Assembly (NCBI RefSeq): GCF_010993745.1
Contig: NZ_WOTN01000001.1
Coordinates: 1,119,235 to 1,183,234 of the forward strand
DNA: 64,000 bases
Direction of reading: 5' to 3'
Source of the DNA: Fodinicola acaciae
GTDB taxonomy: Bacteria; Actinomycetota; Actinomycetes; Mycobacteriales; HKI-0501
Every line of letters begins with the position of its first letter. The stretch's first letter is position 1. The notes under the pieces are model-generated. The model did not search any database. It had not been told where the DNA came from and saw nothing but the letters and a program-made list of their open reading frames with translations. Shown here one piece after another: positions 1 through 64,000 of this stretch. The position numbers were made by a program, and so were the translations under genes.

Positions 1-1
1 G

Positions 2-865
2 CTCGATCCGGTGCTCTACAGCGTGCACCCTGACCTCGCCTTGGCCGGCGAGGCGGCACGGCCGAACGCGGTGCCGGGCTCGGCCGGGCTGACGCCACAT
101 GCCGGCGACGATCTGATCGTGTTGCCGTACAACGATCTCGCCGCCGTACGCGCGTGTTTCTCGCGGTTCGACGGTCAGATCGCCGCGGTGATCTGCGAGC
201 CGTTGCTGTGCAACACCGGCGCGATCATGCCGGTGCCGGGTTTCCTCGAAGGGCTGCGTGATCTCTGCACGTCGGCCGGCGCGTTGCTGGTCTTCGACGA
301 GATCATCACCGGTTTCCGGCTGGCCGCCGGCGGCGCGCAGGAGTTTTTCGGTGTCACACCGGATCTGGCCGCCTTCGGCAAGGCGATGGCCGGTGGCATG
401 CCGGTGTCCGCGATCGCCGGCCGCGCGCCGGTGATGGACGCGATCGCCGACGGCCGGGTCGCGCATGCCGGCACGTTCAACTCGCAGCCGGTCGCGATGG
501 CCGCGGCCGCCGCCGTGCTGTCCACATTGGACGAACAGCGCGACACGATCTATCCACCGATGCACCAGGTCGGCCAGTGGCTGATGGCCGGCATCCGCGA
601 GGCCGCCGAGCGGCACGACCTACCGGTGCTGGTCTCCGGTCCAGGCGCGGTTTTCCAGGTCTACCTCACCGAAAGTTCGGACGTACGCGACTACCGTGAC
701 TTCGCCGCGTGCGACCGGCCGCGGATGGCGCGGCTGCACGAGCTGCTGCTGGATCGTGGCATCAACACCGTGCCACGCGGCCTGTGGTTCCTGTCGACGG
801 CACACACGGCCGCGCACGTCGAGGAGACGCTGCAGGCCGTCGACGAGGCATTCGCCGTTCTCTAG
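2..865 (+). CDS. Class III aminotransferase, glutamate-1-semialdehyde aminomutase-like (5' end missing)
   Basis: The frame is open from the first bases of the window, so the N-terminal half lies outside it. The visible part is the C-terminal portion of a PLP fold-type I, class III aminotransferase: FDEIITGFR carries the cofactor-binding Asp, and FGKAMAGG contains the Lys expected to form the Schiff base with PLP. It resembles glutamate-1-semialdehyde 2,1-aminomutases more than ornithine or acetylornithine aminotransferases, but a true HemL would normally sit with heme genes, and here the next gene is a secreted hexosaminidase. A role in sugar or secondary metabolism is equally possible. Ends at TAG within a short tandem duplication. 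Confidence 0.8.
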   Translation, partial: LDPVLYSVHPDLALAGEAARPNAVPGSAGLTPHAGDDLIVLPYNDLAAVRACFSRFDGQIAAVICEPLLCNTGAIMPVPGFLEGLRDLCTSAGALLVFDEIITGFRLAAGGAQEFFGVTPDLAAFGKAMAGGMPVSAIAGRAPVMDAIADGRVAHAGTFNSQPVAMAAAAAVLSTLDEQRDTIYPPMHQVGQWLMAGIREAAERHDLPVLVSGPGAVFQVYLTESSDVRDYRDFAACDRPRMARLHELLLDRGINTVPRGLWFLSTAHTAAHVEETLQAVDEAFAVL

Positions 866-890
866 TGGGTTTCACCGTTCTCTAGTAAGG
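851..890 (+). repeat. 20-bp tandem duplication spanning a stop codon
   Basis: Two adjacent 20-base units share TTC[G/A]CCGTTCTCTAGT, with one mismatch in the first 16 bases. The first unit supplies the last codons and TAG of the aminotransferase, and the second lies just before the ribosome-binding site of the next gene. It looks like a simple slippage duplication. Confidence 0.7.
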
Positions 891-896
891 AGAGCC

Positions 897-3485
897 ATGT
901 CCACACGAAGACTTTCGCGCTGGATCGTCTCGATCGGTGTGGTCGCCACGCTGGTCGGGGCGGGCCTGACCGCGACGCAGGCGGCGGTGGCCGGCCTGCC
1001 GGAGACCGTGCCGAGCCTGCAGTCGGTGACCGCGGCCGCCGGAGATGGCTTTGCCTGGACCGGAAACGGCCGCATCGTGGTGAACGCCACCGCCGACAGC
1101 CAACTCGCCACCGACGCGCGTACGTTTGCCGACGACATCGCCGGCGGACTCGACGGCGTCACACCGGCGGTGGTGTTCGGCGCGCCGTCGACAGCGCAGC
1201 CGGGGGACATCACGATGTCGCTCGGAAACGCCGACAACCGACTCGGCACCGAAGGATATGGCCTGACGATCGCGCCGGTGCTGGCGATCAGCGCGCCGAC
1301 CGAGACCGGTGCTTTCTGGGGGACGCGTACCGTCCTGCAGATGCTGCGGCAGAAGCGTACGCTGCCGGCCGCGAGCATCGCGGACTGGCCACGCTACAAG
1401 GTGCGCGGCATTTCGGTGAGCCTGGACAGTTTTCCGGCCGGCTGGTTCGTCAACCTGGTGCGGGACATGTCGTACGTGAAGCTGGACGTGCTCACCACCG
1501 GCTCGGCGCTGTCCGGCCTGACTGACGCGCAGATCCTGCGGATCCAGCAGGTGGCCAAGCAATATCACGTGCAGTTCGTCGGCTGGTTCAACACCACGCA
1601 TTACAACGCACCGCCGAAAACACCGACCGTGCCACCGGACTACCAGCTCAACGTGGTGCCGTGCCGGTGCGGAGACCAGGGCTGTGAGTCGTGTCCGGGT
1701 CCGAGGCCGTCACCGACCACTCTGGACATCACCAAACCGGACGCGGTGAAGTGGGCCACCGACCAGATCGAGCACTATATGAGCCTGCAGACAGCGCCTT
1801 ACTGGCATGCCGGCGGCGATGAATATCCGATGTGGTTCCTGCGCAACGACAAGGTCACCTCGGCCAACGCGCCGCAACTTTACGCGGCGGCCAAAGCGAA
1901 ATATCCGTCCGAGCTCTATCCCGCCGCGGCCATGTACAACGACGTGTTCAACCAGGTCGACACGATCGCCAAGTCGCACGGCAAGCAGATGTGGATGTGG
2001 AACGACGACCTGGTGCCGACGCAGGCGGTCAAGGTCAACCCGGACGTCGTCATCGATCACTGGATCGCGTACGGTCTGACGCCGGCGCAGTTGATCGCCG
2101 ATGGCCATCACCTGATCAACTCCAACCAGGATCATCTCTATTTCAACGAGCACCAGCCGAACGCCAAGAACGCCACCGACGCCGACCTGTGGACCTTCGA
2201 CCCGCGAGTTTTCCACGGAGAGCAGACGATCCCGGCCGACAGCCCCAACATGGACGGCATCAAGCTGGAAACCTGGCACGGCGGCATGCACGAGCCGCCC
2301 GGTCCGCTGGAGCAGGATCTGCTGATCCTGGACCGGCCGCTGGCCGAGCGCGCGTGGGCCACCGCCAAGCCGACGAGCACGATCCAAGCCGCGCGTACGC
2401 TTTTCGCGGCGATCGGCCGCGCGCCAGGTGTGGTGCAGACACCGGCCGCCGGTGACCCCGGCGCCAGCTCGACGACCGGCTCGCCGGCGGTCGTCTACCT
2501 CGGCTCGCAGCAGGTGTTCTTCGTCGGCGCCAACGGCCAGCTTCGGCGCCGTTTCTGGAAAGCCGGCTACACCGCCGTGCAGGAGGTGGCGGTCGCGACG
2601 GACGCGCCGGTCACCGGCCGGCCGCTCGCGTACGTCGGCAGCAACCAGGTCCACGTCTTCGCGATCGGCACCAACGGACACGTGCAACACGCCTGGTACG
2701 AGCCGACCGCGAACGTCTGGTACCACGACGACTGGACGGTCAAAAGCGGTGCCACGGCGGCGATTTCCGGAGACCTGGCCGGTTTCTCGTACGGTAATCA
2801 ACAACATGTCTTCGCGCGCGGCGCCGACCATCAACTGCAACACCTCTTCTACAACGGCAGCACACAGAAAGTCGTGACCGACAGCTGGAAAGGCGACATC
2901 GCCGGCAACCCGATCGCGTACGTTTGGGGAAAGACGCAGAACGTCTTCGCGGTCGGCTCCGACGGCGCGCTGCACCAGTGGTGGTGGCAGCCGAGCGATC
3001 CGGCGCATCTGCAAAACCGGAACCTCGGCGGCCAGTTTGGCGCGGACGCACGTCCGTACGGCGCCGACTCTCAGGAAAACGTGCAGGACGTGGTGATCCG
3101 CGGCACCGACAACCACCTGCGGCTGTGGTCGTACGACCAGATCGCCGGCACCTCCGGCTGGCGTGACCTCACCGCTCTGACCGGCGTATCGGCGGCCGGC
3201 AACCCGCTGGAATTCACCTACGGCGACGAACGCCACGTTTTCGCGCGCAACCTGGCAAACGACCACCTCGCACACATCATCGTGCACCAGGACGGCCTGG
3301 TCGCGGCGGACGACTGGACGACGGCGGCGATCGGCACACCGGACACTGTCGCCGGCGATCCAGCCGGTTTCAACTTCGAAGCCAAGGAACAGCACGTTTT
3401 CGCCACCGACCCGGCCGGGAAGATGCACCACTGGTTCTGGCTGGCCAGCGACCACCGTATCCACCAGGACAACTGGCCGTCATAG
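897..3485 (+). CDS. Secreted GH20 beta-N-acetylhexosaminidase with C-terminal seven-repeat propeller
   Basis: 862 residues. The ATG follows AAGGAG and opens a Sec signal peptide (basic start, hydrophobic stretch to about residue 35). Residues about 45-150 look like the GH20b lead-in domain and 155-500 like the GH20 barrel. HAGGDE at 304-309 supplies the Asp-Glu pair (D308/E309) that GH20 enzymes use in substrate-assisted cleavage of terminal GlcNAc/GalNAc. From about residue 530 there are seven repeats built on [Q/R]-x-VF-x(3)-G-x(2)-L-x(2)-W, as in PLL-type (DUF346) fucose-binding lectin propellers. Likely an extracellular chitin or glycan degrading enzyme with a carbohydrate-binding propeller. 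The same propeller is fused to the GH123-like protein at 36558. Confidence 0.85.
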   Translation: MSTRRLSRWIVSIGVVATLVGAGLTATQAAVAGLPETVPSLQSVTAAAGDGFAWTGNGRIVVNATADSQLATDARTFADDIAGGLDGVTPAVVFGAPSTAQPGDITMSLGNADNRLGTEGYGLTIAPVLAISAPTETGAFWGTRTVLQMLRQKRTLPAASIADWPRYKVRGISVSLDSFPAGWFVNLVRDMSYVKLDVLTTGSALSGLTDAQILRIQQVAKQYHVQFVGWFNTTHYNAPPKTPTVPPDYQLNVVPCRCGDQGCESCPGPRPSPTTLDITKPDAVKWATDQIEHYMSLQTAPYWHAGGDEYPMWFLRNDKVTSANAPQLYAAAKAKYPSELYPAAAMYNDVFNQVDTIAKSHGKQMWMWNDDLVPTQAVKVNPDVVIDHWIAYGLTPAQLIADGHHLINSNQDHLYFNEHQPNAKNATDADLWTFDPRVFHGEQTIPADSPNMDGIKLETWHGGMHEPPGPLEQDLLILDRPLAERAWATAKPTSTIQAARTLFAAIGRAPGVVQTPAAGDPGASSTTGSPAVVYLGSQQVFFVGANGQLRRRFWKAGYTAVQEVAVATDAPVTGRPLAYVGSNQVHVFAIGTNGHVQHAWYEPTANVWYHDDWTVKSGATAAISGDLAGFSYGNQQHVFARGADHQLQHLFYNGSTQKVVTDSWKGDIAGNPIAYVWGKTQNVFAVGSDGALHQWWWQPSDPAHLQNRNLGGQFGADARPYGADSQENVQDVVIRGTDNHLRLWSYDQIAGTSGWRDLTALTGVSAAGNPLEFTYGDERHVFARNLANDHLAHIIVHQDGLVAADDWTTAAIGTPDTVAGDPAGFNFEAKEQHVFATDPAGKMHHWFWLASDHRIHQDNWPS

Positions 3486-3516
3486 CGCGGCTTTCTCTCG
3501 ATGCGATAGTGAGAGC

Positions 3517-3945
3517 ATGTCTCGACGCGTCCCATTTCCACTCCGAGACCAGGTGCCACAGTCGCTGCGCGACGTCATCCTGGACTTCCACTGGGATGTC
3601 GACCTGCTGCGCGCTCTGGACCTTCCGAGACACGTCATCGCGACACACGAGCTGGCTTGGCACCTGAGCCTGCCATTCTGGTCCGTGAACGGAGTTCCTT
3701 TCCAGGTCTCACCAAACGAGGTTGCGGCGGATCCCGCGCGGCACCAATCGCAGTGGGAACGCACTCAAGCCGCCGACCTCCGGCACCCGGTGGATGCCTA
3801 CCTACGTGAAGATGGTCAAATCGTGATCCTGGACGGCATCCACCGACTGCTGAAGGCTTCGCTCCAAGCTCGGCCGTGCATGATCGTGCGCGTCATGGCG
3901 ATCCATGACTTCGACGCCATTGCCGTCACCGCACTGTCACCGTGA
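3517..3945 (+). CDS. Small ParB-like domain protein
   Basis: 142 residues. The C-terminal half contains VDAYLREDGQIVILDGIHR, the layout seen in ParB/Srx-fold proteins (position statement, then a loop ending DGxHR followed by a helix). There is no helix-turn-helix or C-terminal dimer domain, so it is not a chromosome-partitioning ParB. Stand-alone ParB-like proteins of this size are usually annotated as hypothetical. No operon partner is evident: the preceding gene is a secreted glycosidase and htpG follows 88 bases downstream with its own promoter. Confidence 0.6.
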   Translation: MSRRVPFPLRDQVPQSLRDVILDFHWDVDLLRALDLPRHVIATHELAWHLSLPFWSVNGVPFQVSPNEVAADPARHQSQWERTQAADLRHPVDAYLREDGQIVILDGIHRLLKASLQARPCMIVRVMAIHDFDAIAVTALSP

Positions 3946-4020
3946 ACACAGCGGTTCGACCGCGTTCGACGAGAAACAGACGCTGACTCACCCATCGGCC
4001 GCTCGGTTCCAAGCGCGGCC

Positions 4021-4026
4021 TAAAAT
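4021..4026 (+). promoter_or_regulatory. Candidate -10 box of htpG (possible leaderless start)
   Basis: TAAAAT lies 7 bases before the htpG ATG, in a GC-rich context where such a hexamer stands out. A start site 6-8 bases downstream would fall on or next to the ATG, predicting a leaderless or near-leaderless mRNA, common in actinobacteria. No CIRCE or HAIR operator is seen beside it. Confidence 0.45.
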
Positions 4027-4033
4027 CGCAGGT

Positions 4034-5890
4034 ATGACCAAACCGATCGAGACGCATGAGTTTCAGTCCGAGGCGCGCGAGCTGCTCCGGTTGATGATCC
4101 ACTCGATCTACTCGAACAAGGACATCTTTGTTCGCGAGCTGATCTCGAACGCCTCGGACGCACTGGACAAACTGCGGCTGGAGGCTTACCGGGACAAGGA
4201 GCTGGACGCCGACACCTCCGACCTGCACATCGCCCTCACCGTCGACGAGCAGGCGCGTACGCTCACGATCACCGACAACGGCATCGGCATGAGCCGTGAC
4301 GAGGTGGTCGGCCTGATCGGCACCATCGCCAGGTCCGGCACGGCCGACTTTCTGCGCCGGCTCAAGGAAAGCAAGGACTCGCAGGAGCTGATCGGACAGT
4401 TCGGCGTCGGCTTCTACTCCAGCTTCATGGCAGCCGACAGGGTCACCTTGGTGACACGCCGCGCTGGCAGCGACGAAGGTGTGCGGTGGGAATCGGAAGG
4501 CGAGGGGACGTACACCGTCGAGCCGGTGTCGGACGCGCCGCAAGGCACCGCGGTGACGCTGCACCTGAAGCCGGCCGACGCGGAGGACCAACTGGCCGAC
4601 TACACGTCGGCGTCGACGCTGCGTACGATCATCAAACGCTATTCCGACTTCATCCGGTGGCCGATCCGAATGAGGTCGGCCGACAACGCCACCGAGACCG
4701 TCAACTCGATGAAGGCGTTGTGGGCCAGGCCGCAGTCGGAGGTGACCGACGCCGAGTATCACGAGTTCTACAAGCACATCAGCCACGACTGGAGCGATCC
4801 GCTCGAGACGATCCGCATGCAGGCGGAAGGCACGTTCGAATACCAGGCTCTGCTGTTCGTCCCCTCGCGCGCGCCGCTCGATCTTTTCATGCGTGACCGT
4901 AAACGCGGCGTACAGCTCTATGTGAAGCGCGTCTTCATCATGGACGACTGCGAAGCGTTGATGCCGGAATACCTGCGTTTCGTGAAAGGTGTCGTCGACG
5001 CGCAGGACCTCTCGCTCAACGTGTCGCGCGAGATTCTGCAGCAGGACCGGCAGATCCAGCTCATCCGGCGGCGGCTGGTGAAGAAGGTGCTGTCGACGGT
5101 GAAGACCATGATGACCGACGATGCAGAGCGCTACGCGACCTTCTGGCAGCAGTTTGGCAAGGCGGTCAAGGAAGGTCTGCTCAGCGACAGCGAAAACCGT
5201 GACGCGCTGCTGGACATCTGCTCCTTCGAGTCGACGCACGACGCGTCCGAGCAGACGACGTTGCGCCAGTACGTCGAGCGGATGAAGGACGGCCAGCAGC
5301 ACCTCTATTTCATGACCGGCGCGTCCCGGCAGGCCATCGAGAACTCGCCGCATCTGGAGGCCTTCCGCGACAAAGGCTACGAGGTGCTCGCGCTGACGGA
5401 TCCGATCGACGAGATGTGGGTCGACGCGGTGGACGGCTTCGACGGCAAGCAGTTCCAGTCGGTCGCCAAAGGTGCGGTGGATCTCGGTGCTGAGGAAGAA
5501 AAGCCGGACAGCGACGAGTTCGCCGAGCTGTTGGCCTGGATGAAGGAATCGCTCGGCGACGCCGTCAAGGACGTACGCCTGTCGGCGCGGCTCACCACCT
5601 CGGCGGCCTGCATCGTCGGTGACGCCGACGACCTCACGCCGGCCATGGAGAAGATGTATCGCGCGATGGGGACGTCGTTGCCGCCGGTCAAGCGGATCCT
5701 GGAGGTCAACGGCGGCCATCCGCTGCTGACCGGCCTGCGCGAGGCGCTGGCCGCCGGTGCCGACAAGGCGAAGCTCGGCGAGACCGTCGAGCTCGTATAC
5801 GGCATGGCGCAGCTGGCCGAAGGCGGCGAGCTCGACGACGCGCCGCGGTTCGTACGCCTACTGTCCGACCGGCTGGGACAATCCCTGTAA
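4034..5890 (+). CDS. htpG: HtpG, Hsp90-family molecular chaperone
   Basis: 618 residues, the expected bacterial Hsp90 length. The N-terminal GHKL ATPase signatures are all present: ELISNASDALDKLR (Asn binding Mg-ATP), DNGIGM, and GQFGVGFYSSF lid/glycine loop. The middle domain contains LNVSREILQQ with the catalytic-loop Arg, and the C-terminal dimerisation region is complete. It is a cytoplasmic ATP-dependent chaperone for client folding under stress. The ATG chosen gives the canonical ETHEFQSEARELLRLMIHSIY opening. It stands alone, with no groE or dnaK neighbours. Confidence 0.97.
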   Translation: MTKPIETHEFQSEARELLRLMIHSIYSNKDIFVRELISNASDALDKLRLEAYRDKELDADTSDLHIALTVDEQARTLTITDNGIGMSRDEVVGLIGTIARSGTADFLRRLKESKDSQELIGQFGVGFYSSFMAADRVTLVTRRAGSDEGVRWESEGEGTYTVEPVSDAPQGTAVTLHLKPADAEDQLADYTSASTLRTIIKRYSDFIRWPIRMRSADNATETVNSMKALWARPQSEVTDAEYHEFYKHISHDWSDPLETIRMQAEGTFEYQALLFVPSRAPLDLFMRDRKRGVQLYVKRVFIMDDCEALMPEYLRFVKGVVDAQDLSLNVSREILQQDRQIQLIRRRLVKKVLSTVKTMMTDDAERYATFWQQFGKAVKEGLLSDSENRDALLDICSFESTHDASEQTTLRQYVERMKDGQQHLYFMTGASRQAIENSPHLEAFRDKGYEVLALTDPIDEMWVDAVDGFDGKQFQSVAKGAVDLGAEEEKPDSDEFAELLAWMKESLGDAVKDVRLSARLTTSAACIVGDADDLTPAMEKMYRAMGTSLPPVKRILEVNGGHPLLTGLREALAAGADKAKLGETVELVYGMAQLAEGGELDDAPRFVRLLSDRLGQSL

Positions 5891-5911
5891 GCGGATCTAC
5901 GGAAGTGCGCC

Positions 5912-6973
5912 ATGACGCGTCGTAAGCTTGGCATCGCCGCCGCGGCGGTCGTCGCGCTCGCGGTGGTGATCGCCGGCTTCGTCATGGCGGTCCGGCCGGC
6001 GGCCGTGGTGGCCGACACCGCGGTGCCGGTGCACGGATCCGTTGTCACCAAACAGATCCAGCCGCCGGCACGGTCGTATCCGTGCATGTTCTTTCCGGTC
6101 ACCGACAAGCTGGTCTTCCATCTCTTCTTTCTCGGCGGTCCCTGCGATGTCGATGACGATGGTCTGCATTACGCGGTGACCGCCGACGGCGGCCGGACCT
6201 GGCGCTATTACCAGGCACCTGGCCAGCGCGGCAGCTGTGTCGGCATCCGGCCGCTCGGTCCGCACGACGCGCTGATGTGCGACTACGTCACGCATGACGA
6301 CGGCCGCAGCTGGAGCCGCCGGCCAGGTGCCGCCACCGTCGACGCCGTGCCGCCGGGATGGTTGGTCTGGCCGTCGATCGGCGACAATGCCGTGCTGACC
6401 GCGATCAATCCGCACACCGGCCAGGAGGCGCAGCTGGCCGGCCGCGGCGGCATCGGGATGGTCACCGACGACCAGGCACCGATCCTCGCGCCGGACGGCT
6501 CGCTCTGGCTGGTCGAGCGTACGACGCCAAACGGCGGCACCGCGCGGATCAGTCCCGATCGTGGCCGGAGCTGGCGGCCGGTGCTGCTGCCCGCGCCGTT
6601 CCAGCGCACGCCGGTCGAGTCGTTGATCACGACCGACGGCTACGTCGGTTATGCGATGACGCGCGACGGTCTCACCGGCCTGGCGATCTTCCGCAGCTCT
6701 GACGGTGGTCGGAGCTGGACGACCGTACGCCGCCACGTCACGGATTCGCTGAGCGACCTGCTGCCGGGACCCGGCGGCAGCGTCGTCTCCAACGCGAACG
6801 GCAGGCCGGTGATCAGCACCGACGGATGTCGTACGTTCCAACCGATCCCCGGTGCGATCGGCAGCCTCAGCCGGACCAAGCTCGGCGAGTACGTGCTCGG
6901 CGACGGCGACTTCCGCCAGGTGAGCGTTTCCGGACCGTCGTTGACGTTTACGACGATCAACGCGCCGCTCTAG
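5912..6973 (+). CDS. Membrane-anchored or secreted BNR/Asp-box repeat protein
   Basis: 353 residues. After MTRRK there is a single hydrophobic segment (about residues 7-28), an uncleaved anchor or signal peptide. The rest holds at least four Asp-box motifs of the type S-x-D-x-G-R-x-W (ADGGRTW, HDDGRSW, PDRGRSW, SDGGRSW) spaced as blades of a sialidase-like beta-propeller. Catalytic Arg triad, Tyr and Glu of true sialidases cannot be assigned, so enzymatic activity is not supported. It begins 21 bases after htpG, with GGAAG-like spacing, and ends 4 bases before the convergent regulator. Confidence 0.7.
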   Translation: MTRRKLGIAAAAVVALAVVIAGFVMAVRPAAVVADTAVPVHGSVVTKQIQPPARSYPCMFFPVTDKLVFHLFFLGGPCDVDDDGLHYAVTADGGRTWRYYQAPGQRGSCVGIRPLGPHDALMCDYVTHDDGRSWSRRPGAATVDAVPPGWLVWPSIGDNAVLTAINPHTGQEAQLAGRGGIGMVTDDQAPILAPDGSLWLVERTTPNGGTARISPDRGRSWRPVLLPAPFQRTPVESLITTDGYVGYAMTRDGLTGLAIFRSSDGGRSWTTVRRHVTDSLSDLLPGPGGSVVSNANGRPVISTDGCRTFQPIPGAIGSLSRTKLGEYVLGDGDFRQVSVSGPSLTFTTINAPL

Positions 6974-6977
6974 ACCA

Positions 6978-9611
6978 CTAGCCAGTGGCGACGCGCAGGA
7001 GCGTGCTGCGGTGCCACTCGTCGGCGCCAGCGGCCGCGAAGACCGTCGCCGCGGCGTTGAGGTGGTCCGCGGAGTGCTCCGCGTCGATGTCGGCGAGGGT
7101 CAGCAGCGCACGACCTTCGGCCTTACGCTGGCCGGTCTGTCGCGCCAGCCGGATCGCACTGTCCACAGTGGACCACGCGGCATCCCGGTCGCCGGCCGCC
7201 AGCTGTGCCTCCGCCAGACCGCGTACGGCGCCAGGCTCGGACCGCGGATCGCCGAACGCACGCGCCAGCTCGACGGTCCTGGCGGCCAGGTGGACGGCTT
7301 CGCCGGCGCGTCCTTGGTGCACGTAGAAGGCACGGATCGCGCGTAAGAACATGATGCGCAGCTGCCGTACGTTCGCCGGCACCAGCGCTGCGGCCTCGTC
7401 CAGAAGGTCGATCGCCTCGCCGGCTCGGCTGGCGCGGAGCGCGGCGGTGGCGAGGCGGCCGAGGTCGTACGCCGCCGCGGTGACGTCGTCGGCCTCGGCG
7501 AGCAATGCCTGAGCCTGCCGCAGGTCAGCCGGCCTCGACCAGCCGGGTTGGCCGAGCCGGTGCTCGCGGATCGCCGAGCGGCCGAGCCGCATGACGCGTT
7601 CGCGCGCGTGACCGAGCCGTTCGAACAGCAGCGTGTGCTGCCGGCTGACCGACCCCGGCACGGAGTCGAGCCGCAGGCCGACGCTCACCGGGACCGGTCG
7701 CAGCCGCGTCGTGCCGACCGCGAGCCGCCAGCTCAGCTCGTCCAGGCCTCGGCCGGTCGCGTCGGCCATCGCGGCCGCGACGGTGTGCCGCTCGGACCGC
7801 AGCCAGTCGGCGGGTCCGCTCGACAGGCCGCGGACCAGCCGCTCGTACGCGCGTCGCACCGCAGCGGTGAGCTCGGCCGGCGGTTCCTCGATCTCCGCGC
7901 GTTCGGCCGCGTACAACCGGATGAGGTCGTGAAAGCGATATCGCGGCTGGCCGGCGGCGTCGGTGCCGAGTGGCTGGATGAGCTGCGCGTCGACGAGCCG
8001 TTCGGCCAGCTCTTCGGCGTCATCGGCATCGGTGTCCAGCAACGCGGCGAGCGTCCACGGCGCGACACCGGCCGGCGCGTCCAGCAGGCCGAGCCGGCGA
8101 AACGCGGTGCGCAGCCGCGGCGGCAGGTCGCGATAGGACAGCTCGAAGCTGGCGCGCACGTGCCAGTCGTCGCCGTGCAGCTGGTCGAGCCGGCCGTGTT
8201 CGCCGGTGAGCCGTTCGGCCAGCTCCGCGAGAGTCCAGGCCGGCCTGGTGGCCAGCTTCGCCGCGGCGATCCGTACGGCCAGCGGCAACCGGTCGCAGAG
8301 CCTTGCCAACCGCCGCGCGGCGGCCGGTTCGGCGGCGATGCGGTCCGCGCCGATCACATCGGACAGCAGCGCGATCGTCTCGTCGTCGGTGAGTACGCCG
8401 AGCGGCACGAACCGGAAGCCGTCGGCGACCAGTCCGGCGAGCCGCCGCCGAGCGGTCACCACGACCGCGCATCCTGGACCGGCCGGCACTAGCGGCCGCA
8501 CCTGTTCCGCGGACACCGCGTTGTCCAGCACGATGAGCAGCCGCCGCTCGCGTACGGTGCTGCGGAACAACGCGCAGCGCTCGTCGGTGTCGGCCGGCAC
8601 GCGGCCGGCCGCGACGCCGAGCCGCGGCAGCAGCCGGCCGAGTGCCGCACTTGCCGTCAGCGGCTCGTCGTGACCGCGCAGGTCGACGTAGAGCTGGCCG
8701 TCCGGAAAGCGGTCGGCGACGCGGTGCGACCAGTGCAGCGCGAGCGCGGTCTTGCCGACGCCAGGCACGCCGGTGACCAGCGCGGCCGGCATCGATGCCT
8801 CGAGCGCGGACAGCTCGGCAAGCCGTCCGGTGAAGGTCGCCGGCGCGGCCGGCAGCTCGGCCGGTGTCGGCGGCGGCGATTCTGGCAGGTTGCCGGCGCG
8901 GATCGCCTCGGCCAGCCGGCGCAGCCGTGGTCCTGGCTCCAGGCCGAGGTCGTCGGCCAACGACCGGCACGCGTCTCGATACGTGGCCAGCGCCTCGGCC
9001 GTACGACCCTGCCGGTGCAGCGCGGTCATCAGCTGCGCTCGCAGGTCCTCGCGAGACGGATGCTCACGCACCAGCGACTCCAGCTCACCGACGACCTCGG
9101 CGTGCTGGCCGAGCACCAGACGTGCTTCCACCAGCTCGGTCGCGACCGCCTGTCGCTGCTCGTTGAGCCGCGCGGCTTCCTCGCGTACGAGCGGTGAATC
9201 GCCGAGCGTCGCGTACGCCGGTCCGCGCCACAGCCGCATCGCCTCGTCCAGCAGCGCGGCGCCGGCCTCGACATCGCCGGCGACCACACAGGCTCGGCCG
9301 CGCGTCGCCAGCCGGTTGAACGCCGTGGCGTCCAGCTCCTCCGGCCGTACGCGCAGGCTGAGGCCGGCCGCCTCGCGGCGGATCCGGTGCGCGCCGACGG
9401 CCTGTCGCAGGTGATGGACGTAGATCCGCAGGCTGCCGGCGGCCGACGGTGGCGGGTCGGCACCCCACACGACGTCGATGAGCGTGTCGACCGCGACAGC
9501 GGTGTTCGGCCGGCACAGCAAGGCGGCGAGCAGGGATCGCAGCTTCGGCGACAGCTGGACCGGACCGCCGGATCGGCAGGCCTCGAACGGTCCCAGGACG
9601 TTGAACTGCAC
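6978..9611 (-). CDS. AfsR/SARP-family transcriptional regulator with NB-ARC and TPR-like domains
   Basis: 877 residues from a GTG preceded by a G-rich ribosome-binding site. Residues 1-90 form an OmpR-type winged helix, and about 95-245 the bacterial transcriptional activation domain, together the SARP module that binds 11-bp-spaced direct repeats. A P-loop (GVPGVGKT) at about 280 starts an NB-ARC STAND ATPase, and the C-terminal 300 residues are helical TPR-like. AfsR-type proteins activate secondary-metabolite or antibiotic genes. It is one of two such regulators here. The peptide locus at 21.4-26.2 kb carries SARP-type sites, making this a candidate activator, though 12 kb away. Confidence 0.9.
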   Translation of the reverse strand: MQFNVLGPFEACRSGGPVQLSPKLRSLLAALLCRPNTAVAVDTLIDVVWGADPPPSAAGSLRIYVHHLRQAVGAHRIRREAAGLSLRVRPEELDATAFNRLATRGRACVVAGDVEAGAALLDEAMRLWRGPAYATLGDSPLVREEAARLNEQRQAVATELVEARLVLGQHAEVVGELESLVREHPSREDLRAQLMTALHRQGRTAEALATYRDACRSLADDLGLEPGPRLRRLAEAIRAGNLPESPPPTPAELPAAPATFTGRLAELSALEASMPAALVTGVPGVGKTALALHWSHRVADRFPDGQLYVDLRGHDEPLTASAALGRLLPRLGVAAGRVPADTDERCALFRSTVRERRLLIVLDNAVSAEQVRPLVPAGPGCAVVVTARRRLAGLVADGFRFVPLGVLTDDETIALLSDVIGADRIAAEPAAARRLARLCDRLPLAVRIAAAKLATRPAWTLAELAERLTGEHGRLDQLHGDDWHVRASFELSYRDLPPRLRTAFRRLGLLDAPAGVAPWTLAALLDTDADDAEELAERLVDAQLIQPLGTDAAGQPRYRFHDLIRLYAAERAEIEEPPAELTAAVRRAYERLVRGLSSGPADWLRSERHTVAAAMADATGRGLDELSWRLAVGTTRLRPVPVSVGLRLDSVPGSVSRQHTLLFERLGHARERVMRLGRSAIREHRLGQPGWSRPADLRQAQALLAEADDVTAAAYDLGRLATAALRASRAGEAIDLLDEAAALVPANVRQLRIMFLRAIRAFYVHQGRAGEAVHLAARTVELARAFGDPRSEPGAVRGLAEAQLAAGDRDAAWSTVDSAIRLARQTGQRKAEGRALLTLADIDAEHSADHLNAAATVFAAAGADEWHRSTLLRVATG

Positions 9612-9696
9612 GGCACCCCCCGTGAGTGCGTCAGGCTCTCTTTACCAGCCTCACCGTCTCACGGGTCGACAAGTCGGGTCTAGACCCATTCAGATA

Positions 9697-10218
9697 TCAA
9701 CGATTCCTCAACGCTGGCGGTGTATCCGCTTGCCAGGCCACGACATCTCGGGACGCCAGCAACAGGATGGCCGCCACGCTCAGGCAGCCGGCGGCAAGGA
9801 AGCAGAGGCAGACCGCGGCGCCGCTCCAGTCGAAATACCGCAGGTTGAAGGCGGTGTTCACGACGAAGAACGCGAACCGGCTGGCGCCTTCCCAGACCGC
9901 CGCACCGAGTACGGCGAACTGCGCGACCCGCAGCCACACACCGCGCCGGACGATGACAGTGGCGAGTACGCCGAACGCGACCGCCTGCAGCAGCGCGAGG
10001 CCGATGGCCACGCCATAGCTCGCCACCGACTGGTAGAGACCGCTCGTGACGCGCCGTGTCACGACCAGTCCGATCCCCGCGACGAGATCGAGCAGGATCA
10101 CCGCGGCCAGCAGGACCGCCGCGACAGCCAGCAGCCATCGCAGCGTGGTGATCGCACGTGGCCGCTGTGGCGCGGTGCGCTGGGGGAGAACGCCAGGTAT
10201 GTCGTAGTCGGGGTGCAT
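9697..10218 (-). CDS. Four-helix integral membrane protein of unknown function
   Basis: 173 residues. The ATG at 10218 has GGAGAA eight bases upstream, whereas longer in-frame starts run into the next gene and are rejected. After a short polar N-terminus (MHPDYDIPG) there are about four transmembrane helices covering residues 25-165, with no charged active site. It sits between two AfsR/SARP genes, divergent from the one on the + strand with under 100 bases between them, so it may be that regulator's target or partner. I recognise no family. Confidence 0.65.
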   Translation of the reverse strand: MHPDYDIPGVLPQRTAPQRPRAITTLRWLLAVAAVLLAAVILLDLVAGIGLVVTRRVTSGLYQSVASYGVAIGLALLQAVAFGVLATVIVRRGVWLRVAQFAVLGAAVWEGASRFAFFVVNTAFNLRYFDWSGAAVCLCFLAAGCLSVAAILLLASRDVVAWQADTPPALRNR

Positions 10219-10312
10219 GAAGGTGCTTCTCCGTCTTTCGCCGGGGCTGACGTGCGCGAGTGTGGGATGGTGCTGTTGAAGGTTCGTTGTCGTCGGCGTG
10301 AACGGTGGTGGC

Positions 10313-13072
10313 ATGCGGTTCGGCGTGCTCGGTCCGCCGGAGGTGTCGAAGCGGACCGGACCGATACGCCTCACGCCAAAGCTGCGCGCACTGCTGGCGG
10401 CACTGCTGACCAGGCCAAACGCGACGGTGCCGGCAGGCGAGCTGATCGACGCGGTGTGGAGCGGCGCGCCGCCGCCGTCGGCCTCGGACAGCCTGCGCAT
10501 CTACGTCCACCAGCTGCGCCGAGCGCTCGGCGACGCCGACCGGATCGTCCGTACGCCGACCGGCTTTCGCCTGGTCGTAGGCACCGGCGAGCTGGACGCC
10601 GCCGGCTTCGAGGAGCTGGTGGAGGCGGCCAAGGCGAGCGGCGACCTCGCGGACCGCGCGCGGTTGCTCGCCGACGCGCTTCGTGACTGGCGTGGACCGG
10701 CCTTCGCCGGACTGGCGGATCTGCCGGTCGTCCGCGAGGAGGCGGCGCGGCTGGACGACCTGCGCCAGACCGCCGCGGCCGACCGGATCGACGCCGAGCT
10801 GACGCGCGGCCGGCACGCGGCCGTCGTCGCCGAGGTCGCCGGTCTGGTCGAGCAGCATCCGTACGCCGAGCGGCTGCGCGGCCAGCTGATGCTCGCGCTC
10901 TACCGGCTCGGCCGGTCGGCCGAAGCGCTCGAGGTCTTCCGTGCCGACTGGCAGCTGCTGGCCGTCGATCTCGGCCAGCAACCCGGTGCCGCGCTGCGCG
11001 AGTTGGAGCACGCGATCCTGACCAACGATCCGGCGCTGGATCCGGAGCCGGCGCGGACCGTGCCGCGTGAGCTGCCGCCAGACCTCGCCACCTTCACCGG
11101 CCGGGTCGCCGAGTCGCGATGGATCACGCGCGCGCTGGAAAGACATCCAGTGGTGGCGATCTCCGGTCCTGGTGGCGCGGGCAAGTCGACGCTGGCGATC
11201 CACACCGCGCACCAGATCGCCGGCCGGTTTCCGGACGGCCAGCTGTACGTCGACCTGCACGGCTCGACGCCGGACGTACGACCGCTGGAGCCGGCCGAGG
11301 TGCTGGCGCGGTTTCTCCGGTCGCTGGGGCTGCCGGCCGGTTCGGTGCCAGCCGGCGAGGTCGAGGCAGGCGCGCTTTTTCGCAGCCTCACGCACAACCT
11401 GCGGCTGCTGGTCGTGCTGGACAACGCGTATGACACGGCTCAGGTGCGGCCGCTGCTGCCTGGCGGTGCGACCTGCGCGGTCCTCGTGACTGGGCGCCGC
11501 GCGCTGACCTCACTGGACGCGGCGACACACCAGCTCGACGCGCTCGACCACACCGAAGCGGCGGCTTTGCTGAGCCGGATCGCCGGCGCCGGCCGGCTGG
11601 CCGCCGATCCAGCCGCGGCCGACGAGGTCGTACGGCTCTGCGGCCGGCTGCCGCTGGCGATCGGCATCGCCGCCGCGCGGCTGGTGACGCGGCCACGCTG
11701 GACGGTCCGTACGTTGGTGGACCGGCTCGCGGTCGAGGACCGCCGGCTGTCCGAGCTGGCGGCGGACGACCGGAGCGTACGCACCAGCTTCGCGGTCAGC
11801 TACGCCGACCTCGCGACACCGGCGGCCGCGCGGATGTTCCGGCTGCTCGGACTTCTCGACGGCGTGGACGTGTCGGTGCCTGTGGCGGCGGCCATCGCGG
11901 ACGTGCCGGTCGACCGTGCCGAGACGCTGCTGGATGAGCTGGTCGACGTGCAGCTCGCCACCACCTCGCACACCCGTCGTTACCGGCTGCACGACCTGCT
12001 TCGGCTGTTCGCGAGGGAACGCGCGGCGGCCGAGGAATCCGCCCACGAGCGGACCGAGGCACGGCTTCGGGCGATGCACTGCTATGTCGGCTCGGCAACG
12101 TCGGGGTTGCGCACGATCATGCCGGCGTACGAGTGGCGGCTGCGCGTCGCGCCGGTCGACAAACCGCGGCATGCCGGCGTACGGCTGAGCACCGCGGCTG
12201 AGGTGACCGCGTGGTTGGCGGCCGAGCGCGAAAACCTGCTGGTCACCGCCGGTCGGGCGGTGCGCGACGATCCCGAGTTGGTGATGAACCTGGCGGCACC
12301 GCTCAGCCTGCTGCTGGAATATCGCGGCCGGTGGCGCGACCACCTGTCGCTCGCCGAGCTGACCCGGCGTGCCGCCGAGCAGACCGGCGATCCGTTGCAT
12401 GGCGCACTGGCCGGCAACGACCTCGGTTGGTCGCTGATGACACTCGGCCGGATCGAGGAGTCGTTGGGACCGTTGGAAAACGCCGTACGTGCGTGGCGGC
12501 GCGGCGGAAACGGTGACGGCGAGGCACTTTCGTTGCACGGCCTCGGTGCCGCGCACCGGTTGCTCGGCCGGCAGGAGAAGGCGTTGGCCATCCTGCGCGA
12601 AGCCGTCGCGGTCGCGCGGCGATGCGGGAACATCGCTCGCGCCGCGTCCTGCCTGACGACGATCGGCTTGACATACCAGTCGGTCGGTGCGTACGAGCAG
12701 GCGGTGCGCACGCACACCGAAGCCGTTGCGCTGTCCGGCAAATGTGGCATCTGGATCAACGAGGTGATGACCCTCGGCGGCCTCGCCGAGGTGCGCCGGC
12801 TGACCGGCGATCCGGCGCGCGCCGCCGAGATTTTCCAGCAGGCACTGGAAACCGGCCGCGCCAGCGGTTATCGCGGCACCTACTGGGAAGCCGAGCATCT
12901 GTGGGGACTCGGCCGCGCTCGGCACGACCAGGGCCTGGACGGCGCCGAATGCTGGCGCGCCGCCGCGCGTATCCTGTGCGATCTCGGCCTGATCCAGGCG
13001 TCCGAGCGCGCGGCGATCGACCGCGGCGACCATCCCGACACGCCGATGGTGATCGCCGAACGACTGGCCTGA
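10313..13072 (+). CDS. AfsR/SARP-family transcriptional regulator with NB-ARC and TPR domains
   Basis: 919 residues. The ATG gives MRFGVLGPPEV, aligning with MQFNVLGPFEA of the first AfsR-like protein. A GTG five codons upstream is an alternative. Order: winged helix (1-90), BTAD (95-245), P-loop SGPGGAGKST at about 283 opening an NB-ARC ATPase, then a TPR array (residues 600-900) containing G-x(2)-L-G-W and G-x(3)-A-L type helices. It is a member of the SARP group that controls specialised metabolism. The two copies are clearly homologous but divergent, so not a recent duplication. Either could bind the TTAGCG direct repeats at 21389 and 26190. Confidence 0.9.
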   Translation: MRFGVLGPPEVSKRTGPIRLTPKLRALLAALLTRPNATVPAGELIDAVWSGAPPPSASDSLRIYVHQLRRALGDADRIVRTPTGFRLVVGTGELDAAGFEELVEAAKASGDLADRARLLADALRDWRGPAFAGLADLPVVREEAARLDDLRQTAAADRIDAELTRGRHAAVVAEVAGLVEQHPYAERLRGQLMLALYRLGRSAEALEVFRADWQLLAVDLGQQPGAALRELEHAILTNDPALDPEPARTVPRELPPDLATFTGRVAESRWITRALERHPVVAISGPGGAGKSTLAIHTAHQIAGRFPDGQLYVDLHGSTPDVRPLEPAEVLARFLRSLGLPAGSVPAGEVEAGALFRSLTHNLRLLVVLDNAYDTAQVRPLLPGGATCAVLVTGRRALTSLDAATHQLDALDHTEAAALLSRIAGAGRLAADPAAADEVVRLCGRLPLAIGIAAARLVTRPRWTVRTLVDRLAVEDRRLSELAADDRSVRTSFAVSYADLATPAAARMFRLLGLLDGVDVSVPVAAAIADVPVDRAETLLDELVDVQLATTSHTRRYRLHDLLRLFARERAAAEESAHERTEARLRAMHCYVGSATSGLRTIMPAYEWRLRVAPVDKPRHAGVRLSTAAEVTAWLAAERENLLVTAGRAVRDDPELVMNLAAPLSLLLEYRGRWRDHLSLAELTRRAAEQTGDPLHGALAGNDLGWSLMTLGRIEESLGPLENAVRAWRRGGNGDGEALSLHGLGAAHRLLGRQEKALAILREAVAVARRCGNIARAASCLTTIGLTYQSVGAYEQAVRTHTEAVALSGKCGIWINEVMTLGGLAEVRRLTGDPARAAEIFQQALETGRASGYRGTYWEAEHLWGLGRARHDQGLDGAECWRAAARILCDLGLIQASERAAIDRGDHPDTPMVIAERLA

Positions 13073-13079
13073 TCAGGCC
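13066..13079 (+). terminator. Perfect palindrome at the end of the AfsR-like gene
   Basis: GGCCTGATCAGGCC is self-complementary and includes the TGA stop. A 5-bp stem with a GATC loop would form in RNA, followed by GCGGTTTT. A weak intrinsic terminator is possible. Confidence 0.35.
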
Positions 13080-13230
13080 GCGGTTTTGCGCTGTAGCCGC
13101 TGGCCGACTCGCCGTACGCGCACGGCGATCGCAGAATGAGTCGACACCAGGAGCGTGTCGGTTGTGGCTGGCGGCTAGGCTGTCGGCCTTCGGCCCGACA
13201 CGCCCGTCTTTGTTGACAGCAAAGCAAAAG

Positions 13231-13246
13231 GTAAGGAGTCCTTTAC
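13231..13246 (+). promoter_or_regulatory. Hairpin enclosing the permease ribosome-binding site
   Basis: GTAAGG-AGT-CCTTTAC pairs with one bulged T and contains the AAGGAG Shine-Dalgarno of the permease, whose ATG is at 13250. Such a structure could dampen or regulate initiation. The stem is short, so the effect may be small. Confidence 0.35.
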
Positions 13247-13249
13247 GCG

Positions 13250-14695
13250 ATGGCGCAACGCGCGGAAGACACCGGCAAGCTGGGATACCAGTCCAGGACC
13301 GACCTGACGGTATTCGAGGACGAGGGATACAAGAAGGGCCTGGGCAACCGCCAGGTGCAGATGATCGCCATCGGCGGGGCGATCGGCAGCGGGCTCTTCC
13401 TCGGCGCCGGCGGCCGGCTGCACAGCGCCGGTCCCGCGTTGATGCTGGTGTACGCATTGGCCGGTGCCATCGCGTTTCTGGTCGTGCGGGCCATGGGGGA
13501 GATGGTCATGCACCGGCCGACCTCCGGCTCCTTCGTGTCATACTCTCGCGAGTTCATCGGCGAGAAGGCGGCCTATTTCGCCGGCTGGATGTATTTCCTC
13601 AACTGGGCCTGCAGCGGCATGGGCGACGTGACCGCCGCCGCCGTATACGTCAAGTTTTTCGCGCCGGACGTTCCACAGTGGATCCCGGCGCTGATCGCGC
13701 TCGGCGTGGTGCTCGCGGTGAACCTGGTGTCGGTGAAGGTGTTCGGCGAACTGGAGTTCTGGTTTGCCGCCATCAAGGTCGCCGCGCTGGTCGTCTTCAT
13801 GCTGATCGCGATCGTCACGCTGGTCATGCGGGTCAAGGTCGGCGGCTACACGACCGGTCCGCAGCTGATCTTCGAGCACGGCGGCTTCTTCCCGGCCGGT
13901 TTCCTCGCCGTGCTGATGATCCTGCAGGGTGTGGTGTTCGCGTACGCCGGCGTGGAGATGGTCGGCGTGGCCGCCGGCGAGACCGACAACCCGCGGCGCG
14001 TCATTCCGAAGGCGGTCAACTCGGTCGGCTGGCGGATCGCCGTTTTCTACGTCGGTTCGGTGCTGCTGCTGGTCATGCTCCTGCCGTCGTTCATCTACAA
14101 GGCCGGCGAAAGCCCGTTCGTCACATTGCTGTCCAAGATCGGCGTGCCGGGCGCCGCCGCGATCATGAACCTGGTGGTGCTGACCGCCGCGCTGTCCAGC
14201 GTCAACTCCGGCCTCTACACCACCGGCCGCGTGCTGCGTTCGCTGGCGTTCAACGGATCGGCGCCGCGGCTGCTGTCGCGGATGAGCAGGACCGGCGTGC
14301 CGTACGCCGGCATCCTGCTCACCGCCACGATCTATCTGGTCGGTGTCGTGCTCAACGCGTTTCTTCCGCACGACGCCTTCGAAATCGTCACCGAGCTGTC
14401 CGCGGTCGGCATCATCGGCATGTGGTCGATGATCATGATCGCGCACCTGGCGATGCAACGCGCGGTGGACCGCGGCGACATCGTCCGGCCCGACTTCCGG
14501 CTGCCGGGTGCGCCCTACACCAACTACGTGACCCTCGGGTTTCTCTTTCTGGTGCTGGTGATGACCTGGTTCAACGGAAGCACCGGCAAGATCGTCGTCT
14601 ATTGCATTCCGTTGATCGTGGTCGCCTTGGTCGTCGGCTGGTTCGCCGTACGTGGCAATGTCGAACGGATCCGGCACCACGGCTTCGGCAAATAG
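13250..14695 (+). CDS. APC-superfamily amino-acid permease (AnsP/GabP/LysP type)
   Basis: 481 residues with about 12 transmembrane helices. The N-terminus has the amino-acid transporter signature GNRQVQMIAIGGAIGSGLFL with the unwound helix-1 Gly motif that contacts the substrate carboxylate. YEKGL-like EGYKKGLGNR precedes it, and PTSGSF follows helix 2. Overall it is closest in appearance to proton-coupled L-asparagine/GABA permeases. Substrate cannot be fixed from sequence. Monocistronic, convergent with the glucosidase gene 5 bases away. Upstream there is a 177-base leader with a hairpin over the ribosome-binding site. Confidence 0.9.
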   Translation: MAQRAEDTGKLGYQSRTDLTVFEDEGYKKGLGNRQVQMIAIGGAIGSGLFLGAGGRLHSAGPALMLVYALAGAIAFLVVRAMGEMVMHRPTSGSFVSYSREFIGEKAAYFAGWMYFLNWACSGMGDVTAAAVYVKFFAPDVPQWIPALIALGVVLAVNLVSVKVFGELEFWFAAIKVAALVVFMLIAIVTLVMRVKVGGYTTGPQLIFEHGGFFPAGFLAVLMILQGVVFAYAGVEMVGVAAGETDNPRRVIPKAVNSVGWRIAVFYVGSVLLLVMLLPSFIYKAGESPFVTLLSKIGVPGAAAIMNLVVLTAALSSVNSGLYTTGRVLRSLAFNGSAPRLLSRMSRTGVPYAGILLTATIYLVGVVLNAFLPHDAFEIVTELSAVGIIGMWSMIMIAHLAMQRAVDRGDIVRPDFRLPGAPYTNYVTLGFLFLVLVMTWFNGSTGKIVVYCIPLIVVALVVGWFAVRGNVERIRHHGFGK

Positions 14696-14700
14696 CCGCA

Positions 14701-16326
14701 CTAGCGCACGACGACCCAGGCCGTGGTGTTCGCCGGCAGTTTGCCGTCATCAAGCGGGCCGCTGGTGACGGCAACCTCGCCGGCCGGGAGCTCGATGGCG
14801 TCCGGGCCGAAGTTGGTCACCGAGTGCCAGCCGTTTGGCCGGACAAAATGCAAAACCGTGTCGGTCGCGTCCGACCACTCCAGCTTTTCGTCTGCCCGCA
14901 ACGAATGCCGCAACCGCAACGCCTCGCGATAGAACGCCAGCGTCGAGTCCGGGTCGCGGTCCTCGGCCTCCACTGACGACTCGGCAAACCACGCCGGCTG
15001 CGGCAGGTGCGCCGATCCCGCGCCGAACCCGTATGACGGGCCGCCGGTCGTCCACGGCAGCGGCACGCGGCAGCCGTCCCGGCCTTTCTCCTCGCCTTCC
15101 GAGCGCAGGAAGGTCGGGTCCTGCAGCGCCTCTGCCGGCAGGTCGGCGACCTCGTGCAGGCCGAGCTCCTCGCCCTGGTAGAGATACGCCGAGCCCGGCA
15201 GTGCGAGCATCAGCAGGGTCGCGGCGCGTGCGCGGCGCAGACCGAGCTCGCGGTCGAGCGGCGGCTGGGTGCCGCCGGACAGCAGCCAGGCGTTTTCGTC
15301 GGTGTCGCGTGGCAGGCCATAGCGACTCGGATGGCGTACGACGTCGTGGTTGGAGAAGACCCAGGTCGACGAGGTGCCGGCGGTCGCGGCCTGCGCGAGG
15401 TTGGCGGTGATGATCTCGCGGAACTCGGCGGCGTCGAAGTTTGCCTTCAACAGGTCGAAGTTGAAGGCCTGGCCAAGACCTTCCGGGCTCGCGTAGCGGG
15501 CTCGGCGCTCGGCTGTGGAGACCCACGCCTCGGCGACGGCCGTACGCGGCGGGTCGTACTCGTCGAAGATCTTGCGCCACTCGCGATAGATCTCGTGCAC
15601 CTCGTCCCGGTCCCACAGCCGCGACGATCCGTTCATCAGATCGGCCGAGTCGGCGATGTCGTCCGGCAGTGGATCAGGAAGGTCTTTGGCGAGGCCGTTG
15701 GCCACGTCGACGCGATAGCCGTCAACGCCGCGGTCCGACCAGAACCGCAGTGTGGTCAGGAAATCGTCGCGCACCTCGCGGTTTTTCCAGTTGAAGTCGG
15801 GTTGTTCCGGCGCGAACAGATGCAGGTACCACTGGCCGTCCTCGACGCGCTGCCAGGCCGGACCGCCGAAGACCGACTTCCAGTCGGTCGGCGGCCGCGA
15901 GCCGTCCGCACCGCGGCCGTCGCGGAAGATGTAACGGTCGCGCGCCGGTGAGCCCTTCGGTGCTTTCAGCGCCTCCTGAAACCACACGTGCCGGTTGGAG
16001 GAGTGGTTGGGGACGATGTCGACGATCACCCTGATGCCGGCGGCGTGCAGGGCGGCGACCATCTCGTCGAAGTCGGCCAGCGTGCCGAGCTTCGGGTCGA
16101 CATCGCGATAGTCGTCCACGTCGTAGCCTCCGTCGGCCAGCGCGGACGGATAGAACGGGCTGAGCCAGACCGCGTCGACGCCGAGCGCCGCCAGATACGG
16201 CACCCGGGAGGTGACACCGGCGAGGTCACCGATGCCGTCGCCGCCAGAGTCAGCGAAACTGCGCGGATAGATCTGGTAGACGGCCGCCTGCCGCCACCAG
16301 TCGGGATCGTGCTGGAGAGGAGACAC
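14701..16326 (-). CDS. GH13 alpha-glucosidase / oligo-1,6-glucosidase
   Basis: 541 residues from a GTG preceded by GGAG. The family signatures are present: opening YQIYPRSFADSGGDGIGDL, VPNHSS, the nucleophile Asp in DGYRVDVA (about residue 204), the acid/base Glu in VAEAW (about 265) and the transition-state Asp in SNHDVV (about 326). Length and the QIYPRSF motif put it with cytoplasmic GH13 alpha-glucosidases acting on maltose or isomaltose oligosaccharides. No signal peptide is seen. It is divergent from a ROK regulator across an AT-rich inverted repeat, so it is probably derepressed by its sugar substrate or product. No sugar ABC transporter lies beside it. Confidence 0.93.
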   Translation of the reverse strand: MSPLQHDPDWWRQAAVYQIYPRSFADSGGDGIGDLAGVTSRVPYLAALGVDAVWLSPFYPSALADGGYDVDDYRDVDPKLGTLADFDEMVAALHAAGIRVIVDIVPNHSSNRHVWFQEALKAPKGSPARDRYIFRDGRGADGSRPPTDWKSVFGGPAWQRVEDGQWYLHLFAPEQPDFNWKNREVRDDFLTTLRFWSDRGVDGYRVDVANGLAKDLPDPLPDDIADSADLMNGSSRLWDRDEVHEIYREWRKIFDEYDPPRTAVAEAWVSTAERRARYASPEGLGQAFNFDLLKANFDAAEFREIITANLAQAATAGTSSTWVFSNHDVVRHPSRYGLPRDTDENAWLLSGGTQPPLDRELGLRRARAATLLMLALPGSAYLYQGEELGLHEVADLPAEALQDPTFLRSEGEEKGRDGCRVPLPWTTGGPSYGFGAGSAHLPQPAWFAESSVEAEDRDPDSTLAFYREALRLRHSLRADEKLEWSDATDTVLHFVRPNGWHSVTNFGPDAIELPAGEVAVTSGPLDDGKLPANTTAWVVVR

Positions 16327-16334
16327 GACGCTCC

Positions 16335-16371
16335 TTTAATATAGGCTGTATATTTAATCCCTCGATAAAAT
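16335..16371. promoter_or_regulatory. Divergent promoter with ROK-type inverted-repeat operator
   Basis: TTTAATATA (16335-16343) and TATATTTAA (16349-16357) form an inverted repeat with a 5-base spacer and one mismatch per arm. Eight bases further on, TAAAAT (16366-16371) fits a -10 box for the + strand ROK gene, putting the operator over its -35 region. The AT-richness is striking against the surrounding GC-rich DNA. The ROK protein is the likely repressor of both its own gene and the glucosidase. Confidence 0.65.
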
Positions 16372-16406
16372 CATCGGTCGAAACCGCCGGGAAATCAAGG
16401 GGTCCG

Positions 16407-17558
16407 ATGCCACAGTTGATCCGCCAGGTGAACGCGCGCCGCGTGCTCGGCGCGCTGGCCGGCGGCGCCCCGCTGACGAGTACGGAACTGGTCGACGCGA
16501 CCGGCCTGACGCGCGCGACCGTGCACGCCGTCTGCCAGGACCTGATCGAGCAGGGATGGGTGCTGGAGCTGGAAAACCAGCGCTCCAGCAAGGGCCGGCC
16601 GTCGCGCCGGTTCCAGTTCAACGAGCGCGCCGGCTATGTGCTCGGCATCGATGTCGGCGCGGCCAAGACGACCGTGCTGTTGGCCGACCTGCACGGCGAC
16701 ACGGTGGCCAGATCCGGCCTGCCGTTCTCCGACCTGCTGATGCCGTCGGACGAGCGGGTCGACACGATCGACCGCGCGGTGCGGCAGGCGATGGACACTG
16801 CCGGTGTCGGCGCGAAGCAGATCCTCGCGGTCACCGCCGGCGTGCCGGCCCCGGTCGACCGCGCCGGCAAGGTCACCACGACCGACCGCTTTTGGGGGAT
16901 CTTCGACATCGGCCTGAGCGGTGCGCTCACCCGGCGCTATGGCTGGAGCGTACAACTGGAAAACGACGCCAACCTCGCCGCGCTCGGTGAGCGGTGGCGC
17001 GGCGTGGCGCGCGGTGTGGACGACCTGATCGTGCTGATCGCCGGCGAACGCGTCGGTGCCGGCTGCGTCGAGTCCGGCCGGTTGTTGCACGGCCGGCAGG
17101 GTGGCGTCGGCGAGATGGCCTATCTCAAACAGGTACGCGGCGTCGGCAGTGCCGAGGGGATCGCCGCGCTGGCGAGACAGTGGGGTGCCGAGGCGATCGC
17201 CGACAGTCCGCTGCTGACCGCGTACGCGGACGCGGACCCCTCGGCGGTCACCTCGGAGATGGTCTTCGCCGCCGCGGCCAACGGCGACACCGCGGCGCGC
17301 GCCGTGCTCGCGAGGATCGCCAGCCGGATGGCCAGGATCGTCGCGAGCCTCGGCGATCTCCTGAACCCCGAGCTCGTCGTGCTCGCCGGCGCGGTCGCCG
17401 ACTCCGTCGGTGCGCTGCTGGCCGACATCGAGGCGCAGCTGCCGACTTACACGTACACACCACCGCGGCTGGCCGCCTCGATGCTTGGTGACATCGTGGT
17501 CGCCACCGGCGCCGTACGGCACGCTCTGGACTGCGTCGAGGCCAACCGGTTGTCCTGA
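16407..17558 (+). CDS. ROK-family transcriptional repressor
   Basis: 383 residues. Residues 5-70 form an N-terminal winged helix (LTSTELVDATGLTRATVHAV is the recognition region), followed by a ROK sugar-kinase-like domain with the phosphate-binding GIDVGAAKTTV. The position usually reading GEIGH plus the CxCGxxGC zinc site is here GEMAYL with no Cys cluster, so the metal site and probably kinase activity are lost, fitting a pure regulator. Divergent from the GH13 glucosidase, whose expression it likely represses until sugar binds. Ends 2 bases from the convergent E2 gene. Confidence 0.9.
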   Translation: MPQLIRQVNARRVLGALAGGAPLTSTELVDATGLTRATVHAVCQDLIEQGWVLELENQRSSKGRPSRRFQFNERAGYVLGIDVGAAKTTVLLADLHGDTVARSGLPFSDLLMPSDERVDTIDRAVRQAMDTAGVGAKQILAVTAGVPAPVDRAGKVTTTDRFWGIFDIGLSGALTRRYGWSVQLENDANLAALGERWRGVARGVDDLIVLIAGERVGAGCVESGRLLHGRQGGVGEMAYLKQVRGVGSAEGIAALARQWGAEAIADSPLLTAYADADPSAVTSEMVFAAAANGDTAARAVLARIASRMARIVASLGDLLNPELVVLAGAVADSVGALLADIEAQLPTYTYTPPRLAASMLGDIVVATGAVRHALDCVEANRLS

Positions 17559-17560
17559 AG

Positions 17561-18694
17561 TCAGAGGTCGCCGAGCGCGGTCACCGGGTTTTCCAGGCAG
17601 TCAGCCACAAACCGCAGAAAGCCGCCGGCCGTGCCGCCATCGCAGACCCGGTGGTCGAAGGCCAGCGTCAGCTCGCACACCTTGCGTACGGCCAAAACTG
17701 CCTCCACGGCCCATGGCCGGTCGATGATCCGGCCGATGCCGAGGATCGCGGCTTCCGGATGGTTGATGATGGCGGCCGAGCCGTCGACGCCGAACAGGCC
17801 GTAATTGTTCACCGTGAACGTGCCACCGGTCAGGTCCGGCGGCGCCAGCGTGCCGTCGCGAGCCGCCGACGTACGCGCGGCGATCGCGGCCGACAGTTCG
17901 CGCGTCGACAGCGTGGCCGCGTCGCGTACGACCGGCACGACCAGACCGCGGTCGGTCTGCGCGGCGAAACCGAGGTGGATCCGTTTCAGGCGTACGATCT
18001 CGTCGCCGTCGACCCGGGAGTTGAGCTCGGGAAACCGCTGCAGACCGGCGACGGTGAACCGCGCGACCAGGCCGAGCAAACTCACCGGACGGTCCGGCCG
18101 CGCCGCGTTCAACGCGGCACGAGCCGCCACCAGCTCGGTCGCGTCCACGTCGACCCAGACGGTCGCCTCGGGGATGTCGCGGCGAGACCTGGTGAGCTTG
18201 TCGGCGACGGCTTTTCGCAGCGGCACTCTGATGTCGTCGGAGGTGCCGAGTGCGCTTTCCACGTCGGCGCGCCGGATGATTCCGCCGGGTCCGGTGCCCG
18301 CGACGCTCGCCAGGTCGACACCGTTGTCAGCGGCCATTTTCCGGACCAGCGGCGAGATGACAGGTGGCACTGACTGTCGAAGCCGCCGCCGGCGCGTGGT
18401 CGTGCTGGTGCCATATCCGACGAGTACGTTGCCGCTGGTTTCGACTCCGGGCTCGTCGAAACCGCCGCCGATGCCGAGCAACGCGGCGCCAACCTGCAGC
18501 GTCTGTCCCTCCTCGGCATGCAACGCGGTGACCACGCCGGCGTACGGGCTCGGCACCTCGACCACGGCTTTTGCCGTCTCCACCTCGACAACCGGCTGGT
18601 CGACGGTGACGACGTCGCCTTCCTTGACGAGCCAGCCGACGATCGCCGCCTCGGTCAGGCCTTCGCCGAGATCCGGCAGCAGGAAGTCAGGCAC
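17561..18694 (-). CDS. bkdC: Dihydrolipoamide acyltransferase (E2) of a branched-chain 2-oxoacid dehydrogenase
   Basis: 377 residues, GTG start overlapping the E1beta gene by 8 bases. Residues 1-80 are a single lipoyl domain with the lipoylated Lys in ETAKAVVEV. A peripheral-subunit-binding domain (VRKMAADNGVDLASVAGTGPGG) lies around 115-150, and the catalytic CAT domain ends with the HxxxD motif FDHRVCDGG near residue 345. The enzyme transfers the acyl group from lipoate to CoA, cytoplasmic complex. With E1alpha and E1beta alongside and an Lrp regulator divergent, a branched-chain complex supplying branched fatty-acid or polyketide starters is favoured over pyruvate dehydrogenase. E3 is not encoded here. 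Confidence 0.88.
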   Translation of the reverse strand: MPDFLLPDLGEGLTEAAIVGWLVKEGDVVTVDQPVVEVETAKAVVEVPSPYAGVVTALHAEEGQTLQVGAALLGIGGGFDEPGVETSGNVLVGYGTSTTTRRRRLRQSVPPVISPLVRKMAADNGVDLASVAGTGPGGIIRRADVESALGTSDDIRVPLRKAVADKLTRSRRDIPEATVWVDVDATELVAARAALNAARPDRPVSLLGLVARFTVAGLQRFPELNSRVDGDEIVRLKRIHLGFAAQTDRGLVVPVVRDAATLSTRELSAAIAARTSAARDGTLAPPDLTGGTFTVNNYGLFGVDGSAAIINHPEAAILGIGRIIDRPWAVEAVLAVRKVCELTLAFDHRVCDGGTAGGFLRFVADCLENPVTALGDL

Positions 18695-19685
18695 TGGCCA
18701 CCACCGGCTGGTCCTGCCACTGCAACCGCGCGATCGTGTCCAGGATGCGGTCCACGTGCGGCAGTTGGTGGCGCTCGAGTTTCGGTGGAGGATAAGGGAT
18801 GTCGAGACCGGTCACCCGCAACACCGGCGCATGCAGATAATGGAAACACTGCTCGGTGACGCGCGCGACGATTTCCGCGCCATAACCGCCAAAGCCCGCG
18901 GCCTCGTGCACGACCACGGCACGGCCGGTGCGCCGCACCGACGCACTCACGGTCACGTCGTCGAAGGGGGAGAGCGAGCGCAGATCCACGACCTCCACGT
19001 CCCAGCCTTCGGCCGTCGCGGCCTCCGCCGTCTCCAAGGCGGTCGCGACCATCGGTCCGTACGCGATCAGCGTCACGTCACGTCCGGGGCGGCGTACGAC
19101 CGCCTGGTCCATTGGCGCCGAATCGCGGCTGAACGACACGGATTCCTTTGTCCAGTAACGGTTCTTCGGTTCCATGAAGACGACCGGATCGGCCGAGTCG
19201 ATCGCATCGCGCAGCAGGTCGTATGCGTCCTGCGCGGATCCCGGGGTGACGACCCGCAAGCCTGGCGTGTGGGTGTAAAACGCCTCGCTGGAGTCGCAAT
19301 GGTGTTCCACGCCACCGATGCCGCCCGCGTACGGGATGCGGATGACCATCGGCAGTGCGACCGCACCGCGCGTACGGTTGCGCATTTTCGCCACGTGCGA
19401 GGTGATCTGCTCGAAAGCCGGATAGGCGAAGGCGTCGAACTGCAATTCCACGACCGGCCGGAAACCACCCATCGCCATGCCGACCGCGAAACCGACGATC
19501 CCGGACTCGGCCAGTGGCGTGTCGAAGCAGCGGTCGTCGCCAAAGTCCGCGGCGATGCCATCAGTGATACGGAAAACGCCGCCGAGCGCACCGACATCCT
19601 CGCCGAGGATGACGACGCGGTCGTCGTCCTTCACAGCGTCCCGGAGAGCCGCGTTGAGCGCCTGAGCCATGCTGAGCTGAGTCAT
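18687..19685 (-). CDS. bkdB: 2-oxoacid dehydrogenase E1 component, beta subunit
   Basis: 332 residues, a typical length for the TPP-dependent E1 beta chain. Recognisable stretches are LGEDVGALGGVFRIT, the cofactor-contacting DTPLAESGIVGFAVGMA, and PYAGGIGGVEHH followed by the potassium/phosphorylation-loop region. It pairs with E1alpha to decarboxylate branched-chain 2-oxoacids and reductively acylate the E2 lipoyl arm. The ATG overlaps the E1alpha stop by 4 bases (ATGA), and the 3' end overlaps E2 by 8 bases, so the three genes are translationally coupled. Confidence 0.92.
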   Translation of the reverse strand: MTQLSMAQALNAALRDAVKDDDRVVILGEDVGALGGVFRITDGIAADFGDDRCFDTPLAESGIVGFAVGMAMGGFRPVVELQFDAFAYPAFEQITSHVAKMRNRTRGAVALPMVIRIPYAGGIGGVEHHCDSSEAFYTHTPGLRVVTPGSAQDAYDLLRDAIDSADPVVFMEPKNRYWTKESVSFSRDSAPMDQAVVRRPGRDVTLIAYGPMVATALETAEAATAEGWDVEVVDLRSLSPFDDVTVSASVRRTGRAVVVHEAAGFGGYGAEIVARVTEQCFHYLHAPVLRVTGLDIPYPPPKLERHQLPHVDRILDTIARLQWQDQPVVASA

Positions 19686-20773
19686 GACTCCTCCTTGAGT
19701 TCAGCGGCGACCTGGGCGCGCTGCGCGGTCAGCAACCGCGTCGGCCGCGCATAAACGTTGTCAAACAACGAAAGCGGATCGAGCGACGGCTCGGTGTTGA
19801 GCGCAGCGCGTACGTCCGCCGCGTATTGCTCGGCGTCAGCCCGAAACCGCTCGACCTCCTCGGCGGACAGCAGCTCACGCTCGAGGAGGTGCTTTTCCAG
19901 CCGTCGCACCGGATCGGCGGCGCGCCACCGCTGCACCTCGGCCGGATCACGATAACGGCTCGCGTCGTCCGCGTTGGTGTGCGCATCGATCCGATACGTG
20001 TGCGCCTCGACCAGCACCGGTCCATGACCGGCACGCGCGTACGCGACGGCCGCGTCGAGCACGGACAGCACCGCCACCGCGTCGTTTCCGTCCACCTGCT
20101 CGGATCGCACGCCATAGCCGATGCCTTTGTACGCCAGCGCCGGCGCCGCGGTCTGCTTCTCCAACGGCACCGAGATCGCATAACCGTTGTTCTGGACGAA
20201 GAACACGACCGGAGCGTCGCACACCGCGGCGAAGTTGAGCGCCTCGTGGAAATCGCCCTCGCTGGTGGCGCCGTCGCCGGCCAGAGCCATCACCACGGCG
20301 TCCTCGCCACGGCGTCGCAGCGCGTACGCGAGACCAGTCGCATGCAGCGTTTGCGTCGCCAGCGGGGTACATTGCGGCGCGACGCGTACGGCCGCCGGGT
20401 CATAGCCGCAATGCGCGTCGCCACGCAGCAGCGTCAGCACCTCCGGGGCAGCGACGCCGCGTGCCACCAGCGCGACCGAGTCGCGATAGGTCGGAAACAG
20501 CCAGTCCGCCGGACCCAGTGCCATTGCACAGCCGATCTGGCAGGCCTCCTGGCCGCTGCTGGACGGATAGACGGCGAGCCGGCCCTGCTTGGTCAGCGCG
20601 GTCGCCTGCGTGTCGAAGCGGCGGCCGATCACCATCAGGCGATACGCCTTGCGGAGCCGGTCGCCCGGCGGCTCGGCGTAGCCGTCGTGCTCGTCGACCG
20701 CCGACGCGTCCTCGGCGACGAACCGGACCGGCGTCGCCGACGGCAGCAGCTCGGCCGGATTCTTACGCGGCAT
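19682..20773 (-). CDS. bkdA: 2-oxoacid dehydrogenase E1 component, alpha subunit
   Basis: 363 residues from the ATG at 20773, preceded by GAGAGGTGG. A TTG seven codons upstream is an alternative. The thiamine diphosphate motif GDGATSEGDFHEALNF followed by VQNNGYAIS is intact, and YPSSSGQEACQIG and FPTYRDS match branched-chain E1alpha proteins. It performs the TPP-dependent decarboxylation step with E1beta. First gene of the operon. The 77 bases to the divergent Lrp/AsnC gene must hold both promoters and the operator. Confidence 0.92.
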   Translation of the reverse strand: MPRKNPAELLPSATPVRFVAEDASAVDEHDGYAEPPGDRLRKAYRLMVIGRRFDTQATALTKQGRLAVYPSSSGQEACQIGCAMALGPADWLFPTYRDSVALVARGVAAPEVLTLLRGDAHCGYDPAAVRVAPQCTPLATQTLHATGLAYALRRRGEDAVVMALAGDGATSEGDFHEALNFAAVCDAPVVFFVQNNGYAISVPLEKQTAAPALAYKGIGYGVRSEQVDGNDAVAVLSVLDAAVAYARAGHGPVLVEAHTYRIDAHTNADDASRYRDPAEVQRWRAADPVRRLEKHLLERELLSAEEVERFRADAEQYAADVRAALNTEPSLDPLSLFDNVYARPTRLLTAQRAQVAAELKEES

Positions 20774-20850
20774 GGCGACCACCACCTCTCGCAACCATAT
20801 GATGCTGAGATCGTGCGTCCGCGCGTCCGAGTGTTCAAGGTGGCCAGGAA

Positions 20851-21381
20851 ATGAGCGACAAACTGTCCGACGGTGATGCCTCCAAAGGCCAAACGTCCGA
20901 AAGTGGGCTGGCTCACGGCGGTCCGCTGAGACGAACGGTCCCGGCGCTCGACGACGTCGACCGCTCGATCCTCGCCGCGCTCGCCGAGGACGGCCGGCTG
21001 GCGATCCGCGCGCTGGCCGAGCGGCTGCACATCTCCCGTACGAACGCGTACGCGCGGCTCGAGCGGCTGCTCGCCGAGAAGGTGATCACCGGCTTCGGCG
21101 CGCACATCGATCCACGGCTGGCCGGCCTCGGCACCAGCGCGTACATCATGATCACCGTGGAGCAGACCGCCTGGCGCACGATGGCCGACGACCTCCGGCG
21201 GATCCCGTACGTCGAGCACGTGGCGCTGGTCGGCGGCGACTTCGACATCCTGCTGCTCGTACGTGCGCCGGACAACGCGTCGCTGCGGGATGTCGTGCTG
21301 GAGCATCTGCAGGCGCTCGCCGGCGTGCGGTCGACCCGCACCTGGCTGATCTTCGAGGAGAAGGCGGGGACCGCTCTCTAA
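20851..21381 (+). CDS. Lrp/AsnC-family transcriptional regulator (BkdR-like)
   Basis: 176 residues. A polar N-terminal extension of about 30 residues precedes a standard Lrp winged helix (LDDVDRSILAALAEDGRLAI, recognition helix ISRTNAYARLERL), then an alpha/beta RAM ligand-binding domain with the VEHVALVGGDFDILLLV core. Divergent position to the bkd operon is the classic arrangement for a regulator responding to branched-chain amino acids. The stop lies 8 bases before the direct-repeat site of the peptide locus, so that locus starts immediately behind it. Confidence 0.9.
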   Translation: MSDKLSDGDASKGQTSESGLAHGGPLRRTVPALDDVDRSILAALAEDGRLAIRALAERLHISRTNAYARLERLLAEKVITGFGAHIDPRLAGLGTSAYIMITVEQTAWRTMADDLRRIPYVEHVALVGGDFDILLLVRAPDNASLRDVVLEHLQALAGVRSTRTWLIFEEKAGTAL

Positions 21382-21388
21382 GCCGCAG

Positions 21389-21407
21389 CTTAGCGAAATG
21401 TTAGCGG
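21389..21407 (+). promoter_or_regulatory. SARP-type direct-repeat activator site, + operon of the peptide locus
   Basis: CTTAGCG (21389-21395) and GTTAGCG (21400-21406) are separated by 4 bases, an 11-bp period equal to one helical turn. This is the heptamer geometry of SARP activator sites, which lie about 8 bases upstream of a -10. Here AAAACT follows at 21415-21420 after exactly 8 bases, and the peptide ATG is at 21452. An almost identical element (17 of 19 bases) lies in opposite orientation at 26190-26208. Confidence 0.7.
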
Positions 21408-21451
21408 CTTCCAGAAAACTCGACCCTCGTCCTACGACGAGGGGAGACCTC

Positions 21452-21646
21452 ATGACCGCAACCCTGGGCCGGATGACCGACCGGCTGCTGGGCCTGTTCG
21501 TGCCGGCGACCACCGCCGGTGCCTGCGCCTGTGGCGACTTCTACTGCTCGACATCGGGTTGTCGAGCCGGTTACCGGCGCGACTGTACGGCCAGCTGCGA
21601 CTGCAGCCGGGTCACCTGCGGCACCTGCTATCGGGGTAGTTGCTAG
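21452..21646 (+). CDS. Cysteine-rich secreted peptide precursor A (10 Cys)
   Basis: 64 residues. The ATG follows GGGGAG. A longer in-frame start has no ribosome-binding site and would overlap the activator site. The leader, residues 1-24, ends FVPATTAGA. The remaining 40 residues contain ten Cys, nearly all small or polar residues between them, beginning CAC-x4-C-x4-C. That opening resembles the CxC...C...C start of the fulvocin C-related tail at 41.2 kb. The leader shares its VPxTTAxA-C end with peptides B and C. First gene of the + operon with a thioredoxin-like protein and S26 peptidase. I infer a disulfide-stabilised, probably antimicrobial or signalling peptide, and no known family name is certain. 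Confidence 0.8.
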   Translation: MTATLGRMTDRLLGLFVPATTAGACACGDFYCSTSGCRAGYRRDCTASCDCSRVTCGTCYRGSC

Positions 21647-21661
21647 CACTTTCCGATCCGT

Positions 21662-21688
21662 CCCCGGTGGCCGGATCGGCCACCGGGG
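21662..21688 (+). terminator. Strong hairpin between peptide A and the thioredoxin-like gene
   Basis: CCCCGGTGGCC, loop GGATC, GGCCACCGGGG: an 11-bp perfect GC-rich stem with no U-tract. Best read as a partial terminator or mRNA stabiliser that lets peptide A transcript exceed the downstream enzyme genes. Confidence 0.6.
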
Positions 21689-21707
21689 TGCCCACCCTGG
21701 AGCACAC

Positions 21708-22235
21708 ATGACCGCATTTGTCGCCGTCGTCGGCGCGCTCAGCCTCGTCAACCTCCTGCTCTGCATCGGCATCGTCCGCCGCCTTCGCGAACACACCGAC
21801 ATCCTCAACACGAAGCTCGGTGACAACGGCCCCGCGCCGATGTACGCGGCGGGTCAGCGGATCGGCGACTTCCAGGCGACGACCGTCGACGGCGCGGCCG
21901 TCAGCCGTGACGCGCTGACCGGCACGACGCTGCTCGGCGCCTTCACCCCTGGATGCACGCCGTGCAAGGAACGGCTGCCGCTGTTCATCGAGCAGGCCGC
22001 GCAGCGCGACCGCGACCAGGTCCTCGCGATCGTCTCCGGCACGGTCGACGACGCGGCCGACTACGTCGCGCGCCTGAGCGCGGTCGCTCGTGTCGTCCGT
22101 GAGGAGGACGGCGGTCCGGTCACCACGGCCTTCGGCGTGGAGGGTTTCCCGGCTTTCGCACTGATCGACACCGACGGGGTCGTACTCGCCAGCGGCACCA
22201 AGCTCGGTGCGTTGGCGATGCCAGTCCCGGCATGA
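21708..22235 (+). CDS. Membrane-anchored thioredoxin-like protein (TlpA/MauD type), copy 1
   Basis: 175 residues. A single N-terminal transmembrane helix (residues 3-22) is followed by a basic VRRLRE stop-transfer stretch, orienting the rest outside the membrane. The thioredoxin fold begins near 50 and has the redox motif CTPC at 83-86. The cis-Pro region is GVEGFPAFALID. Copy 2 at 25079 has its CxxC at exactly the same residues and the same LNLL...VRRLR anchor, so the two are paralogues. Role: thiol-disulfide exchange during folding of the Cys-rich peptides. Whether it oxidises or isomerises is not decidable. The stop overlaps the signal peptidase ATG (ATGA). Confidence 0.85.
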   Translation: MTAFVAVVGALSLVNLLLCIGIVRRLREHTDILNTKLGDNGPAPMYAAGQRIGDFQATTVDGAAVSRDALTGTTLLGAFTPGCTPCKERLPLFIEQAAQRDRDQVLAIVSGTVDDAADYVARLSAVARVVREEDGGPVTTAFGVEGFPAFALIDTDGVVLASGTKLGALAMPVPA

Positions 22236-22651
22236 TCAGGACCGCGCTGGTCCTGCTCGGCATGCTCGGCGTGGCGGTGGGCTTGGCGCGTACGCGGCTG
22301 GTCGCGGTCACGGTCGAGGGGGACAGCATGATCCCGACCTTGCGCGCGGGCGACCGCGTACTCGTCGTCAAGCTGCCGCTGCGCTGGGTCCGCCGTCGCC
22401 AGCTCGTCGTTTTCGCGCCGCCAAAGGGGTTGCTGCCCGAGAGCGAGCCACCGTGGCTGATCAAACGCGCGGTCGCGTTGCCCGGCGACGTTGTGCCGGC
22501 GGAGGTGCCGAATCTCGCCGGCACGCGCGTGCCGGCCGATCGTTTCGTCGTGCTCGGCGACAACTCGGCGCGCAGCTTCGACTCGCGGCGGGCCGGTTAT
22601 CTCGCCGCCGACACCCTGCTCGGCGTCGTCGTACGCCGGCTGAGCGCCTAG
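22232..22651 (+). CDS. S26-family (type I) signal peptidase dedicated to the peptide locus
   Basis: 139 residues, shorter than housekeeping LepB. One N-terminal transmembrane helix, then the catalytic Ser in GDSMIPTL (S32) and the general-base Lys in LIKRAVALPGD (K78). The box E motif LGDNSARSFDSR is near 109-119. All S26A catalytic elements are present. Type I peptidases cut after AxA, and each of the three peptide precursors ends its leader A-[AG]-A immediately before the first Cys, so this enzyme is the likely leader peptidase. Coupled to the thioredoxin-like gene by a 4-base overlap and followed 44 bases later by peptide B. Confidence 0.9.
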   Translation: MIRTALVLLGMLGVAVGLARTRLVAVTVEGDSMIPTLRAGDRVLVVKLPLRWVRRRQLVVFAPPKGLLPESEPPWLIKRAVALPGDVVPAEVPNLAGTRVPADRFVVLGDNSARSFDSRRAGYLAADTLLGVVVRRLSA

Positions 22652-22695
22652 CGGCGCCGCGGATTTGTCCTGTTACTCCAACAGAAGGAGGACAC

Positions 22696-22929
22696 GTGTC
22701 CATCGCAAAACTGTCCGACGCCGTGGTCAGGTGGCTGGTGCCACAGACCACCGCGGCCGCGTGCATCGCACCTGAGCCGTGCGACGCCTGTGCGAATCCG
22801 ACGATGGCCTGTCTCAACGGCTATTACACACCGGTCAAGTACACGCTCAAGGTCAACAACTGCAACGGCCAGTGCACGATCTACAAAAAGCAGATCTGCT
22901 GGCGTGGCGACTGGGCCGGCGTCTGTTGA
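22696..22929 (+). CDS. Cysteine-rich secreted peptide precursor B (8 Cys)
   Basis: 77 residues, GTG start with AGGAGG five bases upstream. A small CTGTT/AACAG hairpin (22670-22684) precedes the ribosome-binding site. The leader of 22 residues ends LVPQTTAAA. The predicted mature part is 55 residues with eight Cys: C-x5-C-x2-C-x6-C in the N-terminal half, then an aromatic/basic middle (YTLKVNNCNGQCTIYKKQ) and two last Cys. Trp occurs twice near the C-terminus. Tandem with peptide C, identical over the central 18 residues. No lanthipeptide, radical-SAM or YcaO enzyme is nearby, so disulfides are the only modification supported. Confidence 0.82.
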   Translation: MSIAKLSDAVVRWLVPQTTAAACIAPEPCDACANPTMACLNGYYTPVKYTLKVNNCNGQCTIYKKQICWRGDWAGVC

Positions 22930-22964
22930 CAGTCGGTATTTCTCAACGAAAAAGGAGGATTGAC

Positions 22965-23195
22965 ATGTCCATCGTGAAAATGGCCGACACGGTCGTCGGG
23001 TGGCTGGTGCCACGGACGACCGCCGCGGCCTGCCTCGCACCTGAGCCGTGCGACGCCTGCGCCAACGCCGTCAGGCGCTGTGAGGCCGGTGCGTTGATCG
23101 AATACCGTTACACGCTCAAGGTCAACAACTGCAACGGCCAATGTACGATTTACAAGAAGCAGGTGTGCTCCGAGCGTTATCTCGGCGGCTGCTAG
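22965..23195 (+). CDS. Cysteine-rich secreted peptide precursor C (8 Cys)
   Basis: 76 residues, ATG with AAAGGAGG upstream. Paralogue of peptide B: leader MSIVKMADTVVGWLVPRTTA and all eight Cys in register, identical core YTLKVNNCNGQCTIYKKQ. Differences concentrate in the segment after Cys4 and in the C-terminal loop, where both Trp of B are replaced. A pair of similar but non-identical peptides could act together as a two-peptide bacteriocin, or be diversified toxins. Last gene of the + operon, 11 bases before a strong bidirectional hairpin terminator. Confidence 0.82.
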   Translation: MSIVKMADTVVGWLVPRTTAAACLAPEPCDACANAVRRCEAGALIEYRYTLKVNNCNGQCTIYKKQVCSERYLGGC

Positions 23196-23206
23196 GAAAA
23201 CCCAAG

Positions 23207-23239
23207 GCGAGCGCGTCGGACCCGGACGCGCTCGCTTTT
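23207..23239. terminator. Bidirectional intrinsic terminator between the convergent operons
   Basis: GCGAGCGCGTC and GACGCGCTCGC form a perfect 11-bp stem around a 7-base loop, followed by TTTT on the + side and, read on the - strand, followed by CTTGGGTTTT. It sits exactly between peptide C and the exporter stop codon. Confidence 0.88.
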
Positions 23240-23240
23240 G

Positions 23241-25082
23241 CTATGCCAGTGTCGCCGGCTGATATCCCTGTCCCTGCAAGGTGAACAGCCGCGCGTACAC
23301 ACCGGCCTTCGCCATCAGCTCGTCGTGATCGCCTCGTTCGGTGATCAGTCCGCCGTCGAGCACGACGATCTGGTCGGCATAGCGCAAGGTGCCGAGGCGG
23401 TGGGAAATAAGCAGGGATGTGCGACCGGTGCGGAATTCGGTGAGGGTCTGGTGAATACGGTGTTCCGCTTCGGCGTCCAGGCCGGAGCTCGGCTCGTCCA
23501 GAATCAGCAGGCTCGCGCGGTCACGCATCAGCGACCGCGCGAGCGCCAGCCGCTGCCATTGGCCGCCGGAGAAGCTGACGCCGGGCTCCTGGGTGTCTTC
23601 GTCGTCGTCCGCGAAGAAAATCCGGCTCAACATGGTGTCGTATCCGCGCGGCAAAACCGAGATCGCGTCGTCGATGCCGGCACGTGCCGCGGCCGTACGG
23701 ATCGCGGTCAGATCGTCGCGGCGCGACAGGTCACCGAGACCGATGTTGTCGCGCGCCGGCAGGTCGTATGACATGAAATCCTGGAAAGTCGCGGCCAAAC
23801 GCAGCCGCAGCGACTCCGGTGAGATCTGCCGCAGGTCGACGCCGTCCCACCGGATCCGGCCGCGTTCGGGCTCGTAGAAGCGGCACAGCAGCTTGATGAG
23901 CGTACTCTTGCCAGCGCCGTTGACGCCGACGATCGCGACCGAGCTGCCGGCGGCGATCTCGAAGCTCACGCCGCGCAGGACCCACGGGCCGTCCGGCTGA
24001 TAGCGAAACCAGACGTCCTCGAACCGTACGGAGTGGCTCAGGTCCGGCGCGACCAGCTCACCGCTGGCCGAGTCGGCCGGCAGGGCCATCACCTCCAGAT
24101 ATCGCTGGAAGGTCTTGACCGCCTCGACCACGGCGCCGATCCGCGCCACCAGGTCGGACAGCGAGCCTTGTACGGCCGCGACCGCGGACATGAAAAGCAG
24201 CACGTCGCCCGGCGTCAGCTCGCCGCGTACGACCCGCAGCGCGACGATCGCCACGGCCACACCGGAGATCGCCGCGCCGAGCAGGCTCAAGCCGGCCTGC
24301 ACGATGGCCGTGCGGCTGGCCAGCGCGAGCTGTACGTCCTGGGAGCGCCGGAGCGCGTCCAGTTGGAGGCCGCGGAAATGCCGGCCGATGCCGAACAGTC
24401 GCACCTCCTTCGCGGCCTGCTCGCTGACCAGCAGCATCCGATAGAACATCCGCCGCCGTTGCAGCGGTGAGATCGCCAGCGTGGCCACGACCTGGCGGTT
24501 GGCCAGCATGATCTCGGCGGCCAGGCCGGGGATCGCGGCCACCAGCAGCACCACCGCGAGCGCGGGCCACACCAGCGCCACCATGCCGAGGAAGCTGAGG
24601 ATCGAGATGACCGCGCGCGTACTGCCTTCGGCGAAGTCGGTGATGCTGTTGGGGCCGTGCGAGGCCGCGCTCTCGGCGACCATCAGCCGGTCCTGGAAGG
24701 TCGGATCCTCGATGTAGCGCAGGCCGACGAAGCCGCAGACCTTCTCGAACAGGTCGCTCTCGGTGCGCAGGGTGATCGCCGAGTTGTGCCTGGCCACGAG
24801 GTAGATCGTCAGCTGCTGGCCGAGCAGCCCGACCGCCGCCGCGACGGCTGCCGCGACGGCGTAGAACACCACATGAGCGACATTTCCGGAGCGTCCGAGC
24901 GCCAGCTCGTCGACCAGCAGCTTGCCGTACCAGGCGGCGACCGGTGCGCTGGCCGCGCCGACCAGCGTCAGGCCGAGCCGGCCGGCGGAGCAGAGTGCCG
25001 AGGCTCGCCACCCCAGGACGACAGCGGACCAGCCGGCCGCCAACATCGCGACCGGGCTGGTCCGGATGGCCGTACGCGTCAC
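23241..25082 (-). CDS. ABC exporter (fused permease-ATPase) of the peptide locus
   Basis: 613 residues from a GTG that overlaps the thioredoxin-like stop (GTGA). Residues 1-320 carry six transmembrane helices of an ABC type-I exporter. The ATPase has Walker A GVNGAGKST (about 385), the C-signature FSGGQWQRLALARS, and Walker B LLILDEPSSGLD. There is no N-terminal C39 protease domain, consistent with leader removal by the separate S26 enzyme. It would act as a homodimer, exporting peptide or lipid-linked substrate. The position in one operon with MauE and a thioredoxin-like protein resembles CydDC-type thiol export too, so transport of a thiol redox compound is an alternative. Confidence 0.9.
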   Translation of the reverse strand: MTRTAIRTSPVAMLAAGWSAVVLGWRASALCSAGRLGLTLVGAASAPVAAWYGKLLVDELALGRSGNVAHVVFYAVAAAVAAAVGLLGQQLTIYLVARHNSAITLRTESDLFEKVCGFVGLRYIEDPTFQDRLMVAESAASHGPNSITDFAEGSTRAVISILSFLGMVALVWPALAVVLLVAAIPGLAAEIMLANRQVVATLAISPLQRRRMFYRMLLVSEQAAKEVRLFGIGRHFRGLQLDALRRSQDVQLALASRTAIVQAGLSLLGAAISGVAVAIVALRVVRGELTPGDVLLFMSAVAAVQGSLSDLVARIGAVVEAVKTFQRYLEVMALPADSASGELVAPDLSHSVRFEDVWFRYQPDGPWVLRGVSFEIAAGSSVAIVGVNGAGKSTLIKLLCRFYEPERGRIRWDGVDLRQISPESLRLRLAATFQDFMSYDLPARDNIGLGDLSRRDDLTAIRTAAARAGIDDAISVLPRGYDTMLSRIFFADDDEDTQEPGVSFSGGQWQRLALARSLMRDRASLLILDEPSSGLDAEAEHRIHQTLTEFRTGRTSLLISHRLGTLRYADQIVVLDGGLITERGDHDELMAKAGVYARLFTLQGQGYQPATLA

Positions 25083-25609
25083 GCGGGTACGCGGTCGGGC
25101 AGCACGTCGGCGTACTTCACCGCCGCCTCGACGATGACTCCGTCCTTGACCCACGCCGCGGTCGGATAGCTGCGGCTGCCGAGCGCGGTCTCGACCCCGG
25201 CCGTGCCGTCGAAGGCGGCGATCGTACCGATGCCGGCGAGCGCGCTCAGCATCGGCCGCAGCTCCGGCTCGTCCGGCTCGCCGCGCAGCAGGATGAACGT
25301 ACGCTCCGGCAGGGCGCCGCGGTCCTTTTGCAGGCTGGCGGCGGTTTCCTTGCACGGCTGGCAGGTGGGCGACAGCATCAACACCAATGCCTCGCCGCTG
25401 CTGAGGTCGGCCTCGGTGATCGCCGTACCATCCGCCGCCGTGACCGCGAACGCGCCGACGGTCGCGCCGGCCACGGGAAGGTCGGCCTGCGACTCCTTCT
25501 CCTTCTCGGCCGCCATCGTACGGAGGCGCCGTACGACGCCCAGCAGGATGAGAAGGTTGAGCAGGGTCAGCACGGTGAGCAGACCCACCGCGACAGCCAG
25601 AGCGGCCAT
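25079..25609 (-). CDS. Membrane-anchored thioredoxin-like protein (TlpA/MauD type), copy 2
   Basis: 176 residues. N-terminal transmembrane helix (2-24) ending VRRLRT, a charged linker, then a thioredoxin fold with CQPC at 83-86, the same coordinates as in copy 1 on the other operon. MauD proteins act after MauE to form disulfides in secreted Cys-rich proteins such as methylamine dehydrogenase light chain. Here the clients are presumably peptides A-C. The ATG lies 12 bases inside the end region of mauE. Much longer upstream in-frame starts overlap MauE and are not used. Confidence 0.85.
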   Translation of the reverse strand: MAALAVAVGLLTVLTLLNLLILLGVVRRLRTMAAEKEKESQADLPVAGATVGAFAVTAADGTAITEADLSSGEALVLMLSPTCQPCKETAASLQKDRGALPERTFILLRGEPDEPELRPMLSALAGIGTIAAFDGTAGVETALGSRSYPTAAWVKDGVIVEAAVKYADVLPDRVPA

Positions 25610-25620
25610 GAGCAGTCCAA

Positions 25621-26142
25621 TCAGCGAGGCGAGAGCAGGAACGCGAAGTCGTCCAGCCGGGTGATGACGACCGCGAGGAAGGCGCCGGCACCGATCGTGA
25701 CGGCGGTCGTCACGACATCGTGGGGGAGTCGCGGCCCGACCGCGACCGCGACCAGTGCGCAGAGCAGCAGGAACGCGTTGCGTACCACGTGGATCGGCGC
25801 GATCGTCGCACTCGACGCACCGAAGCACGCGCAGGTGACCTTCAGCCGGCGCCGCAGAATCATCACGACGCCGGCGGTGAGGACGGCGAACAAGGCGGTC
25901 GCCAGCCCGGCGCCGGCGACCGCAGTCCAGGGGAGCAGCAACAACACCGCCGACGCCGCCTCACCGCCGACCAGCAAGCCGCCGACCAGACCGGCGCGCC
26001 GATCGATGCCAAGCTGCCTGAGCATGTCGTTCAGGCCGCGGCGTCCGCCGGTCGTCAGCTTGCTCACCGAGCTCCAGCTGAGGACGACGGCCAGCATGAC
26101 CCGCACGGTCAGAGCGACAATCGCCATCAGGGCCGCGCTCAA
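25621..26142 (-). CDS. MauE/DoxX-like redox membrane protein
   Basis: 173 residues. A TTG start is chosen because GGAGGA lies 6 bases before it; the first ATG, five codons later, is 21 bases away. Four transmembrane helices are evident. C104-A-C106-FG after a basic loop is the CxC(F)G redox motif typical of MauE-family proteins, thought to pass electrons across the membrane to MauD-like thioredoxins. It is first in the - operon (mauE - thioredoxin - exporter). Upstream is the SARP-type repeat, with CATACT as -10. The longer open frame upstream runs through this promoter and is rejected. Confidence 0.87.
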   Translation of the reverse strand: MSAALMAIVALTVRVMLAVVLSWSSVSKLTTGGRRGLNDMLRQLGIDRRAGLVGGLLVGGEAASAVLLLLPWTAVAGAGLATALFAVLTAGVVMILRRRLKVTCACFGASSATIAPIHVVRNAFLLLCALVAVAVGPRLPHDVVTTAVTIGAGAFLAVVITRLDDFAFLLSPR

Positions 26143-26189
26143 GATCTGTCCTCCACTCTCTCGGGGCCGGGCAGCAGTATGCGCAGGTG

Positions 26190-26208
26190 CCGCTAACTTT
26201 TCGCTAAC
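26190..26208 (-). promoter_or_regulatory. SARP-type direct-repeat activator site, - operon of the peptide locus
   Basis: Read on the - strand: GTTAGCG AAAA GTTAGCG G, two exact heptamers with 4-base spacing and 11-bp period. Nine bases downstream is CATACT, a good -10, and the TTG start of mauE follows after a leader of about 35 bases. It matches the element at 21389-21407 in 17 of 19 positions, so both operons should be switched on by one activator. Confidence 0.75.
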
Positions 26209-26301
26209 CCCGCCGGTGCGTACGACCCCCACCTTGGCGAGGTCCGACCGGCATTCGGTATGGTGGACTCCTCCCGCCAGACACTGGCGGTGACACACCT
26301 T

Positions 26302-26386
26302 GTCCGGGTGGCGGAATGGCAGACGCGCTAGCTTGAGGTGCTAGTGCCCTTTAACGGGCGTGGGGGTTCAAGTCCCCCCTCGGACA
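26302..26386 (+). tRNA. tRNA-Leu (anticodon GAG)
   Basis: The 85-nt cloverleaf is complete. The acceptor stem GTCCGGG pairs with CTCGGAC (one G-U pair), the D arm contains GGCGGAATGGCAGAC, and the anticodon loop TTGAGGT gives GAG. The long variable arm GTGCCC...GGGCGT is typical of class II tRNA-Leu, and the T arm is GGGGG-TTCAAGT-CCCCC. The discriminator is A and CCA is not encoded. Confidence 0.95.
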
Positions 26387-27207
26387 CTCTCGATTACCCC
26401 ACGGCTGGCCGCTGGTGATGGTCGCTAGAGCCTTCACGGAGTGCTATGCGGTCGTCTCTTAGCGTGAGATCCCTAGGCGGTGGCCTCGTCTTCGGCCCTA
26501 CGTACGCTACGGGCGTGTCCCGCCAGCCCCTCGTCGGCCGGGAGTCCTTACGTCGATAGCCGACGCCCGTTTCCTTGCCAGACGGAAGAAGAGACGACGG
26601 CTCCGGCCGCACACGATCGATCCGCGGCGGTGGCGGGGGCTCGTTGTCGCAGACGTTGTCGACTTCGATGGCGATCGCACCTTGCCGGCCAGAAAGTCCA
26701 TCCGCCGCTGATCACGCGTACGCTTCGCGGCCTGCATATCTGTGCTGCGTCCACCCGCGTCTGGTCGACCTGCCGCCGGACCTCTGCCAACCTGCGGAGA
26801 TGATTTTCCTTGGCACGATCGGCCTTCATGGCCAGATCCCATCCCCGAGCCGAGCCGGAACCACTCCCTGGACGCCATAGGACAACGCCCGATGGACTAA
26901 TGCCGCATTGGCTGGCCGCCACTTGACCACGGTGGGTGCCACCAGCCAGTACGCGTCACGGTTCGACGTCCGCGACGGTGGCACGGCCACACATTCCTGC
27001 ACGCCGTGCCGCAGTACGCCGGCGCAGGTCAACGCCACTGGTGATTCCACGCCAGGCGTCACAACAAAGTGCCATCGGCCGCTAGGACTGATGGCGGTAG
27101 CGGTCGAGAGCAGCAGCCAGCGATGCGCGACGGCGGCGACGCTGGCCGGTGCGTCAATAACGTCCAGGACGTCAACGGTTGCCAGCCCAACGGCATCGGG
27201 CGAGGGA
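26387..27207. other. Stretch without a convincing intact gene downstream of tRNA-Leu
   Basis: Several frames stay open here but none has a ribosome-binding site plus credible composition. On the - strand a stretch reading SNRDAYWLVAPTVVKWRP (near 26900-26970) and another reading AKENHLRRLAEVRRQVDQTR (near 26750-26810) look protein-like but lie in different frames, suggesting a decayed gene. No repeat of the tRNA 3' end was seen that would mark an integrated element. Confidence 0.4.
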
Positions 27208-27511
27208 ATGACCGGCCAGCCCTCCTACCTGGTCCGGATCTGGTGCGACGACCCGCACGACTCCGGACACACCGCCGACGCCGTAGTGGCCATCGCTCCG
27301 CTGCCATCAGGCACCGAGGGCGGCACCTTCGGCAACGCGAAACTGTTTGTCGGTGGCCTCGCCCGCAACGAAAGGCGTCAAACGGTTCAACAAATACAGC
27401 GAGGACGGCCAGGACAACGTCGTGGTGACGATTTCCACCGGTTCCACGACACGCACCGAGGCCTACACCTGGGACGGCTCGGCCTTCGTACGCACCCACG
27501 AAGTCCAATAA
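27208..27511 (+). pseudogene. Frameshifted fragment of an unidentified protein
   Basis: The first frame reads MTGQPSYLVRIWCDD and continues coherently to LFVGGLA near 27365. The sensible sequence then continues in the next frame as GVKRFNKYSEDGQDNVVVTI to the TAA at 27509-27511. One insertion or deletion near 27360-27380 explains the break. The product would be about 100 residues, polar and beta-rich at the end. I recognise no family. Whether this is decay or a sequencing error cannot be told from one copy. Confidence 0.5.
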
Positions 27512-27613
27512 TCTCCATTAGGCGGAGACGGGAAGCTGGCGTGGTCGCACCTGACCACGTCAGTCTTTCAGCCTTGGAAGAATGCTTATTCTTCAGAACC
27601 CAAGCGCCGCTTG

Positions 27614-29023
27614 TTACTCGATGGGTTTGTCGATGTCTGGTGGTTGGAATCCGCCAATGATGTCGGCGAGCAGTTCGGCGAAGGTGATGGCGTTGTCGTC
27701 TTCGTAGAGCGGACCGATGATCTGCGCACCGACCGGAAGGCCGGTTGGTGTGGCGCCGATGGGTGCGGCTACCGCGGGCAGGCCGGGCAGTGAGGGTTGG
27801 GCGATCCAGAAGGGTTGCTCGAGGTAGGCGCGCGGGCCTGTCGTCGTGCTGATGACGCGGGCGTCAAACGGCCGCTGGTCGTGGGGGAAGGCGGTGGTGA
27901 AGTTGGTTGGGCAGACGAAAACGTCGATGTCGGCGAAATAGCGTGTCCAGGCGGCGCGTGCGGCCATTCGCCTGGCCTCCTGCTCGATGAGATTCGCAAG
28001 AGTGGTGTCCTCGGTGCCGTCAGGTTGGGCGAAGGCGAAGAACAGGCCTACCTGGAAAGCGAACGATTCCGTGCTGACCACCGGATCAACACCGTCAGGC
28101 CAGCCCGGCACGATGGTGGCGCCTGCCTGGCCGATGGCGTCGATCGCGTTGGACAAGGCGGCGCCGACGTCGGTGGAAACCGGACAGCCCGGGTCGTCGA
28201 GCACTATGCCCACGCGGAAGTCTGTGAGCCGCTGCCGCCGCGAGGGCGGTAGAGTCCACTTGTACGCCGTCCCCGCCGGCTTCTCAAGACCTGCCGTGGC
28301 CGCCAGGGCAAGGCGGAGGTCTGCCGGCCGAACGTCCCATCGGTCCAAGGGCGGACATGTAGGTGTGGTCGCTGTCGGGTGTGGGAGGGCCTGGCGGTTG
28401 GAAACCGGTCAGCGGCACGATGCCGGCGGTCGGTTTCAGCCCGTAGACACCGCAGAAGCTCGCCGGGATACGGATCGAGCCGACGAGGTCGGATCCGTAG
28501 TCCAGATATGACATTCCCGATGCGACCGCGGCCGCTGCGCCGCCGGAGGAGCCTCCGGGTGTACGCGTCAGGTCCCACGGATTGTTCGTCGTGCCATACA
28601 GGTCGTTATGCGTTTGGGCGAAGTCGCCGAGCATTGTTGCGACGTTGGTGGTGCCGACCACGATGGCACCGGCCGCTCGCAGCCGCCGTACCACGGTCGC
28701 GTCTCGATTGGCGATGAATCTGGTAAATCAGGGTTGCCCCAGGTGCTGTGCAGACCGGCGACGTGCAATGCCTCCTTGACCGTCATGGGCACTCCGTGAA
28801 ATGGGCCGACAGCTTCGCCGCGGGCGACCGCCTCGTCCGCACTCGCCGCTTCGGCCAGTGCCGCCTCGCGTCGCACCTGGACGACAGCGTTGATGTCCTT
28901 GTTGCGTTCGGCGATCCGGTCCAGCATCGCGGCGGTCAGTTCGCGTGAGCTGACCAAACCACGTCGGACCAGGTCGGCGGCTGATGCCGCCGTTCCTGTG
29001 TGCGGCGGTATCGGGTTCGCCAT
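27614..29023 (-). pseudogene. Amidase-signature hydrolase broken by two frameshifts
   Basis: Translating the - strand in three successive frames reconstructs one amidase of about 470 residues. The first frame holds the catalytic Lys (GVPMTVKEALHVAGL). The second holds the Gly/Ser signature (GGSSGGAAAAVASG and YGSDLVGSIRIPASFCG, supplying the cis-Ser and nucleophile Ser). The third holds the C-terminal substrate region ending DIDKPIE. Breaks lie near 28700 and 28330. All catalytic Ser-Ser-Lys residues survive, so the damage is recent or artefactual. The ATG is 16 bases after the methyltransferase stop, so it probably was the last gene of the TetR-ABC-methyltransferase operon. Confidence 0.85.
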
Positions 29024-29039
29024 GGCCACTTCTCTCGTG

Positions 29040-29720
29040 TTAGGCCGTACGTCGGAATTCGGCGCGCCAGCGTGGTTGCTCGGGCAGTCCCGGCGCGTGC
29101 GTGGTTTCCACGCGTACGGTGGTCAAACCGGATGATGTCGCGAAGGCGTCGATTTCGGCGCGGCGTAATGGCCACGGCCCGGTGGGGTGGACGGGCGCGG
29201 AGTCGTCGTGGATCGCGGCGATGACGAGCAGGGTGCCGCCGGGTGCGACCATGTTGGCGATGGCGGCGATGGCCTGTGGTCGTAGTGTGTCGGGAATTGC
29301 TTGTACGGTGATGATTTCCACGACCAGGTCGAAGGCGGCAACCCATTCTGGCGGTGAGTTGAGCAGGTCGGCGGTGACGAACGTGGCGGAGGTGTGGCGC
29401 CATCGTTGGCTGGCCAGCCGGATGGCGGTGGGTGACACGTCGAAGCCGGTCGCGTCGAACCCGTGGTCGGCGAGATGGGCGACGTCGGCGCCCAGGCCGC
29501 AGCCGACCACGATCGCGTGTTGGCCAGTGCCGTCGATCTGCTGTGCGGTCGTCCATTCGGCGAGAAGTGGATGTGGATGGGTGCGGTTCCATGAAAGTTG
29601 TACGCGGCCGGAGTCGCCGGCGGCGTACAACTGGTCGAACCAGCCGGTCGGATCGCCAGCCGCGTAGGAGCGGGCGGCGAGCCGTGCTTCCTCTTGCTCC
29701 CAGTCAATCGGCTGGTTCAT
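29040..29720 (-). CDS. SAM-dependent methyltransferase (class I)
   Basis: 226 residues. Rossmann-type methyltransferase: motif I AIVVGCGLGADVAHLADHG binds SAM, GFDVSPTAI supplies the acidic residue after beta-2, and FDLVVEIITVQAIP is motif IV. The N-terminal part (WFDQLYAAGDSGRVQLSW) resembles thiopurine- or TehB-like small-molecule methyltransferases. Substrate unknown. The ATG overlaps the preceding permease stop by 4 bases, making it the fourth gene of the TetR-autoregulated operon. A drug- or metabolite-modifying role next to an exporter is plausible but inferred. Confidence 0.85.
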   Translation of the reverse strand: MNQPIDWEQEEARLAARSYAAGDPTGWFDQLYAAGDSGRVQLSWNRTHPHPLLAEWTTAQQIDGTGQHAIVVGCGLGADVAHLADHGFDATGFDVSPTAIRLASQRWRHTSATFVTADLLNSPPEWVAAFDLVVEIITVQAIPDTLRPQAIAAIANMVAPGGTLLVIAAIHDDSAPVHPTGPWPLRRAEIDAFATSSGLTTVRVETTHAPGLPEQPRWRAEFRRTA

Positions 29721-31480
29721 TGGTGGTTTTCCTTTCGACGCAGAGCCATCGCACATACAGCCGCGCCGGCCAACAGAAACACAAGTGCGGCGGGCAGCCG
29801 CGCGGGTGGCGGTAGATAGAGCGCCACATACCAGAACCGATCGCGGGTTGCGGTGCCGGCGAGGAGCGAGACGAGCGGAATGAGGCCCTGGCAGACGGCG
29901 AGAAAGGCGCCGGCCAGCAGGTGCGGGATTGATCGTCTGCGTGTCGGTTTGTGTGCGCGTACGACGGGTCGGGTGGCGGTGCCGTGGCGGATGCGCTGGA
30001 GCATGTCGGGTGCGCGGTTTTCCAACACAGCGGTGGCAATCCGGCCGCCGAGCCAGGCGCACAGGGCGCCGGTGGTCAGGCCGACGGCGATGCCGGCGCC
30101 GGCCATGCCGGTGGAATGCAGCGCGATGCCGGCGACCGACAGTCCGATGGCCGGTGCTGCCGCGGCGACGGTGAGATAGAGCAGGATCTGTGCCTGCACG
30201 ATCTGCGCGCCGACCGGCGAGTCCGCGGCGGCGGTGGTCCGGCCGTACGGGTCGGGTCGCACGATCGGTGCCAGAGCGGAGAAAACCGCGATCAGGCCGG
30301 CGCCGCCGCCGAGCAGCGCCGGCAGGCCGGCGAGCACCAGTGGCACGGTCCACGTGGTGCCGGCGATCAGGCCTCCGCCGATGCTGAAGGCGACGCCGGT
30401 GCCGGCCGCGACCAGTGCCCAGGCGGCCTGCCGTCCGCGTACCTCCACCGACTCGCGGCCCGGTGTCATGATGGTGAGCCACAGCGAGGTGCCCTCGGCG
30501 CCGTACCAGTTGCCGGCCAGCATGGCCAGGAAGGCGACGGCCAGGAGTCCGGCGAAGGCGGCGGCCGGTCGGAAACCGGCGACAGTTGCCAGCAGACACA
30601 GGAAAACGCTGGTCCATAGCGCCATCCGGGCAAGGCGGCCGCGGAGCCGGTCACGGGCGTACGTCCGTAGCTCCTTGGCCACCATGGCACCGAAACTGGA
30701 GCGGGCCGGGATGCCGACGTGGTGCAGCATGGCTGTCGTGGCCGACGTGCTGCGGCCGAGAAGTGCTGTCCAGGCAAGGAAAAGTCCGCCGGCGAGCAGC
30801 AGCATCCCGGCCAGGGCGGGCAACGGATTGCGCGCGTCGACGGCCACCACCGGCCAACTGCTGGGCAACCAGCGGATGGCATGACTGACCGGCGCCGGCC
30901 ACGGTTGGAGCAGCCGCGGTCCGAGCACGGACAACGCGAGCGGGCCCAGGATCGCCAGTGATACGGCGAGGCCGAGCACCGCGGCGGAGACTTCGCGGCC
31001 GAGGGCGGTGCGTTCGATCTGCGCCACGCCTCCGCCGAGCAGCCTGGCGGCGAGCACGACGATGAGCAGGTGCAGGGCCGCGGCGAGCGCGGCGACCAGG
31101 CAGTGCCAGAGCCCGAGCCGGAATCCGTGCACGACCAACGCACTCAGGGCCACAGCGGTGACCGCGACCGGGACGTTGACGAACGCGGCCGCCAGCAGGC
31201 CACCGGCGAGGCGGCTGGTGGGCAGAGGTAACAACGAAAAATGCTGCGGTCGCAGGGTCGTGTCGCCGCCGGTGATCATCGGTCCGACCAGCCAGCCGAC
31301 GGTCCACAACGCGAAAGCCAGGCACATCAGGTCGCTGGATGAGGCGGTGAGCATCGTCGCGCCGGCGAGCGCGAAACCAATCGTGGCGCCGGCCGCGGCC
31401 AGCACGGCGCGTCCACCGGCGTACGAACGGCGCAGCGCGGTCACCTTCATGCCTACGGTGACGCTCAGGATGCCAACCAT
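29717..31480 (-). CDS. ABC-2-type exporter permease, large
   Basis: 587 residues with about twelve to fourteen hydrophobic helices in two halves and a central cytoplasmic region around residues 260-300 (FGAMVAKELRTYARDRLRGR), the KEL-x-Y-x-RD pattern typical of ABC-2 permeases that pair with a separate ATPase. Length suggests a fused two-domain permease. Start ATG at 31480 lies inside the 3' end of the ATPase gene (16-base overlap), and the 3' end overlaps the methyltransferase. Substrate unknown. Confidence 0.85.
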   Translation of the reverse strand: MVGILSVTVGMKVTALRRSYAGGRAVLAAAGATIGFALAGATMLTASSSDLMCLAFALWTVGWLVGPMITGGDTTLRPQHFSLLPLPTSRLAGGLLAAAFVNVPVAVTAVALSALVVHGFRLGLWHCLVAALAAALHLLIVVLAARLLGGGVAQIERTALGREVSAAVLGLAVSLAILGPLALSVLGPRLLQPWPAPVSHAIRWLPSSWPVVAVDARNPLPALAGMLLLAGGLFLAWTALLGRSTSATTAMLHHVGIPARSSFGAMVAKELRTYARDRLRGRLARMALWTSVFLCLLATVAGFRPAAAFAGLLAVAFLAMLAGNWYGAEGTSLWLTIMTPGRESVEVRGRQAAWALVAAGTGVAFSIGGGLIAGTTWTVPLVLAGLPALLGGGAGLIAVFSALAPIVRPDPYGRTTAAADSPVGAQIVQAQILLYLTVAAAAPAIGLSVAGIALHSTGMAGAGIAVGLTTGALCAWLGGRIATAVLENRAPDMLQRIRHGTATRPVVRAHKPTRRRSIPHLLAGAFLAVCQGLIPLVSLLAGTATRDRFWYVALYLPPPARLPAALVFLLAGAAVCAMALRRKENHQ

Positions 31481-32220
31481 GCCAGTCCCTCCATGCCGCC
31501 GGGTCGCGCGCCGACGAGCTCGGCGAAGGCCTGCTCCAGCGGACGGTTGCCGCGTACGGCCGCCAGCGTGCCGGCGGCGACGATCCGGCCGCGCGCCATC
31601 ACCGCGACGCGGTCGCACAGGTGCTCGACCAGCGCCATGACGTGGCTGGAAAACACCACCGAGCCGCCGCCGGCGACGAAACGCTGGAGGATCGCGCGGA
31701 TGGTGGCCGCGGAGACCGGATCCACCGCCTCGAACGGCTCGTCCAGCACCAGCAGCCGTGGCGCGTGCAGCAACGCCAGCGCCAAGCCGATCTTCTTGCG
31801 CATTCCGGTGGAATAGTCCAGCACCGCGGTGGCTTCACAATGGTCGAGCTCCAGCACCGACAACAATTCGGCCGTACGCGTCGCGACTGCCGGTTTTTCC
31901 ATTCCTCGCAGCAATCCGGCGTAGGTCAGCAACTCGCGACCGGTCAGCTGCTCGGGCAGTGCCAGCGCGTCCGGCAGCACGCCGATCCGGCTTTTGGCCG
32001 CCACCGGGTCGGTCCACACGTCGTGTCCGAACACCGCGCACCGTCCAGCATCGGGCCGCAGCAGGCCAACGGCCATCGACAACGCGGTCGTCTTCCCGGC
32101 GCCGTTGGGACCGACCAGCCCGAAAAACGAGCCGGCGGGCACGGTCAGGTCGACACCATCCACCGCGACCGTCGCTCCAAAGGCCTTGTGCAGCCCGGAA
32201 AGTCGCAACGCTTCTGTCAT
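31465..32220 (-). CDS. ABC transporter ATP-binding protein
   Basis: 251 residues. Walker A GPNGAGKTT, Q-loop region GVLPDALALPEQLTG, signature YSTGMRKKIGLALALL (degenerate LSGGQ as usual for ABC-2 drug-type ATPases), Walker B LLVLDEPFEAVD, and H-loop SSHVMALVEH. It energises the large permease encoded next. The ATG overlaps the TetR stop (ATGA), so regulator, ATPase, permease and methyltransferase form a single coupled operon. Confidence 0.93.
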   Translation of the reverse strand: MTEALRLSGLHKAFGATVAVDGVDLTVPAGSFFGLVGPNGAGKTTALSMAVGLLRPDAGRCAVFGHDVWTDPVAAKSRIGVLPDALALPEQLTGRELLTYAGLLRGMEKPAVATRTAELLSVLELDHCEATAVLDYSTGMRKKIGLALALLHAPRLLVLDEPFEAVDPVSAATIRAILQRFVAGGGSVVFSSHVMALVEHLCDRVAVMARGRIVAAGTLAAVRGNRPLEQAFAELVGARPGGMEGLAWLAS

Positions 32221-32855
32221 GATGTGGTGCCGCTTTCTGCTCTGGTGGCGCGCTCGAACAGGTCGATCAGGTCGGTGGCGTACGCAGGCAGGTCGAGGTC
32301 GGGATCGGCGATGAGCTGACCGGACACCGCATCCAGCGCGGCGCGGACACTGGCCGCCATCACCCTGGTGTTGAACGGCCGGAACTGCCCGGCCTGCTGG
32401 CCCTGGCGCAGGATACGCTCCAGGCTCTGGATGGCACCGCTCTGCCCGGACGGATCCGACAGTGGCGCGCCGTTGCCGTCTCGCGCGTTGATCAGGATGT
32501 CGGCGAGCGCGCGCAGCTCGTGCGGATGCGTGCCGATGAAGTCGAGATTGGACTCGATGAAAGCGCGCAGCCTGCCGGCCGGATCCGGCGCCGCCTCGAT
32601 GTGTGGCCGCATGTGCCCACGGGCCTTGGCTACGACGTACGCGGCGACCTCCTGGATCAGCTCCTCCTTGCCGCTGAAGTGATAGGAGATGACGCCCTTG
32701 CTGATGCCGGCGCGCTGAGCGATTCGCGCCAGCGACGCCTGGCCATAGCCGACCTCGGCGATGACCTCCACCGCGCAGGCGACGATCTGCGCCCGGCGGG
32801 CTTCCTCGATGAACGACCGCTTGACCTGGCCGTCCGGTTGATGATCTGGCCGCAT
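32217..32855 (-). CDS. TetR/AcrR-family autoregulator of the ABC operon
   Basis: 212 residues from the ATG at 32855; a TTG two codons earlier is possible. The N-terminal helix-turn-helix reads ARIAQRAGISKGVISYHF followed by the usual SGKEELI. The C-terminal ligand domain is helical. The start codon and first five codons form the left arm of a 16-bp perfect inverted repeat whose right arm lies in the promoter of the divergent TMEM175-like gene. The protein therefore probably represses both directions, responding to a substrate of the exporter. Confidence 0.9.
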   Translation of the reverse strand: MRPDHQPDGQVKRSFIEEARRAQIVACAVEVIAEVGYGQASLARIAQRAGISKGVISYHFSGKEELIQEVAAYVVAKARGHMRPHIEAAPDPAGRLRAFIESNLDFIGTHPHELRALADILINARDGNGAPLSDPSGQSGAIQSLERILRQGQQAGQFRPFNTRVMAASVRAALDAVSGQLIADPDLDLPAYATDLIDLFERATRAESGTTS

Positions 32856-32887
32856 GGCCAAAGATTAGCACATGCGGCCAGATCATC
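32840..32887. promoter_or_regulatory. 16-bp inverted repeat operator between TetR and TMEM175-like genes
   Basis: GATGATCTGGCCGCAT (32840-32855) is matched exactly, inverted, by ATGCGGCCAGATCATC (32872-32887) with a 16-base spacer. The left arm covers the TetR start codon, and the right arm ends 3 bases before TAGAGT (32891-32896), a -10 for the + strand gene. A TetR dimer pair bound here would block transcription both ways. Confidence 0.8.
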
Positions 32888-32902
32888 GGTTAGAGTGCGG
32901 GT

Positions 32903-33541
32903 GTGACCACACCTTCGTTCTCGCTGGGCCGGCACATCGGCTTCTCCGACGGGGTCTTCGCGATCGCGATCACGCTGCTCGTGCTGGACATCCGGATCCC
33001 GCTGCCCGATCCGACCCACACCGCGACCGAATCGCAGGTGCTCGACCTGTTGCGTACGCACGCGGTCGGGCCGCTGGTCGCGTATTTGCTGTCTTTCTAC
33101 GTGATCGGTACGCAGTGGCTGATCCATCACCAGACATTCGCCGGCATCAGATGTGCCGATCGCCGGCTGAGCGCGATGAACCTGCAATATCTCGCGCTTA
33201 TCGCGGTGATGCCGTTTCCCTCGTACTTACTGGCCAATTACGGCGGCGCGCCGATCTCCGTCGCCATTTACGCCGCCGCCATCGGCATCGGCAGCCTGCT
33301 GCGTACGCGGATGCACGCGTACGCGCAGAAGGCCGGGCTGCTCAACCCGCAGGTCGATGCCGAGCAGTGGCGCGCCGACACCTACAGCGGCGCCGGTTTT
33401 GGCAGCCTGTTCGTTGCCTCGGCCGCGGTGGCCTTCTGGCACCCGGTCGCCACTTTCGTGATGTGGGGCCTGGTTCTGGGCGGCTGGGCCGCGCTCCGCC
33501 GCTACCACCTCGTCGACCTGCTGCGCCGCCGGCTGGGCTGA
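32903..33541 (+). CDS. TMEM175/DUF1211-family potassium-channel-like membrane protein
   Basis: 212 residues, GTG start. Helix 1 carries the family signature FSDGVFAIAITLLVLDI, which in bacterial TMEM175 forms the pore-lining filter. Six helices are predicted in total, matching the bacterial single-repeat channel that assembles as a tetramer. A TAGAGT -10 ends 6 bases before the GTG, implying a leaderless transcript. A rare TTA Leu codon lies near 33230, so translation may depend on the developmental tRNA BldA if the host is streptomycete-like. Control by the divergent TetR is likely. Confidence 0.9.
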   Translation: MTTPSFSLGRHIGFSDGVFAIAITLLVLDIRIPLPDPTHTATESQVLDLLRTHAVGPLVAYLLSFYVIGTQWLIHHQTFAGIRCADRRLSAMNLQYLALIAVMPFPSYLLANYGGAPISVAIYAAAIGIGSLLRTRMHAYAQKAGLLNPQVDAEQWRADTYSGAGFGSLFVASAAVAFWHPVATFVMWGLVLGGWAALRRYHLVDLLRRRLG

Positions 33542-33544
33542 AGC

Positions 33545-34009
33545 TCAGGCGGTTTTGGCGTTGCGGAAGAAATCCGCCGAATCGCGCATCCACAGGAACG
33601 TGACCGCGGCCAGGCCGGCCAGGCAGGGAAGCGCCTCGGTGACGGTGATCAGCGCCGGATGCGGCTGGGTGAAGTCATACAGCAGGATCGCGCTGCCGAG
33701 CAGGAAAACCACCGTCGAGGCGACTCTGGCCCAGCCTTTGCCGCGCCGGGTGGCCCAGGCCAGCAGCAGCCACCCGATCACGCCGACGGCACTGATGAAG
33801 AACAGGTACGTCAAGATGCTCGTCTTCGCCATCTCGACGAACGCCGTACGCCCCGGATAAACGCTGGCCAGCTCACGCGTCAGGCCGTCGCCGGTGGCGG
33901 CGTCGACGATCGGCGCGACCGCACCGGCCACCGTCAGGCCGGCGCCCACGTACATCGCGACAACCGCGTTACGCGCTGACCCGGTCGCCTTCGGCTTGCT
34001 GCTTCCCAT
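33545..34009 (-). CDS. Four-helix membrane protein, TetR-linked
   Basis: 154 residues. A polar N-terminus (MGSSKPKATGS) precedes about four transmembrane helices (residues 14-35, 62-85, 92-112, 118-140) with an extracytoplasmic loop between the first two. No enzyme motif. Start ATG has AAAGGAG upstream. It is divergent from a TetR regulator with a shared promoter region, so it is probably the repressed target, perhaps an efflux or stress membrane protein. Family not recognised. Confidence 0.75.
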   Translation of the reverse strand: MGSSKPKATGSARNAVVAMYVGAGLTVAGAVAPIVDAATGDGLTRELASVYPGRTAFVEMAKTSILTYLFFISAVGVIGWLLLAWATRRGKGWARVASTVVFLLGSAILLYDFTQPHPALITVTEALPCLAGLAAVTFLWMRDSADFFRNAKTA

Positions 34010-34059
34010 GGGGATCTCCTTTGTGGTGAGTCGAAACCTGTCGAGATGCAAAGTATCAT

Positions 34060-34092
34060 ACATGAAACTTGGAACATCATGTCTGTTAGAGT
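34060..34092. promoter_or_regulatory. Probable TetR operator and promoter between divergent genes
   Basis: ACATGA (34060-34065) and TCATGT (34077-34082) form an inverted repeat with an 11-base spacer, five bases before TAGAGT (34087-34092), the same -10 hexamer as in the TMEM175-like promoter. The layout, operator over the -35, repeats that of the other TetR pair. Confidence 0.5.
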
Positions 34093-34175
34093 GATGGAGG
34101 TGGCGGATCGAGCGGCGATGAGGACTGCTACGGATGAGGACTGGTACGACAGTAGGTATGGCAGAAGGAGCCGGT

Positions 34176-35030
34176 ATGACCAGTGGGCTGACCAGCGGGC
34201 CGGCACGCCGGCGGCGCCGGCTCTCGGACGAGGAGACGGCGCAGCGAATGCTCGACTCCGCGGTCGCGATGGTCAACAGCAGCGGCCTGACCGTGAGCCT
34301 GGAACACATCAGCCTCGAAGACGTGATCCGTGACTCCGGCGTCTCGCGCAGCGCCGCGTATCGCCGCTGGCCATACAAGGACCTGTTCGTCAGCGACCTG
34401 CTGCGTACGCTCGCCAAGGCGGCGATGCCGGCCGCCGTGGGCGACGAAGGCGGTGCGGCGCTGGTACGGCGGGTTGCCGCCGAGCACGTCGACGACTTCG
34501 CGACCGCCGACGGCCGGCGCAAGGCGTGGAGCGAGCTGATCCGACAGGGCGCCTGGCACGACTTCGACGCCATCCACCGCTCGACGGAATGGCGTACCTA
34601 CCTCGCGCTGCACGCGACCTTCGACGGGCTGGCCGACGGTGAGCTACGTGATGAGATCCAGGCCGCGCTGGCCGCCTCCGAGCACGGTTTCGTCGCGCGT
34701 ATTGCCGGCGTCTACGAGCGAATGGCCACATTCCTTGGCTATCGCCTGCGCGCCGGCATGGACACGACGTATGAGACAGTCGCCAGACTGGCCAACGCCT
34801 CCATGCGCGGCCTGGTCATCGCCGCACTGTCCACACCGGACACCGCGACCGCACGCCACCACGCCGACCCGCTCGGCACCGGCACACCGGCCGAATGGTC
34901 ACTGCCAGGACTCGCCGTTGCCGCTGTGATCGCGGCGCACCTGGAGGTAGATCCGCACGTCGACTGGGACGACGACCGGCTGGCGACCGTACGCACCGAA
35001 CTACTCGACTCACGCGCCGCTCACCGCTGA
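34176..35030 (+). CDS. TetR/AcrR-family regulator
   Basis: 284 residues. The ATG at 34176 follows AAGGAG six bases upstream, and two earlier in-frame ATGs lack one. N-terminal DNA-binding region RRRRRLSDEETAQRMLDSA with a recognition helix at GVSRSAAYRRWPYKDLF. The C-terminal region is longer than in most TetR proteins (about 220 residues) and helical. Likely represses itself and the divergent membrane protein gene. Confidence 0.87.
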   Translation: MTSGLTSGPARRRRRLSDEETAQRMLDSAVAMVNSSGLTVSLEHISLEDVIRDSGVSRSAAYRRWPYKDLFVSDLLRTLAKAAMPAAVGDEGGAALVRRVAAEHVDDFATADGRRKAWSELIRQGAWHDFDAIHRSTEWRTYLALHATFDGLADGELRDEIQAALAASEHGFVARIAGVYERMATFLGYRLRAGMDTTYETVARLANASMRGLVIAALSTPDTATARHHADPLGTGTPAEWSLPGLAVAAVIAAHLEVDPHVDWDDDRLATVRTELLDSRAAHR

Positions 35031-35254
35031 AATCCGATCGGAAGCGGACTTCGATGCCATCAGCCTGACAGGTGTGGGTCTGGTCGCTCACGCGTCGTGA
35101 GATACCAAGGAGCTGACGCGTCAGCCTTACGCCGGTTCGCGCAATGCCGCCACCGCACCGGCCAGCAGCCTCTGCTTGGTGTCAACCAATCAGGCCCTAA
35201 CCTTCAGCAGTAACGCGCGGTCACCCTGACGGTATGGCCATCGGAAGGCGGTTG

Positions 35255-35757
35255 TCAGGTCCGGCCGCTGCCGGCCGGTTCCCAGCGTTGTCCGATCGTA
35301 CGCAGGAGCGCGGGATATACGCCGAGGTAGCGAAATGGCTTGATCCCGGCCATGTAGATCCGGCCGAACAGTCCGTTGGCTTGACGAGCACGGCCATCCG
35401 GCCGCGGTAACCACCGCTTCCGTCCGGAACCCAACCGATGTGCAGTACGCCGTGCACCGTCTGGTTGGCGATCTCGGCCGCCCACTCGTCGTGGGTCTGG
35501 TAGACCGACGTCAGCGGCACTCCGGGCAGGTCTGGTCCACGTTCGCCGTCTCGCAGATCCGCCGGCAGCCTGTCGCGCAGCGTCCGTACGCGCGTACCGA
35601 TGCCGCGATCCGGCCGGTCCCAGCCGAACAGCTGACCTAGCTTCCAACGCAGCGCCATGAGCAGGCGCGGCGCCGCCGCGGACAGCAGCGGTCCGCCGGC
35701 GCCGGTGAAAAGGCTGACCAGTCGCGCGAGATCGTCAGCGCCACCCGGGGTGGGCTT
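35255..35757 (-). pseudogene. DUF2867 protein, 5'-truncated and frameshifted
   Basis: On the - strand the reading starts abruptly with PTPGGADDLARLVSLFTGAG, continues ALRWKLGQLFGWDRP and ANQTVHGVLHIGWVPDG, then shifts frame at about 35380 into NGLFGRIYMAGIKPFRYLGV. This is the DUF2867 pattern. One base lost in the Lys-Pro-Asn codons explains the shift. The first 35-40 residues and the start codon are absent. The open reading stops where a + strand TetR remnant, also lacking its 5' end, begins. Confidence 0.75.
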
Positions 35758-36184
35758 CTACGGTTATTTCCGCAACCGTGAGGCACTGCTGACCGAGATG
35801 CTCGACACGTGGGAACGGGCGGTCACCGAGGAAGCGATCAAACGAGTGGAGGAAGGCGGCGGAGACGCCCGAACGAGGTTGGAGCGACTTTTCGCGCTCG
35901 TCGCGTCAAGCGCGCCGACGACCTCGATGTCGATCGAGTTGGCGATCCGGGAATGGGCTCGGCGCGACAAGGACCTCGCGCGGCGCGTGCGCCGCGTCGA
36001 CAACCGCAGGACGGCGTACCTGCGCTCCCTGTTCGCCAGCTTCTGTGCCGACGATACCGAGGTGGAGGTCCGCTGCCTGGTGGCGTCCTCGCTGCGGATC
36101 GGCAACTACCTCATCCCCGCTGACCATGCCGGCCACACCCGTGCCGAGGTGATGGAAGCGGCCAAGAAATGGTTGTTGGGATAG
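35750..36184 (+). pseudogene. TetR regulator lacking its helix-turn-helix
   Basis: The sequence enters the family at VGFYGYFRNREALLTEML, that is at the end of the recognition helix, and runs through a complete C-terminal ligand domain to KKWLLG. Everything upstream of about 35750 in this frame is low-complexity sequence antisense to DUF2867. TetR and DUF2867 genes were evidently divergent and a single deletion removed the intergenic promoter plus both 5' ends. No DNA-binding function is expected even if a fusion ORF from 35657 is translated. Confidence 0.7.
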
Positions 36185-36557
36185 AACAACCGGTCATTCC
36201 TTACCGACTGGGAATCCCGACCGTCGCCGTTCGTACGGGTGCATTCTGTGCGGAGGAACTCACCACCAGCGGCGCCGGCGGTCTAGGACACCTCGCGGGG
36301 CTGCTAACCGGGCTGGGCTGCAAGCCCGACCTTGGCTGCAAACCAGGCTTGGCTGTTTGCAACTGTCGGCCGCCGGGTCGGAGTCCGCTCGCGGCGGCTC
36401 CGCTCCGGGCGATACCAGGTGAGCGTCCGGGCCGCGAGTTGTCTACCGGAAAGTCGCACCAATTGTGTCCGCGCCCTGCCGAACTGTCGCCAATGAGGCT
36501 TTGGAGCGCTATAACTACCGGCGCTCGCGGTTCACGCCTCAGCTGCCCGGAGGTACC
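36185..36557. other. Intergenic region with two small hairpins
   Basis: No gene is supported. GGGCT-GCA-AGCCC (36315-36327) and TGCAAAC-N11-GTTTGCA (36337-36361) are adjacent inverted repeats, lying inside a run of imperfect GGCTGCAA repeats. They could end transcription from the TetR remnant or belong to the 5' leader of the following secreted enzyme. Confidence 0.45.
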
Positions 36558-39500
36558 ATGCGCTGGCGTCGGCTCGTTTCCCTTGGCACGGTCCCGATGG
36601 TCGTCGCGGCGTTGCTGGCTGGTGCCTCCGTCGCCAATGCCGCCGTGGCCTACAACGTGAACGTGTGGACGGAGTCGTCCTATACGAGTGTCTTCAAAGA
36701 CAGCGGGCGGTCGGGCGACGCCGGCCGGACGATCACCTTGGACGCCGCGAAGAACGACTACGAGTCCGGGCAGGTTGTGCTCAGGATGGACCAGCCGTTC
36801 ACGGTCAGCGCGGTCACCTTCTCGGCGCTGAGCAGCGGCGCGAACACGATCACCGCGGACAACCTGTCGTACAACTTCGTCGGCTACGAATATCTCAACC
36901 ATCCGTCCACCTTCAGTGGTCAGGAAGTCTTCCCGCTGGTACGCAAGGCGCCGGGCGACTTCCCCGACCGGTTGCTGAACCAGCGCCAGATCACCGTCCC
37001 GGCGAACACCACGCAATCGGTGTGGATCCGGGTCTACGTGCCGCCGACCGCCGCGGTCGGGCTCTACTCCGGCGCGGTGACCGTGACGACGGACCAGGGC
37101 GCCTTTTCGGTGCCCATCACCGCGAACGTCCGGGACGTCACGATCCCGCCGTCCAAGGACAGCGACTTCAGCAACACCCTGTGGCAGTTGTTCACCGGCA
37201 ACATCTCCTACGACGACGGTGCCGGCGACACGATTCCGCTGACCTACAAATATGCCAAGTATTCCGACAAATGGTGGCAGCTGATCGACAACGTCGCGAC
37301 GACCATGAGGGAATACCGCAGCAACGTGCTGGCCGTACCGGTAGTCCGGCTGCTCGCCGATGGCGGCAGTTCGGTGGACGCGAGCGGCAACTACACCTTC
37401 AACTGGAGCCGTTTCGACCAGGTGATCCAGCGTTTCCTCGCCAAGGGCGGGGTCAAGCGGCTGGAGGGCCAGTGGATGAGCGGACGGCACGGCGACAGCG
37501 CGCCCTGGTACACCGAGGCCCTCGGCCGGGACTCCTCCGGCGCGACCGTGCGGACATTCCCGACGACCGACAGCCCCGAGGCGACCGCCTTCATCAAGCA
37601 GTACGTCGCGGCACTGCAGGCGCATCTGCAGGCGATGGGTTGGACCTCGATGTGGCAGATGCATATCAGCGACGAGCCCAAAACCGCTGACGACGAGCGG
37701 GAATGGCGGTCGGTCAACGGCGAGATCCGGGCGATCTGGCCGGACGTACGCATCGGGGACGCGACCTTCGACGAGCCGGTCGGCTCGGACATCGCGCCGC
37801 TGGAGAGCTTCATGATCCCCGAGGAGCTCAACTACAGCACCAATCCACAGGTGTATCGGGACCAGCACGACAACCACGGAAAGGAGATGTGGCTCTACAA
37901 CTGCGTCATCCCGGTCGGCGGCTATCTCAACCGCTTCATCGACCAGCCGGTGTGGGATCAACGCCTCACGATGTGGTATGCGTACAGCCAGGGCATGACC
38001 GGTTATCTGCACTGGGCCATGAACAACTGGCAGCTGGACATCAACACACAGACCGCGAAGGGCGACGGTTTCATCGTCCGGCCGGACGTGGACAACAACA
38101 CCATCGAGGTCTCGCCGCGGTATGAGTCGCTGCGCAGCGGCATCCAGGACTGGGAAGTGCTCAACATCCTGGGCAAGAAAAACCCCCAGCTGGCGCGGAA
38201 GATCGCTGCGAGTCTGGCTCCGCAGGCATTCGCCCACTACACCCGCGACACGGCATATATGCAACGAGTTCGCGCGCTCGTCCTGGACGCGGCGGCCGGA
38301 AAGCCGTTGATCGCCAACGATCTCGCGCGGGGGGCAACGGCGAGCGCCTCGACCGAAAGCACCGGCGCCGAAGCCGGCAAGGCGGTCGACGGCGACTCGA
38401 CGACCGGCTGGTCCCCGAGCAGCGGATCCGGTGTGCAGTGGCTGCGCCTGGACTTCGGCCGGCAGATCCAGCTCGACGGCGTACGCCTGCACTGGGGGAG
38501 TGTCTATGGGACCAACTACAAGGTGCAGCTTTCCTTCGACGGCAACCAATGGGCCGACGCGGTCGCCAACACCTCGGGCTCCGGCGGTGATGACTATCTC
38601 GGCGTGAATGCCAAGGCGCGGTTTCTGCGACTGCAGGTGAACGCTGGCAGTGCGGGCGCCACGCCATACCAGCTCGATGATCTGCAGGTCGCCGGTTTCG
38701 CTCTGCGGCAACAGAACCTGGCCGGTGGCAGACCGTACACGGTCTCGGCGAACCGGTCGCTGGCCTATCCGGACTACGGCAACGACGCGACCGACGGGTT
38801 CCTCGCCGGCCCGTTCGACGACAAGCGGTCGTTCGGATATTCACTGCCCAACGCCGGCGACTCCGTTTCGGCCACGGTGACGGTCGACCTCGGATATTCA
38901 CAGCCGGTCGGCAGCGTCCGTACGCACGCGTACGAGGAATATCCGGACTATCGGCCGGATCAGGTGGTGGTGTCGACCAGCAACGACAACGTCGCCTTCA
39001 CCCAGCAGGGCACGCTGGCGGCGGTCAACGGAGAGTCGACGCTCTGGTATGACATCAGTTTCCCGACCACCACCGCGCGGTGGGTCCGGCTGACGTTCGC
39101 CAAAACCCATCCAGCCGGAAACACCACGGCGACCGGCATGTTCCTCGACGAGATCGAGGCGTACGGCGGCGGCAGCGACGGCTCGACGGACGCGCCGGTG
39201 TCATCCGCGTACGAGTGGACCGATCCGTCGGTGAGCCCGCCGAACCATCAGGAGGTCGTATTCACCCCATCCTCCACCGGCGCGCTCCACCGCTGGAACT
39301 GGACTTCCTCGAACGGCACAGTCAACGACGACTGGGGCGGTGGCCCGATTGCCGGTAAGACGACTGGGTTTCCTTGGATGAACCAGCAACACGTCTTCGC
39401 CAGAAGCAAAAACAACACCTTGCTGCACTGGTGGCTGGTCGCTGGCGAGACCACCCGACATTACGCGGACTGGAGCGGTGAGGCGTTCTCGGACCCGACC

Positions 39501-40235
39501 GCGGTTGTCTGGGGTGGCCAGCAACACATCTTCGCGAAGGCAGCCGACGGCTCGCTCTTCCATTGGTGGTGGGATCCGGCCGACAGCACGTTGCGTACGG
39601 AGAAATGGCCCGCTCCGGCGGCCGGAATCACCGGCAATCCGGCGGCCTACGCGGCCGGCAACCAGCTGCATGTGGTCGCGCGGGGCAGCGACAACCACCT
39701 CTACAACTGGGCGGTGACCGCCAACCAGCCGGGCGTGACGGGACCGCTGGACTGGGGCGGTCAGACCTACTCCGACCCCACCGCCTTCACCTGGAACGGT
39801 CAGCAGCACGTCTTCGCCAGGGCCGCAGACGGCAATCTTTTCCACTGGTACTTCGACTCCGGCGACAGTCAGGTGCACACCGACCGCTGGACCGGCGCGC
39901 CGGCCGCCTTCGTCGGCAACCCGATGGCGTACAAGTTCGGGAACCAGCAGCACGTCGTGGCGCGCGGCCCGCAAAACACGCTCTACCACTGGTGGTGGGA
40001 CCAAGGCACCGGCACGATTTCGTTTGCCGACTGGGGCGGCGAGGTCTACAGCGACCCCCTCGCCTACGTCTGGGAAAACCAGCAGCAGATCGTCAGCCAG
40101 TCGATGAACCACACGCTGCACCACTACTGGTGGATGCCCGACCCCGATCCGACCCAGCAGTTCCATCAGGACGACTGGGGCGGCGACGTGAGTTTCCCGG
40201 CACCACCGCAAAGCTCGGCGTCGGCCCGCCATTAG
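36558..40235 (+). CDS. Secreted GH123-like glycosidase with two F5/8C domains and a seven-repeat propeller
   Basis: 1225 residues. The ATG follows CGGAGG and opens a Sec signal peptide ending near ASVANA-A (about residue 25). Residues 40-190 are an all-beta N-terminal domain, and 200-590 match the DUF4091/GH123 type catalytic region, with D372-E373 in HISDEP as the putative substrate-assisted catalytic pair (GH123 enzymes act on beta-GalNAc). Two discoidin-like F5/8C (CBM32) modules follow (about 592-715 and 717-872), then seven propeller repeats of the [QH]-x-VF/VV-A-R-x(3)-N-x-L-x-HWWW kind (890-1215), as in the GH20 protein at 897. Extracellular glycan degradation is the likely role. Confidence 0.82.
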   Translation: MRWRRLVSLGTVPMVVAALLAGASVANAAVAYNVNVWTESSYTSVFKDSGRSGDAGRTITLDAAKNDYESGQVVLRMDQPFTVSAVTFSALSSGANTITADNLSYNFVGYEYLNHPSTFSGQEVFPLVRKAPGDFPDRLLNQRQITVPANTTQSVWIRVYVPPTAAVGLYSGAVTVTTDQGAFSVPITANVRDVTIPPSKDSDFSNTLWQLFTGNISYDDGAGDTIPLTYKYAKYSDKWWQLIDNVATTMREYRSNVLAVPVVRLLADGGSSVDASGNYTFNWSRFDQVIQRFLAKGGVKRLEGQWMSGRHGDSAPWYTEALGRDSSGATVRTFPTTDSPEATAFIKQYVAALQAHLQAMGWTSMWQMHISDEPKTADDEREWRSVNGEIRAIWPDVRIGDATFDEPVGSDIAPLESFMIPEELNYSTNPQVYRDQHDNHGKEMWLYNCVIPVGGYLNRFIDQPVWDQRLTMWYAYSQGMTGYLHWAMNNWQLDINTQTAKGDGFIVRPDVDNNTIEVSPRYESLRSGIQDWEVLNILGKKNPQLARKIAASLAPQAFAHYTRDTAYMQRVRALVLDAAAGKPLIANDLARGATASASTESTGAEAGKAVDGDSTTGWSPSSGSGVQWLRLDFGRQIQLDGVRLHWGSVYGTNYKVQLSFDGNQWADAVANTSGSGGDDYLGVNAKARFLRLQVNAGSAGATPYQLDDLQVAGFALRQQNLAGGRPYTVSANRSLAYPDYGNDATDGFLAGPFDDKRSFGYSLPNAGDSVSATVTVDLGYSQPVGSVRTHAYEEYPDYRPDQVVVSTSNDNVAFTQQGTLAAVNGESTLWYDISFPTTTARWVRLTFAKTHPAGNTTATGMFLDEIEAYGGGSDGSTDAPVSSAYEWTDPSVSPPNHQEVVFTPSSTGALHRWNWTSSNGTVNDDWGGGPIAGKTTGFPWMNQQHVFARSKNNTLLHWWLVAGETTRHYADWSGEAFSDPTAVVWGGQQHIFAKAADGSLFHWWWDPADSTLRTEKWPAPAAGITGNPAAYAAGNQLHVVARGSDNHLYNWAVTANQPGVTGPLDWGGQTYSDPTAFTWNGQQHVFARAADGNLFHWYFDSGDSQVHTDRWTGAPAAFVGNPMAYKFGNQQHVVARGPQNTLYHWWWDQGTGTISFADWGGEVYSDPLAYVWENQQQIVSQSMNHTLHHYWWMPDPDPTQQFHQDDWGGDVSFPAPPQSSASARH

Positions 40236-40305
40236 GCCCAGTGTCCGGCGAGTACCCGTACGCCGTCAAAAGGCGGCGGAAGACATTTTGTAGGTGAGGT
40301 GGAGA

Positions 40306-41382
40306 ATGGCCGAAACAAAGCTGACCAGTCGCCTGGTGCTGGCATTCGACGCAAGTTGCGTCACGTGTCGCCAGATATCCCTGGCCGTCGCCGGTGCCTG
40401 CGACGACAAGCTCGAGGTGCTTCCTCTGTCCCACCCGGACGTCCAGCGATGGACGGGACAGGCATCCAACACCGATCCGCGGAACGGGCCGGTACTGCTG
40501 CGGATCACTGGTGACGACGTACGGGCATGGCGCGGCCTCGGCATGGTCGTCCCGTTCGCGCGCGACCTCGGTCCCCGGACGACGGCACGGGTGCTGACCG
40601 CTCTTGGGCACCTGCAGCGCGAATCCCGGGACTGGCTGGCGATCCGCGGGACCGGCCGGATTCCCCGCGCTCCCATGCCACGAGCGCGTTTCCTCCAGCT
40701 CGCAGCTGGTGTCGGTGTCGCCGTCGCGGTGCTCGGCGCGGGACAAAAGCCGGTTTTCGCGGGCGACCAGGCAAGCCGGGTACGCCGGATCGCCGACCGC
40801 CTTGGACACCTGCCCCGGTCATACGACGAGATGGCCGAACTCCCGGCCGCGGACCGGCGGGTCGTTTTCGGTGCTCTCACGCCAAAACTACGCAGCGGCA
40901 TGTGGGTCGAACACCTCACGCGTTACCAAGCGGCCCACCCTGAGCTCACTCACGAGCAACTGGCGGTGCTCGACCAGGCGCTTGCCCTGGCCACGGTCGG
41001 CGCGGTCTTCCAGTCCGGCGCCATGGAAAATCCCGCCGTCGACCGACAACTGCAGGAACTGCGCGCGATGACCATCGAAGCGTTCGGGATCGCCGAGGCT
41101 GCCCTGGTCGTCGCCACCCTCGGCAGCCCGGCAAACACCGATCCGTCAGGCTCCACGACCACGGCCGCGTTGCCGCTCGCCTCCGGCAACCTCGCCTGTG
41201 GCTGCAGCCAGGAAAGCAATTGGTGCGACCCTGGTAACTGCATGAACTGCACCGGATGCCAGGGCGTACCGAACCAGAACGGCGTCTGCGTCAAGGGCAC
41301 CAGCGACACCGGCTGCGGCACCTTCTACAACTATCGCTGCGACGGGATGTGCTGGACCGATGGATGTTATCCCTGCCTCTGA
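40306..41382 (+). CDS. Fulvocin C-related cysteine-rich protein with N-terminal CxxC domain
   Basis: 358 residues, ATG after GGTGGAG. N-terminal about 115 residues look thioredoxin-like with C18-x2-C21 (DASCVTC). Residues 125-150 include RARFLQLAAGVGVAVAV, a Tat-like or transmembrane segment placed internally. A helical region (160-280) precedes a 62-residue tail with 12 Cys starting CGC-x6-C-x4-C and containing GCGTFYNYRCDGMC. This spacing resembles the Myxococcus bacteriocin fulvocin C, and actinobacterial homologues carry that family name. Activity as a bacteriocin is not shown. Monocistronic, with no exporter beside it; the MauE/thioredoxin machinery lies 14 kb upstream. Confidence 0.75.
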   Translation: MAETKLTSRLVLAFDASCVTCRQISLAVAGACDDKLEVLPLSHPDVQRWTGQASNTDPRNGPVLLRITGDDVRAWRGLGMVVPFARDLGPRTTARVLTALGHLQRESRDWLAIRGTGRIPRAPMPRARFLQLAAGVGVAVAVLGAGQKPVFAGDQASRVRRIADRLGHLPRSYDEMAELPAADRRVVFGALTPKLRSGMWVEHLTRYQAAHPELTHEQLAVLDQALALATVGAVFQSGAMENPAVDRQLQELRAMTIEAFGIAEAALVVATLGSPANTDPSGSTTTAALPLASGNLACGCSQESNWCDPGNCMNCTGCQGVPNQNGVCVKGTSDTGCGTFYNYRCDGMCWTDGCYPCL

Positions 41383-41672
41383 CCGGCCGCTCGTCAACCG
41401 GACAGCGCCAGCGCGATCAGCAGCCAGGCACGCACGACGAGAACGCGGAGGACGAAATTCCCGCTGCGCTGCATCACCTCACCGGGTGGATTCGCTGGGG
41501 ATATCGGCTATCTGCCTCCGACCCGCGTCCACGGTAGGCCATGTGCCAGTCCGATTGCTACACAGCAGCCGCAAACGCACAGCACGAGAAACACGCCGAC
41601 CAGCGCGACGATGACCGCTGTCCTCGACCGGCGAGGCCCCGGACCGTACGCCATTGGATCAGCACCTTCCGA

Positions 41673-42900
41673 TCAATGTGTTGATGTGGGTGCGAACCTG
41701 GGACTGAACGCCAGGACTGAGGTCCAGATCGCGCTCTTGCTTTGCGTTGCTGGCCAACCCGGTGGTGTGGTGTTGGTGCAGTCGGTGGCGGTGTGGCTGA
41801 CGCAGAGGATGGCGTCGAGGTTGGCCGTGTGCCAGTCGGTCGCGGGGTCGCCGGAGACCGTGCTGCGTAACGTGATGAGCTTGGTCCTGCCCTGGTCGGC
41901 GCCGAGGAGGACGTCGATGGCGAACTCCGGTGTTTCCTCGCCGCCGATCAGGCCGATCCGTTTGGCGCCGCCGGACCGTAGCTGGTCGATTGCGGTGGTG
42001 AGGTTCGTCTCGTGACCCAACAGTTGGGCGGCTGCTGGACGGGGAGACCAGATCTGGTGGTCCAGCCGTCGCGGAGTGCCGTTGTCGACGACATTCACAC
42101 CGGACAACGTAACCGCGAGTGCCACCGCGCCGCCAACAGCGGGCCTTGTTGAGCTGACGCTGGCTGTCAGCCGGCTGATCGCGACGGCGACCAGCGGGCT
42201 GCCGAGCACGATCGCGCCAGTGAGCAGTCGTGCGATCCATGGCTGATAGGAGATGGAGCCGGCGAAGGCGAGCAGCGATATCAACACAGACGCTGCGTAC
42301 AAGCGGTGGATGGCCGGTCCGACGGCGAGTAGGGCCAGCGCCGCGCAGAGAATCAGCAGGGCCTGCCACGGGCTTCGGGCGTAGTTCTCGTCGTTGACGA
42401 ACCTGCAGGCGTATCGGGTCGAAGCGGCCCACCTCAGGCCGGTCAGCTTGTGGCGTAGGAGGATCCACATCCACCGCAGACCAACCCAAGCGCGAACGGA
42501 AACGCCGTACTTTTGGTGAGAACAGCCATGCCGAGCGCGGCCCCGGTGAGTGCGGCGAGCGATATCGGCTCGCGGCCGGCGCCGAATTCCAGCACCGGGC
42601 TGACAAAGCTGCTGAGAAAAACGCCACCACCAGGTCGTTGGACGTGCCGGAGGCGGCGAACACGACCGCAGGTGAGACGGACGCGATGAGCGCCGCCAGC
42701 CACGAGGGCAACGACGACGCGCGGACCGAGTCGGCCAGTACGCGCAGAGTAAAGCCGAGACATTCGGCGCCGGGAGCGTAGGTCAGCTGCCGGTAAACAA
42801 AGGTCGGGTAGGGCAGGACAGAACCGTTGACCCACCAGTGCTCGATCCTGGCAAAGATGGTAGGTCAGACTGTTCGGCGTGGCCAAGAATTTGGCCACAG
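41673..42900 (-). pseudogene. GT39-like polytopic glycosyltransferase, truncated and multiply frameshifted
   Basis: Joining three or four - strand frames gives SLTYHLARIEHWWVNGSV, then PYPTFVYRQLTYAPGAE, then LAALIASVSPAVVFAASGT, AALTGAALGMAVLTKSTAF, and finally about 260 residues with hydrophobic helices ending FAPTSTH. The HxxRxxHW...NGSVxPYPT pattern is that of membrane glycosyltransferases of the ArnT/PMT-like class. Breaks lie near 42855, 42620 and 42475. The N-terminal 70-100 residues, where the catalytic Asp would be, are missing. Non-functional. Confidence 0.65.
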
Positions 42901-43141
42901 AATTTCCTTCGCTTGTCGATCCGGGAAAATGCGATATCGTGCCGATTAGTCGCCCGTGCCGGACGCTCTGGTCGGTGCCAATTACCGTATTCGGACATGT
43001 GGCGGAAGTTCGTGTGCGACTGGTCCAAGGACGATTGTTTACAAATGGTCCAGGCCCTTGTCGGCATGACCGCGACGAGGCGCGGCGGGCCTTACGGTCA
43101 CCAACAAATGGCCTCGGATCGTGGACGACGAGGAGGAATTG

Positions 43142-43507
43142 ATGAAGGCGCGCGTAGCTCTGGTTGGGCTGGTGATGGCAGGTGGGCTGATAACCGGAGC
43201 GATGATGGCATCGCCGGCCAGTGCGACGCCGACTACTGCGACGCCGACCAGTGTGACGCCGGTCCGCGCGTCGGCGCCAATATTGGCGACCTGCAATCTG
43301 ACCGTCCGGATATTCAGCAAGCCGGACAACAGTACCGGCCCCCGCGGTGTGTGTTTCAGCGGCGACGTTGTAGCTGTTCACGGCACGGCGACCGGCCCGG
43401 AAATGGACTGCGGCAGCCCGCTGTGGGACAACATCACCGACACCGCCAACGGTGTCACCGGATGGATCTCGGACTGCAATGTGACGCACAACTCCGCGCG
43501 CGCCTGA
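43142..43507 (+). CDS. Small secreted SH3-like protein
   Basis: 121 residues. The ATG follows GGAGGAATT. A clear Sec signal peptide (KAR, hydrophobic core, ASPASA cleavage near residue 29), a Thr/Pro-rich linker of about 20 residues, then a 70-residue beta domain. That domain contains V-x-I-F-S-K-P-x-N and G-V-T-G-W-I-S-D, the layout of bacterial SH3b domains, with four Cys. Probably a cell-wall-associated or exported protein. Convergent with the LysR gene, whose stop codon starts 2 bases after this one's. Confidence 0.75.
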   Translation: MKARVALVGLVMAGGLITGAMMASPASATPTTATPTSVTPVRASAPILATCNLTVRIFSKPDNSTGPRGVCFSGDVVAVHGTATGPEMDCGSPLWDNITDTANGVTGWISDCNVTHNSARA

Positions 43508-43508
43508 G

Positions 43509-44483
43509 TCATTGGGCACCCGAGGCGACATCCGTGTCGACTGTCCGGTGACGGGCTTCTGGTTGGGGCAGCCAGCTGTCGTCGGGCGTGGACAGCCAGT
43601 TTTCCCTGCTGGCCAGCTGGTCGGCGGCGTTGCGGAGTGCGTGGATGCCGGGGTGGTCGTTGTCGGTGCGCCACATCATGGTCCACGGAAACAGCGCGAT
43701 CGGCTCGGTCAACGGCCGCGACACCGCCCCCGGGACGGCTGGTTGTGTTGTCATCGTGAGGATCGGCGCGTCGCGTTGGCGGAGGTGGTGGGCGAGCTCG
43801 TCGGCGCCTTGTACGTGTGGATGGGAGCCGGCGAGGTCGACACAGGAGGGGCCCAGTAGTTGGCGGACCGCGTGTTCCCAGCCCGGCGTGACGTGATCGC
43901 CGGCGCGTACGCAGACCTTCGCGTCGCGTAGTGCGGGCAGGGGTATCGCCGCCGACGCGGCCAGCGGGTGGTTTTCCGGCAACAGTACGGAAATCCGCTC
44001 GTAGCGTACGGGCTGCCGGTGCAGATCGTCGATCGGGGCGGGATGGCGACCGAAGGTCACGTCGAGCTGGTCGGCCAGCACGAGCCGCACGGCCTGTTCG
44101 GGGCCGTTGTGGGTGCGGGCGAAAAACTCCACGTCGGGTGCGAGCGTACGGGCTGTCGCGAGCACCAGCGCGGGTGTGAGGCCGGCGCCGACGATGTCGA
44201 CTGTGACGGAACGGCGTTCGCCGCGCATCTCTCGTACGGTCGCGTCGTGCAGTGCGACGAGTTTTCGTGCTTTGATCTGGAATTTGCGGCCGGCAGGGGT
44301 GAGCGTGACGCGACGGGTCGTACGGTCGAGCAGCCGGACGCCGAGCCGGTCCTCCAGCCGCCGGATGTCGCGGCTGAGCGCCTGCTGTGCGACGAAAAGA
44401 CGTTGCGCGGCGCGGCTGAAGTGCAGCTCCTCGGCGAGGGCCAGGTAGTAGCGCAGCAGCCGGATCTCCAGGTCGTCGGGCAC
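43509..44483 (-). CDS. LysR-family transcriptional regulator
   Basis: 324 residues, GTG start; an ATG three codons earlier in another frame is rejected. N-terminal winged helix LRYYLALAEELHFSRAAQR followed by the LysR recognition helix QQALSRDIRRLEDRLGVRLL and RRVTLTPAG. The C-terminal periplasmic-binding-type effector domain ends near 290. Divergent from an MFS transporter across a perfect 10-bp inverted repeat containing the T-N11-A core, so it probably activates the MFS-hydrolase pair. Confidence 0.92.
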   Translation of the reverse strand: MPDDLEIRLLRYYLALAEELHFSRAAQRLFVAQQALSRDIRRLEDRLGVRLLDRTTRRVTLTPAGRKFQIKARKLVALHDATVREMRGERRSVTVDIVGAGLTPALVLATARTLAPDVEFFARTHNGPEQAVRLVLADQLDVTFGRHPAPIDDLHRQPVRYERISVLLPENHPLAASAAIPLPALRDAKVCVRAGDHVTPGWEHAVRQLLGPSCVDLAGSHPHVQGADELAHHLRQRDAPILTMTTQPAVPGAVSRPLTEPIALFPWTMMWRTDNDHPGIHALRNAADQLASRENWLSTPDDSWLPQPEARHRTVDTDVASGAQ

Positions 44484-44497
44484 CTGTCATTGATACC

Positions 44498-44524
44498 TGA
44501 TTAACACGCCTGATGTGTTAATCA
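44498..44524. promoter_or_regulatory. LysR-type operator, perfect 10-bp inverted repeat
   Basis: TGATTAACAC (44498-44507), 7-base spacer, GTGTTAATCA (44515-44524). Perfect dyad between the LysR start (44483) and the MFS ATG (44576). Confidence 0.8.
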
Positions 44525-44575
44525 CGGCGCGGTTGGTGTTGGATCGCGGCAGGTCGGCGCGGCCATGATCAAGGC

Positions 44576-45733
44576 ATGACAGACGCACGGACGGCGACCG
44601 CGGTGAGCTACGGCCTCACCGGTGTGCTGACGGCCCTGTGGGCCGCCACACTGCCTGCCACCGACGTACGGCTCAACCTCGGGTCGGGACGGCTCGGGGC
44701 ACTGCTGACCGGGCTGGCGGTCGGCGCACTGGTGGCGATGCCGGTGGCGGGTCGGCTGGCCGGACCGCGGCTGCTGCCGGTCACCGCGCCGGCGGCGGCC
44801 GCCGCGCTGGTTGTCGTTGCGCTGGCACCAACTGTGCAGGTGCTGGCAGTGGCCGCGGTGTTGCTGGGGGCGGCCTTTGGCGCCCTGAATGTGGCGCTGA
44901 GCCTGCGCGCGGTCGCAGTGGAGCGCGCCGCCGGCCGGCCGGTGATGGCCTGGATGCACGGCGTGTGGACGCTGGGCGCGGTCGCCGGCGGTGCGATCGC
45001 GTCGGCGAGCCTGCGCGCCGGTCTGGACGTACGGGTGCTGATGGCCGGCGGCGCGGTGGCCGTGGCGATCGCTTTCGCGAGCGTCACTCGCGTACGCGTC
45101 GAGAGTGTTTCGTTGGCGGCAAAGGGATCGCCGGCGCCGCGCAGCCGACTACTGGTGCTGCTCGGGGTGATCGGCGCGGCGGCGTTCGTCAGCGAGGGTG
45201 CCGCCACCGATTGGGCCGGCGTCCACGCGGTCCGGGTGTTGGGCGCCGAGCCGTCGACGGGTTCCCTTGTCTACACGGTGTTTTTCGTCGCCATGACGGT
45301 CGTTCGGTTGCTCGGCGACGCCGTACGCGACCGGATCGGCGCGGCCGGCACGATCGGGCTGGCCGGTGGCGTGGCGACCGCCGGGTATGCCCTGGTGCTG
45401 CTGTCCGGTGCCGCACCGGCCGGCATCCGGGTCGGCTGCGCGATGGTCGGCTGGACGCTGGCCGGAGCCGGCATGGCCGTCGTGTGGCCGATCGTCGCCA
45501 GCGCCATCGGCGCGGCCGGAGGAGCCGGCCGGCTGTCCGCCGTCACGGCGATCAGCTACGGCGGCGGCCTGGTCGGCCCTGCGGTCATCGGCTACGTCGC
45601 GGCACACGCGACGCTGCCGGTCGGCCTCTCGATCCCGGCGGTTCTGGCGTTGCTCGTCGCCGCCGCCGCGCCGGCCGTCCTCCGGCAGGTCGGCCGGCCA
45701 GTTTTGCCCCTCAACACAAGGAGAGTGCCATGA
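44576..45733 (+). CDS. MFS transporter (12-TM, YbjJ/FucP-like)
   Basis: 385 residues, with twelve hydrophobic segments in two six-helix halves. G-R-L-A-G-P near 58 stands in the loop 2-3 MFS signature position, and MHGVWTLGAVAGGAIAS in helix 5 resembles motif C of exporters. The SEGAATDWAGVH stretch before helix 7 is typical of the YbjJ/sugar-type actinobacterial group. Drug efflux or sugar uptake cannot be separated by sequence. Its stop overlaps the hydrolase ATG by 4 bases, and expression is probably under the divergent LysR. Confidence 0.87.
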   Translation: MTDARTATAVSYGLTGVLTALWAATLPATDVRLNLGSGRLGALLTGLAVGALVAMPVAGRLAGPRLLPVTAPAAAAALVVVALAPTVQVLAVAAVLLGAAFGALNVALSLRAVAVERAAGRPVMAWMHGVWTLGAVAGGAIASASLRAGLDVRVLMAGGAVAVAIAFASVTRVRVESVSLAAKGSPAPRSRLLVLLGVIGAAAFVSEGAATDWAGVHAVRVLGAEPSTGSLVYTVFFVAMTVVRLLGDAVRDRIGAAGTIGLAGGVATAGYALVLLSGAAPAGIRVGCAMVGWTLAGAGMAVVWPIVASAIGAAGGAGRLSAVTAISYGGGLVGPAVIGYVAAHATLPVGLSIPAVLALLVAAAAPAVLRQVGRPVLPLNTRRVP

Positions 45734-46539
45734 CATCCACCCGTACGCTCGACGTGCCCGACGGCAGCCTCTACTACGAGGTGCGCGGCCGCGGTCCGCT
45801 GGTGGCGCTGGTCGGCGCGCCGATGGACGCCACCTCGTTCCAGCCGCTGGCCAACCTGCTGGCCGCCGACCACACGGTCCTCACCACCGATCCACGCGGC
45901 ATCAAACGCAGCCGGCTGGCCGACCCGCGACAGGACTCGACACCGTTGCTGCGCGCCGACGACCTGCGCCGGCTGCTCACGCATCTCGATCGCGGCCCGG
46001 CGACCGTGTTCGGCTCCAGCGGCGGAGCCGCGACCGCACTCGCGCTCGCCCAGTCCCATCCCGAGACGGTCACCGCGGTCATCGCGCATGAGCCGCCGAT
46101 GGCCGGGCTGGTCGAGCACGGCGACCGGCTGCTCGCCCAGACCGACGACGTCATCGCGACGTACCTGCGTGGCGACGTCACCGGCGCTTGGACGAATTTT
46201 CTCGCGAACGCCAATATCGCGCTGCCCGACGGCGCGTTGGAGATGATGATCGGTGGCGAACGCGACCCGCAAACGGTCGCCGACGAACGCCGGTGGTTCG
46301 CCCACGAACTACGCCAAACCGTCGCCTGGACGCCCGACATCGACGCCCTCCGGTCGGGGCGTACGCCCATCGTCATCGGCATCGGACAGGAGTCCACCGG
46401 CCAGAGCTGCGACCGGATTTCCCGTTCACTGGCTGCCAAACTCGACCTTGAACCGGTCATGTTCCCCGGTGATCACACCGGTTTCGTCGAGGAGACAGAG
46501 TCTTTCGCCGCACAACTCAGGAAAGTCCTCACCCTCTAA
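45730..46539 (+). CDS. Alpha/beta-fold hydrolase
   Basis: 269 residues. Nucleophile elbow G-S-S-G-G (FGSSGGAATAL), preceded by the oxyanion-type region VGAPMDATSF and followed by the catalytic His in GDHTGF near the end. The acid is likely in IVIGIGQES. Cytoplasmic, no signal peptide. Substrate unknown: actinobacterial homologues in similar LysR-MFS contexts are annotated simply as hydrolases. Coupled to the MFS gene (ATGA overlap) and followed by a strong hairpin. Confidence 0.88.
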   Translation: MTSTRTLDVPDGSLYYEVRGRGPLVALVGAPMDATSFQPLANLLAADHTVLTTDPRGIKRSRLADPRQDSTPLLRADDLRRLLTHLDRGPATVFGSSGGAATALALAQSHPETVTAVIAHEPPMAGLVEHGDRLLAQTDDVIATYLRGDVTGAWTNFLANANIALPDGALEMMIGGERDPQTVADERRWFAHELRQTVAWTPDIDALRSGRTPIVIGIGQESTGQSCDRISRSLAAKLDLEPVMFPGDHTGFVEETESFAAQLRKVLTL

Positions 46540-46568
46540 CCGCCGCCCCACTGACTGGACCAGCGCAG

Positions 46569-46593
46569 GACCCGTATCGATGGGATACGGGTC
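46569..46593 (+). terminator. Hairpin after the MFS-hydrolase operon
   Basis: GACCCGTATC, loop GATGG, GATACGGGTC: a 10-bp perfect stem 30 bases after the stop codon. No long U-tract follows (TGCGGATTT), so it is a probable rather than certain terminator. Confidence 0.6.
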
Positions 46594-47020
46594 TGCGGAT
46601 TTGTCGATATCGGCATCGAAGAGCGGCCTCGGCCAATGTTGACTGCCATTGCCGGCCGAGACCTTCCGAGCACAGGATCTCCACTTTGCCCGCAGGTGTG
46701 TCGGCAGGTGACGACCCGATCGCCATTCGGCGTACGGGTCGTAGTCGCCGGTGTTCGGCATGCCAAGACACCTGCTAACAGACACCCATGCCCGGGGCGC
46801 CGGTGAAAATATCGCGCTGCCGCGGCTGATCGCCAGTCGTGTCGCCCCGACGATCACGCCCACCGAGAAGGCTGACGTTTGCGGTCACGACCGCAAATCA
46901 TCACGTTCTTCCTTGGGGAAACTTTACCGCTACATGCCCTTCTGGTTGAGCGTCTGCGGTGCTCGGACGATGGCGCGATCAGGGGTAGGTTCGTACATTC
47001 GAAAGTGTCACAATCACCGC
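46594..47020. other. Intergenic stretch without a supported gene
   Basis: An open - strand frame reads MPNTGDYDPYAEWRSG near 46700-46760 and continues into the hydrolase gene. Composition looks protein-like but no ribosome-binding site or family is recognisable. The rest appears to be promoter region for the membrane protein starting at 47021. Confidence 0.35.
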
Positions 47021-47656
47021 ATGAACGCGTTCGAGCCACCGCCGATACCGCGACCGCCAACCTCTGGAGGCCTGCGGGCAGGTGCGAATCAGCCGTCCGA
47101 ACCGGTCCTCGTGACGATCGCCGGCCGAAAAGCGCGCCCACTGTGGATTCCGTTCGGGGCACTACTGCTGGCGATTGTCAACCTCACCTGCGTCGTTCTG
47201 CTCGTCGCGCTGGAGAAGGTTGATGACACCACATTCGGCATCGTCCTCGCCGTGGTGATCGGGGCAGTGCTCGTGGCGTCCTGGCTCGGGTACGTCGCAG
47301 CGCGGTTGCTGTGGATTCAGAGCAACCGAGTCACGGTTGGCAATGGGCAGTTCATTATTCACGGCGTCGTCAGAAGCTACCCGCTCGACCTTGGACACCT
47401 ACACCAGCTCACCATCGACCGCAGCGCCCGCGGTCGGCTGACTCTACGCCTCGGCGATGCACGTATGACGGGTCGCGATGGCTTCTCACGCGATTCGCGC
47501 AGCGCGACGTTTCCGAATGTGGTGGCGTTGTTGTGGCGGTGGAGTGGTGACCGGAGGTTCCTGAATGACATGGATGACACGCCCGTACGCGCGATGCGTT
47601 ATGTGTCCACTTTGGACGCCGACCATGGTGGTTGGCCGGAGGGCTGGGCAATGTAG
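47021..47656 (+). CDS. Membrane protein with PH-like C-terminal domain
   Basis: 211 residues. A Pro-rich cytoplasmic N-terminus (FEPPPIPRPPTSGG) is followed by two transmembrane helices (about 48-70 and 76-98) in a hairpin. A beta-rich domain then begins IQSNRVTVGNGQFIIHG and contains YPLDLGHLHQLTI, reminiscent of bacterial PH-like (bPH_2/YdbS) domains. No catalytic motif. The start is at MNAFEPP; longer upstream reading would pass through the promoter. Monocistronic. Confidence 0.7.
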   Translation: MNAFEPPPIPRPPTSGGLRAGANQPSEPVLVTIAGRKARPLWIPFGALLLAIVNLTCVVLLVALEKVDDTTFGIVLAVVIGAVLVASWLGYVAARLLWIQSNRVTVGNGQFIIHGVVRSYPLDLGHLHQLTIDRSARGRLTLRLGDARMTGRDGFSRDSRSATFPNVVALLWRWSGDRRFLNDMDDTPVRAMRYVSTLDADHGGWPEGWAM

Positions 47657-47871
47657 AACCGACAGCGCGACGGCAGGTTGGGCCGCTGTGAAAGCCTGCA
47701 AGTTAGCGTCGATACGTAATGGCGAGCTGGTTCCGCCATCGACATGGGCAAGAATGGGACAAAGTCCGGCGCTCGGTCGACGGCTCTGGCGGCAACGCAC
47801 GGTCTCCGTGATCTGTCGCGAACTCGGCGCTGCCGCTCACGACAAGCCGCTGCGTCGACGCTAAGGCGCCG

Positions 47872-49077
47872 TTACAGGCGTACGAACTCCATCGCTTTCG
47901 TGCGTCCGGCTGGTGCGATGGCGACCCAGTTGTCGCCGGCGCCGGCAAGTAGGCCGTCGCGTCGAGTCAGTTCGTCGCCGGTTCTTGCGTCGTACACGAT
48001 GACGATCTCAGTGCCGTCCGTTTTTTCTCTGCCGGTGACGGCAACCAGACCGCTGGTCACGCGTGTCTGTCAGGTGACCGAGGAGCCGAGTAGTCCGTGA
48101 TCTGGCGCGGTCCATCGCTGTCGTCCTGTCTGCGCGTCGAGCAGGGTGAGCGTGCCGGTGTCTGCTTGTGAGCGTACGAGCAGCGAGTGCGGGTCCATGT
48201 CGACCGGTACGGCGCGGACCGAGCTGGACCAGACGGTTTTTCCGGTGACGAGGTCGAAAAGTCGCGCCGCGCCGGAGTCGGTCACGGCCGCGATCCGGCT
48301 GCCGTTGCCGATGATCAGCCAGCCGCTGTGGGATCCGCCGTTCAGCGCTCGTTCGCAGGTGCCGTCGGCTTTCTTGCCGCTGAAGACGTCGCCGGATCAG
48401 GTCGTTTTGCCGGACAACGCTTTGAGGACGACCGTGCAGGGCCGGTCGGGCGAGGGCGGGTTGTGATCGGTGTAAACGACGGTGTCGCCGACCGCGGTCT
48501 CATACCAGGTCCGCTCGTTCGGCGGGAGATTCCCGGCCAATCGCTGGCCGGTGCGGGTGTCGACGAGGAATTTCCGCTCGTTGTTGCCGTTCATCAGGAC
48601 GTACGTGCCGTCCGGCGGGGCGTACGGTGCGCGGACACCAAGCCACTCGTCGTTGACGGTCGCATTCTGGACGGTCCAGAGTGTGTGGCCGTCCTTGATA
48701 TCCCGGGCGATCGTCGCGCAGGCGTTGCCGCACCTGCACTCGTAGACGGTCGTCTGCGACACCTGGACCCAGTCCGCCGTCGGCGCGTTGATGCGCCAGC
48801 GCGTCTGGCCGGTGGGTAGGTCGATAACCTCGACCGTGCCGGATTTCGATCGTTGTGTCACGACGAGGTCGCCAGAGATCCAGGTCCGGCCGGCCCGTGT
48901 ACGCATGTGGCGAAACCTTCCGTCGTCGGCGGCCAGCGTACGGCGCGCGTACGTGCTGACTCGTCCGCTCGGCGATCTTTTGGCGCAGAGACCCGATGAC
49001 GGTGGCCTCGGACTGGGCCCAGCAACGACCTCCATCTTCATCCTGGCGATGATCCTGGTGGCGGTCGTGACGCTCAC
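47872..49077 (-). pseudogene. PQQ-like repeat protein interrupted by two in-frame TGA codons
   Basis: One uninterrupted - strand frame of about 400 codons encodes PQQ/WD40-like blades (IDLPTGQTRWRI, LVTGKTVWSS, LDAQTGRQRWTA, YDARTGDELTRR). It is broken only by TGA at 48397-48399 and 48070-48072. Both follow an ACC Thr codon and stand where the repeat pattern expects Trp (GKTT-W-SGDV; SSVT-W-QTRV), so each looks like TGG changed to TGA. The sequence on either side is perfectly coherent. The N-terminus (GTG 49077) lacks a clear signal or transmembrane helix and may be lost. Either a recent pseudogene or UGA readthrough. Confidence 0.7.
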
Positions 49078-49138
49078 CCATCACTCGCGTGGATGTGTTG
49101 TCCCGGCACCGGAACTAGCTCAGTGTGCCGCGGTTTTG

Positions 49139-49166
49139 CTAGGGTCTGTTTCGAAACAGACCCTAG
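49139..49166. repeat. 28-bp perfect palindrome
   Basis: CTAGGGTCTGTTTC is followed immediately by its exact reverse complement, centred on TTCGAA. It includes the stop of the downstream - strand gene. As RNA it forms a 12-bp stem with a TCGA loop but without a U-tract, so it could be a terminator, a protein-binding dyad or a scar of a mobile element. Confidence 0.7.
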
Positions 49167-50578
49167 AGCGTCGCGGCGTAGAGGGTCTGGTGATATTGCG
49201 CCGCCGGATCCGGCGGTGTCGACGACCGGCACCAGACGGCGTAGAAGTGCCCTCTGCTGGCCGCCGTGCCGATGTAGTCTCCGGGGAATTTCCCGCGAGC
49301 CACCGCCGCGAAATTCAGGTCCGACGGTCGGCCCAGGTCGATGGGTTTCGCGAACCGGAATCCACCGTAGGAGGTCGACAGTTGTTGCTGGACATACCTT
49401 CCGTTTTCGACGGCGGTGTTTCTGGTGCCGTACGACACGAAAACCTGGCCCAGGTATGCCGCCACGTCGACGTTGACGTGGTCATAGCCGCCCGGGTCAC
49501 TGACCACGTCGGTCGGCGCGGACCAGCGCTTTCCGTCGTAGGAGTGGGAAATCCGGACAGCGGCTGGGTTCTGTGCGGAATCCCAGGCGGCGTACAGGAT
49601 GCCGGTCAGCGGGTCGGCGGTCGCTGACGGCAGGCAGCAGCGGATGCCGTCCGGGCCGGCGCCGGCGTCGTGGGTGATCGTCGCCGGTGCGCTCCAGGTC
49701 GCGCCGCCGTCCTTGGAGACTCGTGCCACGACCAGGTCGGCCTCTTGCGCCAGAGGCCTGCGCTGGGCTTCCTGGGCGCCTTCGCGGCTCTCCGGGCCTT
49801 CACCGCCACCGGTGGTGCCGTAGTCGATATAAGAGTCGACGAGGGTGCCGTCGGGTTTGATCATCGGCTGCGAGTTCTGGCTGAACGTCCCGGGCTGGGT
49901 GAGATTGACCGTCGGGCTCCAGGTCTGGCCTTTGTCGTCGGACCACCGTACGACCTGCAGTGCGGCGGTGTTGTTTCCCTGTTGGTCGTAGAGGAACGGG
50001 GTCCAGAACTGGTAGAGACGGCCGCGATGCGGGCTGAACGGCCCGTTGTCGGAGATCAGGAAGTTCTTGTCGTCGTTGTACGCGCAGTCGGCGCTGTAAT
50101 GTGCCAGCACCGGCATTCCCCAGGTCGCGCCGCCGTCGGTCGAACGTGACACGGTGACGCCGGTCGGGCAGTCGGTGCCGAACACCAGCACGGAAAGATA
50201 GACGCTGCCGTCCGGTCCGAACGCGATGACCGGGTCGGATGCACGTTCCCACTGTCCGCCGGTCGCCCTGGTGACGTGCGGCAGCGCGGCGTGTCGCCAG
50301 TGCCGCCCGCCGTCGTGCGTCCACGCGTAGGAAATGGCCACCGCGCCGCCGTCCGGATAACGCCCGTCGTGCGCCGCGGCCACGGCGATCTGCGGATTCA
50401 CCGGTGAGACCGCGACATCCGGCTCGACCAGGGTGTCCGGCTCCGAGCCCGGCTGCGGTGCCACGTCCTGCTCGGCGACCTGCGTGACGTACGGCGCGCG
50501 TGCCGCCGACGCCGGATTTCCAAGCAACAACAAAGAAGCCGTCAAGAACGCCAGGACCAGCATTAGCCGCCTCGTCAT
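49163..50578 (-). CDS. Secreted sialidase-like BNR-repeat protein
   Basis: 471 residues from ATG 50578 (GGGGAG upstream), opening with MTRRLMLVLAF and a Sec signal peptide cleaved near NPASA-A. Six-bladed sialidase-type propeller: Asp-box motifs THDGGRHW, STDGGATW, SDDKGQTW, SKDGGATW, SYDGKRW. Exo-alpha-sialidase family proteins of this type in actinobacteria often lack the full catalytic Arg triad, and I cannot assign it, so neuraminidase activity is unproven. The stop lies in a 28-bp perfect palindrome. Confidence 0.8.
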   Translation of the reverse strand: MTRRLMLVLAFLTASLLLLGNPASAARAPYVTQVAEQDVAPQPGSEPDTLVEPDVAVSPVNPQIAVAAAHDGRYPDGGAVAISYAWTHDGGRHWRHAALPHVTRATGGQWERASDPVIAFGPDGSVYLSVLVFGTDCPTGVTVSRSTDGGATWGMPVLAHYSADCAYNDDKNFLISDNGPFSPHRGRLYQFWTPFLYDQQGNNTAALQVVRWSDDKGQTWSPTVNLTQPGTFSQNSQPMIKPDGTLVDSYIDYGTTGGGEGPESREGAQEAQRRPLAQEADLVVARVSKDGGATWSAPATITHDAGAGPDGIRCCLPSATADPLTGILYAAWDSAQNPAAVRISHSYDGKRWSAPTDVVSDPGGYDHVNVDVAAYLGQVFVSYGTRNTAVENGRYVQQQLSTSYGGFRFAKPIDLGRPSDLNFAAVARGKFPGDYIGTAASRGHFYAVWCRSSTPPDPAAQYHQTLYAATL

Positions 50579-50712
50579 CGGCTGCTCCCCACAATCGGCG
50601 ATGCTGCCGAGCAGGCTCCTCCGCATGGGGGTGTCTCGTCAAGAAATTCGCGACGTTAATCGGCGAGCGACCTACACGTCGTTGTCTGAACGCCGAAAAT
50701 CCGGTCAGCAGG

Positions 50713-50963
50713 TCATGTCCGGACCAGTCGCGGCTGTCGGTGACACCGGAAAGGGGTGAAGGAGTAGCCGCCGCCGTGGGGCAGGATGTAGTCGACGAGT
50801 GGTGCGCCGGCCAGCGGCTTCTGTACGGTCTGGAACTGCCGTGCGAGATCCTGTTGGTAGCAGCAGAAAATCAGGCCGCAGTCGAGGTTTCCGTTAGGCA
50901 GCACACCGCGGTCGTGGTTGTAGGGGCGGCGCAGCAGGCGGCTGGCGTTGGTGGCCGCCGTAC
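50713..50963 (-). pseudogene. DyP-type peroxidase, 3' remnant
   Basis: The - strand reads [13 protein letters not shown], then [20 protein letters not shown] and [19 protein letters not shown], the conserved C-terminal signature of DyP/EfeB heme peroxidases (usual form LRRGYNYD, GLIFxCYQ, GGGYFFALPG). A frameshift follows GGGY; the proper end ([11 protein letters not shown]) continues in another frame. The N-terminal two-thirds, including the GxxDG motif and proximal His, is absent. From 50964 to 51314 only out-of-frame fragments are seen, one reading [16 protein letters not shown], of unknown origin. Confidence 0.75.
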
Positions 50964-51314
50964 GTCGAAAGCCAGCGAGCGGCGTGTGCCGGAGCCGAGG
51001 CCTTCGATGACCCGGCCGGTGGTGGCTTCGATCAGGTAGATCTCGCCGCCGTGGTCGGACCTGTTCACCACGGTGTAGCGCCGGTGCGCACGCCGAGGAG
51101 GTGATAGTGATCTCCTGGCCGGCCGCCGACCGGAAGGCGTGACTATCGCACGGTTCGACGCGGGTCTGGACGGGGTGACGTTCTTGGCATATTTCCTTCT
51201 GGGCGGCGGCCAGTCGCCGGAGATCGAGTTGACAGCGCGACGAATCTCAGAGTGCCGACGGCGAGCCAGAGGATTCCTGTCGTAGCCGAGGATGTCGGCA
51301 GCCGGCCCCTTTGG

Positions 51315-51833
51315 CTAGGGCGATGAGGAAACGTACGTTGTCGACGAGCGGGTGAGGAGGAGGATGTTCTGGGTCAGCAGCGTCGTGCCGAGCCAGAACA
51401 TCAGGCTGTTGCCGGTGATGACCGACGTGGCGCCCAATTGAGTGGCCACCACCGCGAGGACGATGCGCAGCACGATCGACAGCACCCAAAGCAGGACGGT
51501 GAGTGGCCCGTAGCGATACCAGGTCACGTTGTCGCGGCGGTAGAGGATGACGGTGTACCCGCGGATGCCACCCAAAGCAACCGACAGCAACGCGTCACCG
51601 GCGATGACGGCGTAGTCGACGGCGTACAGGTGCCCCTTCAGAGCTGGCGGGAGTGTGGCCGCCAATCCGAGTGCCATCAGTACGAGCGGCAGGATGACCA
51701 CCCGTTTTCGTCGCAATGGCCGACCGCGGATCCGCGTGACGACGAGCAGCACCAGGATGGCCAGTGTCAATGCCGCTGAGAACGGCGATGGGCTGGAGTC
51801 GTACGCCGTCGCGGCGATGCCGAAGGTGTTCAT
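51315..51833 (-). CDS. DUF1453-like integral membrane protein, PadR-linked
   Basis: 172 residues with about five transmembrane helices. RYGPLTVLLWVLSIVLRI and the final LGTTLLTQNILLL resemble the DUF1453/CcdC-like group. An extracytoplasmic tail begins the protein. Its promoter region contains TATATCGGAAAGTGTA (51844-51859), nearly identical to the element in front of the padR gene, so it is probably under the same PadR repressor. Separate transcript from the methyltransferase gene behind it. Confidence 0.7.
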   Translation of the reverse strand: MNTFGIAATAYDSSPSPFSAALTLAILVLLVVTRIRGRPLRRKRVVILPLVLMALGLAATLPPALKGHLYAVDYAVIAGDALLSVALGGIRGYTVILYRRDNVTWYRYGPLTVLLWVLSIVLRIVLAVVATQLGATSVITGNSLMFWLGTTLLTQNILLLTRSSTTYVSSSP

Positions 51834-51843
51834 CGTCTACGAG

Positions 51844-51859
51844 TATATCGGAAAGTGTA
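51844..51859 (-). promoter_or_regulatory. Putative PadR box upstream of the DUF1453-like gene
   Basis: TATATCGGAAAGTGTA matches TACAACGGAAAGTGTA at 53072-53087 in 14 of 16 bases, with CGGAAAGTGTA exactly shared. It lies 11 bases before the ATG. Confidence 0.6.
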
Positions 51860-51870
51860 ATAGTCTGGCT

Positions 51871-52731
51871 TCACCAGAGAAGCGGCATGAACCGCTTGCG
51901 GGACGCCGCATAGCCGCGGTAGCGGCTGCCGAGGGCGGCAAGCATCGCGTTTTCCTCGACTCGGGTCCACCACAGGACGAACGCCAACGACAGCATGGCC
52001 TGCGCGACCAGGACCACCACGTTGGCTGTGAGCGCACCGACGCCGACGCAGGCGAGCAGCATGCCGGCGTGTCCAGGATGGCGTAGCAGCCGATACGGGC
52101 CGGTCGAGACGAGCGGTTGATCGGCGCTGACGGTGACGGCGAAGCTGACATACCAGTCACCCAGCGCCCGGAACGCTCGTTCCCGCAGCGCTGTCCCGGC
52201 CAGGATCAGCGCGACCCCACCGACCTGCACTGGCATGCCGGGCCGGATATCGGCGGCCGGAACCGCGGCCGGAAGGAGGTTCACCACCGCCGTGCCGGCC
52301 AGTACGCAGGCCGTCAGGACGGACCAGTAGGCGCGCAGGTTCGGGCGGGGGCCGGTACGCCAGCGTCGTGAGCGGCGGCCGCGTCCAAACTCCGCGGCCT
52401 CGGTCACCAGCCATCCGAGTTGAACGAGCAGCACCACCAGTCCGAACGGATGAGTGCGTACATATGTCCCGAAAGGGGCAGCCGGCGCCAGCCGGGCCAG
52501 CAGAAGCGCGATGGCACCGCCGATCACCAGCACCGCACCAAACCGCAAAAGGACCGCTCGGTCAACGATGACTCGCCACCACGCGGTGACGGCGCCGGCG
52601 ACGAGGTCGAATCCGGCGCGTACCGGCGTCAGCTCGCCCGCCTCGATGAGATCACTGACCAGCGAGGCGAGTTCACGGCCGTACCGGTCACGCCAACCCC
52701 GCGGATAGAACCGCAGCATCCGCTCGATCAC
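51871..52731 (-). CDS. Isoprenylcysteine-methyltransferase-like membrane protein with HAAS-like N-terminus
   Basis: 286 residues. The first 35 residues (LRFYPRGWRDRYGRELASLV) resemble the short prefix domain often found in membrane partners of PadR regulators. After that come six to seven transmembrane helices. The C-terminal third carries the ICMT/PEMT signature GPYRLLRHPGHAGMLL with the SAM-contacting RHPxY-like motif (here RHPGH), then RVEENAMLAALGSRYRGYA with the conserved E-E and R-Y residues. Probably a lipid or small-molecule methyltransferase of unknown substrate. Overlaps the padR stop by 4 bases. Confidence 0.82.
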   Translation of the reverse strand: MIERMLRFYPRGWRDRYGRELASLVSDLIEAGELTPVRAGFDLVAGAVTAWWRVIVDRAVLLRFGAVLVIGGAIALLLARLAPAAPFGTYVRTHPFGLVVLLVQLGWLVTEAAEFGRGRRSRRWRTGPRPNLRAYWSVLTACVLAGTAVVNLLPAAVPAADIRPGMPVQVGGVALILAGTALRERAFRALGDWYVSFAVTVSADQPLVSTGPYRLLRHPGHAGMLLACVGVGALTANVVVLVAQAMLSLAFVLWWTRVEENAMLAALGSRYRGYAASRKRFMPLLW

Positions 52732-53048
52732 GGTGCGCCGGCCGCGGCGATGCGCCGCAGGCCCACCTCAGCGATCCGCGCCGCCTCGGTCAGCCGCTCA
52801 CGCAATTGTTCCTGTCCGGCCGCCGTGATCCGGTACGGCCGCCGCCGCTCGCCGGCTGGCAGTGGCTCCACCAGACCGGCGGCCTCCAGCTTCGCCAACG
52901 CCCCGTACAGCGTCCCCGGCCCCAGCCGGACGCCGGCGAAATCCTCGATGTCCTTGATCAGTGCGTATCCGTGCTTGGGGGCCTCGGCCAGACTGGTCAG
53001 GATGAGAATGCCGCGATCGGACGACCCGCGGATTGAATCCCTCGTCAC
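52728..53048 (-). CDS. PadR-family transcriptional regulator
   Basis: 106 residues. GTG at 53048 is 6 bases from GAGGAG; an adjacent GTG is equally in frame. Winged helix with HGYALIKDIEDFAGVRLGPGTLYGAL, the PadR signature around the recognition helix, then RRRPYRITAAGQEQL wing and a short dimerisation helix. First gene of a two-gene operon with the ICMT-like protein. The box TACAACGGAAAGTGTA in its promoter is likely its own operator. Confidence 0.9.
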   Translation of the reverse strand: MTRDSIRGSSDRGILILTSLAEAPKHGYALIKDIEDFAGVRLGPGTLYGALAKLEAAGLVEPLPAGERRRPYRITAAGQEQLRERLTEAARIAEVGLRRIAAAGAP

Positions 53049-53070
53049 CACACGCTCCTCGGCCGTCCAG

Positions 53071-53088
53071 CTACAACGGAAAGTGTAG
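53071..53088. promoter_or_regulatory. Putative PadR box in the padR / LuxR-type divergent promoter
   Basis: CTACA-N8-TGTAG, an interrupted dyad containing CGGAAAGTGTA, which recurs exactly at 51849-51859. Located 23 bases before the padR GTG and 41 bases before the start of the + strand regulator. Confidence 0.6.
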
Positions 53089-53128
53089 GAGTTGGTGGCG
53101 GGGTCCGAAAACTGCCGGTGGTCGCCGG

Positions 53129-55762
53129 GTGATCCGCGATGATGTCCGGGTGGACGTGTCGAAGCGCGAGGCCGAGGTGCTCGGCGCACTTGGCGCTGGC
53201 CTGACCAACACGCAGATCGCCAACCGCCTGCACATTTCCGTGCGTACGGTCGAAGGACACGTCTCGTCGCTGTTGCGCAAGCTCGGTGTGACCGACCGGA
53301 GTGCGCTCGGCGCTCTCGCCGGGACCACGACGGATCTCGCGCCGCTGGGCAGGATTGCCTGCCTGCCGGTGTCGCGTACGACCTTCGTCGGCCGCCGGGT
53401 CGAGCGTGAGACGGTGGCGTCCGCGCTGGCCAGCGGCGGGGTGGTGACACTGGTCGGGCCTGGCGGGGTCGGTAAGACGCGGCTCGCGGCAGTTGTCGCG
53501 CAGGCGTCGAATGTCGCATTCGGCGGTGCTTTTGTCGATCTCGTGCCGGTAGGCGCTGATTCACTGGTCCCGGCCGTGGCCGCCGCGCTGGGGGTGGTCG
53601 AGCGGGCCTATCAGCCGCTGGAGGCGGCGGTGCTCGACCGGCTCGGTCGCGGTCCTTCGTTGTTGGTTCTGGACAACTGCGAACACCTGTCGGCCGTCGT
53701 CGCCACCTTCGTCGACCGTGTGTTGGCGGCTTGTCCCGAGACAGCCGTGCTGGCGACCAGCAGGGAGCGGCTCGGGGTCCCCGGTGAGCGTACGGTCGCG
53801 TTGCGGCCGCTGCCGGTCGGATCGGACGCCGAGCGGTTGTTCCTGGACCGTGCGCACAGCGTCGACCCCGATTTTGGTGCGGAGCCAGGCGTGATCGCCG
53901 AGTTGTGCGCGCGCCTGGACGGGATGCCGTTGGCTATCGAGCTGGCGGCGGCGCGGAGTGGTGCGCTGGGTGCCGCTGGACTGCTGGCCGGCCTTGGCGA
54001 TCAGTTGCGGCTGTTGGCGGGCGGCCGCGGCACGGTCGTACGGCATCGGTCGCTGCGCGCGGTCGTGGACTGGAGCCATGACCTGCTGGACGACGACGAA
54101 AGGACGGTCTTCCGGCGGCTGGGGATCTTCGCCGGCCACTTCGACCTGCATGCCGCCGCGTGCGTCGGCGGCGGTGACATCGGGGACGTCGCGGTCGCGG
54201 CCGATGTGCTCGGCCGGTTGGTCGACAAGAGCATGGTGCTCCGCCAGCCGGGAGAGCCGGTCCGATGGCGGATGTTGGAGGCGATGCGTGCGTACGCGCG
54301 CGAGCGGCTGGAGGAAGGCGACGACAGAGACGCCACGCGCCGGCGCTATCTGGAGTGGGCGGCGGCCGTTTCGGACTCGCCTGATGAATTGCGTGCGGCG
54401 CTGGCGATCGCCATGCGGACCCGCGATCCGATCGCACCCCGGATCGCGAGATCGCTGGCCCGGCTGTGCTTCGCGCGGCGTTTCGTCCATGAGGCACTCG
54501 AGCATTTCCGTACGGCCGCCGCTGATGCCGCTGATGCGGCGGAATCCGCGCGGGACCTGGCCAGTGCCGCCGACTGTGCACTGGTCGTCGACGACACGGA
54601 GCGCGCTTTCGAGTTGCGGCTGGCCAGCGCCGCGGCGGCCGAGAAGGCCGGCATCGGTGACGCTCAGGCGATCGCGTTGGCGCGGGCCGTGGAGATGGCC
54701 GCACGCTATCCGGTCACTTTCCGGACCGAGGTGAGCCACGAGCGCCTGGTCGAGCTGCTGGCCGACGCCCGAGCCGCCGGGGACACCGGCGATCCGCTGG
54801 TCGCTGGTTGGATTTCCGGTGCTTCGGCGTGGATTGCCACGCCGGAGAAGCTGTCGCCCGACCCGGCGCTCGCGGCCGCGGCCGTGACGGCAGCCGAGGC
54901 GACCGGGGATCCGGTGCTGCTCAGCGCCGCCCTCGACGCGGTCCGTACGGTCGCGATCGGCGCCGGCCGGCCGGCTGAGGCACATGCCGTGACCCGCCGC
55001 CGGGTCGCGCTGACAGCCCAGATGAACCGCGACGATCCGTATGCCGCCGCCGAGATCGAGGACTCGGTGGGCCTGGCCGGCCTCGACGCGGTCGCTGCTG
55101 GCGATCTGCCCACCGCGATGGACATGGTCGACCTGGTGCTTTCCGACGAACCGGCCGCGCTGTCCTATCTCGCGGCGAGCAAGATCCTGCCGACGGTGGT
55201 GCTGGCCGGCGACCTCGACCGCGCGGGGTTGTTCGCCGACCAGATGTGGCATGGCTGGCAGCGCGCCGGCCGGCCGCCGGCGTTCTGGATGCAGGTCAGC
55301 GTGCATTTCGCGGCGCTGGCCCACGGCCTGCGGGCCGACCGGGAGGGCTGCGACCGATGGTGCGCGCGTGGTCGCGAGCTGGCGGCCACACCGTACCCGT
55401 TCCAGTCGCGCCTGCTGCCCCTGGCCACGTACGTGCAGGCCAGGACCGCGCTGCAGCTCGGCGACTTCGACCAGGCGCGCGCCCTGGTCAGCCAGCTGTC
55501 CGACGGCCAGGCGCCGGGACGCTATCTGCCGTACGCGTGCGCCGCGGCCGCCGAGTTGGCGGTCACCGCGGGCCTGCCGGAAGCGGCCGGCCTGCTGGCG
55601 GACGCGCGGCCGTACGCGGTGGACAACGCCTGGAACACGGCGGTCCTGGCGCGTACGACGGGGCGGCTGCACGGCGATCGCGCGCTGCTGAGAAAGGCCG
55701 CTGGTCAATGGGAGGCGATGGGTGCGCGTTTCGAGCACGCGTACACGCTCACGCTCCTCTGA
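53129..55762 (+). CDS. LuxR-HTH / STAND ATPase transcriptional regulator
   Basis: 877 residues from GTG 53129 (an alternative GTG lies at 53150). Unusually the LuxR-type helix-turn-helix is at the N-terminus (residues 8-65: KREAEVLGALGAGLTNTQIA, VRTVEGHVSSLLRKLGV). It is followed by a P-loop ATPase (GPGGVGKTRLA at about 109, LLVLDNCEH Walker B), an AfsR-like helical arm and a TPR-like C-terminus. This N-terminal-HTH order is shared by actinobacterial ATP-binding regulators rather than MalT/LAL proteins, which carry it C-terminally. Target unknown. Divergent from padR. Confidence 0.87.
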   Translation: MIRDDVRVDVSKREAEVLGALGAGLTNTQIANRLHISVRTVEGHVSSLLRKLGVTDRSALGALAGTTTDLAPLGRIACLPVSRTTFVGRRVERETVASALASGGVVTLVGPGGVGKTRLAAVVAQASNVAFGGAFVDLVPVGADSLVPAVAAALGVVERAYQPLEAAVLDRLGRGPSLLVLDNCEHLSAVVATFVDRVLAACPETAVLATSRERLGVPGERTVALRPLPVGSDAERLFLDRAHSVDPDFGAEPGVIAELCARLDGMPLAIELAAARSGALGAAGLLAGLGDQLRLLAGGRGTVVRHRSLRAVVDWSHDLLDDDERTVFRRLGIFAGHFDLHAAACVGGGDIGDVAVAADVLGRLVDKSMVLRQPGEPVRWRMLEAMRAYARERLEEGDDRDATRRRYLEWAAAVSDSPDELRAALAIAMRTRDPIAPRIARSLARLCFARRFVHEALEHFRTAAADAADAAESARDLASAADCALVVDDTERAFELRLASAAAAEKAGIGDAQAIALARAVEMAARYPVTFRTEVSHERLVELLADARAAGDTGDPLVAGWISGASAWIATPEKLSPDPALAAAAVTAAEATGDPVLLSAALDAVRTVAIGAGRPAEAHAVTRRRVALTAQMNRDDPYAAAEIEDSVGLAGLDAVAAGDLPTAMDMVDLVLSDEPAALSYLAASKILPTVVLAGDLDRAGLFADQMWHGWQRAGRPPAFWMQVSVHFAALAHGLRADREGCDRWCARGRELAATPYPFQSRLLPLATYVQARTALQLGDFDQARALVSQLSDGQAPGRYLPYACAAAAELAVTAGLPEAAGLLADARPYAVDNAWNTAVLARTTGRLHGDRALLRKAAGQWEAMGARFEHAYTLTLL

Positions 55763-55869
55763 CACGTGGTGGACAGGTGGCGGGCACGTGGTGTCCACGG
55801 ATGACGGCCGCGGGGAGCCTGCCGCAAGATCAAGGCTGTCCGGATACGACATCGAGAGGGCATCCAGAG

Positions 55870-56325
55870 ATGGCTGACAACAACAACGCTTTGGCCGCCA
55901 GCCTGCCAACAGAGCCGCACGCGGAGCTGCGCAAGCTGGACCGGCTGGTCGGCACGTGGCAGGAGAGCGGGCCGGAGGTCTCGGGCACCAGCACGTCGGA
56001 GTGGATGGAGGGTGGCTATTTCCTGGTCAGCCACGTCGATTTCCACACGCCTGGCGACCGGCACATCAAAGCGGTGGAATACATCGGGTTCGACGAGGAC
56101 ACCCAGACCCTGCGTTCGCATCTGATGGACAACCACGGCGCGAACTTCACCTACACGTACGACATCGACGGCGACGCGATCACGATCTGGTTTGGCGAGA
56201 AGGGCTCGGAAAACTTCTACAGCGGCACCTTTTCCGCCGACGGGACAGTCCACAGTGGACGGTGGCAGTGGCCGCAGGGTGACGGTGTCGGCGGCTACCA
56301 GCTGACCGCGAAGCGGGTGGGCTGA
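55870..56325 (+). CDS. DUF1579-like small protein
   Basis: 151 residues. ELRKLDRLVGTWQESG opens a lipocalin-like beta barrel of the DUF1579 type, with YFLVSHVDF, TYTYDIDGDAITIWFG and SGRWQWPQG strands. No signal peptide. These proteins are soluble, probably bind a small ligand, and their function is unknown. The next gene begins 2 bases after the stop, so the two are co-transcribed. Confidence 0.8.
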   Translation: MADNNNALAASLPTEPHAELRKLDRLVGTWQESGPEVSGTSTSEWMEGGYFLVSHVDFHTPGDRHIKAVEYIGFDEDTQTLRSHLMDNHGANFTYTYDIDGDAITIWFGEKGSENFYSGTFSADGTVHSGRWQWPQGDGVGGYQLTAKRVG

Positions 56326-56327
56326 CC

Positions 56328-56927
56328 ATGGCACGGGTGATCGCGCAGGCCTCCATGTCGGTCGACGGTTTCGTTGCCGGGCCTGGAGAAACCGGATTCG
56401 AGCACCTCTTCGACTGGTGCGTCAACGGTGACGTGCAGATCCAACCCGCCGATGTCGAGCGCGCGTATCACGTCTCTGCGGCGAGCGCCGACTACGTGCT
56501 GGACATGCTCGACGGCCTCGGCGCGATCGTGGTGGGCCGCCGGCAGTACGACGTCATGAACGGCTGGAACGGTCGCCATCCCAGCGGCCTGCCGGTGTTC
56601 GTGGTGACCCACACACCGCCGGCGACCGCCGGGCCGGGCTTCGCCTTCGTCACCGGCGGAATAGCGGAAAGTGTGCAGCGAGCGCGGAACGCGGCCGGCA
56701 ATCGGGACGTCGGAATCGGGCCAGGCAGTGTGGTCGGTCAGGCGTTGGACGCGCGGCTGGTCGACGAGCTGCGCGTCGATCTCGCGCCGGTCCTGCTCGG
56801 CGACGGCGTACGGCTGACCGGGCCGTTGGCCTCGGCCCCGGTGGTCCTGGGCATGCCGCGGGTCATCGAGGGGAAGAACGTCACGCACCTGGCCTATCCG
56901 GTCAGCTACCAGGAGGACAGGCCCTAG
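56328..56927 (+). CDS. Dihydrofolate-reductase-like / RibD C-terminal domain protein
   Basis: 199 residues. MARVIAQASMSVDGFVAGPG is the usual opening of the RibD_C/YyaP group, GAIVVGRRQYDVM the cofactor loop, and VGIGPGSVVGQALDARLVDELRVDLAPVLLGDG the NADPH-binding and C-terminal strand. It is a probable NADPH-dependent reductase of unknown substrate, not a housekeeping DHFR. Its stop overlaps the end of an antisense aldo/keto-reductase fragment. Confidence 0.87.
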   Translation: MARVIAQASMSVDGFVAGPGETGFEHLFDWCVNGDVQIQPADVERAYHVSAASADYVLDMLDGLGAIVVGRRQYDVMNGWNGRHPSGLPVFVVTHTPPATAGPGFAFVTGGIAESVQRARNAAGNRDVGIGPGSVVGQALDARLVDELRVDLAPVLLGDGVRLTGPLASAPVVLGMPRVIEGKNVTHLAYPVSYQEDRP

Positions 56928-57171
56928 TACGGGACTTTCCCTCCGGTCGCCGGCGAACTCGCCCACCAATCGTTCGGCGGTGCCGTTGGTGTATTGGCTT
57001 GCCGTGTCGATGAAGTTGCCGCCCCCGGTCGAGGTAGATGTCGAAGATTTTCCGTGCCTCGTCCTCGTTCGCTCCCCACCCCCAGTCCGGTCCGAACGTC
57101 ATGGTGTCCAGGCACAGCGGCGAGATGCGCAGGCGGATCGGCCCAGCAGACGGTAGGTGTCCAATTTCCAT
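56924..57171 (-). pseudogene. Aldo/keto reductase N-terminal fragment, frameshifted and truncated
   Basis: The - strand starts as an ordinary aldo/keto reductase (RISPLCLDTMTFGPDWGWGA, then DEARKIFDIYLDRG). After a run of five G the frame shifts to GNFIDTASQYTNGTAERLVG with the catalytic-tetrad Asp and Tyr, and ends at ESPVL followed by TAG. About 80 of roughly 320 residues remain. The missing C-terminal part suggests replacement by the DHFR-like gene whose end it abuts. Confidence 0.8.
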
Positions 57172-57316
57172 GTGGGTTCTCCAGTCTTTTGAGCTGAGTC
57201 GGCGATGCTGCCACTGCCGTCGCAGGTTTTGTCAATGTTGAGTAGGCGAATACTCATGCGTGACGGCCCGGGTCCGGACAGACTCAGTCGCGGATGGGGA
57301 AGGGCGGACCGATTCT

Positions 57317-59215
57317 GTGAACGCTGTCGAGCAGCTGCTGGTCGAGCACGTCCGGCGCGGCGACGTACTCGATCTTGCCGGCGACGAGTCTGTCAACGAG
57401 GCGTCGATGCGGGCGTGGGATGACACCCGTACGGTGTCAGCCGCGGTCATCCGGGACATCGTGCGTGGCCGACTGCTGCCTGATCCGGATCCTCGCGGGC
57501 TTCGCCTTCGTGGTGCGCGCATCCGCGGCCGGCTCGACTTGAACAACGTCACCAGCACCGTGGCGCTCGAGCTGTCCGAGTGCCTGCTCGATGAAGGGCT
57601 GTCCGCAACTGATGCGAGGCTTCCGTGTCTTGTCCTGACCCGAAGCCGCATCGAACATCCGACCGCGCCCGCCGTGGACGCAGATCGACTGTCGACCGCT
57701 CGGCTCTGGCTACGACAGACTGTCATTACCGCGCATAGCGGCGATGGCGCCGTACGTCTGGAGGACGCCAACCTCGCCACGCTGAGCTGCGCCGGCGCGC
57801 AGATCACCAACGACGCCGGACCAGCGCTCGCCGCCGACAGTCTCACCGCGGACCAGGGTGTGTTTCTCCGTGCCGGCTTCATCGGGATCGGTGCTGGACG
57901 GCTGGGAGCAATTCGGCTCCCGGTCGCGCATCTGGCCATCCTCGACTGTTCGGATGCCCGGTTGTACAACGAATCCGGTCCGGCTCTCGTCGCCGACACC
58001 ACGAAGATCGAACACGAACTCTATCTCGATAATTTCGGCGCGCACGGTAGCAGCCCCGGCGGCGCGGTGTCTCTCATCGGCGCACACATCCAGCAGCTGA
58101 TCTGCTCAGGTTCCCGGCTGCGCAACGATCTAGGTCCGGCGCTGGACGCCGAGGGTGCCACCATCGACCAGCTACTGCGTTTTGGCGGCAACGTACACAT
58201 GGTCGGCAGCGGTGATCCGGGAGCGGTTCGACTGGTGGGCGCCAAGGTCGGTGGCGGCGCCCACTTTTATGAGACGCGGCTGCGAAACGGGACCGGACCG
58301 GCATTGCACGCCGAGGGGATCGTCACCGGTCAAAATGTATTTCTCCGCAAGCTCCAAGCAGACGGAGCAGGCCGCAGTGGTGCTGTTGACCTACAGTACG
58401 CACAGATCGGTGGACAACTCGACTGCTCGAACACGCAGCTGTCCAACAAGACCGGACCAGCCCTGCACGCCGAAGGCATGGTCGTTCGAAGAGATCTGTA
58501 CCTGACCGACGAACTGAAGGCCACCGGTGGCGGTCGAGAAGATGTCGTCATCAACCTGTTTGGAGTGTCGGTCGGCGGTGTGCTGCAGTTCCAATCTGAT
58601 TTACTACAACACCTCAGCGATCCATCGCGCCTCGTGCGGCTGGACGGCCTGGTCTACACCGGCGAACCACGCGCAAACCTACTGGAGTTGCTGAGCACCG
58701 GCACGCCGTTCTATGCGGCCCAGCCGTATCAGCAACTCGCCAGTGTCTACCGCGCCGCCGGCGACGACCGCATGGTTCGCTATGTCCTCAGGGAGCAGCG
58801 AAAAGCTCAGCTCCGCGATCGCGAGCTGATGGGCCGGCCGGAGCGTCTTTGGGTGCGGTTCACCGGCTTGACACTTGGCTACGGCTACCAGCCCTGGCGA
58901 GCCCTGATTGGGCTGTTCGCCGTGATCGCCCTCGCGACCGCACTTGCCTTTTTCATCGGTGATGACGGTGGACTCGTACAACTCCGGACTCCACCGGCCG
59001 CCACCGCGGTCCAATGTGGCGCGATCGAGCGTATCGGCGTCGGGCTCGACATCGGCGCTCCGCTCATCACCACAGGAGCCAGTACGCGGTGCGGTCCAGC
59101 CAACACGTCGCGGGGGACGGTTCTCACCATCGCCAGCTGGATTCTGCGGCTCCTCGCCTGGGCGTTCGCCACCTTGTTCGTCGCGGGCTTCACCGGAGCG
59201 GTACGCAAAACCTGA
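57317..59215 (+). CDS. Beta-solenoid membrane protein ('membrane-associated oxidoreductase'-like)
   Basis: 632 residues from GTG 57317; a GTG 19 codons upstream is possible. Residues 60-460 are imperfect repeats of about 40-45 residues: GPALxAEG, then a basic strand, G-A-V-x-L-x-G-A-x-I, and L-x-C-S-G/D-x-x-L-x-N. This is a pentapeptide-like right-handed solenoid. Near 560 and 610 there are two transmembrane helices. Proteins of this architecture in Streptomyces are labelled membrane-associated oxidoreductase without evidence of a cofactor site, and I see none either. A TTA-CTA Leu pair lies near 58601, suggesting possible BldA control. Confidence 0.7.
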   Translation: MNAVEQLLVEHVRRGDVLDLAGDESVNEASMRAWDDTRTVSAAVIRDIVRGRLLPDPDPRGLRLRGARIRGRLDLNNVTSTVALELSECLLDEGLSATDARLPCLVLTRSRIEHPTAPAVDADRLSTARLWLRQTVITAHSGDGAVRLEDANLATLSCAGAQITNDAGPALAADSLTADQGVFLRAGFIGIGAGRLGAIRLPVAHLAILDCSDARLYNESGPALVADTTKIEHELYLDNFGAHGSSPGGAVSLIGAHIQQLICSGSRLRNDLGPALDAEGATIDQLLRFGGNVHMVGSGDPGAVRLVGAKVGGGAHFYETRLRNGTGPALHAEGIVTGQNVFLRKLQADGAGRSGAVDLQYAQIGGQLDCSNTQLSNKTGPALHAEGMVVRRDLYLTDELKATGGGREDVVINLFGVSVGGVLQFQSDLLQHLSDPSRLVRLDGLVYTGEPRANLLELLSTGTPFYAAQPYQQLASVYRAAGDDRMVRYVLREQRKAQLRDRELMGRPERLWVRFTGLTLGYGYQPWRALIGLFAVIALATALAFFIGDDGGLVQLRTPPAATAVQCGAIERIGVGLDIGAPLITTGASTRCGPANTSRGTVLTIASWILRLLAWAFATLFVAGFTGAVRKT

Positions 59216-59309
59216 TCCGTCGGTGCCGCACGGATGGTGTCGCCGCCGCATCCTGGCGCCTGACATTTGTCCAAGACCGTCGCGTTGGGGGATGCGTACG
59301 GTGGCGGGC

Positions 59310-60080
59310 ATGTACACAGTCCACGACGGTCAGCGGCAGGCGCCGCCGCTGTTGCTGATTCACGGATCGGGGGCCTCCGGCGCCACCTGGGGGCCGATGG
59401 TCGGCACGCTGGCCGGTCATCATCACCTCGTCCGGGTCGACCTGCCCGGATGCGGCCGGTCGGCGCCGGCGCGATCGTACGATGTCGCCGACCAGGCCGG
59501 CCAGGTCGCCGCGCTGCTCGACGAGCTTGGAATGGACAAGGTCGCGGTCGCGGGCCATTCCAGCGGCGGCTACGTCGCGACCGCACTTGCCGAGCGGCGC
59601 CGCGACCTGGTCGGGTCGATCACGTTGATCAGCAGCGGTCCGAGCCTGTCCGCGCTGCGGCCGCAGCCCTTCATCCTCAAGGCGTTGCTGGCGCCCCCGC
59701 TCGGCCCGCTGCTGTGGCCGTGGCGATCCGACGAGATGATCCGCAAGGGGATTCGCGCGACGACCGCACGGCCGGTGGACATTCCTGACGACGCCGTCGC
59801 CGACCTGAAGAACATCTCCTACGGCACGCTCCGGAAAGTGTTGCGCTGCAACGGATCCTACTTGGCCGAGCGGAATGTGCCGGAGCGTCTTGCCGGCCTC
59901 GACGTTCCGGTGCAGGTGATCTTCGGCGCCGCCGATCCGCGCTACGAACCGTCGTCGGCGCGGACGTACGAGGTGGTGCCGGACGTACGGATCGAGATGC
60001 TGCCGGGCGTCGGGCACGTACCGATGCTGGAGGCGCCGGACGCGACCAGCAAACTGCTGCTGGCGTTCACCGCGGCATAG
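59310..60080 (+). CDS. Alpha/beta hydrolase
   Basis: 256 residues (an ATG six codons earlier is also possible). LLLIHGSGASGATW supplies the oxyanion HG, DLPGCGRS follows strand 4, the nucleophile Ser is in GHSSGGYVA, the acid in FGAADPRYEP, and His in GVGHVPMLEAP. All of the catalytic triad is present. It resembles C-C hydrolases, esterases and epoxide-hydrolase-like enzymes, substrate unknown. Followed 9 bases later by an AraC-type regulator, probably one unit. Confidence 0.88.
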   Translation: MYTVHDGQRQAPPLLLIHGSGASGATWGPMVGTLAGHHHLVRVDLPGCGRSAPARSYDVADQAGQVAALLDELGMDKVAVAGHSSGGYVATALAERRRDLVGSITLISSGPSLSALRPQPFILKALLAPPLGPLLWPWRSDEMIRKGIRATTARPVDIPDDAVADLKNISYGTLRKVLRCNGSYLAERNVPERLAGLDVPVQVIFGAADPRYEPSSARTYEVVPDVRIEMLPGVGHVPMLEAPDATSKLLLAFTAA

Positions 60081-60089
60081 AATTTTGGT

Positions 60090-60914
60090 GTGGTGTCAAG
60101 CGACTGGGCGTGGGCGGACGTGGACGTCGCCGTGCCTGACCGGTCGGTCCAGCTGCCGGGAGTCAGCATGGCCGGCTTTCGCCAGCGGCTGCGTACGCCG
60201 GTCGAGATCGCGATGGTCGCGCATCCGGCCATCACCCTGATCGTCGATCTGAGCGACGGCATCGTCTACGACGTGGCAGGCTGCCGCCGGCGCGGCAGCT
60301 TTGTCGCCGGACTTCTGCCGGTCGACGCCAAGGCTGGTGGGTGGCGGGGCGAGTGCCTGCAGATCCGCTTGTCGCCGGTCGTCGCCGCTGCGGTGCTTGA
60401 CGCGTCGACCGAGCTGACCGGTGGCGTGGCCACCTTGAAAGAGGTGTGGGGCCGTGACGCCGAGCGGCTTGAGGATCGGCTGCGCGGTGCCGCCTCGTGG
60501 GAGGAACGGTTCGCGGTCGCGGTGGACGCCATCGGCCGGCGGCTCGGCGACCGCTCGGTCGATCCGGAGATCGCGTACGGCTGGCGGCGGATGGTCGCGA
60601 GCCGCGGCCGCATCCGCGTGCGCGGCCTGGCCGACGAGGTCGGCTGGAGCCGCAAGCGCCTGTGGTCGCGTTTCCGGCACCAGCTGGGGATCAGCCCCAA
60701 ACGCGCCGTACAACTGGCGCGTTTCGATCGTGCCGCACACCTTCTCGCGGCTGGTCATGCCGCGGCGAGTGTCGCCACTCGCAGCGGCTACGTCGACCAG
60801 TCGCACCTGAATCGTGAGGTCAAGGCGATTGCCGGCGTCACACCGATCGCGGTGGCCACCGCGCCGTGGTTGGCGATCGACAAGGTGGCCTGGCCGACTG
60901 GCCCGCGCGCCTGA
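60090..60914 (+). CDS. AraC-family transcriptional regulator
   Basis: 274 residues, GTG start. The N-terminal 150 residues form an effector domain of the type found in actinobacterial AraC proteins (DVAGCRRRGSFVAGLLP). The C-terminal double helix-turn-helix includes RIRVRGLADEVGWSRKRLW and FDRAAHLLAAGHAAASVATR followed by GYVDQSHLNREVKAIAG, the AraC signature. Likely controls the adjacent hydrolase. Confidence 0.9.
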   Translation: MVSSDWAWADVDVAVPDRSVQLPGVSMAGFRQRLRTPVEIAMVAHPAITLIVDLSDGIVYDVAGCRRRGSFVAGLLPVDAKAGGWRGECLQIRLSPVVAAAVLDASTELTGGVATLKEVWGRDAERLEDRLRGAASWEERFAVAVDAIGRRLGDRSVDPEIAYGWRRMVASRGRIRVRGLADEVGWSRKRLWSRFRHQLGISPKRAVQLARFDRAAHLLAAGHAAASVATRSGYVDQSHLNREVKAIAGVTPIAVATAPWLAIDKVAWPTGPRA

Positions 60915-60926
60915 CCTTCGTCATCC

Positions 60927-61520
60927 TCAGGCCGGGTAGGGGGCGGTCTCGCGCGCCGTCCGCAGACCACCGGCCCACCAGGCCAACTGGTCGAGCGCGG
61001 CCTTGGCATGCCCGGAGGCCTCAGGGTCGAGCGGCCGGCCGTCCCGCCACGTCGTGAAATAGTTCGGGAAGACCAGCCCCTCCCGGATGGTCACCGCATG
61101 CAACTCGGTCAGCACGTTCTCCAGGTGAAGCACCGCGTGCCGGCCACCCGCCGTGCCGCCGTAGCTGACGAAGGCGACCGGCTTGGCCGTCCATTGGGTG
61201 AAGTGCCAGTCGATGGCCGCCTTCAGCGACGCGGGATAGCTGTGGTTGTACTCCGGAGTGACCACGATGAACGCATCCGCCTCCTGCAGAGCCGCGGTCA
61301 GCGGCGCCATCCCGGCCGGGCGGGCGTACTGGGCACCTGCGGACTTCGGCGACGCCGCCGGCAACGCCAACGGGATGTCGAGGTCGGCGAGATCGACCAC
61401 GGTCACCTCGAAACCACCGTGCAGGCGCGCCTGATCGGCCACCCACGCGGCCACCACCGGACCGAACCGGCCTTCCCGCACGCTTCCAACAATGATCAGC
61501 AGCTTGTACGTGTTCTCCAT
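60927..61520 (-). CDS. NADPH-dependent FMN reductase / quinone reductase
   Basis: 197 residues. Flavodoxin-like fold: VGSVREGRFG binds the FMN phosphate, TPEYNHSYPASLKAAIDW is the family signature that stacks on the isoalloxazine ring, and FVSYGGTAGGRHA follows. Members reduce quinones, azo dyes or free flavin with NAD(P)H. Divergent from an XRE regulator with about 110 bases between starts, which suggests it is that regulator's target. Convergent with the AraC gene. Confidence 0.92.
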   Translation of the reverse strand: MENTYKLLIIVGSVREGRFGPVVAAWVADQARLHGGFEVTVVDLADLDIPLALPAASPKSAGAQYARPAGMAPLTAALQEADAFIVVTPEYNHSYPASLKAAIDWHFTQWTAKPVAFVSYGGTAGGRHAVLHLENVLTELHAVTIREGLVFPNYFTTWRDGRPLDPEASGHAKAALDQLAWWAGGLRTARETAPYPA

Positions 61521-61633
61521 GCACACCACGATCGGACCGCGCCACGGGGCACAACCAGACCGGGCCGAGGCTGGTCCTCGCGGGGCCACGGTCAACCCTG
61601 CGTCATGAACGGGCGGCGACCTACGATCGCAGC

Positions 61634-62470
61634 ATGGGAACGCCGCTGGGTGACTTCATCAGGGCCAAGCGCGACAGCACCCAGCCGGAAACGCTGGGGC
61701 TGCCCGACCACGGCCGCCGCCGGTCACCCGGCCTGCGCCGCTCGGATCTCGCCGCACGGGCGGGTATCAGCGTCGAATACCTCACCCGTATCGAGCAGGG
61801 ACGCGACCGCAACCCTTCCGTCGCGGTCGTCAACGCGATCGCGGACGCGCTCAGCCTCGCCCCCGCAGAGCGTGACCACCTCGGCTACCTCACGAAGATC
61901 ACCGGCGGCGCGTGCTCCGGCCACACCGAGCCGGCACCACCACCTCGCGAGGTCCGGCCGTCGCTGCTGGCGACACTGCGCCTGCTTGAACCGGGCGTCG
62001 CCATGGTGACCAACCGGCTCGGCGACGTCCTCGCCCACACCAGTGGCTACGAGTTGGTGACCAGCGGAAGTGGGCTGCTCGACGCCGACATCCCCAACCT
62101 CACGCGTTACGTGTTCACCGACCCCCGGGCCAGGACGTACTTCGCCGACTGGGACGACGTCGCGGCCGAGCACGCCTTCGATCTGTGGCGTGCACCATCC
62201 ATCGAGAACTCCGAGTGGCTCACCGCCGAGCTTGCCCGCACCGCCGGCGTGGATTTCACCCGCCGGCTGCACCGGCACGCGGTGCCGCAACGTGGAGTTC
62301 TCCGGCTCAACCACCCGACGGAGGGCCGGCTCCAGCTGCTGCGCGAGATCCTCGAGCTGCCTGCCGACGGCCAACAACTGGTCGTCTTCCATCCCGCGGA
62401 CGAACAAACGGCCCAATCGGTCGACCGACTCCGCCGCCGGCCCCACGCCCGGCTCCGGTCCATCTCATGA
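61634..62470 (+). CDS. XRE-family regulator with MmyB-like ligand domain
   Basis: 278 residues. N-terminal helix-turn-helix RRSPGLRRSDLAARAGISVE with YLTRIEQGRDRNPS, the canonical opening of actinobacterial MmyB/PF17765 regulators, followed by a C-terminal domain with NRLGDVLAHTSGYE and YVFTDPRARTYFADWDDVA, diagnostic of that domain (it can bind fatty acids). Divergent from the FMN reductase. This pairing with a small oxidoreductase is very common and indicates repression of that gene. Confidence 0.92.
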   Translation: MGTPLGDFIRAKRDSTQPETLGLPDHGRRRSPGLRRSDLAARAGISVEYLTRIEQGRDRNPSVAVVNAIADALSLAPAERDHLGYLTKITGGACSGHTEPAPPPREVRPSLLATLRLLEPGVAMVTNRLGDVLAHTSGYELVTSGSGLLDADIPNLTRYVFTDPRARTYFADWDDVAAEHAFDLWRAPSIENSEWLTAELARTAGVDFTRRLHRHAVPQRGVLRLNHPTEGRLQLLREILELPADGQQLVVFHPADEQTAQSVDRLRRRPHARLRSIS

Positions 62471-62644
62471 CAGCGGTGGTTCACCGGTCGGGTTTTCTGC
62501 TTGTCGCTGAGGAACGGCCGGCCGGTGGGAAGTGTGGTACGTCCAGCCCAGCGGTGTCGTACGCCTCAACGGTCGAGACCAGGAGCGGCCGAAATGCGCT
62601 TGGCTCCTGCCTGGATGTCGCAGGAAGCCGTACGATCCGCTGGC

Positions 62645-63313
62645 ATGGACTTCTGGCATCGGGTTCACGAGTTTCTCCTCACGCTGCCTCCGATCCTCGG
62701 CCCAGCGACAGGTGCGCTCATCGGCACTGTCGGGTCGTTTCTGGTCGCCTCGTATCTGGCGAGGAAAGGAAGACTGAGCGCGGAGCGCCTCGCCGCGGCC
62801 GGTCAGCGGCACGCCGAGGAGCTTGCCGAAGCGGGACGCCGGCACACCGAACAACTCGCGCGTAAACAGGCCGCCCTCGCCGCCGCCGAGCACATTCACG
62901 CGGAGCTGAGCAAGCTGCTCGTCGCGCTCAACGAAGGACCGGACGTCGGGTCGTTGGAAGCAATAATTCAGGCCGGCGTGATTCCCGACCCCGAAGGTGA
63001 CGCGTGGAACGCGTTCAAGTTGGTGGTCGACACGAAAACGCCGGCCATCGACGAACCGGCGCTCACGGACGAGATCCAACGGGTTCGGTCGACGTGTTAC
63101 GAGGCATTCCTGGCAATGCCACGGTTCACCGCGCATCCGGCGGATCAGCAGCGCGTCCAACAAGGCATCGTCGAAGCCCTCATGGGGCTGCATCGGGAGA
63201 TTGGCGATTGGCGTAGGGACGGCACTGTCCCGCAACGCTCCGCGGCGGCGCAGCTCGAGTTCGCGATGAAGCAGCCATGGTTCAACCGGATTGAGGCAGC
63301 CCGGGGGGCCTGA
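62645..63313 (+). CDS. Membrane protein with coiled-coil region, unknown function
   Basis: 222 residues from MDFWHRV; an ATG 17 codons upstream is possible. One transmembrane helix (about residues 14-38: GPATGALIGTVGSFLVASYL) is followed by an Ala/Glu-rich coiled coil with heptad-like RLAAAGQRHAEELAEAGRRH. A helical C-terminal domain then runs to residue 222. No catalytic motif or family recognised. It has the look of a type II anchored scaffold or stress protein. Confidence 0.65.
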   Translation: MDFWHRVHEFLLTLPPILGPATGALIGTVGSFLVASYLARKGRLSAERLAAAGQRHAEELAEAGRRHTEQLARKQAALAAAEHIHAELSKLLVALNEGPDVGSLEAIIQAGVIPDPEGDAWNAFKLVVDTKTPAIDEPALTDEIQRVRSTCYEAFLAMPRFTAHPADQQRVQQGIVEALMGLHREIGDWRRDGTVPQRSAAAQLEFAMKQPWFNRIEAARGA

Positions 63314-63729
63314 GCGCCGGACCTACGCCGCGGCCATCGCACGTCGCCAGGTGCCGGACGGAGTCTTTTGACGTTCAGGTTGGCCTAGTCGGCCATACTG
63401 GTCACCGATTCCGGTCGGTTTGGCGGGTTGTCGGTCCTGCTCGATTTTGGGTGTGGTGCACTCATGATCCGGTTCGCGCTGAGTTATCCGGCCAGGTATG
63501 CCGGTACGAGCGGGATCGGCTACGCCTGCACGGTGCTGGCCGTGCTGCAGGTGCTCGTCCTGGCGGCGGCGATGGCCGTCATCGCGACCGGCGGATCGGC
63601 TCGCTTCTTTCAACGAAAACAAGCTGCGTCGTTGGGATAGGCGAATTTGTCTGCCGCGAGTGGGAAATGCGGCTCTAGGGTCGGCGGCGGCTCAGCCGCG
63701 TGGCTGAGGCGCGGTCGTGGCGGGCCGGG
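63314..63729. other. Intergenic region, including a possible small membrane protein
   Basis: One + strand frame from about 63464 to 63640 could encode a 58-residue protein (MIRFALSYPARYAG then a hydrophobic helix, ending FFQRKQAASLG), but it lacks a convincing ribosome-binding site and may be the tail of a decayed gene. Nothing else supported here. Confidence 0.4.
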
Positions 63730-64000
63730 TCAGTAGTCGAAAATCACCACCGCATTGCCGGAACATTTGTCGTACGCGTGGGACCTGTCCTCACAAACCT
63801 TGATTTCCGCGCGCGCACGCTTGCCGTCAGGAGACAGCCGGTCCGACAGGCTTCCGACGGTCGCGTACGGGCCGTTCTTGGCAAAGTCGCCGTAGGCCTT
63901 GGCGATCGGCGTGCTCCCACTCATCGCGGTGACAGACCATGGCTTGCCGGCCGCCTGCGCCGCCGCCGGTGCCAGCAGTGCGGTCGTGACGACGGCCGCT
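63730..64000 (-). CDS. Small secreted protein (5' end beyond the window)
   Basis: The - strand frame enters the window already open with the hydrophobic core and cleavage region of a signal peptide (VVTTALLAPAAAQAAG). It continues about 70 residues: AMSGSTPIAKAYGDF, GRARAEIKV-like KRARAEIKVCED, and a final AVVIFDY. Two Cys (in KVCED and DKCSG) probably form a disulfide. Composition and length suit a small extracellular actinobacterial protein. No family recognised. Start codon lies just outside the sequence. Confidence 0.7.
   Translation of the reverse strand, partial: AAVVTTALLAPAAAQAAGKPWSVTAMSGSTPIAKAYGDFAKNGPYATVGSLSDRLSPDGKRARAEIKVCEDRSHAYDKCSGNAVVIFDY

Follow-up and report, generated by a model that had tools for sequence, protein, structure and literature searches.

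A convergent Actinomycetes locus predicted to encode secreted, disulfide-bonded ribosomal peptides

Organization of the locus

Nucleotides 21389–26208 of the window, the whole 64,000-nucleotide stretch of Fodinicola acaciae DNA that was analysed, hold a convergent operon pair, confirmed from the sequence and its open reading frames. The plus-strand operon carries P1, TrxA, S26, P2 and P3, in that order. P1 (nt 21452–21646) encodes a Cys-rich precursor of 64 residues with 10 Cys, predicted to be cut after AGA at residue 24. TrxA (nt 21708–22235) is a TlpA/MauD-like oxidoreductase with a CTPC motif, identified by Pfam and alignment A2, and is followed by a short S26 signal-peptidase-like protease (nt 22232–22651). 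P2 (nt 22696–22929, GTG start) and P3 (nt 22965–23195) encode Cys-rich precursors of 77 and 76 residues with 8 Cys each. They are paralogues with 68% identity, and the window precursors are of two kinds, P1 and the P2–P3 pair.

The minus-strand operon encodes a MauE-like membrane protein (nt 25621–26142; PF07291, E 6e-19; alignment A4), a second TlpA-like protein, TrxB (nt 25079–25609), and an ABC exporter of 613 residues without a C39 peptidase domain (nt 23241–25082; PF00005, PF00664). MauE has a CxCFG motif and a TTG start, with an alternative ATG start at nt 26127. TrxB has a CQPC motif; it is supported by alignment A2, and its PF00578 match is below the cut-off. Every part that the initial annotation had placed here, namely convergent operons with Cys-rich precursors, a TlpA-like pair, S26, MauE and an ABC protein, is present in the sequence. 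The single terminator proposed where the operons converge was also found, as a palindromic stem at nt 23207–23235, intergenic to both operons, with 11 pairs, 9 of them G-C, and four T directly after it on the plus strand. The terminator scan, in which 4 sites resembled terminators (2.0 in shuffles), lists this stem for the minus strand only. The description of the locus as self-contained holds for the peptide and machinery genes, but not for the regulator or immunity: no SARP gene lies within nt 21389–26208, and no recognized immunity gene is present.

Lanthipeptide, radical-SAM and YcaO enzymes had been described as absent, and NCBIfam and Pfam scans detected none among the 8 window genes. 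A lanthipeptide, sactipeptide or azole RiPP is ruled out by this lack of LanB/C/M, radical-SAM and YcaO proteins, families which are also not among the five large recurrent gene clusters of the relatives. Anti-phage defence was ruled out by 0 PADLOC families for 7 locus proteins (the ABC protein not included). A neighbouring AsnC regulator (PF01037) was excluded as a part of the system by its position in a same-genus genome, where its best match, with 53% identity across 80 residues, is on contig C20 and not next to the locus on C25. PF02975, the family used to look for methylamine dehydrogenase, has 0 matches in the F. acaciae genome, and likewise 0 in all 14 control genomes.

Activator repeats

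The initial annotation also held that both operons begin with the same activator repeat. A TTAGCGAAAWGTTAGCGG repeat does precede both P1 (nt 21390–21407, two heptamers with 11 bp spacing) and MauE (nt 26207–26190, minus strand), and the copies differ in one base. The heptamer repeats sit 8 bp upstream of a -10-like hexamer, which is a good match for MauE and a weak one for P1. The TTAGCNNNNNGTTAGCG pattern has 2 matches in the 8.86-Mb genome, both in the window locus, and 4 in a genome of the same genus, each at a locus with precursors of the window-peptide family. The backwards pattern gave 0 matches in either genome.

Heptamer repeats spaced 11 bp apart are found in SARP-regulated antibiotic clusters; the window locus shares the repeats, but lacks the SARP gene. 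Perfect 7-mers with spacing 11 occur in 23/154 precursor upstream regions, and every other spacing from 8 to 23 in 1–12. A SARP gene lies nearby in 72/140 relatives (stretch mostly 8 kb on each side), and at the same-genus locus L026 it stands on the opposite side of the box to a P2/P3-type precursor. The window repeat is SARP-like, a designation based on the SARP genes near relatives and on the greater frequency of spacing 11 upstream of precursors.

Related loci

Two surveys showed that homologous loci carry Cys-rich reading frames, as the initial annotation would require. The TlpA survey analysed the best 80 of 119 relatives; of these 80, the family S26 is present in 75, MauE in 63 and a precursor in 71, and MauE was not found in the examined stretch of the other 17. 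Reversed DNA at the same threshold gave a precursor in 1/80. In the S26 survey at most 9 candidates were scored per genome, so the counts are lower bounds. It found 56 places of at least 82 bits; the window, L028 and L029 were left out and two places share a locus, leaving 52. A precursor was called automatically in 45 of the 52, with a leader model partly trained on these loci, and in 0/6 ordinary SPase I controls, which were hand-picked from the same S26 list and include one (L143) of only 5.6 kb. L138 (G053, 82 bits, 4-kb contig), within the 52, could be an ordinary signal peptidase. At least two loci, recognized by their identical precursors, are common to both surveys (L110 = L174, L100 = L191).

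All 9 caller-negative TlpA loci and 6 of the 7 S26 loci (L138 left out) were then checked by eye. Precursors missed by the caller were spotted at L147, L161, L168 and L177, and at L091, L104, L121, L126 and L132; none was seen even by eye at L152, L195, L214, L215, L220 and L131. Together with the uninspected L138, these six leave 7/132 loci without a demonstrated precursor.

The recurrent neighbours are the ABC, MauE, TlpA, S26 and SARP activator genes. No further family of at least 60 residues occurs in more than 10 of 147 regions, the next cluster comprising 10. MauE, TlpA, S26, ABC and Cys-rich precursors co-occur across relatives, and the system is more widespread than was supposed at first. 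A search of 394 genomes with a precursor profile (A1) could miss relatives because at most 14 candidates were scored per genome, and gave way to searches with S26 and TlpA. Across the phylum (396 genomes), the S26 search gave only 5 genomes outside the class, at 77–82 bits, scores close to those of ordinary signal peptidases. A plasmid search with the ABC query gave at least 5000 records; the 3 inspected led nowhere.

The F. acaciae genome has 5 S26 loci of this kind and G167 has 6 places, both lower bounds. MauE was not found in the strain's own loci L102 and L113, and its L028 has no ABC match within 13 kb. In L025, from the same genus, frame changes split the first TlpA gene as well as the S26 and ABC genes, reflecting either decay or an assembly error.

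Precursor leaders and cores

Among relatives the leaders are conserved (DRLL...VPxxxAxA) and the cores hypervariable, with a mean non-Cys identity of 0.38 and 0.16, respectively. The small reading frames are conserved between relatives, which was another check set for the initial annotation, the leaders more so than the cores. P1 has a homologue in the same-genus genome (L025:5273–5464) and is kept at the orthologous same-genus locus with pN 0.233 below pS 0.490, replacement being rarer than silent change. P1 scores 45 bits with the leader model, of whose training set it is a part. In 158 leaders, Asp occupies position -15 in 112, Arg -14 in 100 and Pro -7 in 124. The cut rule requires Ala at -1, allows only A, V, S or G at -3, and prefers Pro, Ala or Lys shortly ahead of the site; the -1/-3 and Pro/Ala/Lys columns are thus wholly or partly built in. 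Read from the sequences, the leaders of P1–P3 and the relatives end in AxA ahead of the core, without GG. The predicted cores are mostly 30–50 residues long.

Total Cys is even in 156/159 precursors and, after clustering at 70% identity, in 108/111 clusters (P 1.8e-16), counted over whole precursors against the even rate among other reading frames from the same loci. Two precursors have 7 Cys; both come from L029, one of the strain's own cassettes. In P1–P3 a Cys immediately follows the AxA motif, an arrangement reminiscent of a lipobox, and the products might be lipidated or cell-wall anchored structural proteins instead of free peptides. We consider this extremely improbable: just 20/158 predicted cores start with Cys, a count that rules out the lipoprotein reading, and the even Cys numbers leave no spare Cys for a lipid.

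None of 13 precursors scanned matched a Pfam family, and NCBIfam gave no above-chance match among 10. The Streptomyces clavuligerus precursors are annotated as hypothetical proteins. Among solved structures nothing matched P1, and P3 had a single match at chance level (E 0.73); a structure model of P3 built with P2 and P1 was poor (mean pLDDT 52). A P3 pattern search of viral contigs gave 18 matches, with no relative among them.

Processing, folding and export proteins

The window S26 protein matches PF10502 and TIGR02227 above the cut-off, and S32 and K78 are invariant in the family alignment (A3); an SM.P text pattern is present in 126/127 relatives. With the S. clavuligerus S26 as query, 0 phage proteins matched. 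An AxA site with an S26 protease is typical of Sec substrates, and the window ABC protein matches many generic exporter models, including CydC/CydD. The precursors could accordingly be secreted by the ordinary Sec route, a weak signal peptide being cut by the local S26 while the ABC protein exports other cargo, such as a thiol as in CydDC. The leaders make this unlikely. Only 1/159 is TM-like (15-mer above 1.6, Kyte-Doolittle), the other 158 lacking the long hydrophobic core of Sec substrates by this measure, and Asp and Arg are frequent in mid-leader. Furthermore, 119/140 loci have an ABC gene of more than 450 residues no further than 3.5 kb from the S26 gene. No C39 peptidase domain was found in the 8 ABC proteins scanned (the window and 7 relatives).

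TrxA has a Pfam Redoxin/AhpC-TSA match, weak NCBIfam matches to MauD/ResA and an N-terminal hydrophobic stretch. The CxxC text pattern is present in 122/129 TlpA relatives, and C.C[FLW]G in 108/108 relatives having a MauE match. The role of MauE and TlpA in disulfide formation is inferred from family, the CxC/CxxC motifs and the even Cys counts. In many cases TlpA-like proteins act as reductants, not oxidants, which counts against an oxidative role. It could also mean that MauE and TlpA hold Cys reduced in secreted copper- or zinc-binding peptides, acting as metallophores or metal sinks like the HvfX/DoxX-assisted copper RiPPs. MauE resembles DoxX-like proteins (E 0.18 for the window protein against DoxX), and the MauE of S. 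clavuligerus has a weak match, well short of the cut-off, to the HvfX copper-RiPP maturation model (E 0.016). Metal sites, however, do not require the even Cys number seen in nearly all precursors, and a metal transporter is no fixed part of the loci because no sixth family of at least 60 residues recurs, although single copper genes were outside that search. We judge metal binding to be quite unlikely, and prefer disulfide bonding.

Relation to known systems

In class II double-glycine bacteriocins, export is leader-guided through a C39 (PCAT) ABC protein and disulfides are the main modification. The window locus shares the disulfides and, by inference, the leader-guided ABC export; it differs in lacking both a GG site and a C39 domain, with a separate S26 protease and an AxA site instead. 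The MauD/MauE pair, a thioredoxin and a membrane protein, acts in the maturation of methylamine dehydrogenase, a Cys-rich exported client (pair described in PMC7794033). A MauE-like membrane protein likewise adjoins a MauD/TlpA-like thioredoxin here, but the locus has no mau genes and its clients would be small precursors.

TMcin bacteriocin clusters encode a disulfide oxidoreductase, a leader protease and an ABC exporter of their own, and the disulfide is required for activity (PMC13252029). Unlike the window peptides, they have one disulfide, a transmembrane precursor, the S2P-type protease TmcP and the DsbA-like TmcD, and the text does not mention MauE (PMC13252029).

The decRiPPter study put forward three unnamed, untested candidate RiPP families from Streptomyces that combine mauE with Cys-rich precursors (PMC7794033). 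Each has a mauE homologue, one also mauD, with precursors of at least 8 Cys and no mau pathway; families were retained only with a regulator, a peptidase and a transporter; and the inferred role of mauE/mauD is precursor modification. The locus likewise has a mauE homologue (PF07291) adjoining precursors with at least 8 Cys (10, 8 and 8). The main text of the study never uses the terms S26, signal peptidase, SARP or thioredoxin (PMC7794033). Its mauE families are likely the same class of loci, though no sequence comparison with the published families supports this. The claim that no named system has this content stands as regards the name, which is absent from the literature searched, but with these mauE/Cys-rich candidates already in PMC7794033 the system is not wholly new.

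Proposed mechanism and significance

Comparison with related loci gives good support to the inference of a secreted peptide system that uses disulfides alone; secretion, cleavage, disulfides and role are inferred, without experiment. A SARP-type activator would bind the 11-bp repeats and turn on both operons. P1–P3 would be made as soluble precursors with leaders of 22–24 residues. The dedicated ABC exporter, without its own protease domain, may recognize the leader and export the peptide, and the membrane-anchored S26, judged by the motif and its conserved Ser and Lys, would cleave after AxA at the outer face. MauE and the TlpA-like proteins may then make or correct the four or five core disulfides, which are probably the only modification. 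We think it very probable, though no experiment has been done, that the locus makes ribosomal, secreted, disulfide-knotted peptides in this way.

The last step is the least certain. For the mature peptides the most likely role would be action on competitors or on other recognition targets. By the same mechanism they could instead serve the producer, as a signal or in development, the spore or the surface. No immunity-like neighbour of at least 60 residues recurs (a smaller one would be missed), and a genome can hold several loci, which fit a producer role. The hypervariable cores, set against the leaders, and SARP control better suit antagonism or secondary metabolism, and we regard service to the producer as possible but doubtful.

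The role of MauE/MauD in disulfide formation has so far been speculative (PMC7794033), and the small precursors would, if the reading is true, provide a tractable client for the pair. Disulfide-knotted peptides would then have an unnamed source in about two dozen actinomycete genera, and this strain alone could make about eight. The same kit with very different peptides across soil actinobacteria would constitute a large, almost unstudied natural family.

It seems probable to us that these disulfide-only ribosomal peptides form a class of their own across Actinomycetes, with a fixed kit and highly varied Cys-rich cores. The kit comprises the DR...VPxxxAxA leader, a protease-free exporter, a separate S26, MauE and TlpA for folding, and a SARP switch. 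The leader motif and gene kit give a simple search rule for such peptides, and the kit could serve the production of folded knottin-like peptides in Streptomyces. On the own-class reading, the kit would also amount to a natural means of displaying and folding knotted mini-proteins.

Organization of the locus

The locus at window 21389–26208 belongs to a genome of 8.86 Mb in 4 contigs. Its plus strand carries, in order, the repeat, the Cys-rich precursor P1, the TlpA/MauD-like protein TrxA, the protease S26, and the precursors P2 and P3; its minus strand carries the repeat, MauE, the second TlpA-like protein TrxB, and the exporter ABC. Both rows of genes end at a palindromic stem at 23207–23235, in agreement with the convergent operons and common terminator proposed in the initial annotation. 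S26 matches TIGR02227 (NCBIfam) and PF10502 (Pfam), both above cut-off. In Pfam, MauE matches PF07291 (E 6e-19), TrxA matches PF08534 and PF00578, ABC matches PF00005 and PF00664, and TrxB matches PF00578 below cut-off. P1–P3 gave no NCBIfam or Pfam match above chance. Upstream of the locus, an AsnC-type regulator gene (20851–21381) adjoins minus-strand genes at 17561–20794, which we take to encode a 2-oxoacid dehydrogenase E2, E1 beta and E1 alpha. Together these are ordinary metabolism at the locus border. A tRNA-Leu lies downstream.

Co-occurrence of the genes in relatives

The relatives of the locus found by our searches are from actinomycetes. An S26 alignment, searched against 394 genomes of the class, scored 82 bits or more in no fewer than 56 places, spread over 27 genomes; the next score was 71 bits. 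One of these genomes, with 82 bits, is doubtful. The counts are lower bounds, since no more than 9 candidates per genome were scored. A TlpA alignment profile search of genome contigs identified 119 relatives. The best 80 of the 119 were used, and include Streptomyces, Nonomuraea, Microtetraspora, Micromonospora, Catellatospora, Actinoplanes, Kribbella, Amycolatopsis, Lentzea, Pseudonocardia, Salinispora and others. At least two loci occur in both surveys.

A precursor was called when an ORF had a leader fitting our model and at least 4 Cys. The model was built from 19 leaders, then 88 by adding calls from the S26-found and first loci. Of the 80 TlpA-found loci, 71 contain a precursor, 75 a family S26 and 63 MauE, with all three together in 54. 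Reversed DNA of these loci yielded a precursor in 1/80 at the same threshold and in 0/80 at 8 bits and above. The S26-found loci, which had contributed part of the model's training set, gave precursor calls in 45 of 52, against none of 6 control loci of ordinary signal peptidases. Thus homologous loci do hold the Cys-rich ORFs. Inspection by eye of loci without an automatic call found a precursor in 4/9 TlpA-found and 5/6 S26-found loci. The median distance from a precursor to the nearest TlpA, S26 or MauE frame is 16.5 bp, and 136/158 are within 300 bp; the frames run from stop to stop, making these distances somewhat short.

When the 2088 predicted genes of 60 aa or longer in 147 regions (the window, 140 family loci and 6 controls) were clustered, five groups stood out by size: ABC (132 regions), MauE (93), TlpA (81), S26 (79) and SARP (72). 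The next-largest cluster covers 10 regions. The simple gene caller undercounts, and the ABC cluster includes unrelated ABC ATPases; for the exporter, a cleaner figure comes from ABC genes longer than 450 aa, one of which lies no more than 3.5 kb from the S26 gene in 119/140 loci. The C39 peptidase is absent from the exporter in all 8 scanned, which fits a separate S26 protease. No modifying enzyme recurs among the genes of at least 60 aa in the 147 regions. The text pattern SM.P occurs in 126/127 S26 proteins and the Lys motif in 124/127, CxC in 108/108 MauE proteins, and CxxC in 122/129 TlpA proteins. In two loci, a TlpA-like protein that keeps CxxC is accompanied by another that lacks it (L125:10228–10809 and L128:5553–6116); the latter might be a chaperone and not a redox enzyme.

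Precursor leaders, cores and cysteines

Leader positions were anchored at the predicted cut in 158 of 159 precursors. Asp occupies –15 in 112/158, Arg –14 in 100/158, and Pro –7 in 124/158; position –3 is Ala in 133/158 or Val in 18/158, and –1 is always Ala. The cut rule itself demands Ala at –1 and A/V/S/G at –3, with a preference for Pro, Ala or Lys a short way upstream. Asp –15 and Arg –14 are independent of this rule, but leaders having them made up the training set of the leader model. The mean identity of random pairs is 0.376 for leaders, 0.234 for cores, and 0.160 for cores without Cys.

The total Cys number is even in 156/159 precursors (4 Cys in 5, 6 in 74, 7 in 3, 8 in 60, 10 in 16 and 12 in 1), compared with 940/1431 of the remaining ORFs in these loci that contain at least 4 Cys. 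After clustering at 70% identity, 108/111 remain even (P 1.8e-16 against the rate of the other ORFs). In one odd precursor (L135) the extra Cys belongs to the leader. The only two with odd core Cys, L029:5377–5547 and 5590–5763, have 7 in the core and are unexplained; they might carry a free thiol or form a dimer. A locus of Rhizohabitans arisaemae (L169, from 5718) has seven precursor calls with similar leaders and differing cores, and the four checked for strand all lie on one strand.

P1–P3 are real genes. Both the P1 and the P2/P3 kind are present again in the same-genus genome G001 (74% complete), whose contig C25 carries P1, TrxA, S26, two P2/P3-like precursors, ABC, TrxB and MauE arranged as in the window, with different flanking genes. 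P1 and its G001 homologue display pS 0.490 and pN 0.233, and P2 and P3 display pS 0.464 and pN 0.242; pN is below pS in both comparisons. The small ORFs are conserved between relatives. The core changes more than the leader in the three P2/P3-type comparisons; for P1, leader and core differ by similar amounts (pN 0.22 and 0.24, respectively). Frame changes split the first TlpA, S26 and ABC genes of the C25 locus, which counts against function in G001 and may reflect either decay or assembly error.

The window genome has at least five S26 places including the window, with a precursor at each. The four further loci, L028 (C1, 2.79 Mb), L029 (C2, 1.16 Mb), L102 (C2, 1.02 Mb) and L113 (C1, 2.56 Mb), have their own precursors, which would allow the strain about eight distinct peptides. 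No MauE match was found in L102 and L113, and no ABC match in L028; among the four, MauE, TlpA, ABC and S26 are together only in L029.

The repeat and SARP genes

The repeat TTAGCNNNNNGTTAGCG occurs twice in the window genome, both times at the locus, bearing out the proposal that the same repeat begins both operons. It occurs four times in G001: twice at the orthologous locus and once each on C13 and C107. The repeat resembles a SARP site. SARP sites lie 8 bp before the –10 hexamer; upstream of MauE the repeat is followed after 8 bp by CATACT, and upstream of P1, after 8 bp, by the weaker AAACTC. Perfect 7-mers repeated at 11 bp were found in 23/154 precursor upstreams, compared with 1–12 for any other spacing between 8 and 23; some of the 23 are mutually related, and two are in S26 coding sequence.

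On C13 (L026) the box is located between a P2/P3-like precursor and a divergent large SARP-type regulator (PF03704, BTAD). The box on C107 (L027) has a similar place near the contig end, where the precursor and SARP matches are broken by frame changes or stops. A 17-residue S26 remnant, which may be what is left of a lost cassette, adjoins the L026 precursor, and a 17-residue S26 match likewise lies beside the L027 pair. Both loci have the appearance of collapsed cassette copies. The SARP cluster is present in 72/140 family loci and absent from the 6 control and window regions. Matches to the L026 SARP number 44 in the window genome, about 0.08 per 16 kb; 72/140 is far above this background, which is the density of that genome only. 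Two large divergent SARP/AfsR-like regulator genes of 877 and 924 aa, at window 6978–9611 (minus) and 10298–13072 (plus), could be activators of the locus; they lie about 8 kb from it, with no TTAGC box nearby.

Proposed mechanism and role

Sequence comparison establishes a fixed kit, a conserved leader, a predicted AxA site, even Cys numbers and a SARP-like box. In the mechanism we infer, a SARP would activate the locus, ABC would export the precursor, S26 would cut it outside, and MauE and the TlpA-like proteins would fold the peptide oxidatively, with disulfides as the sole modification. The kit, leader and even Cys support the initial annotation of a secreted peptide system modified by disulfides only; secretion, cleavage, folding and disulfides remain inferences. 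Judged from sequence, the system extends beyond the single locus first described. The variable cores and SARP control suggest antagonism as the role of the peptides, the least certain part. No immunity gene recurs among the genes of at least 60 aa in the 147 regions, which calls for caution on this role; smaller immunity genes would escape.

decRiPPter lists three Streptomyces candidate families with mauE, one of which has mauD as well; every family has a precursor containing at least 8 Cys, and the families are neither tested nor named (PMC7794033). Among the open-access papers listed by the searches this is apparently the only one joining MauE with peptide clusters, the match in PMC13192320 being to an author named 'Maue'; most subscription papers are outside this scope, and a later description may exist. 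TMcin can be compared with the window locus: its peptide cluster contains a dedicated oxidoreductase, which can be required for the proper disulfide, and the disulfide can be required for activity (PMC13252029).

A search of plasmid records with ABC gave at least 5000 matching records, three of which were examined. Among these, S. clavuligerus pF1D18A (L079) carries consecutively two small hypothetical proteins, MauE, a hypothetical TlpA-like protein, ABC and S26, and two Embleya megaplasmids (L077, L078) also carry relatives, with no MauE match in the stretches examined around the loci. The small proteins of the plasmid loci have leaders similar to those of the window precursors and different Cys-rich cores. 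The cassette in these three is on linear megaplasmids, and thus may move between strains.
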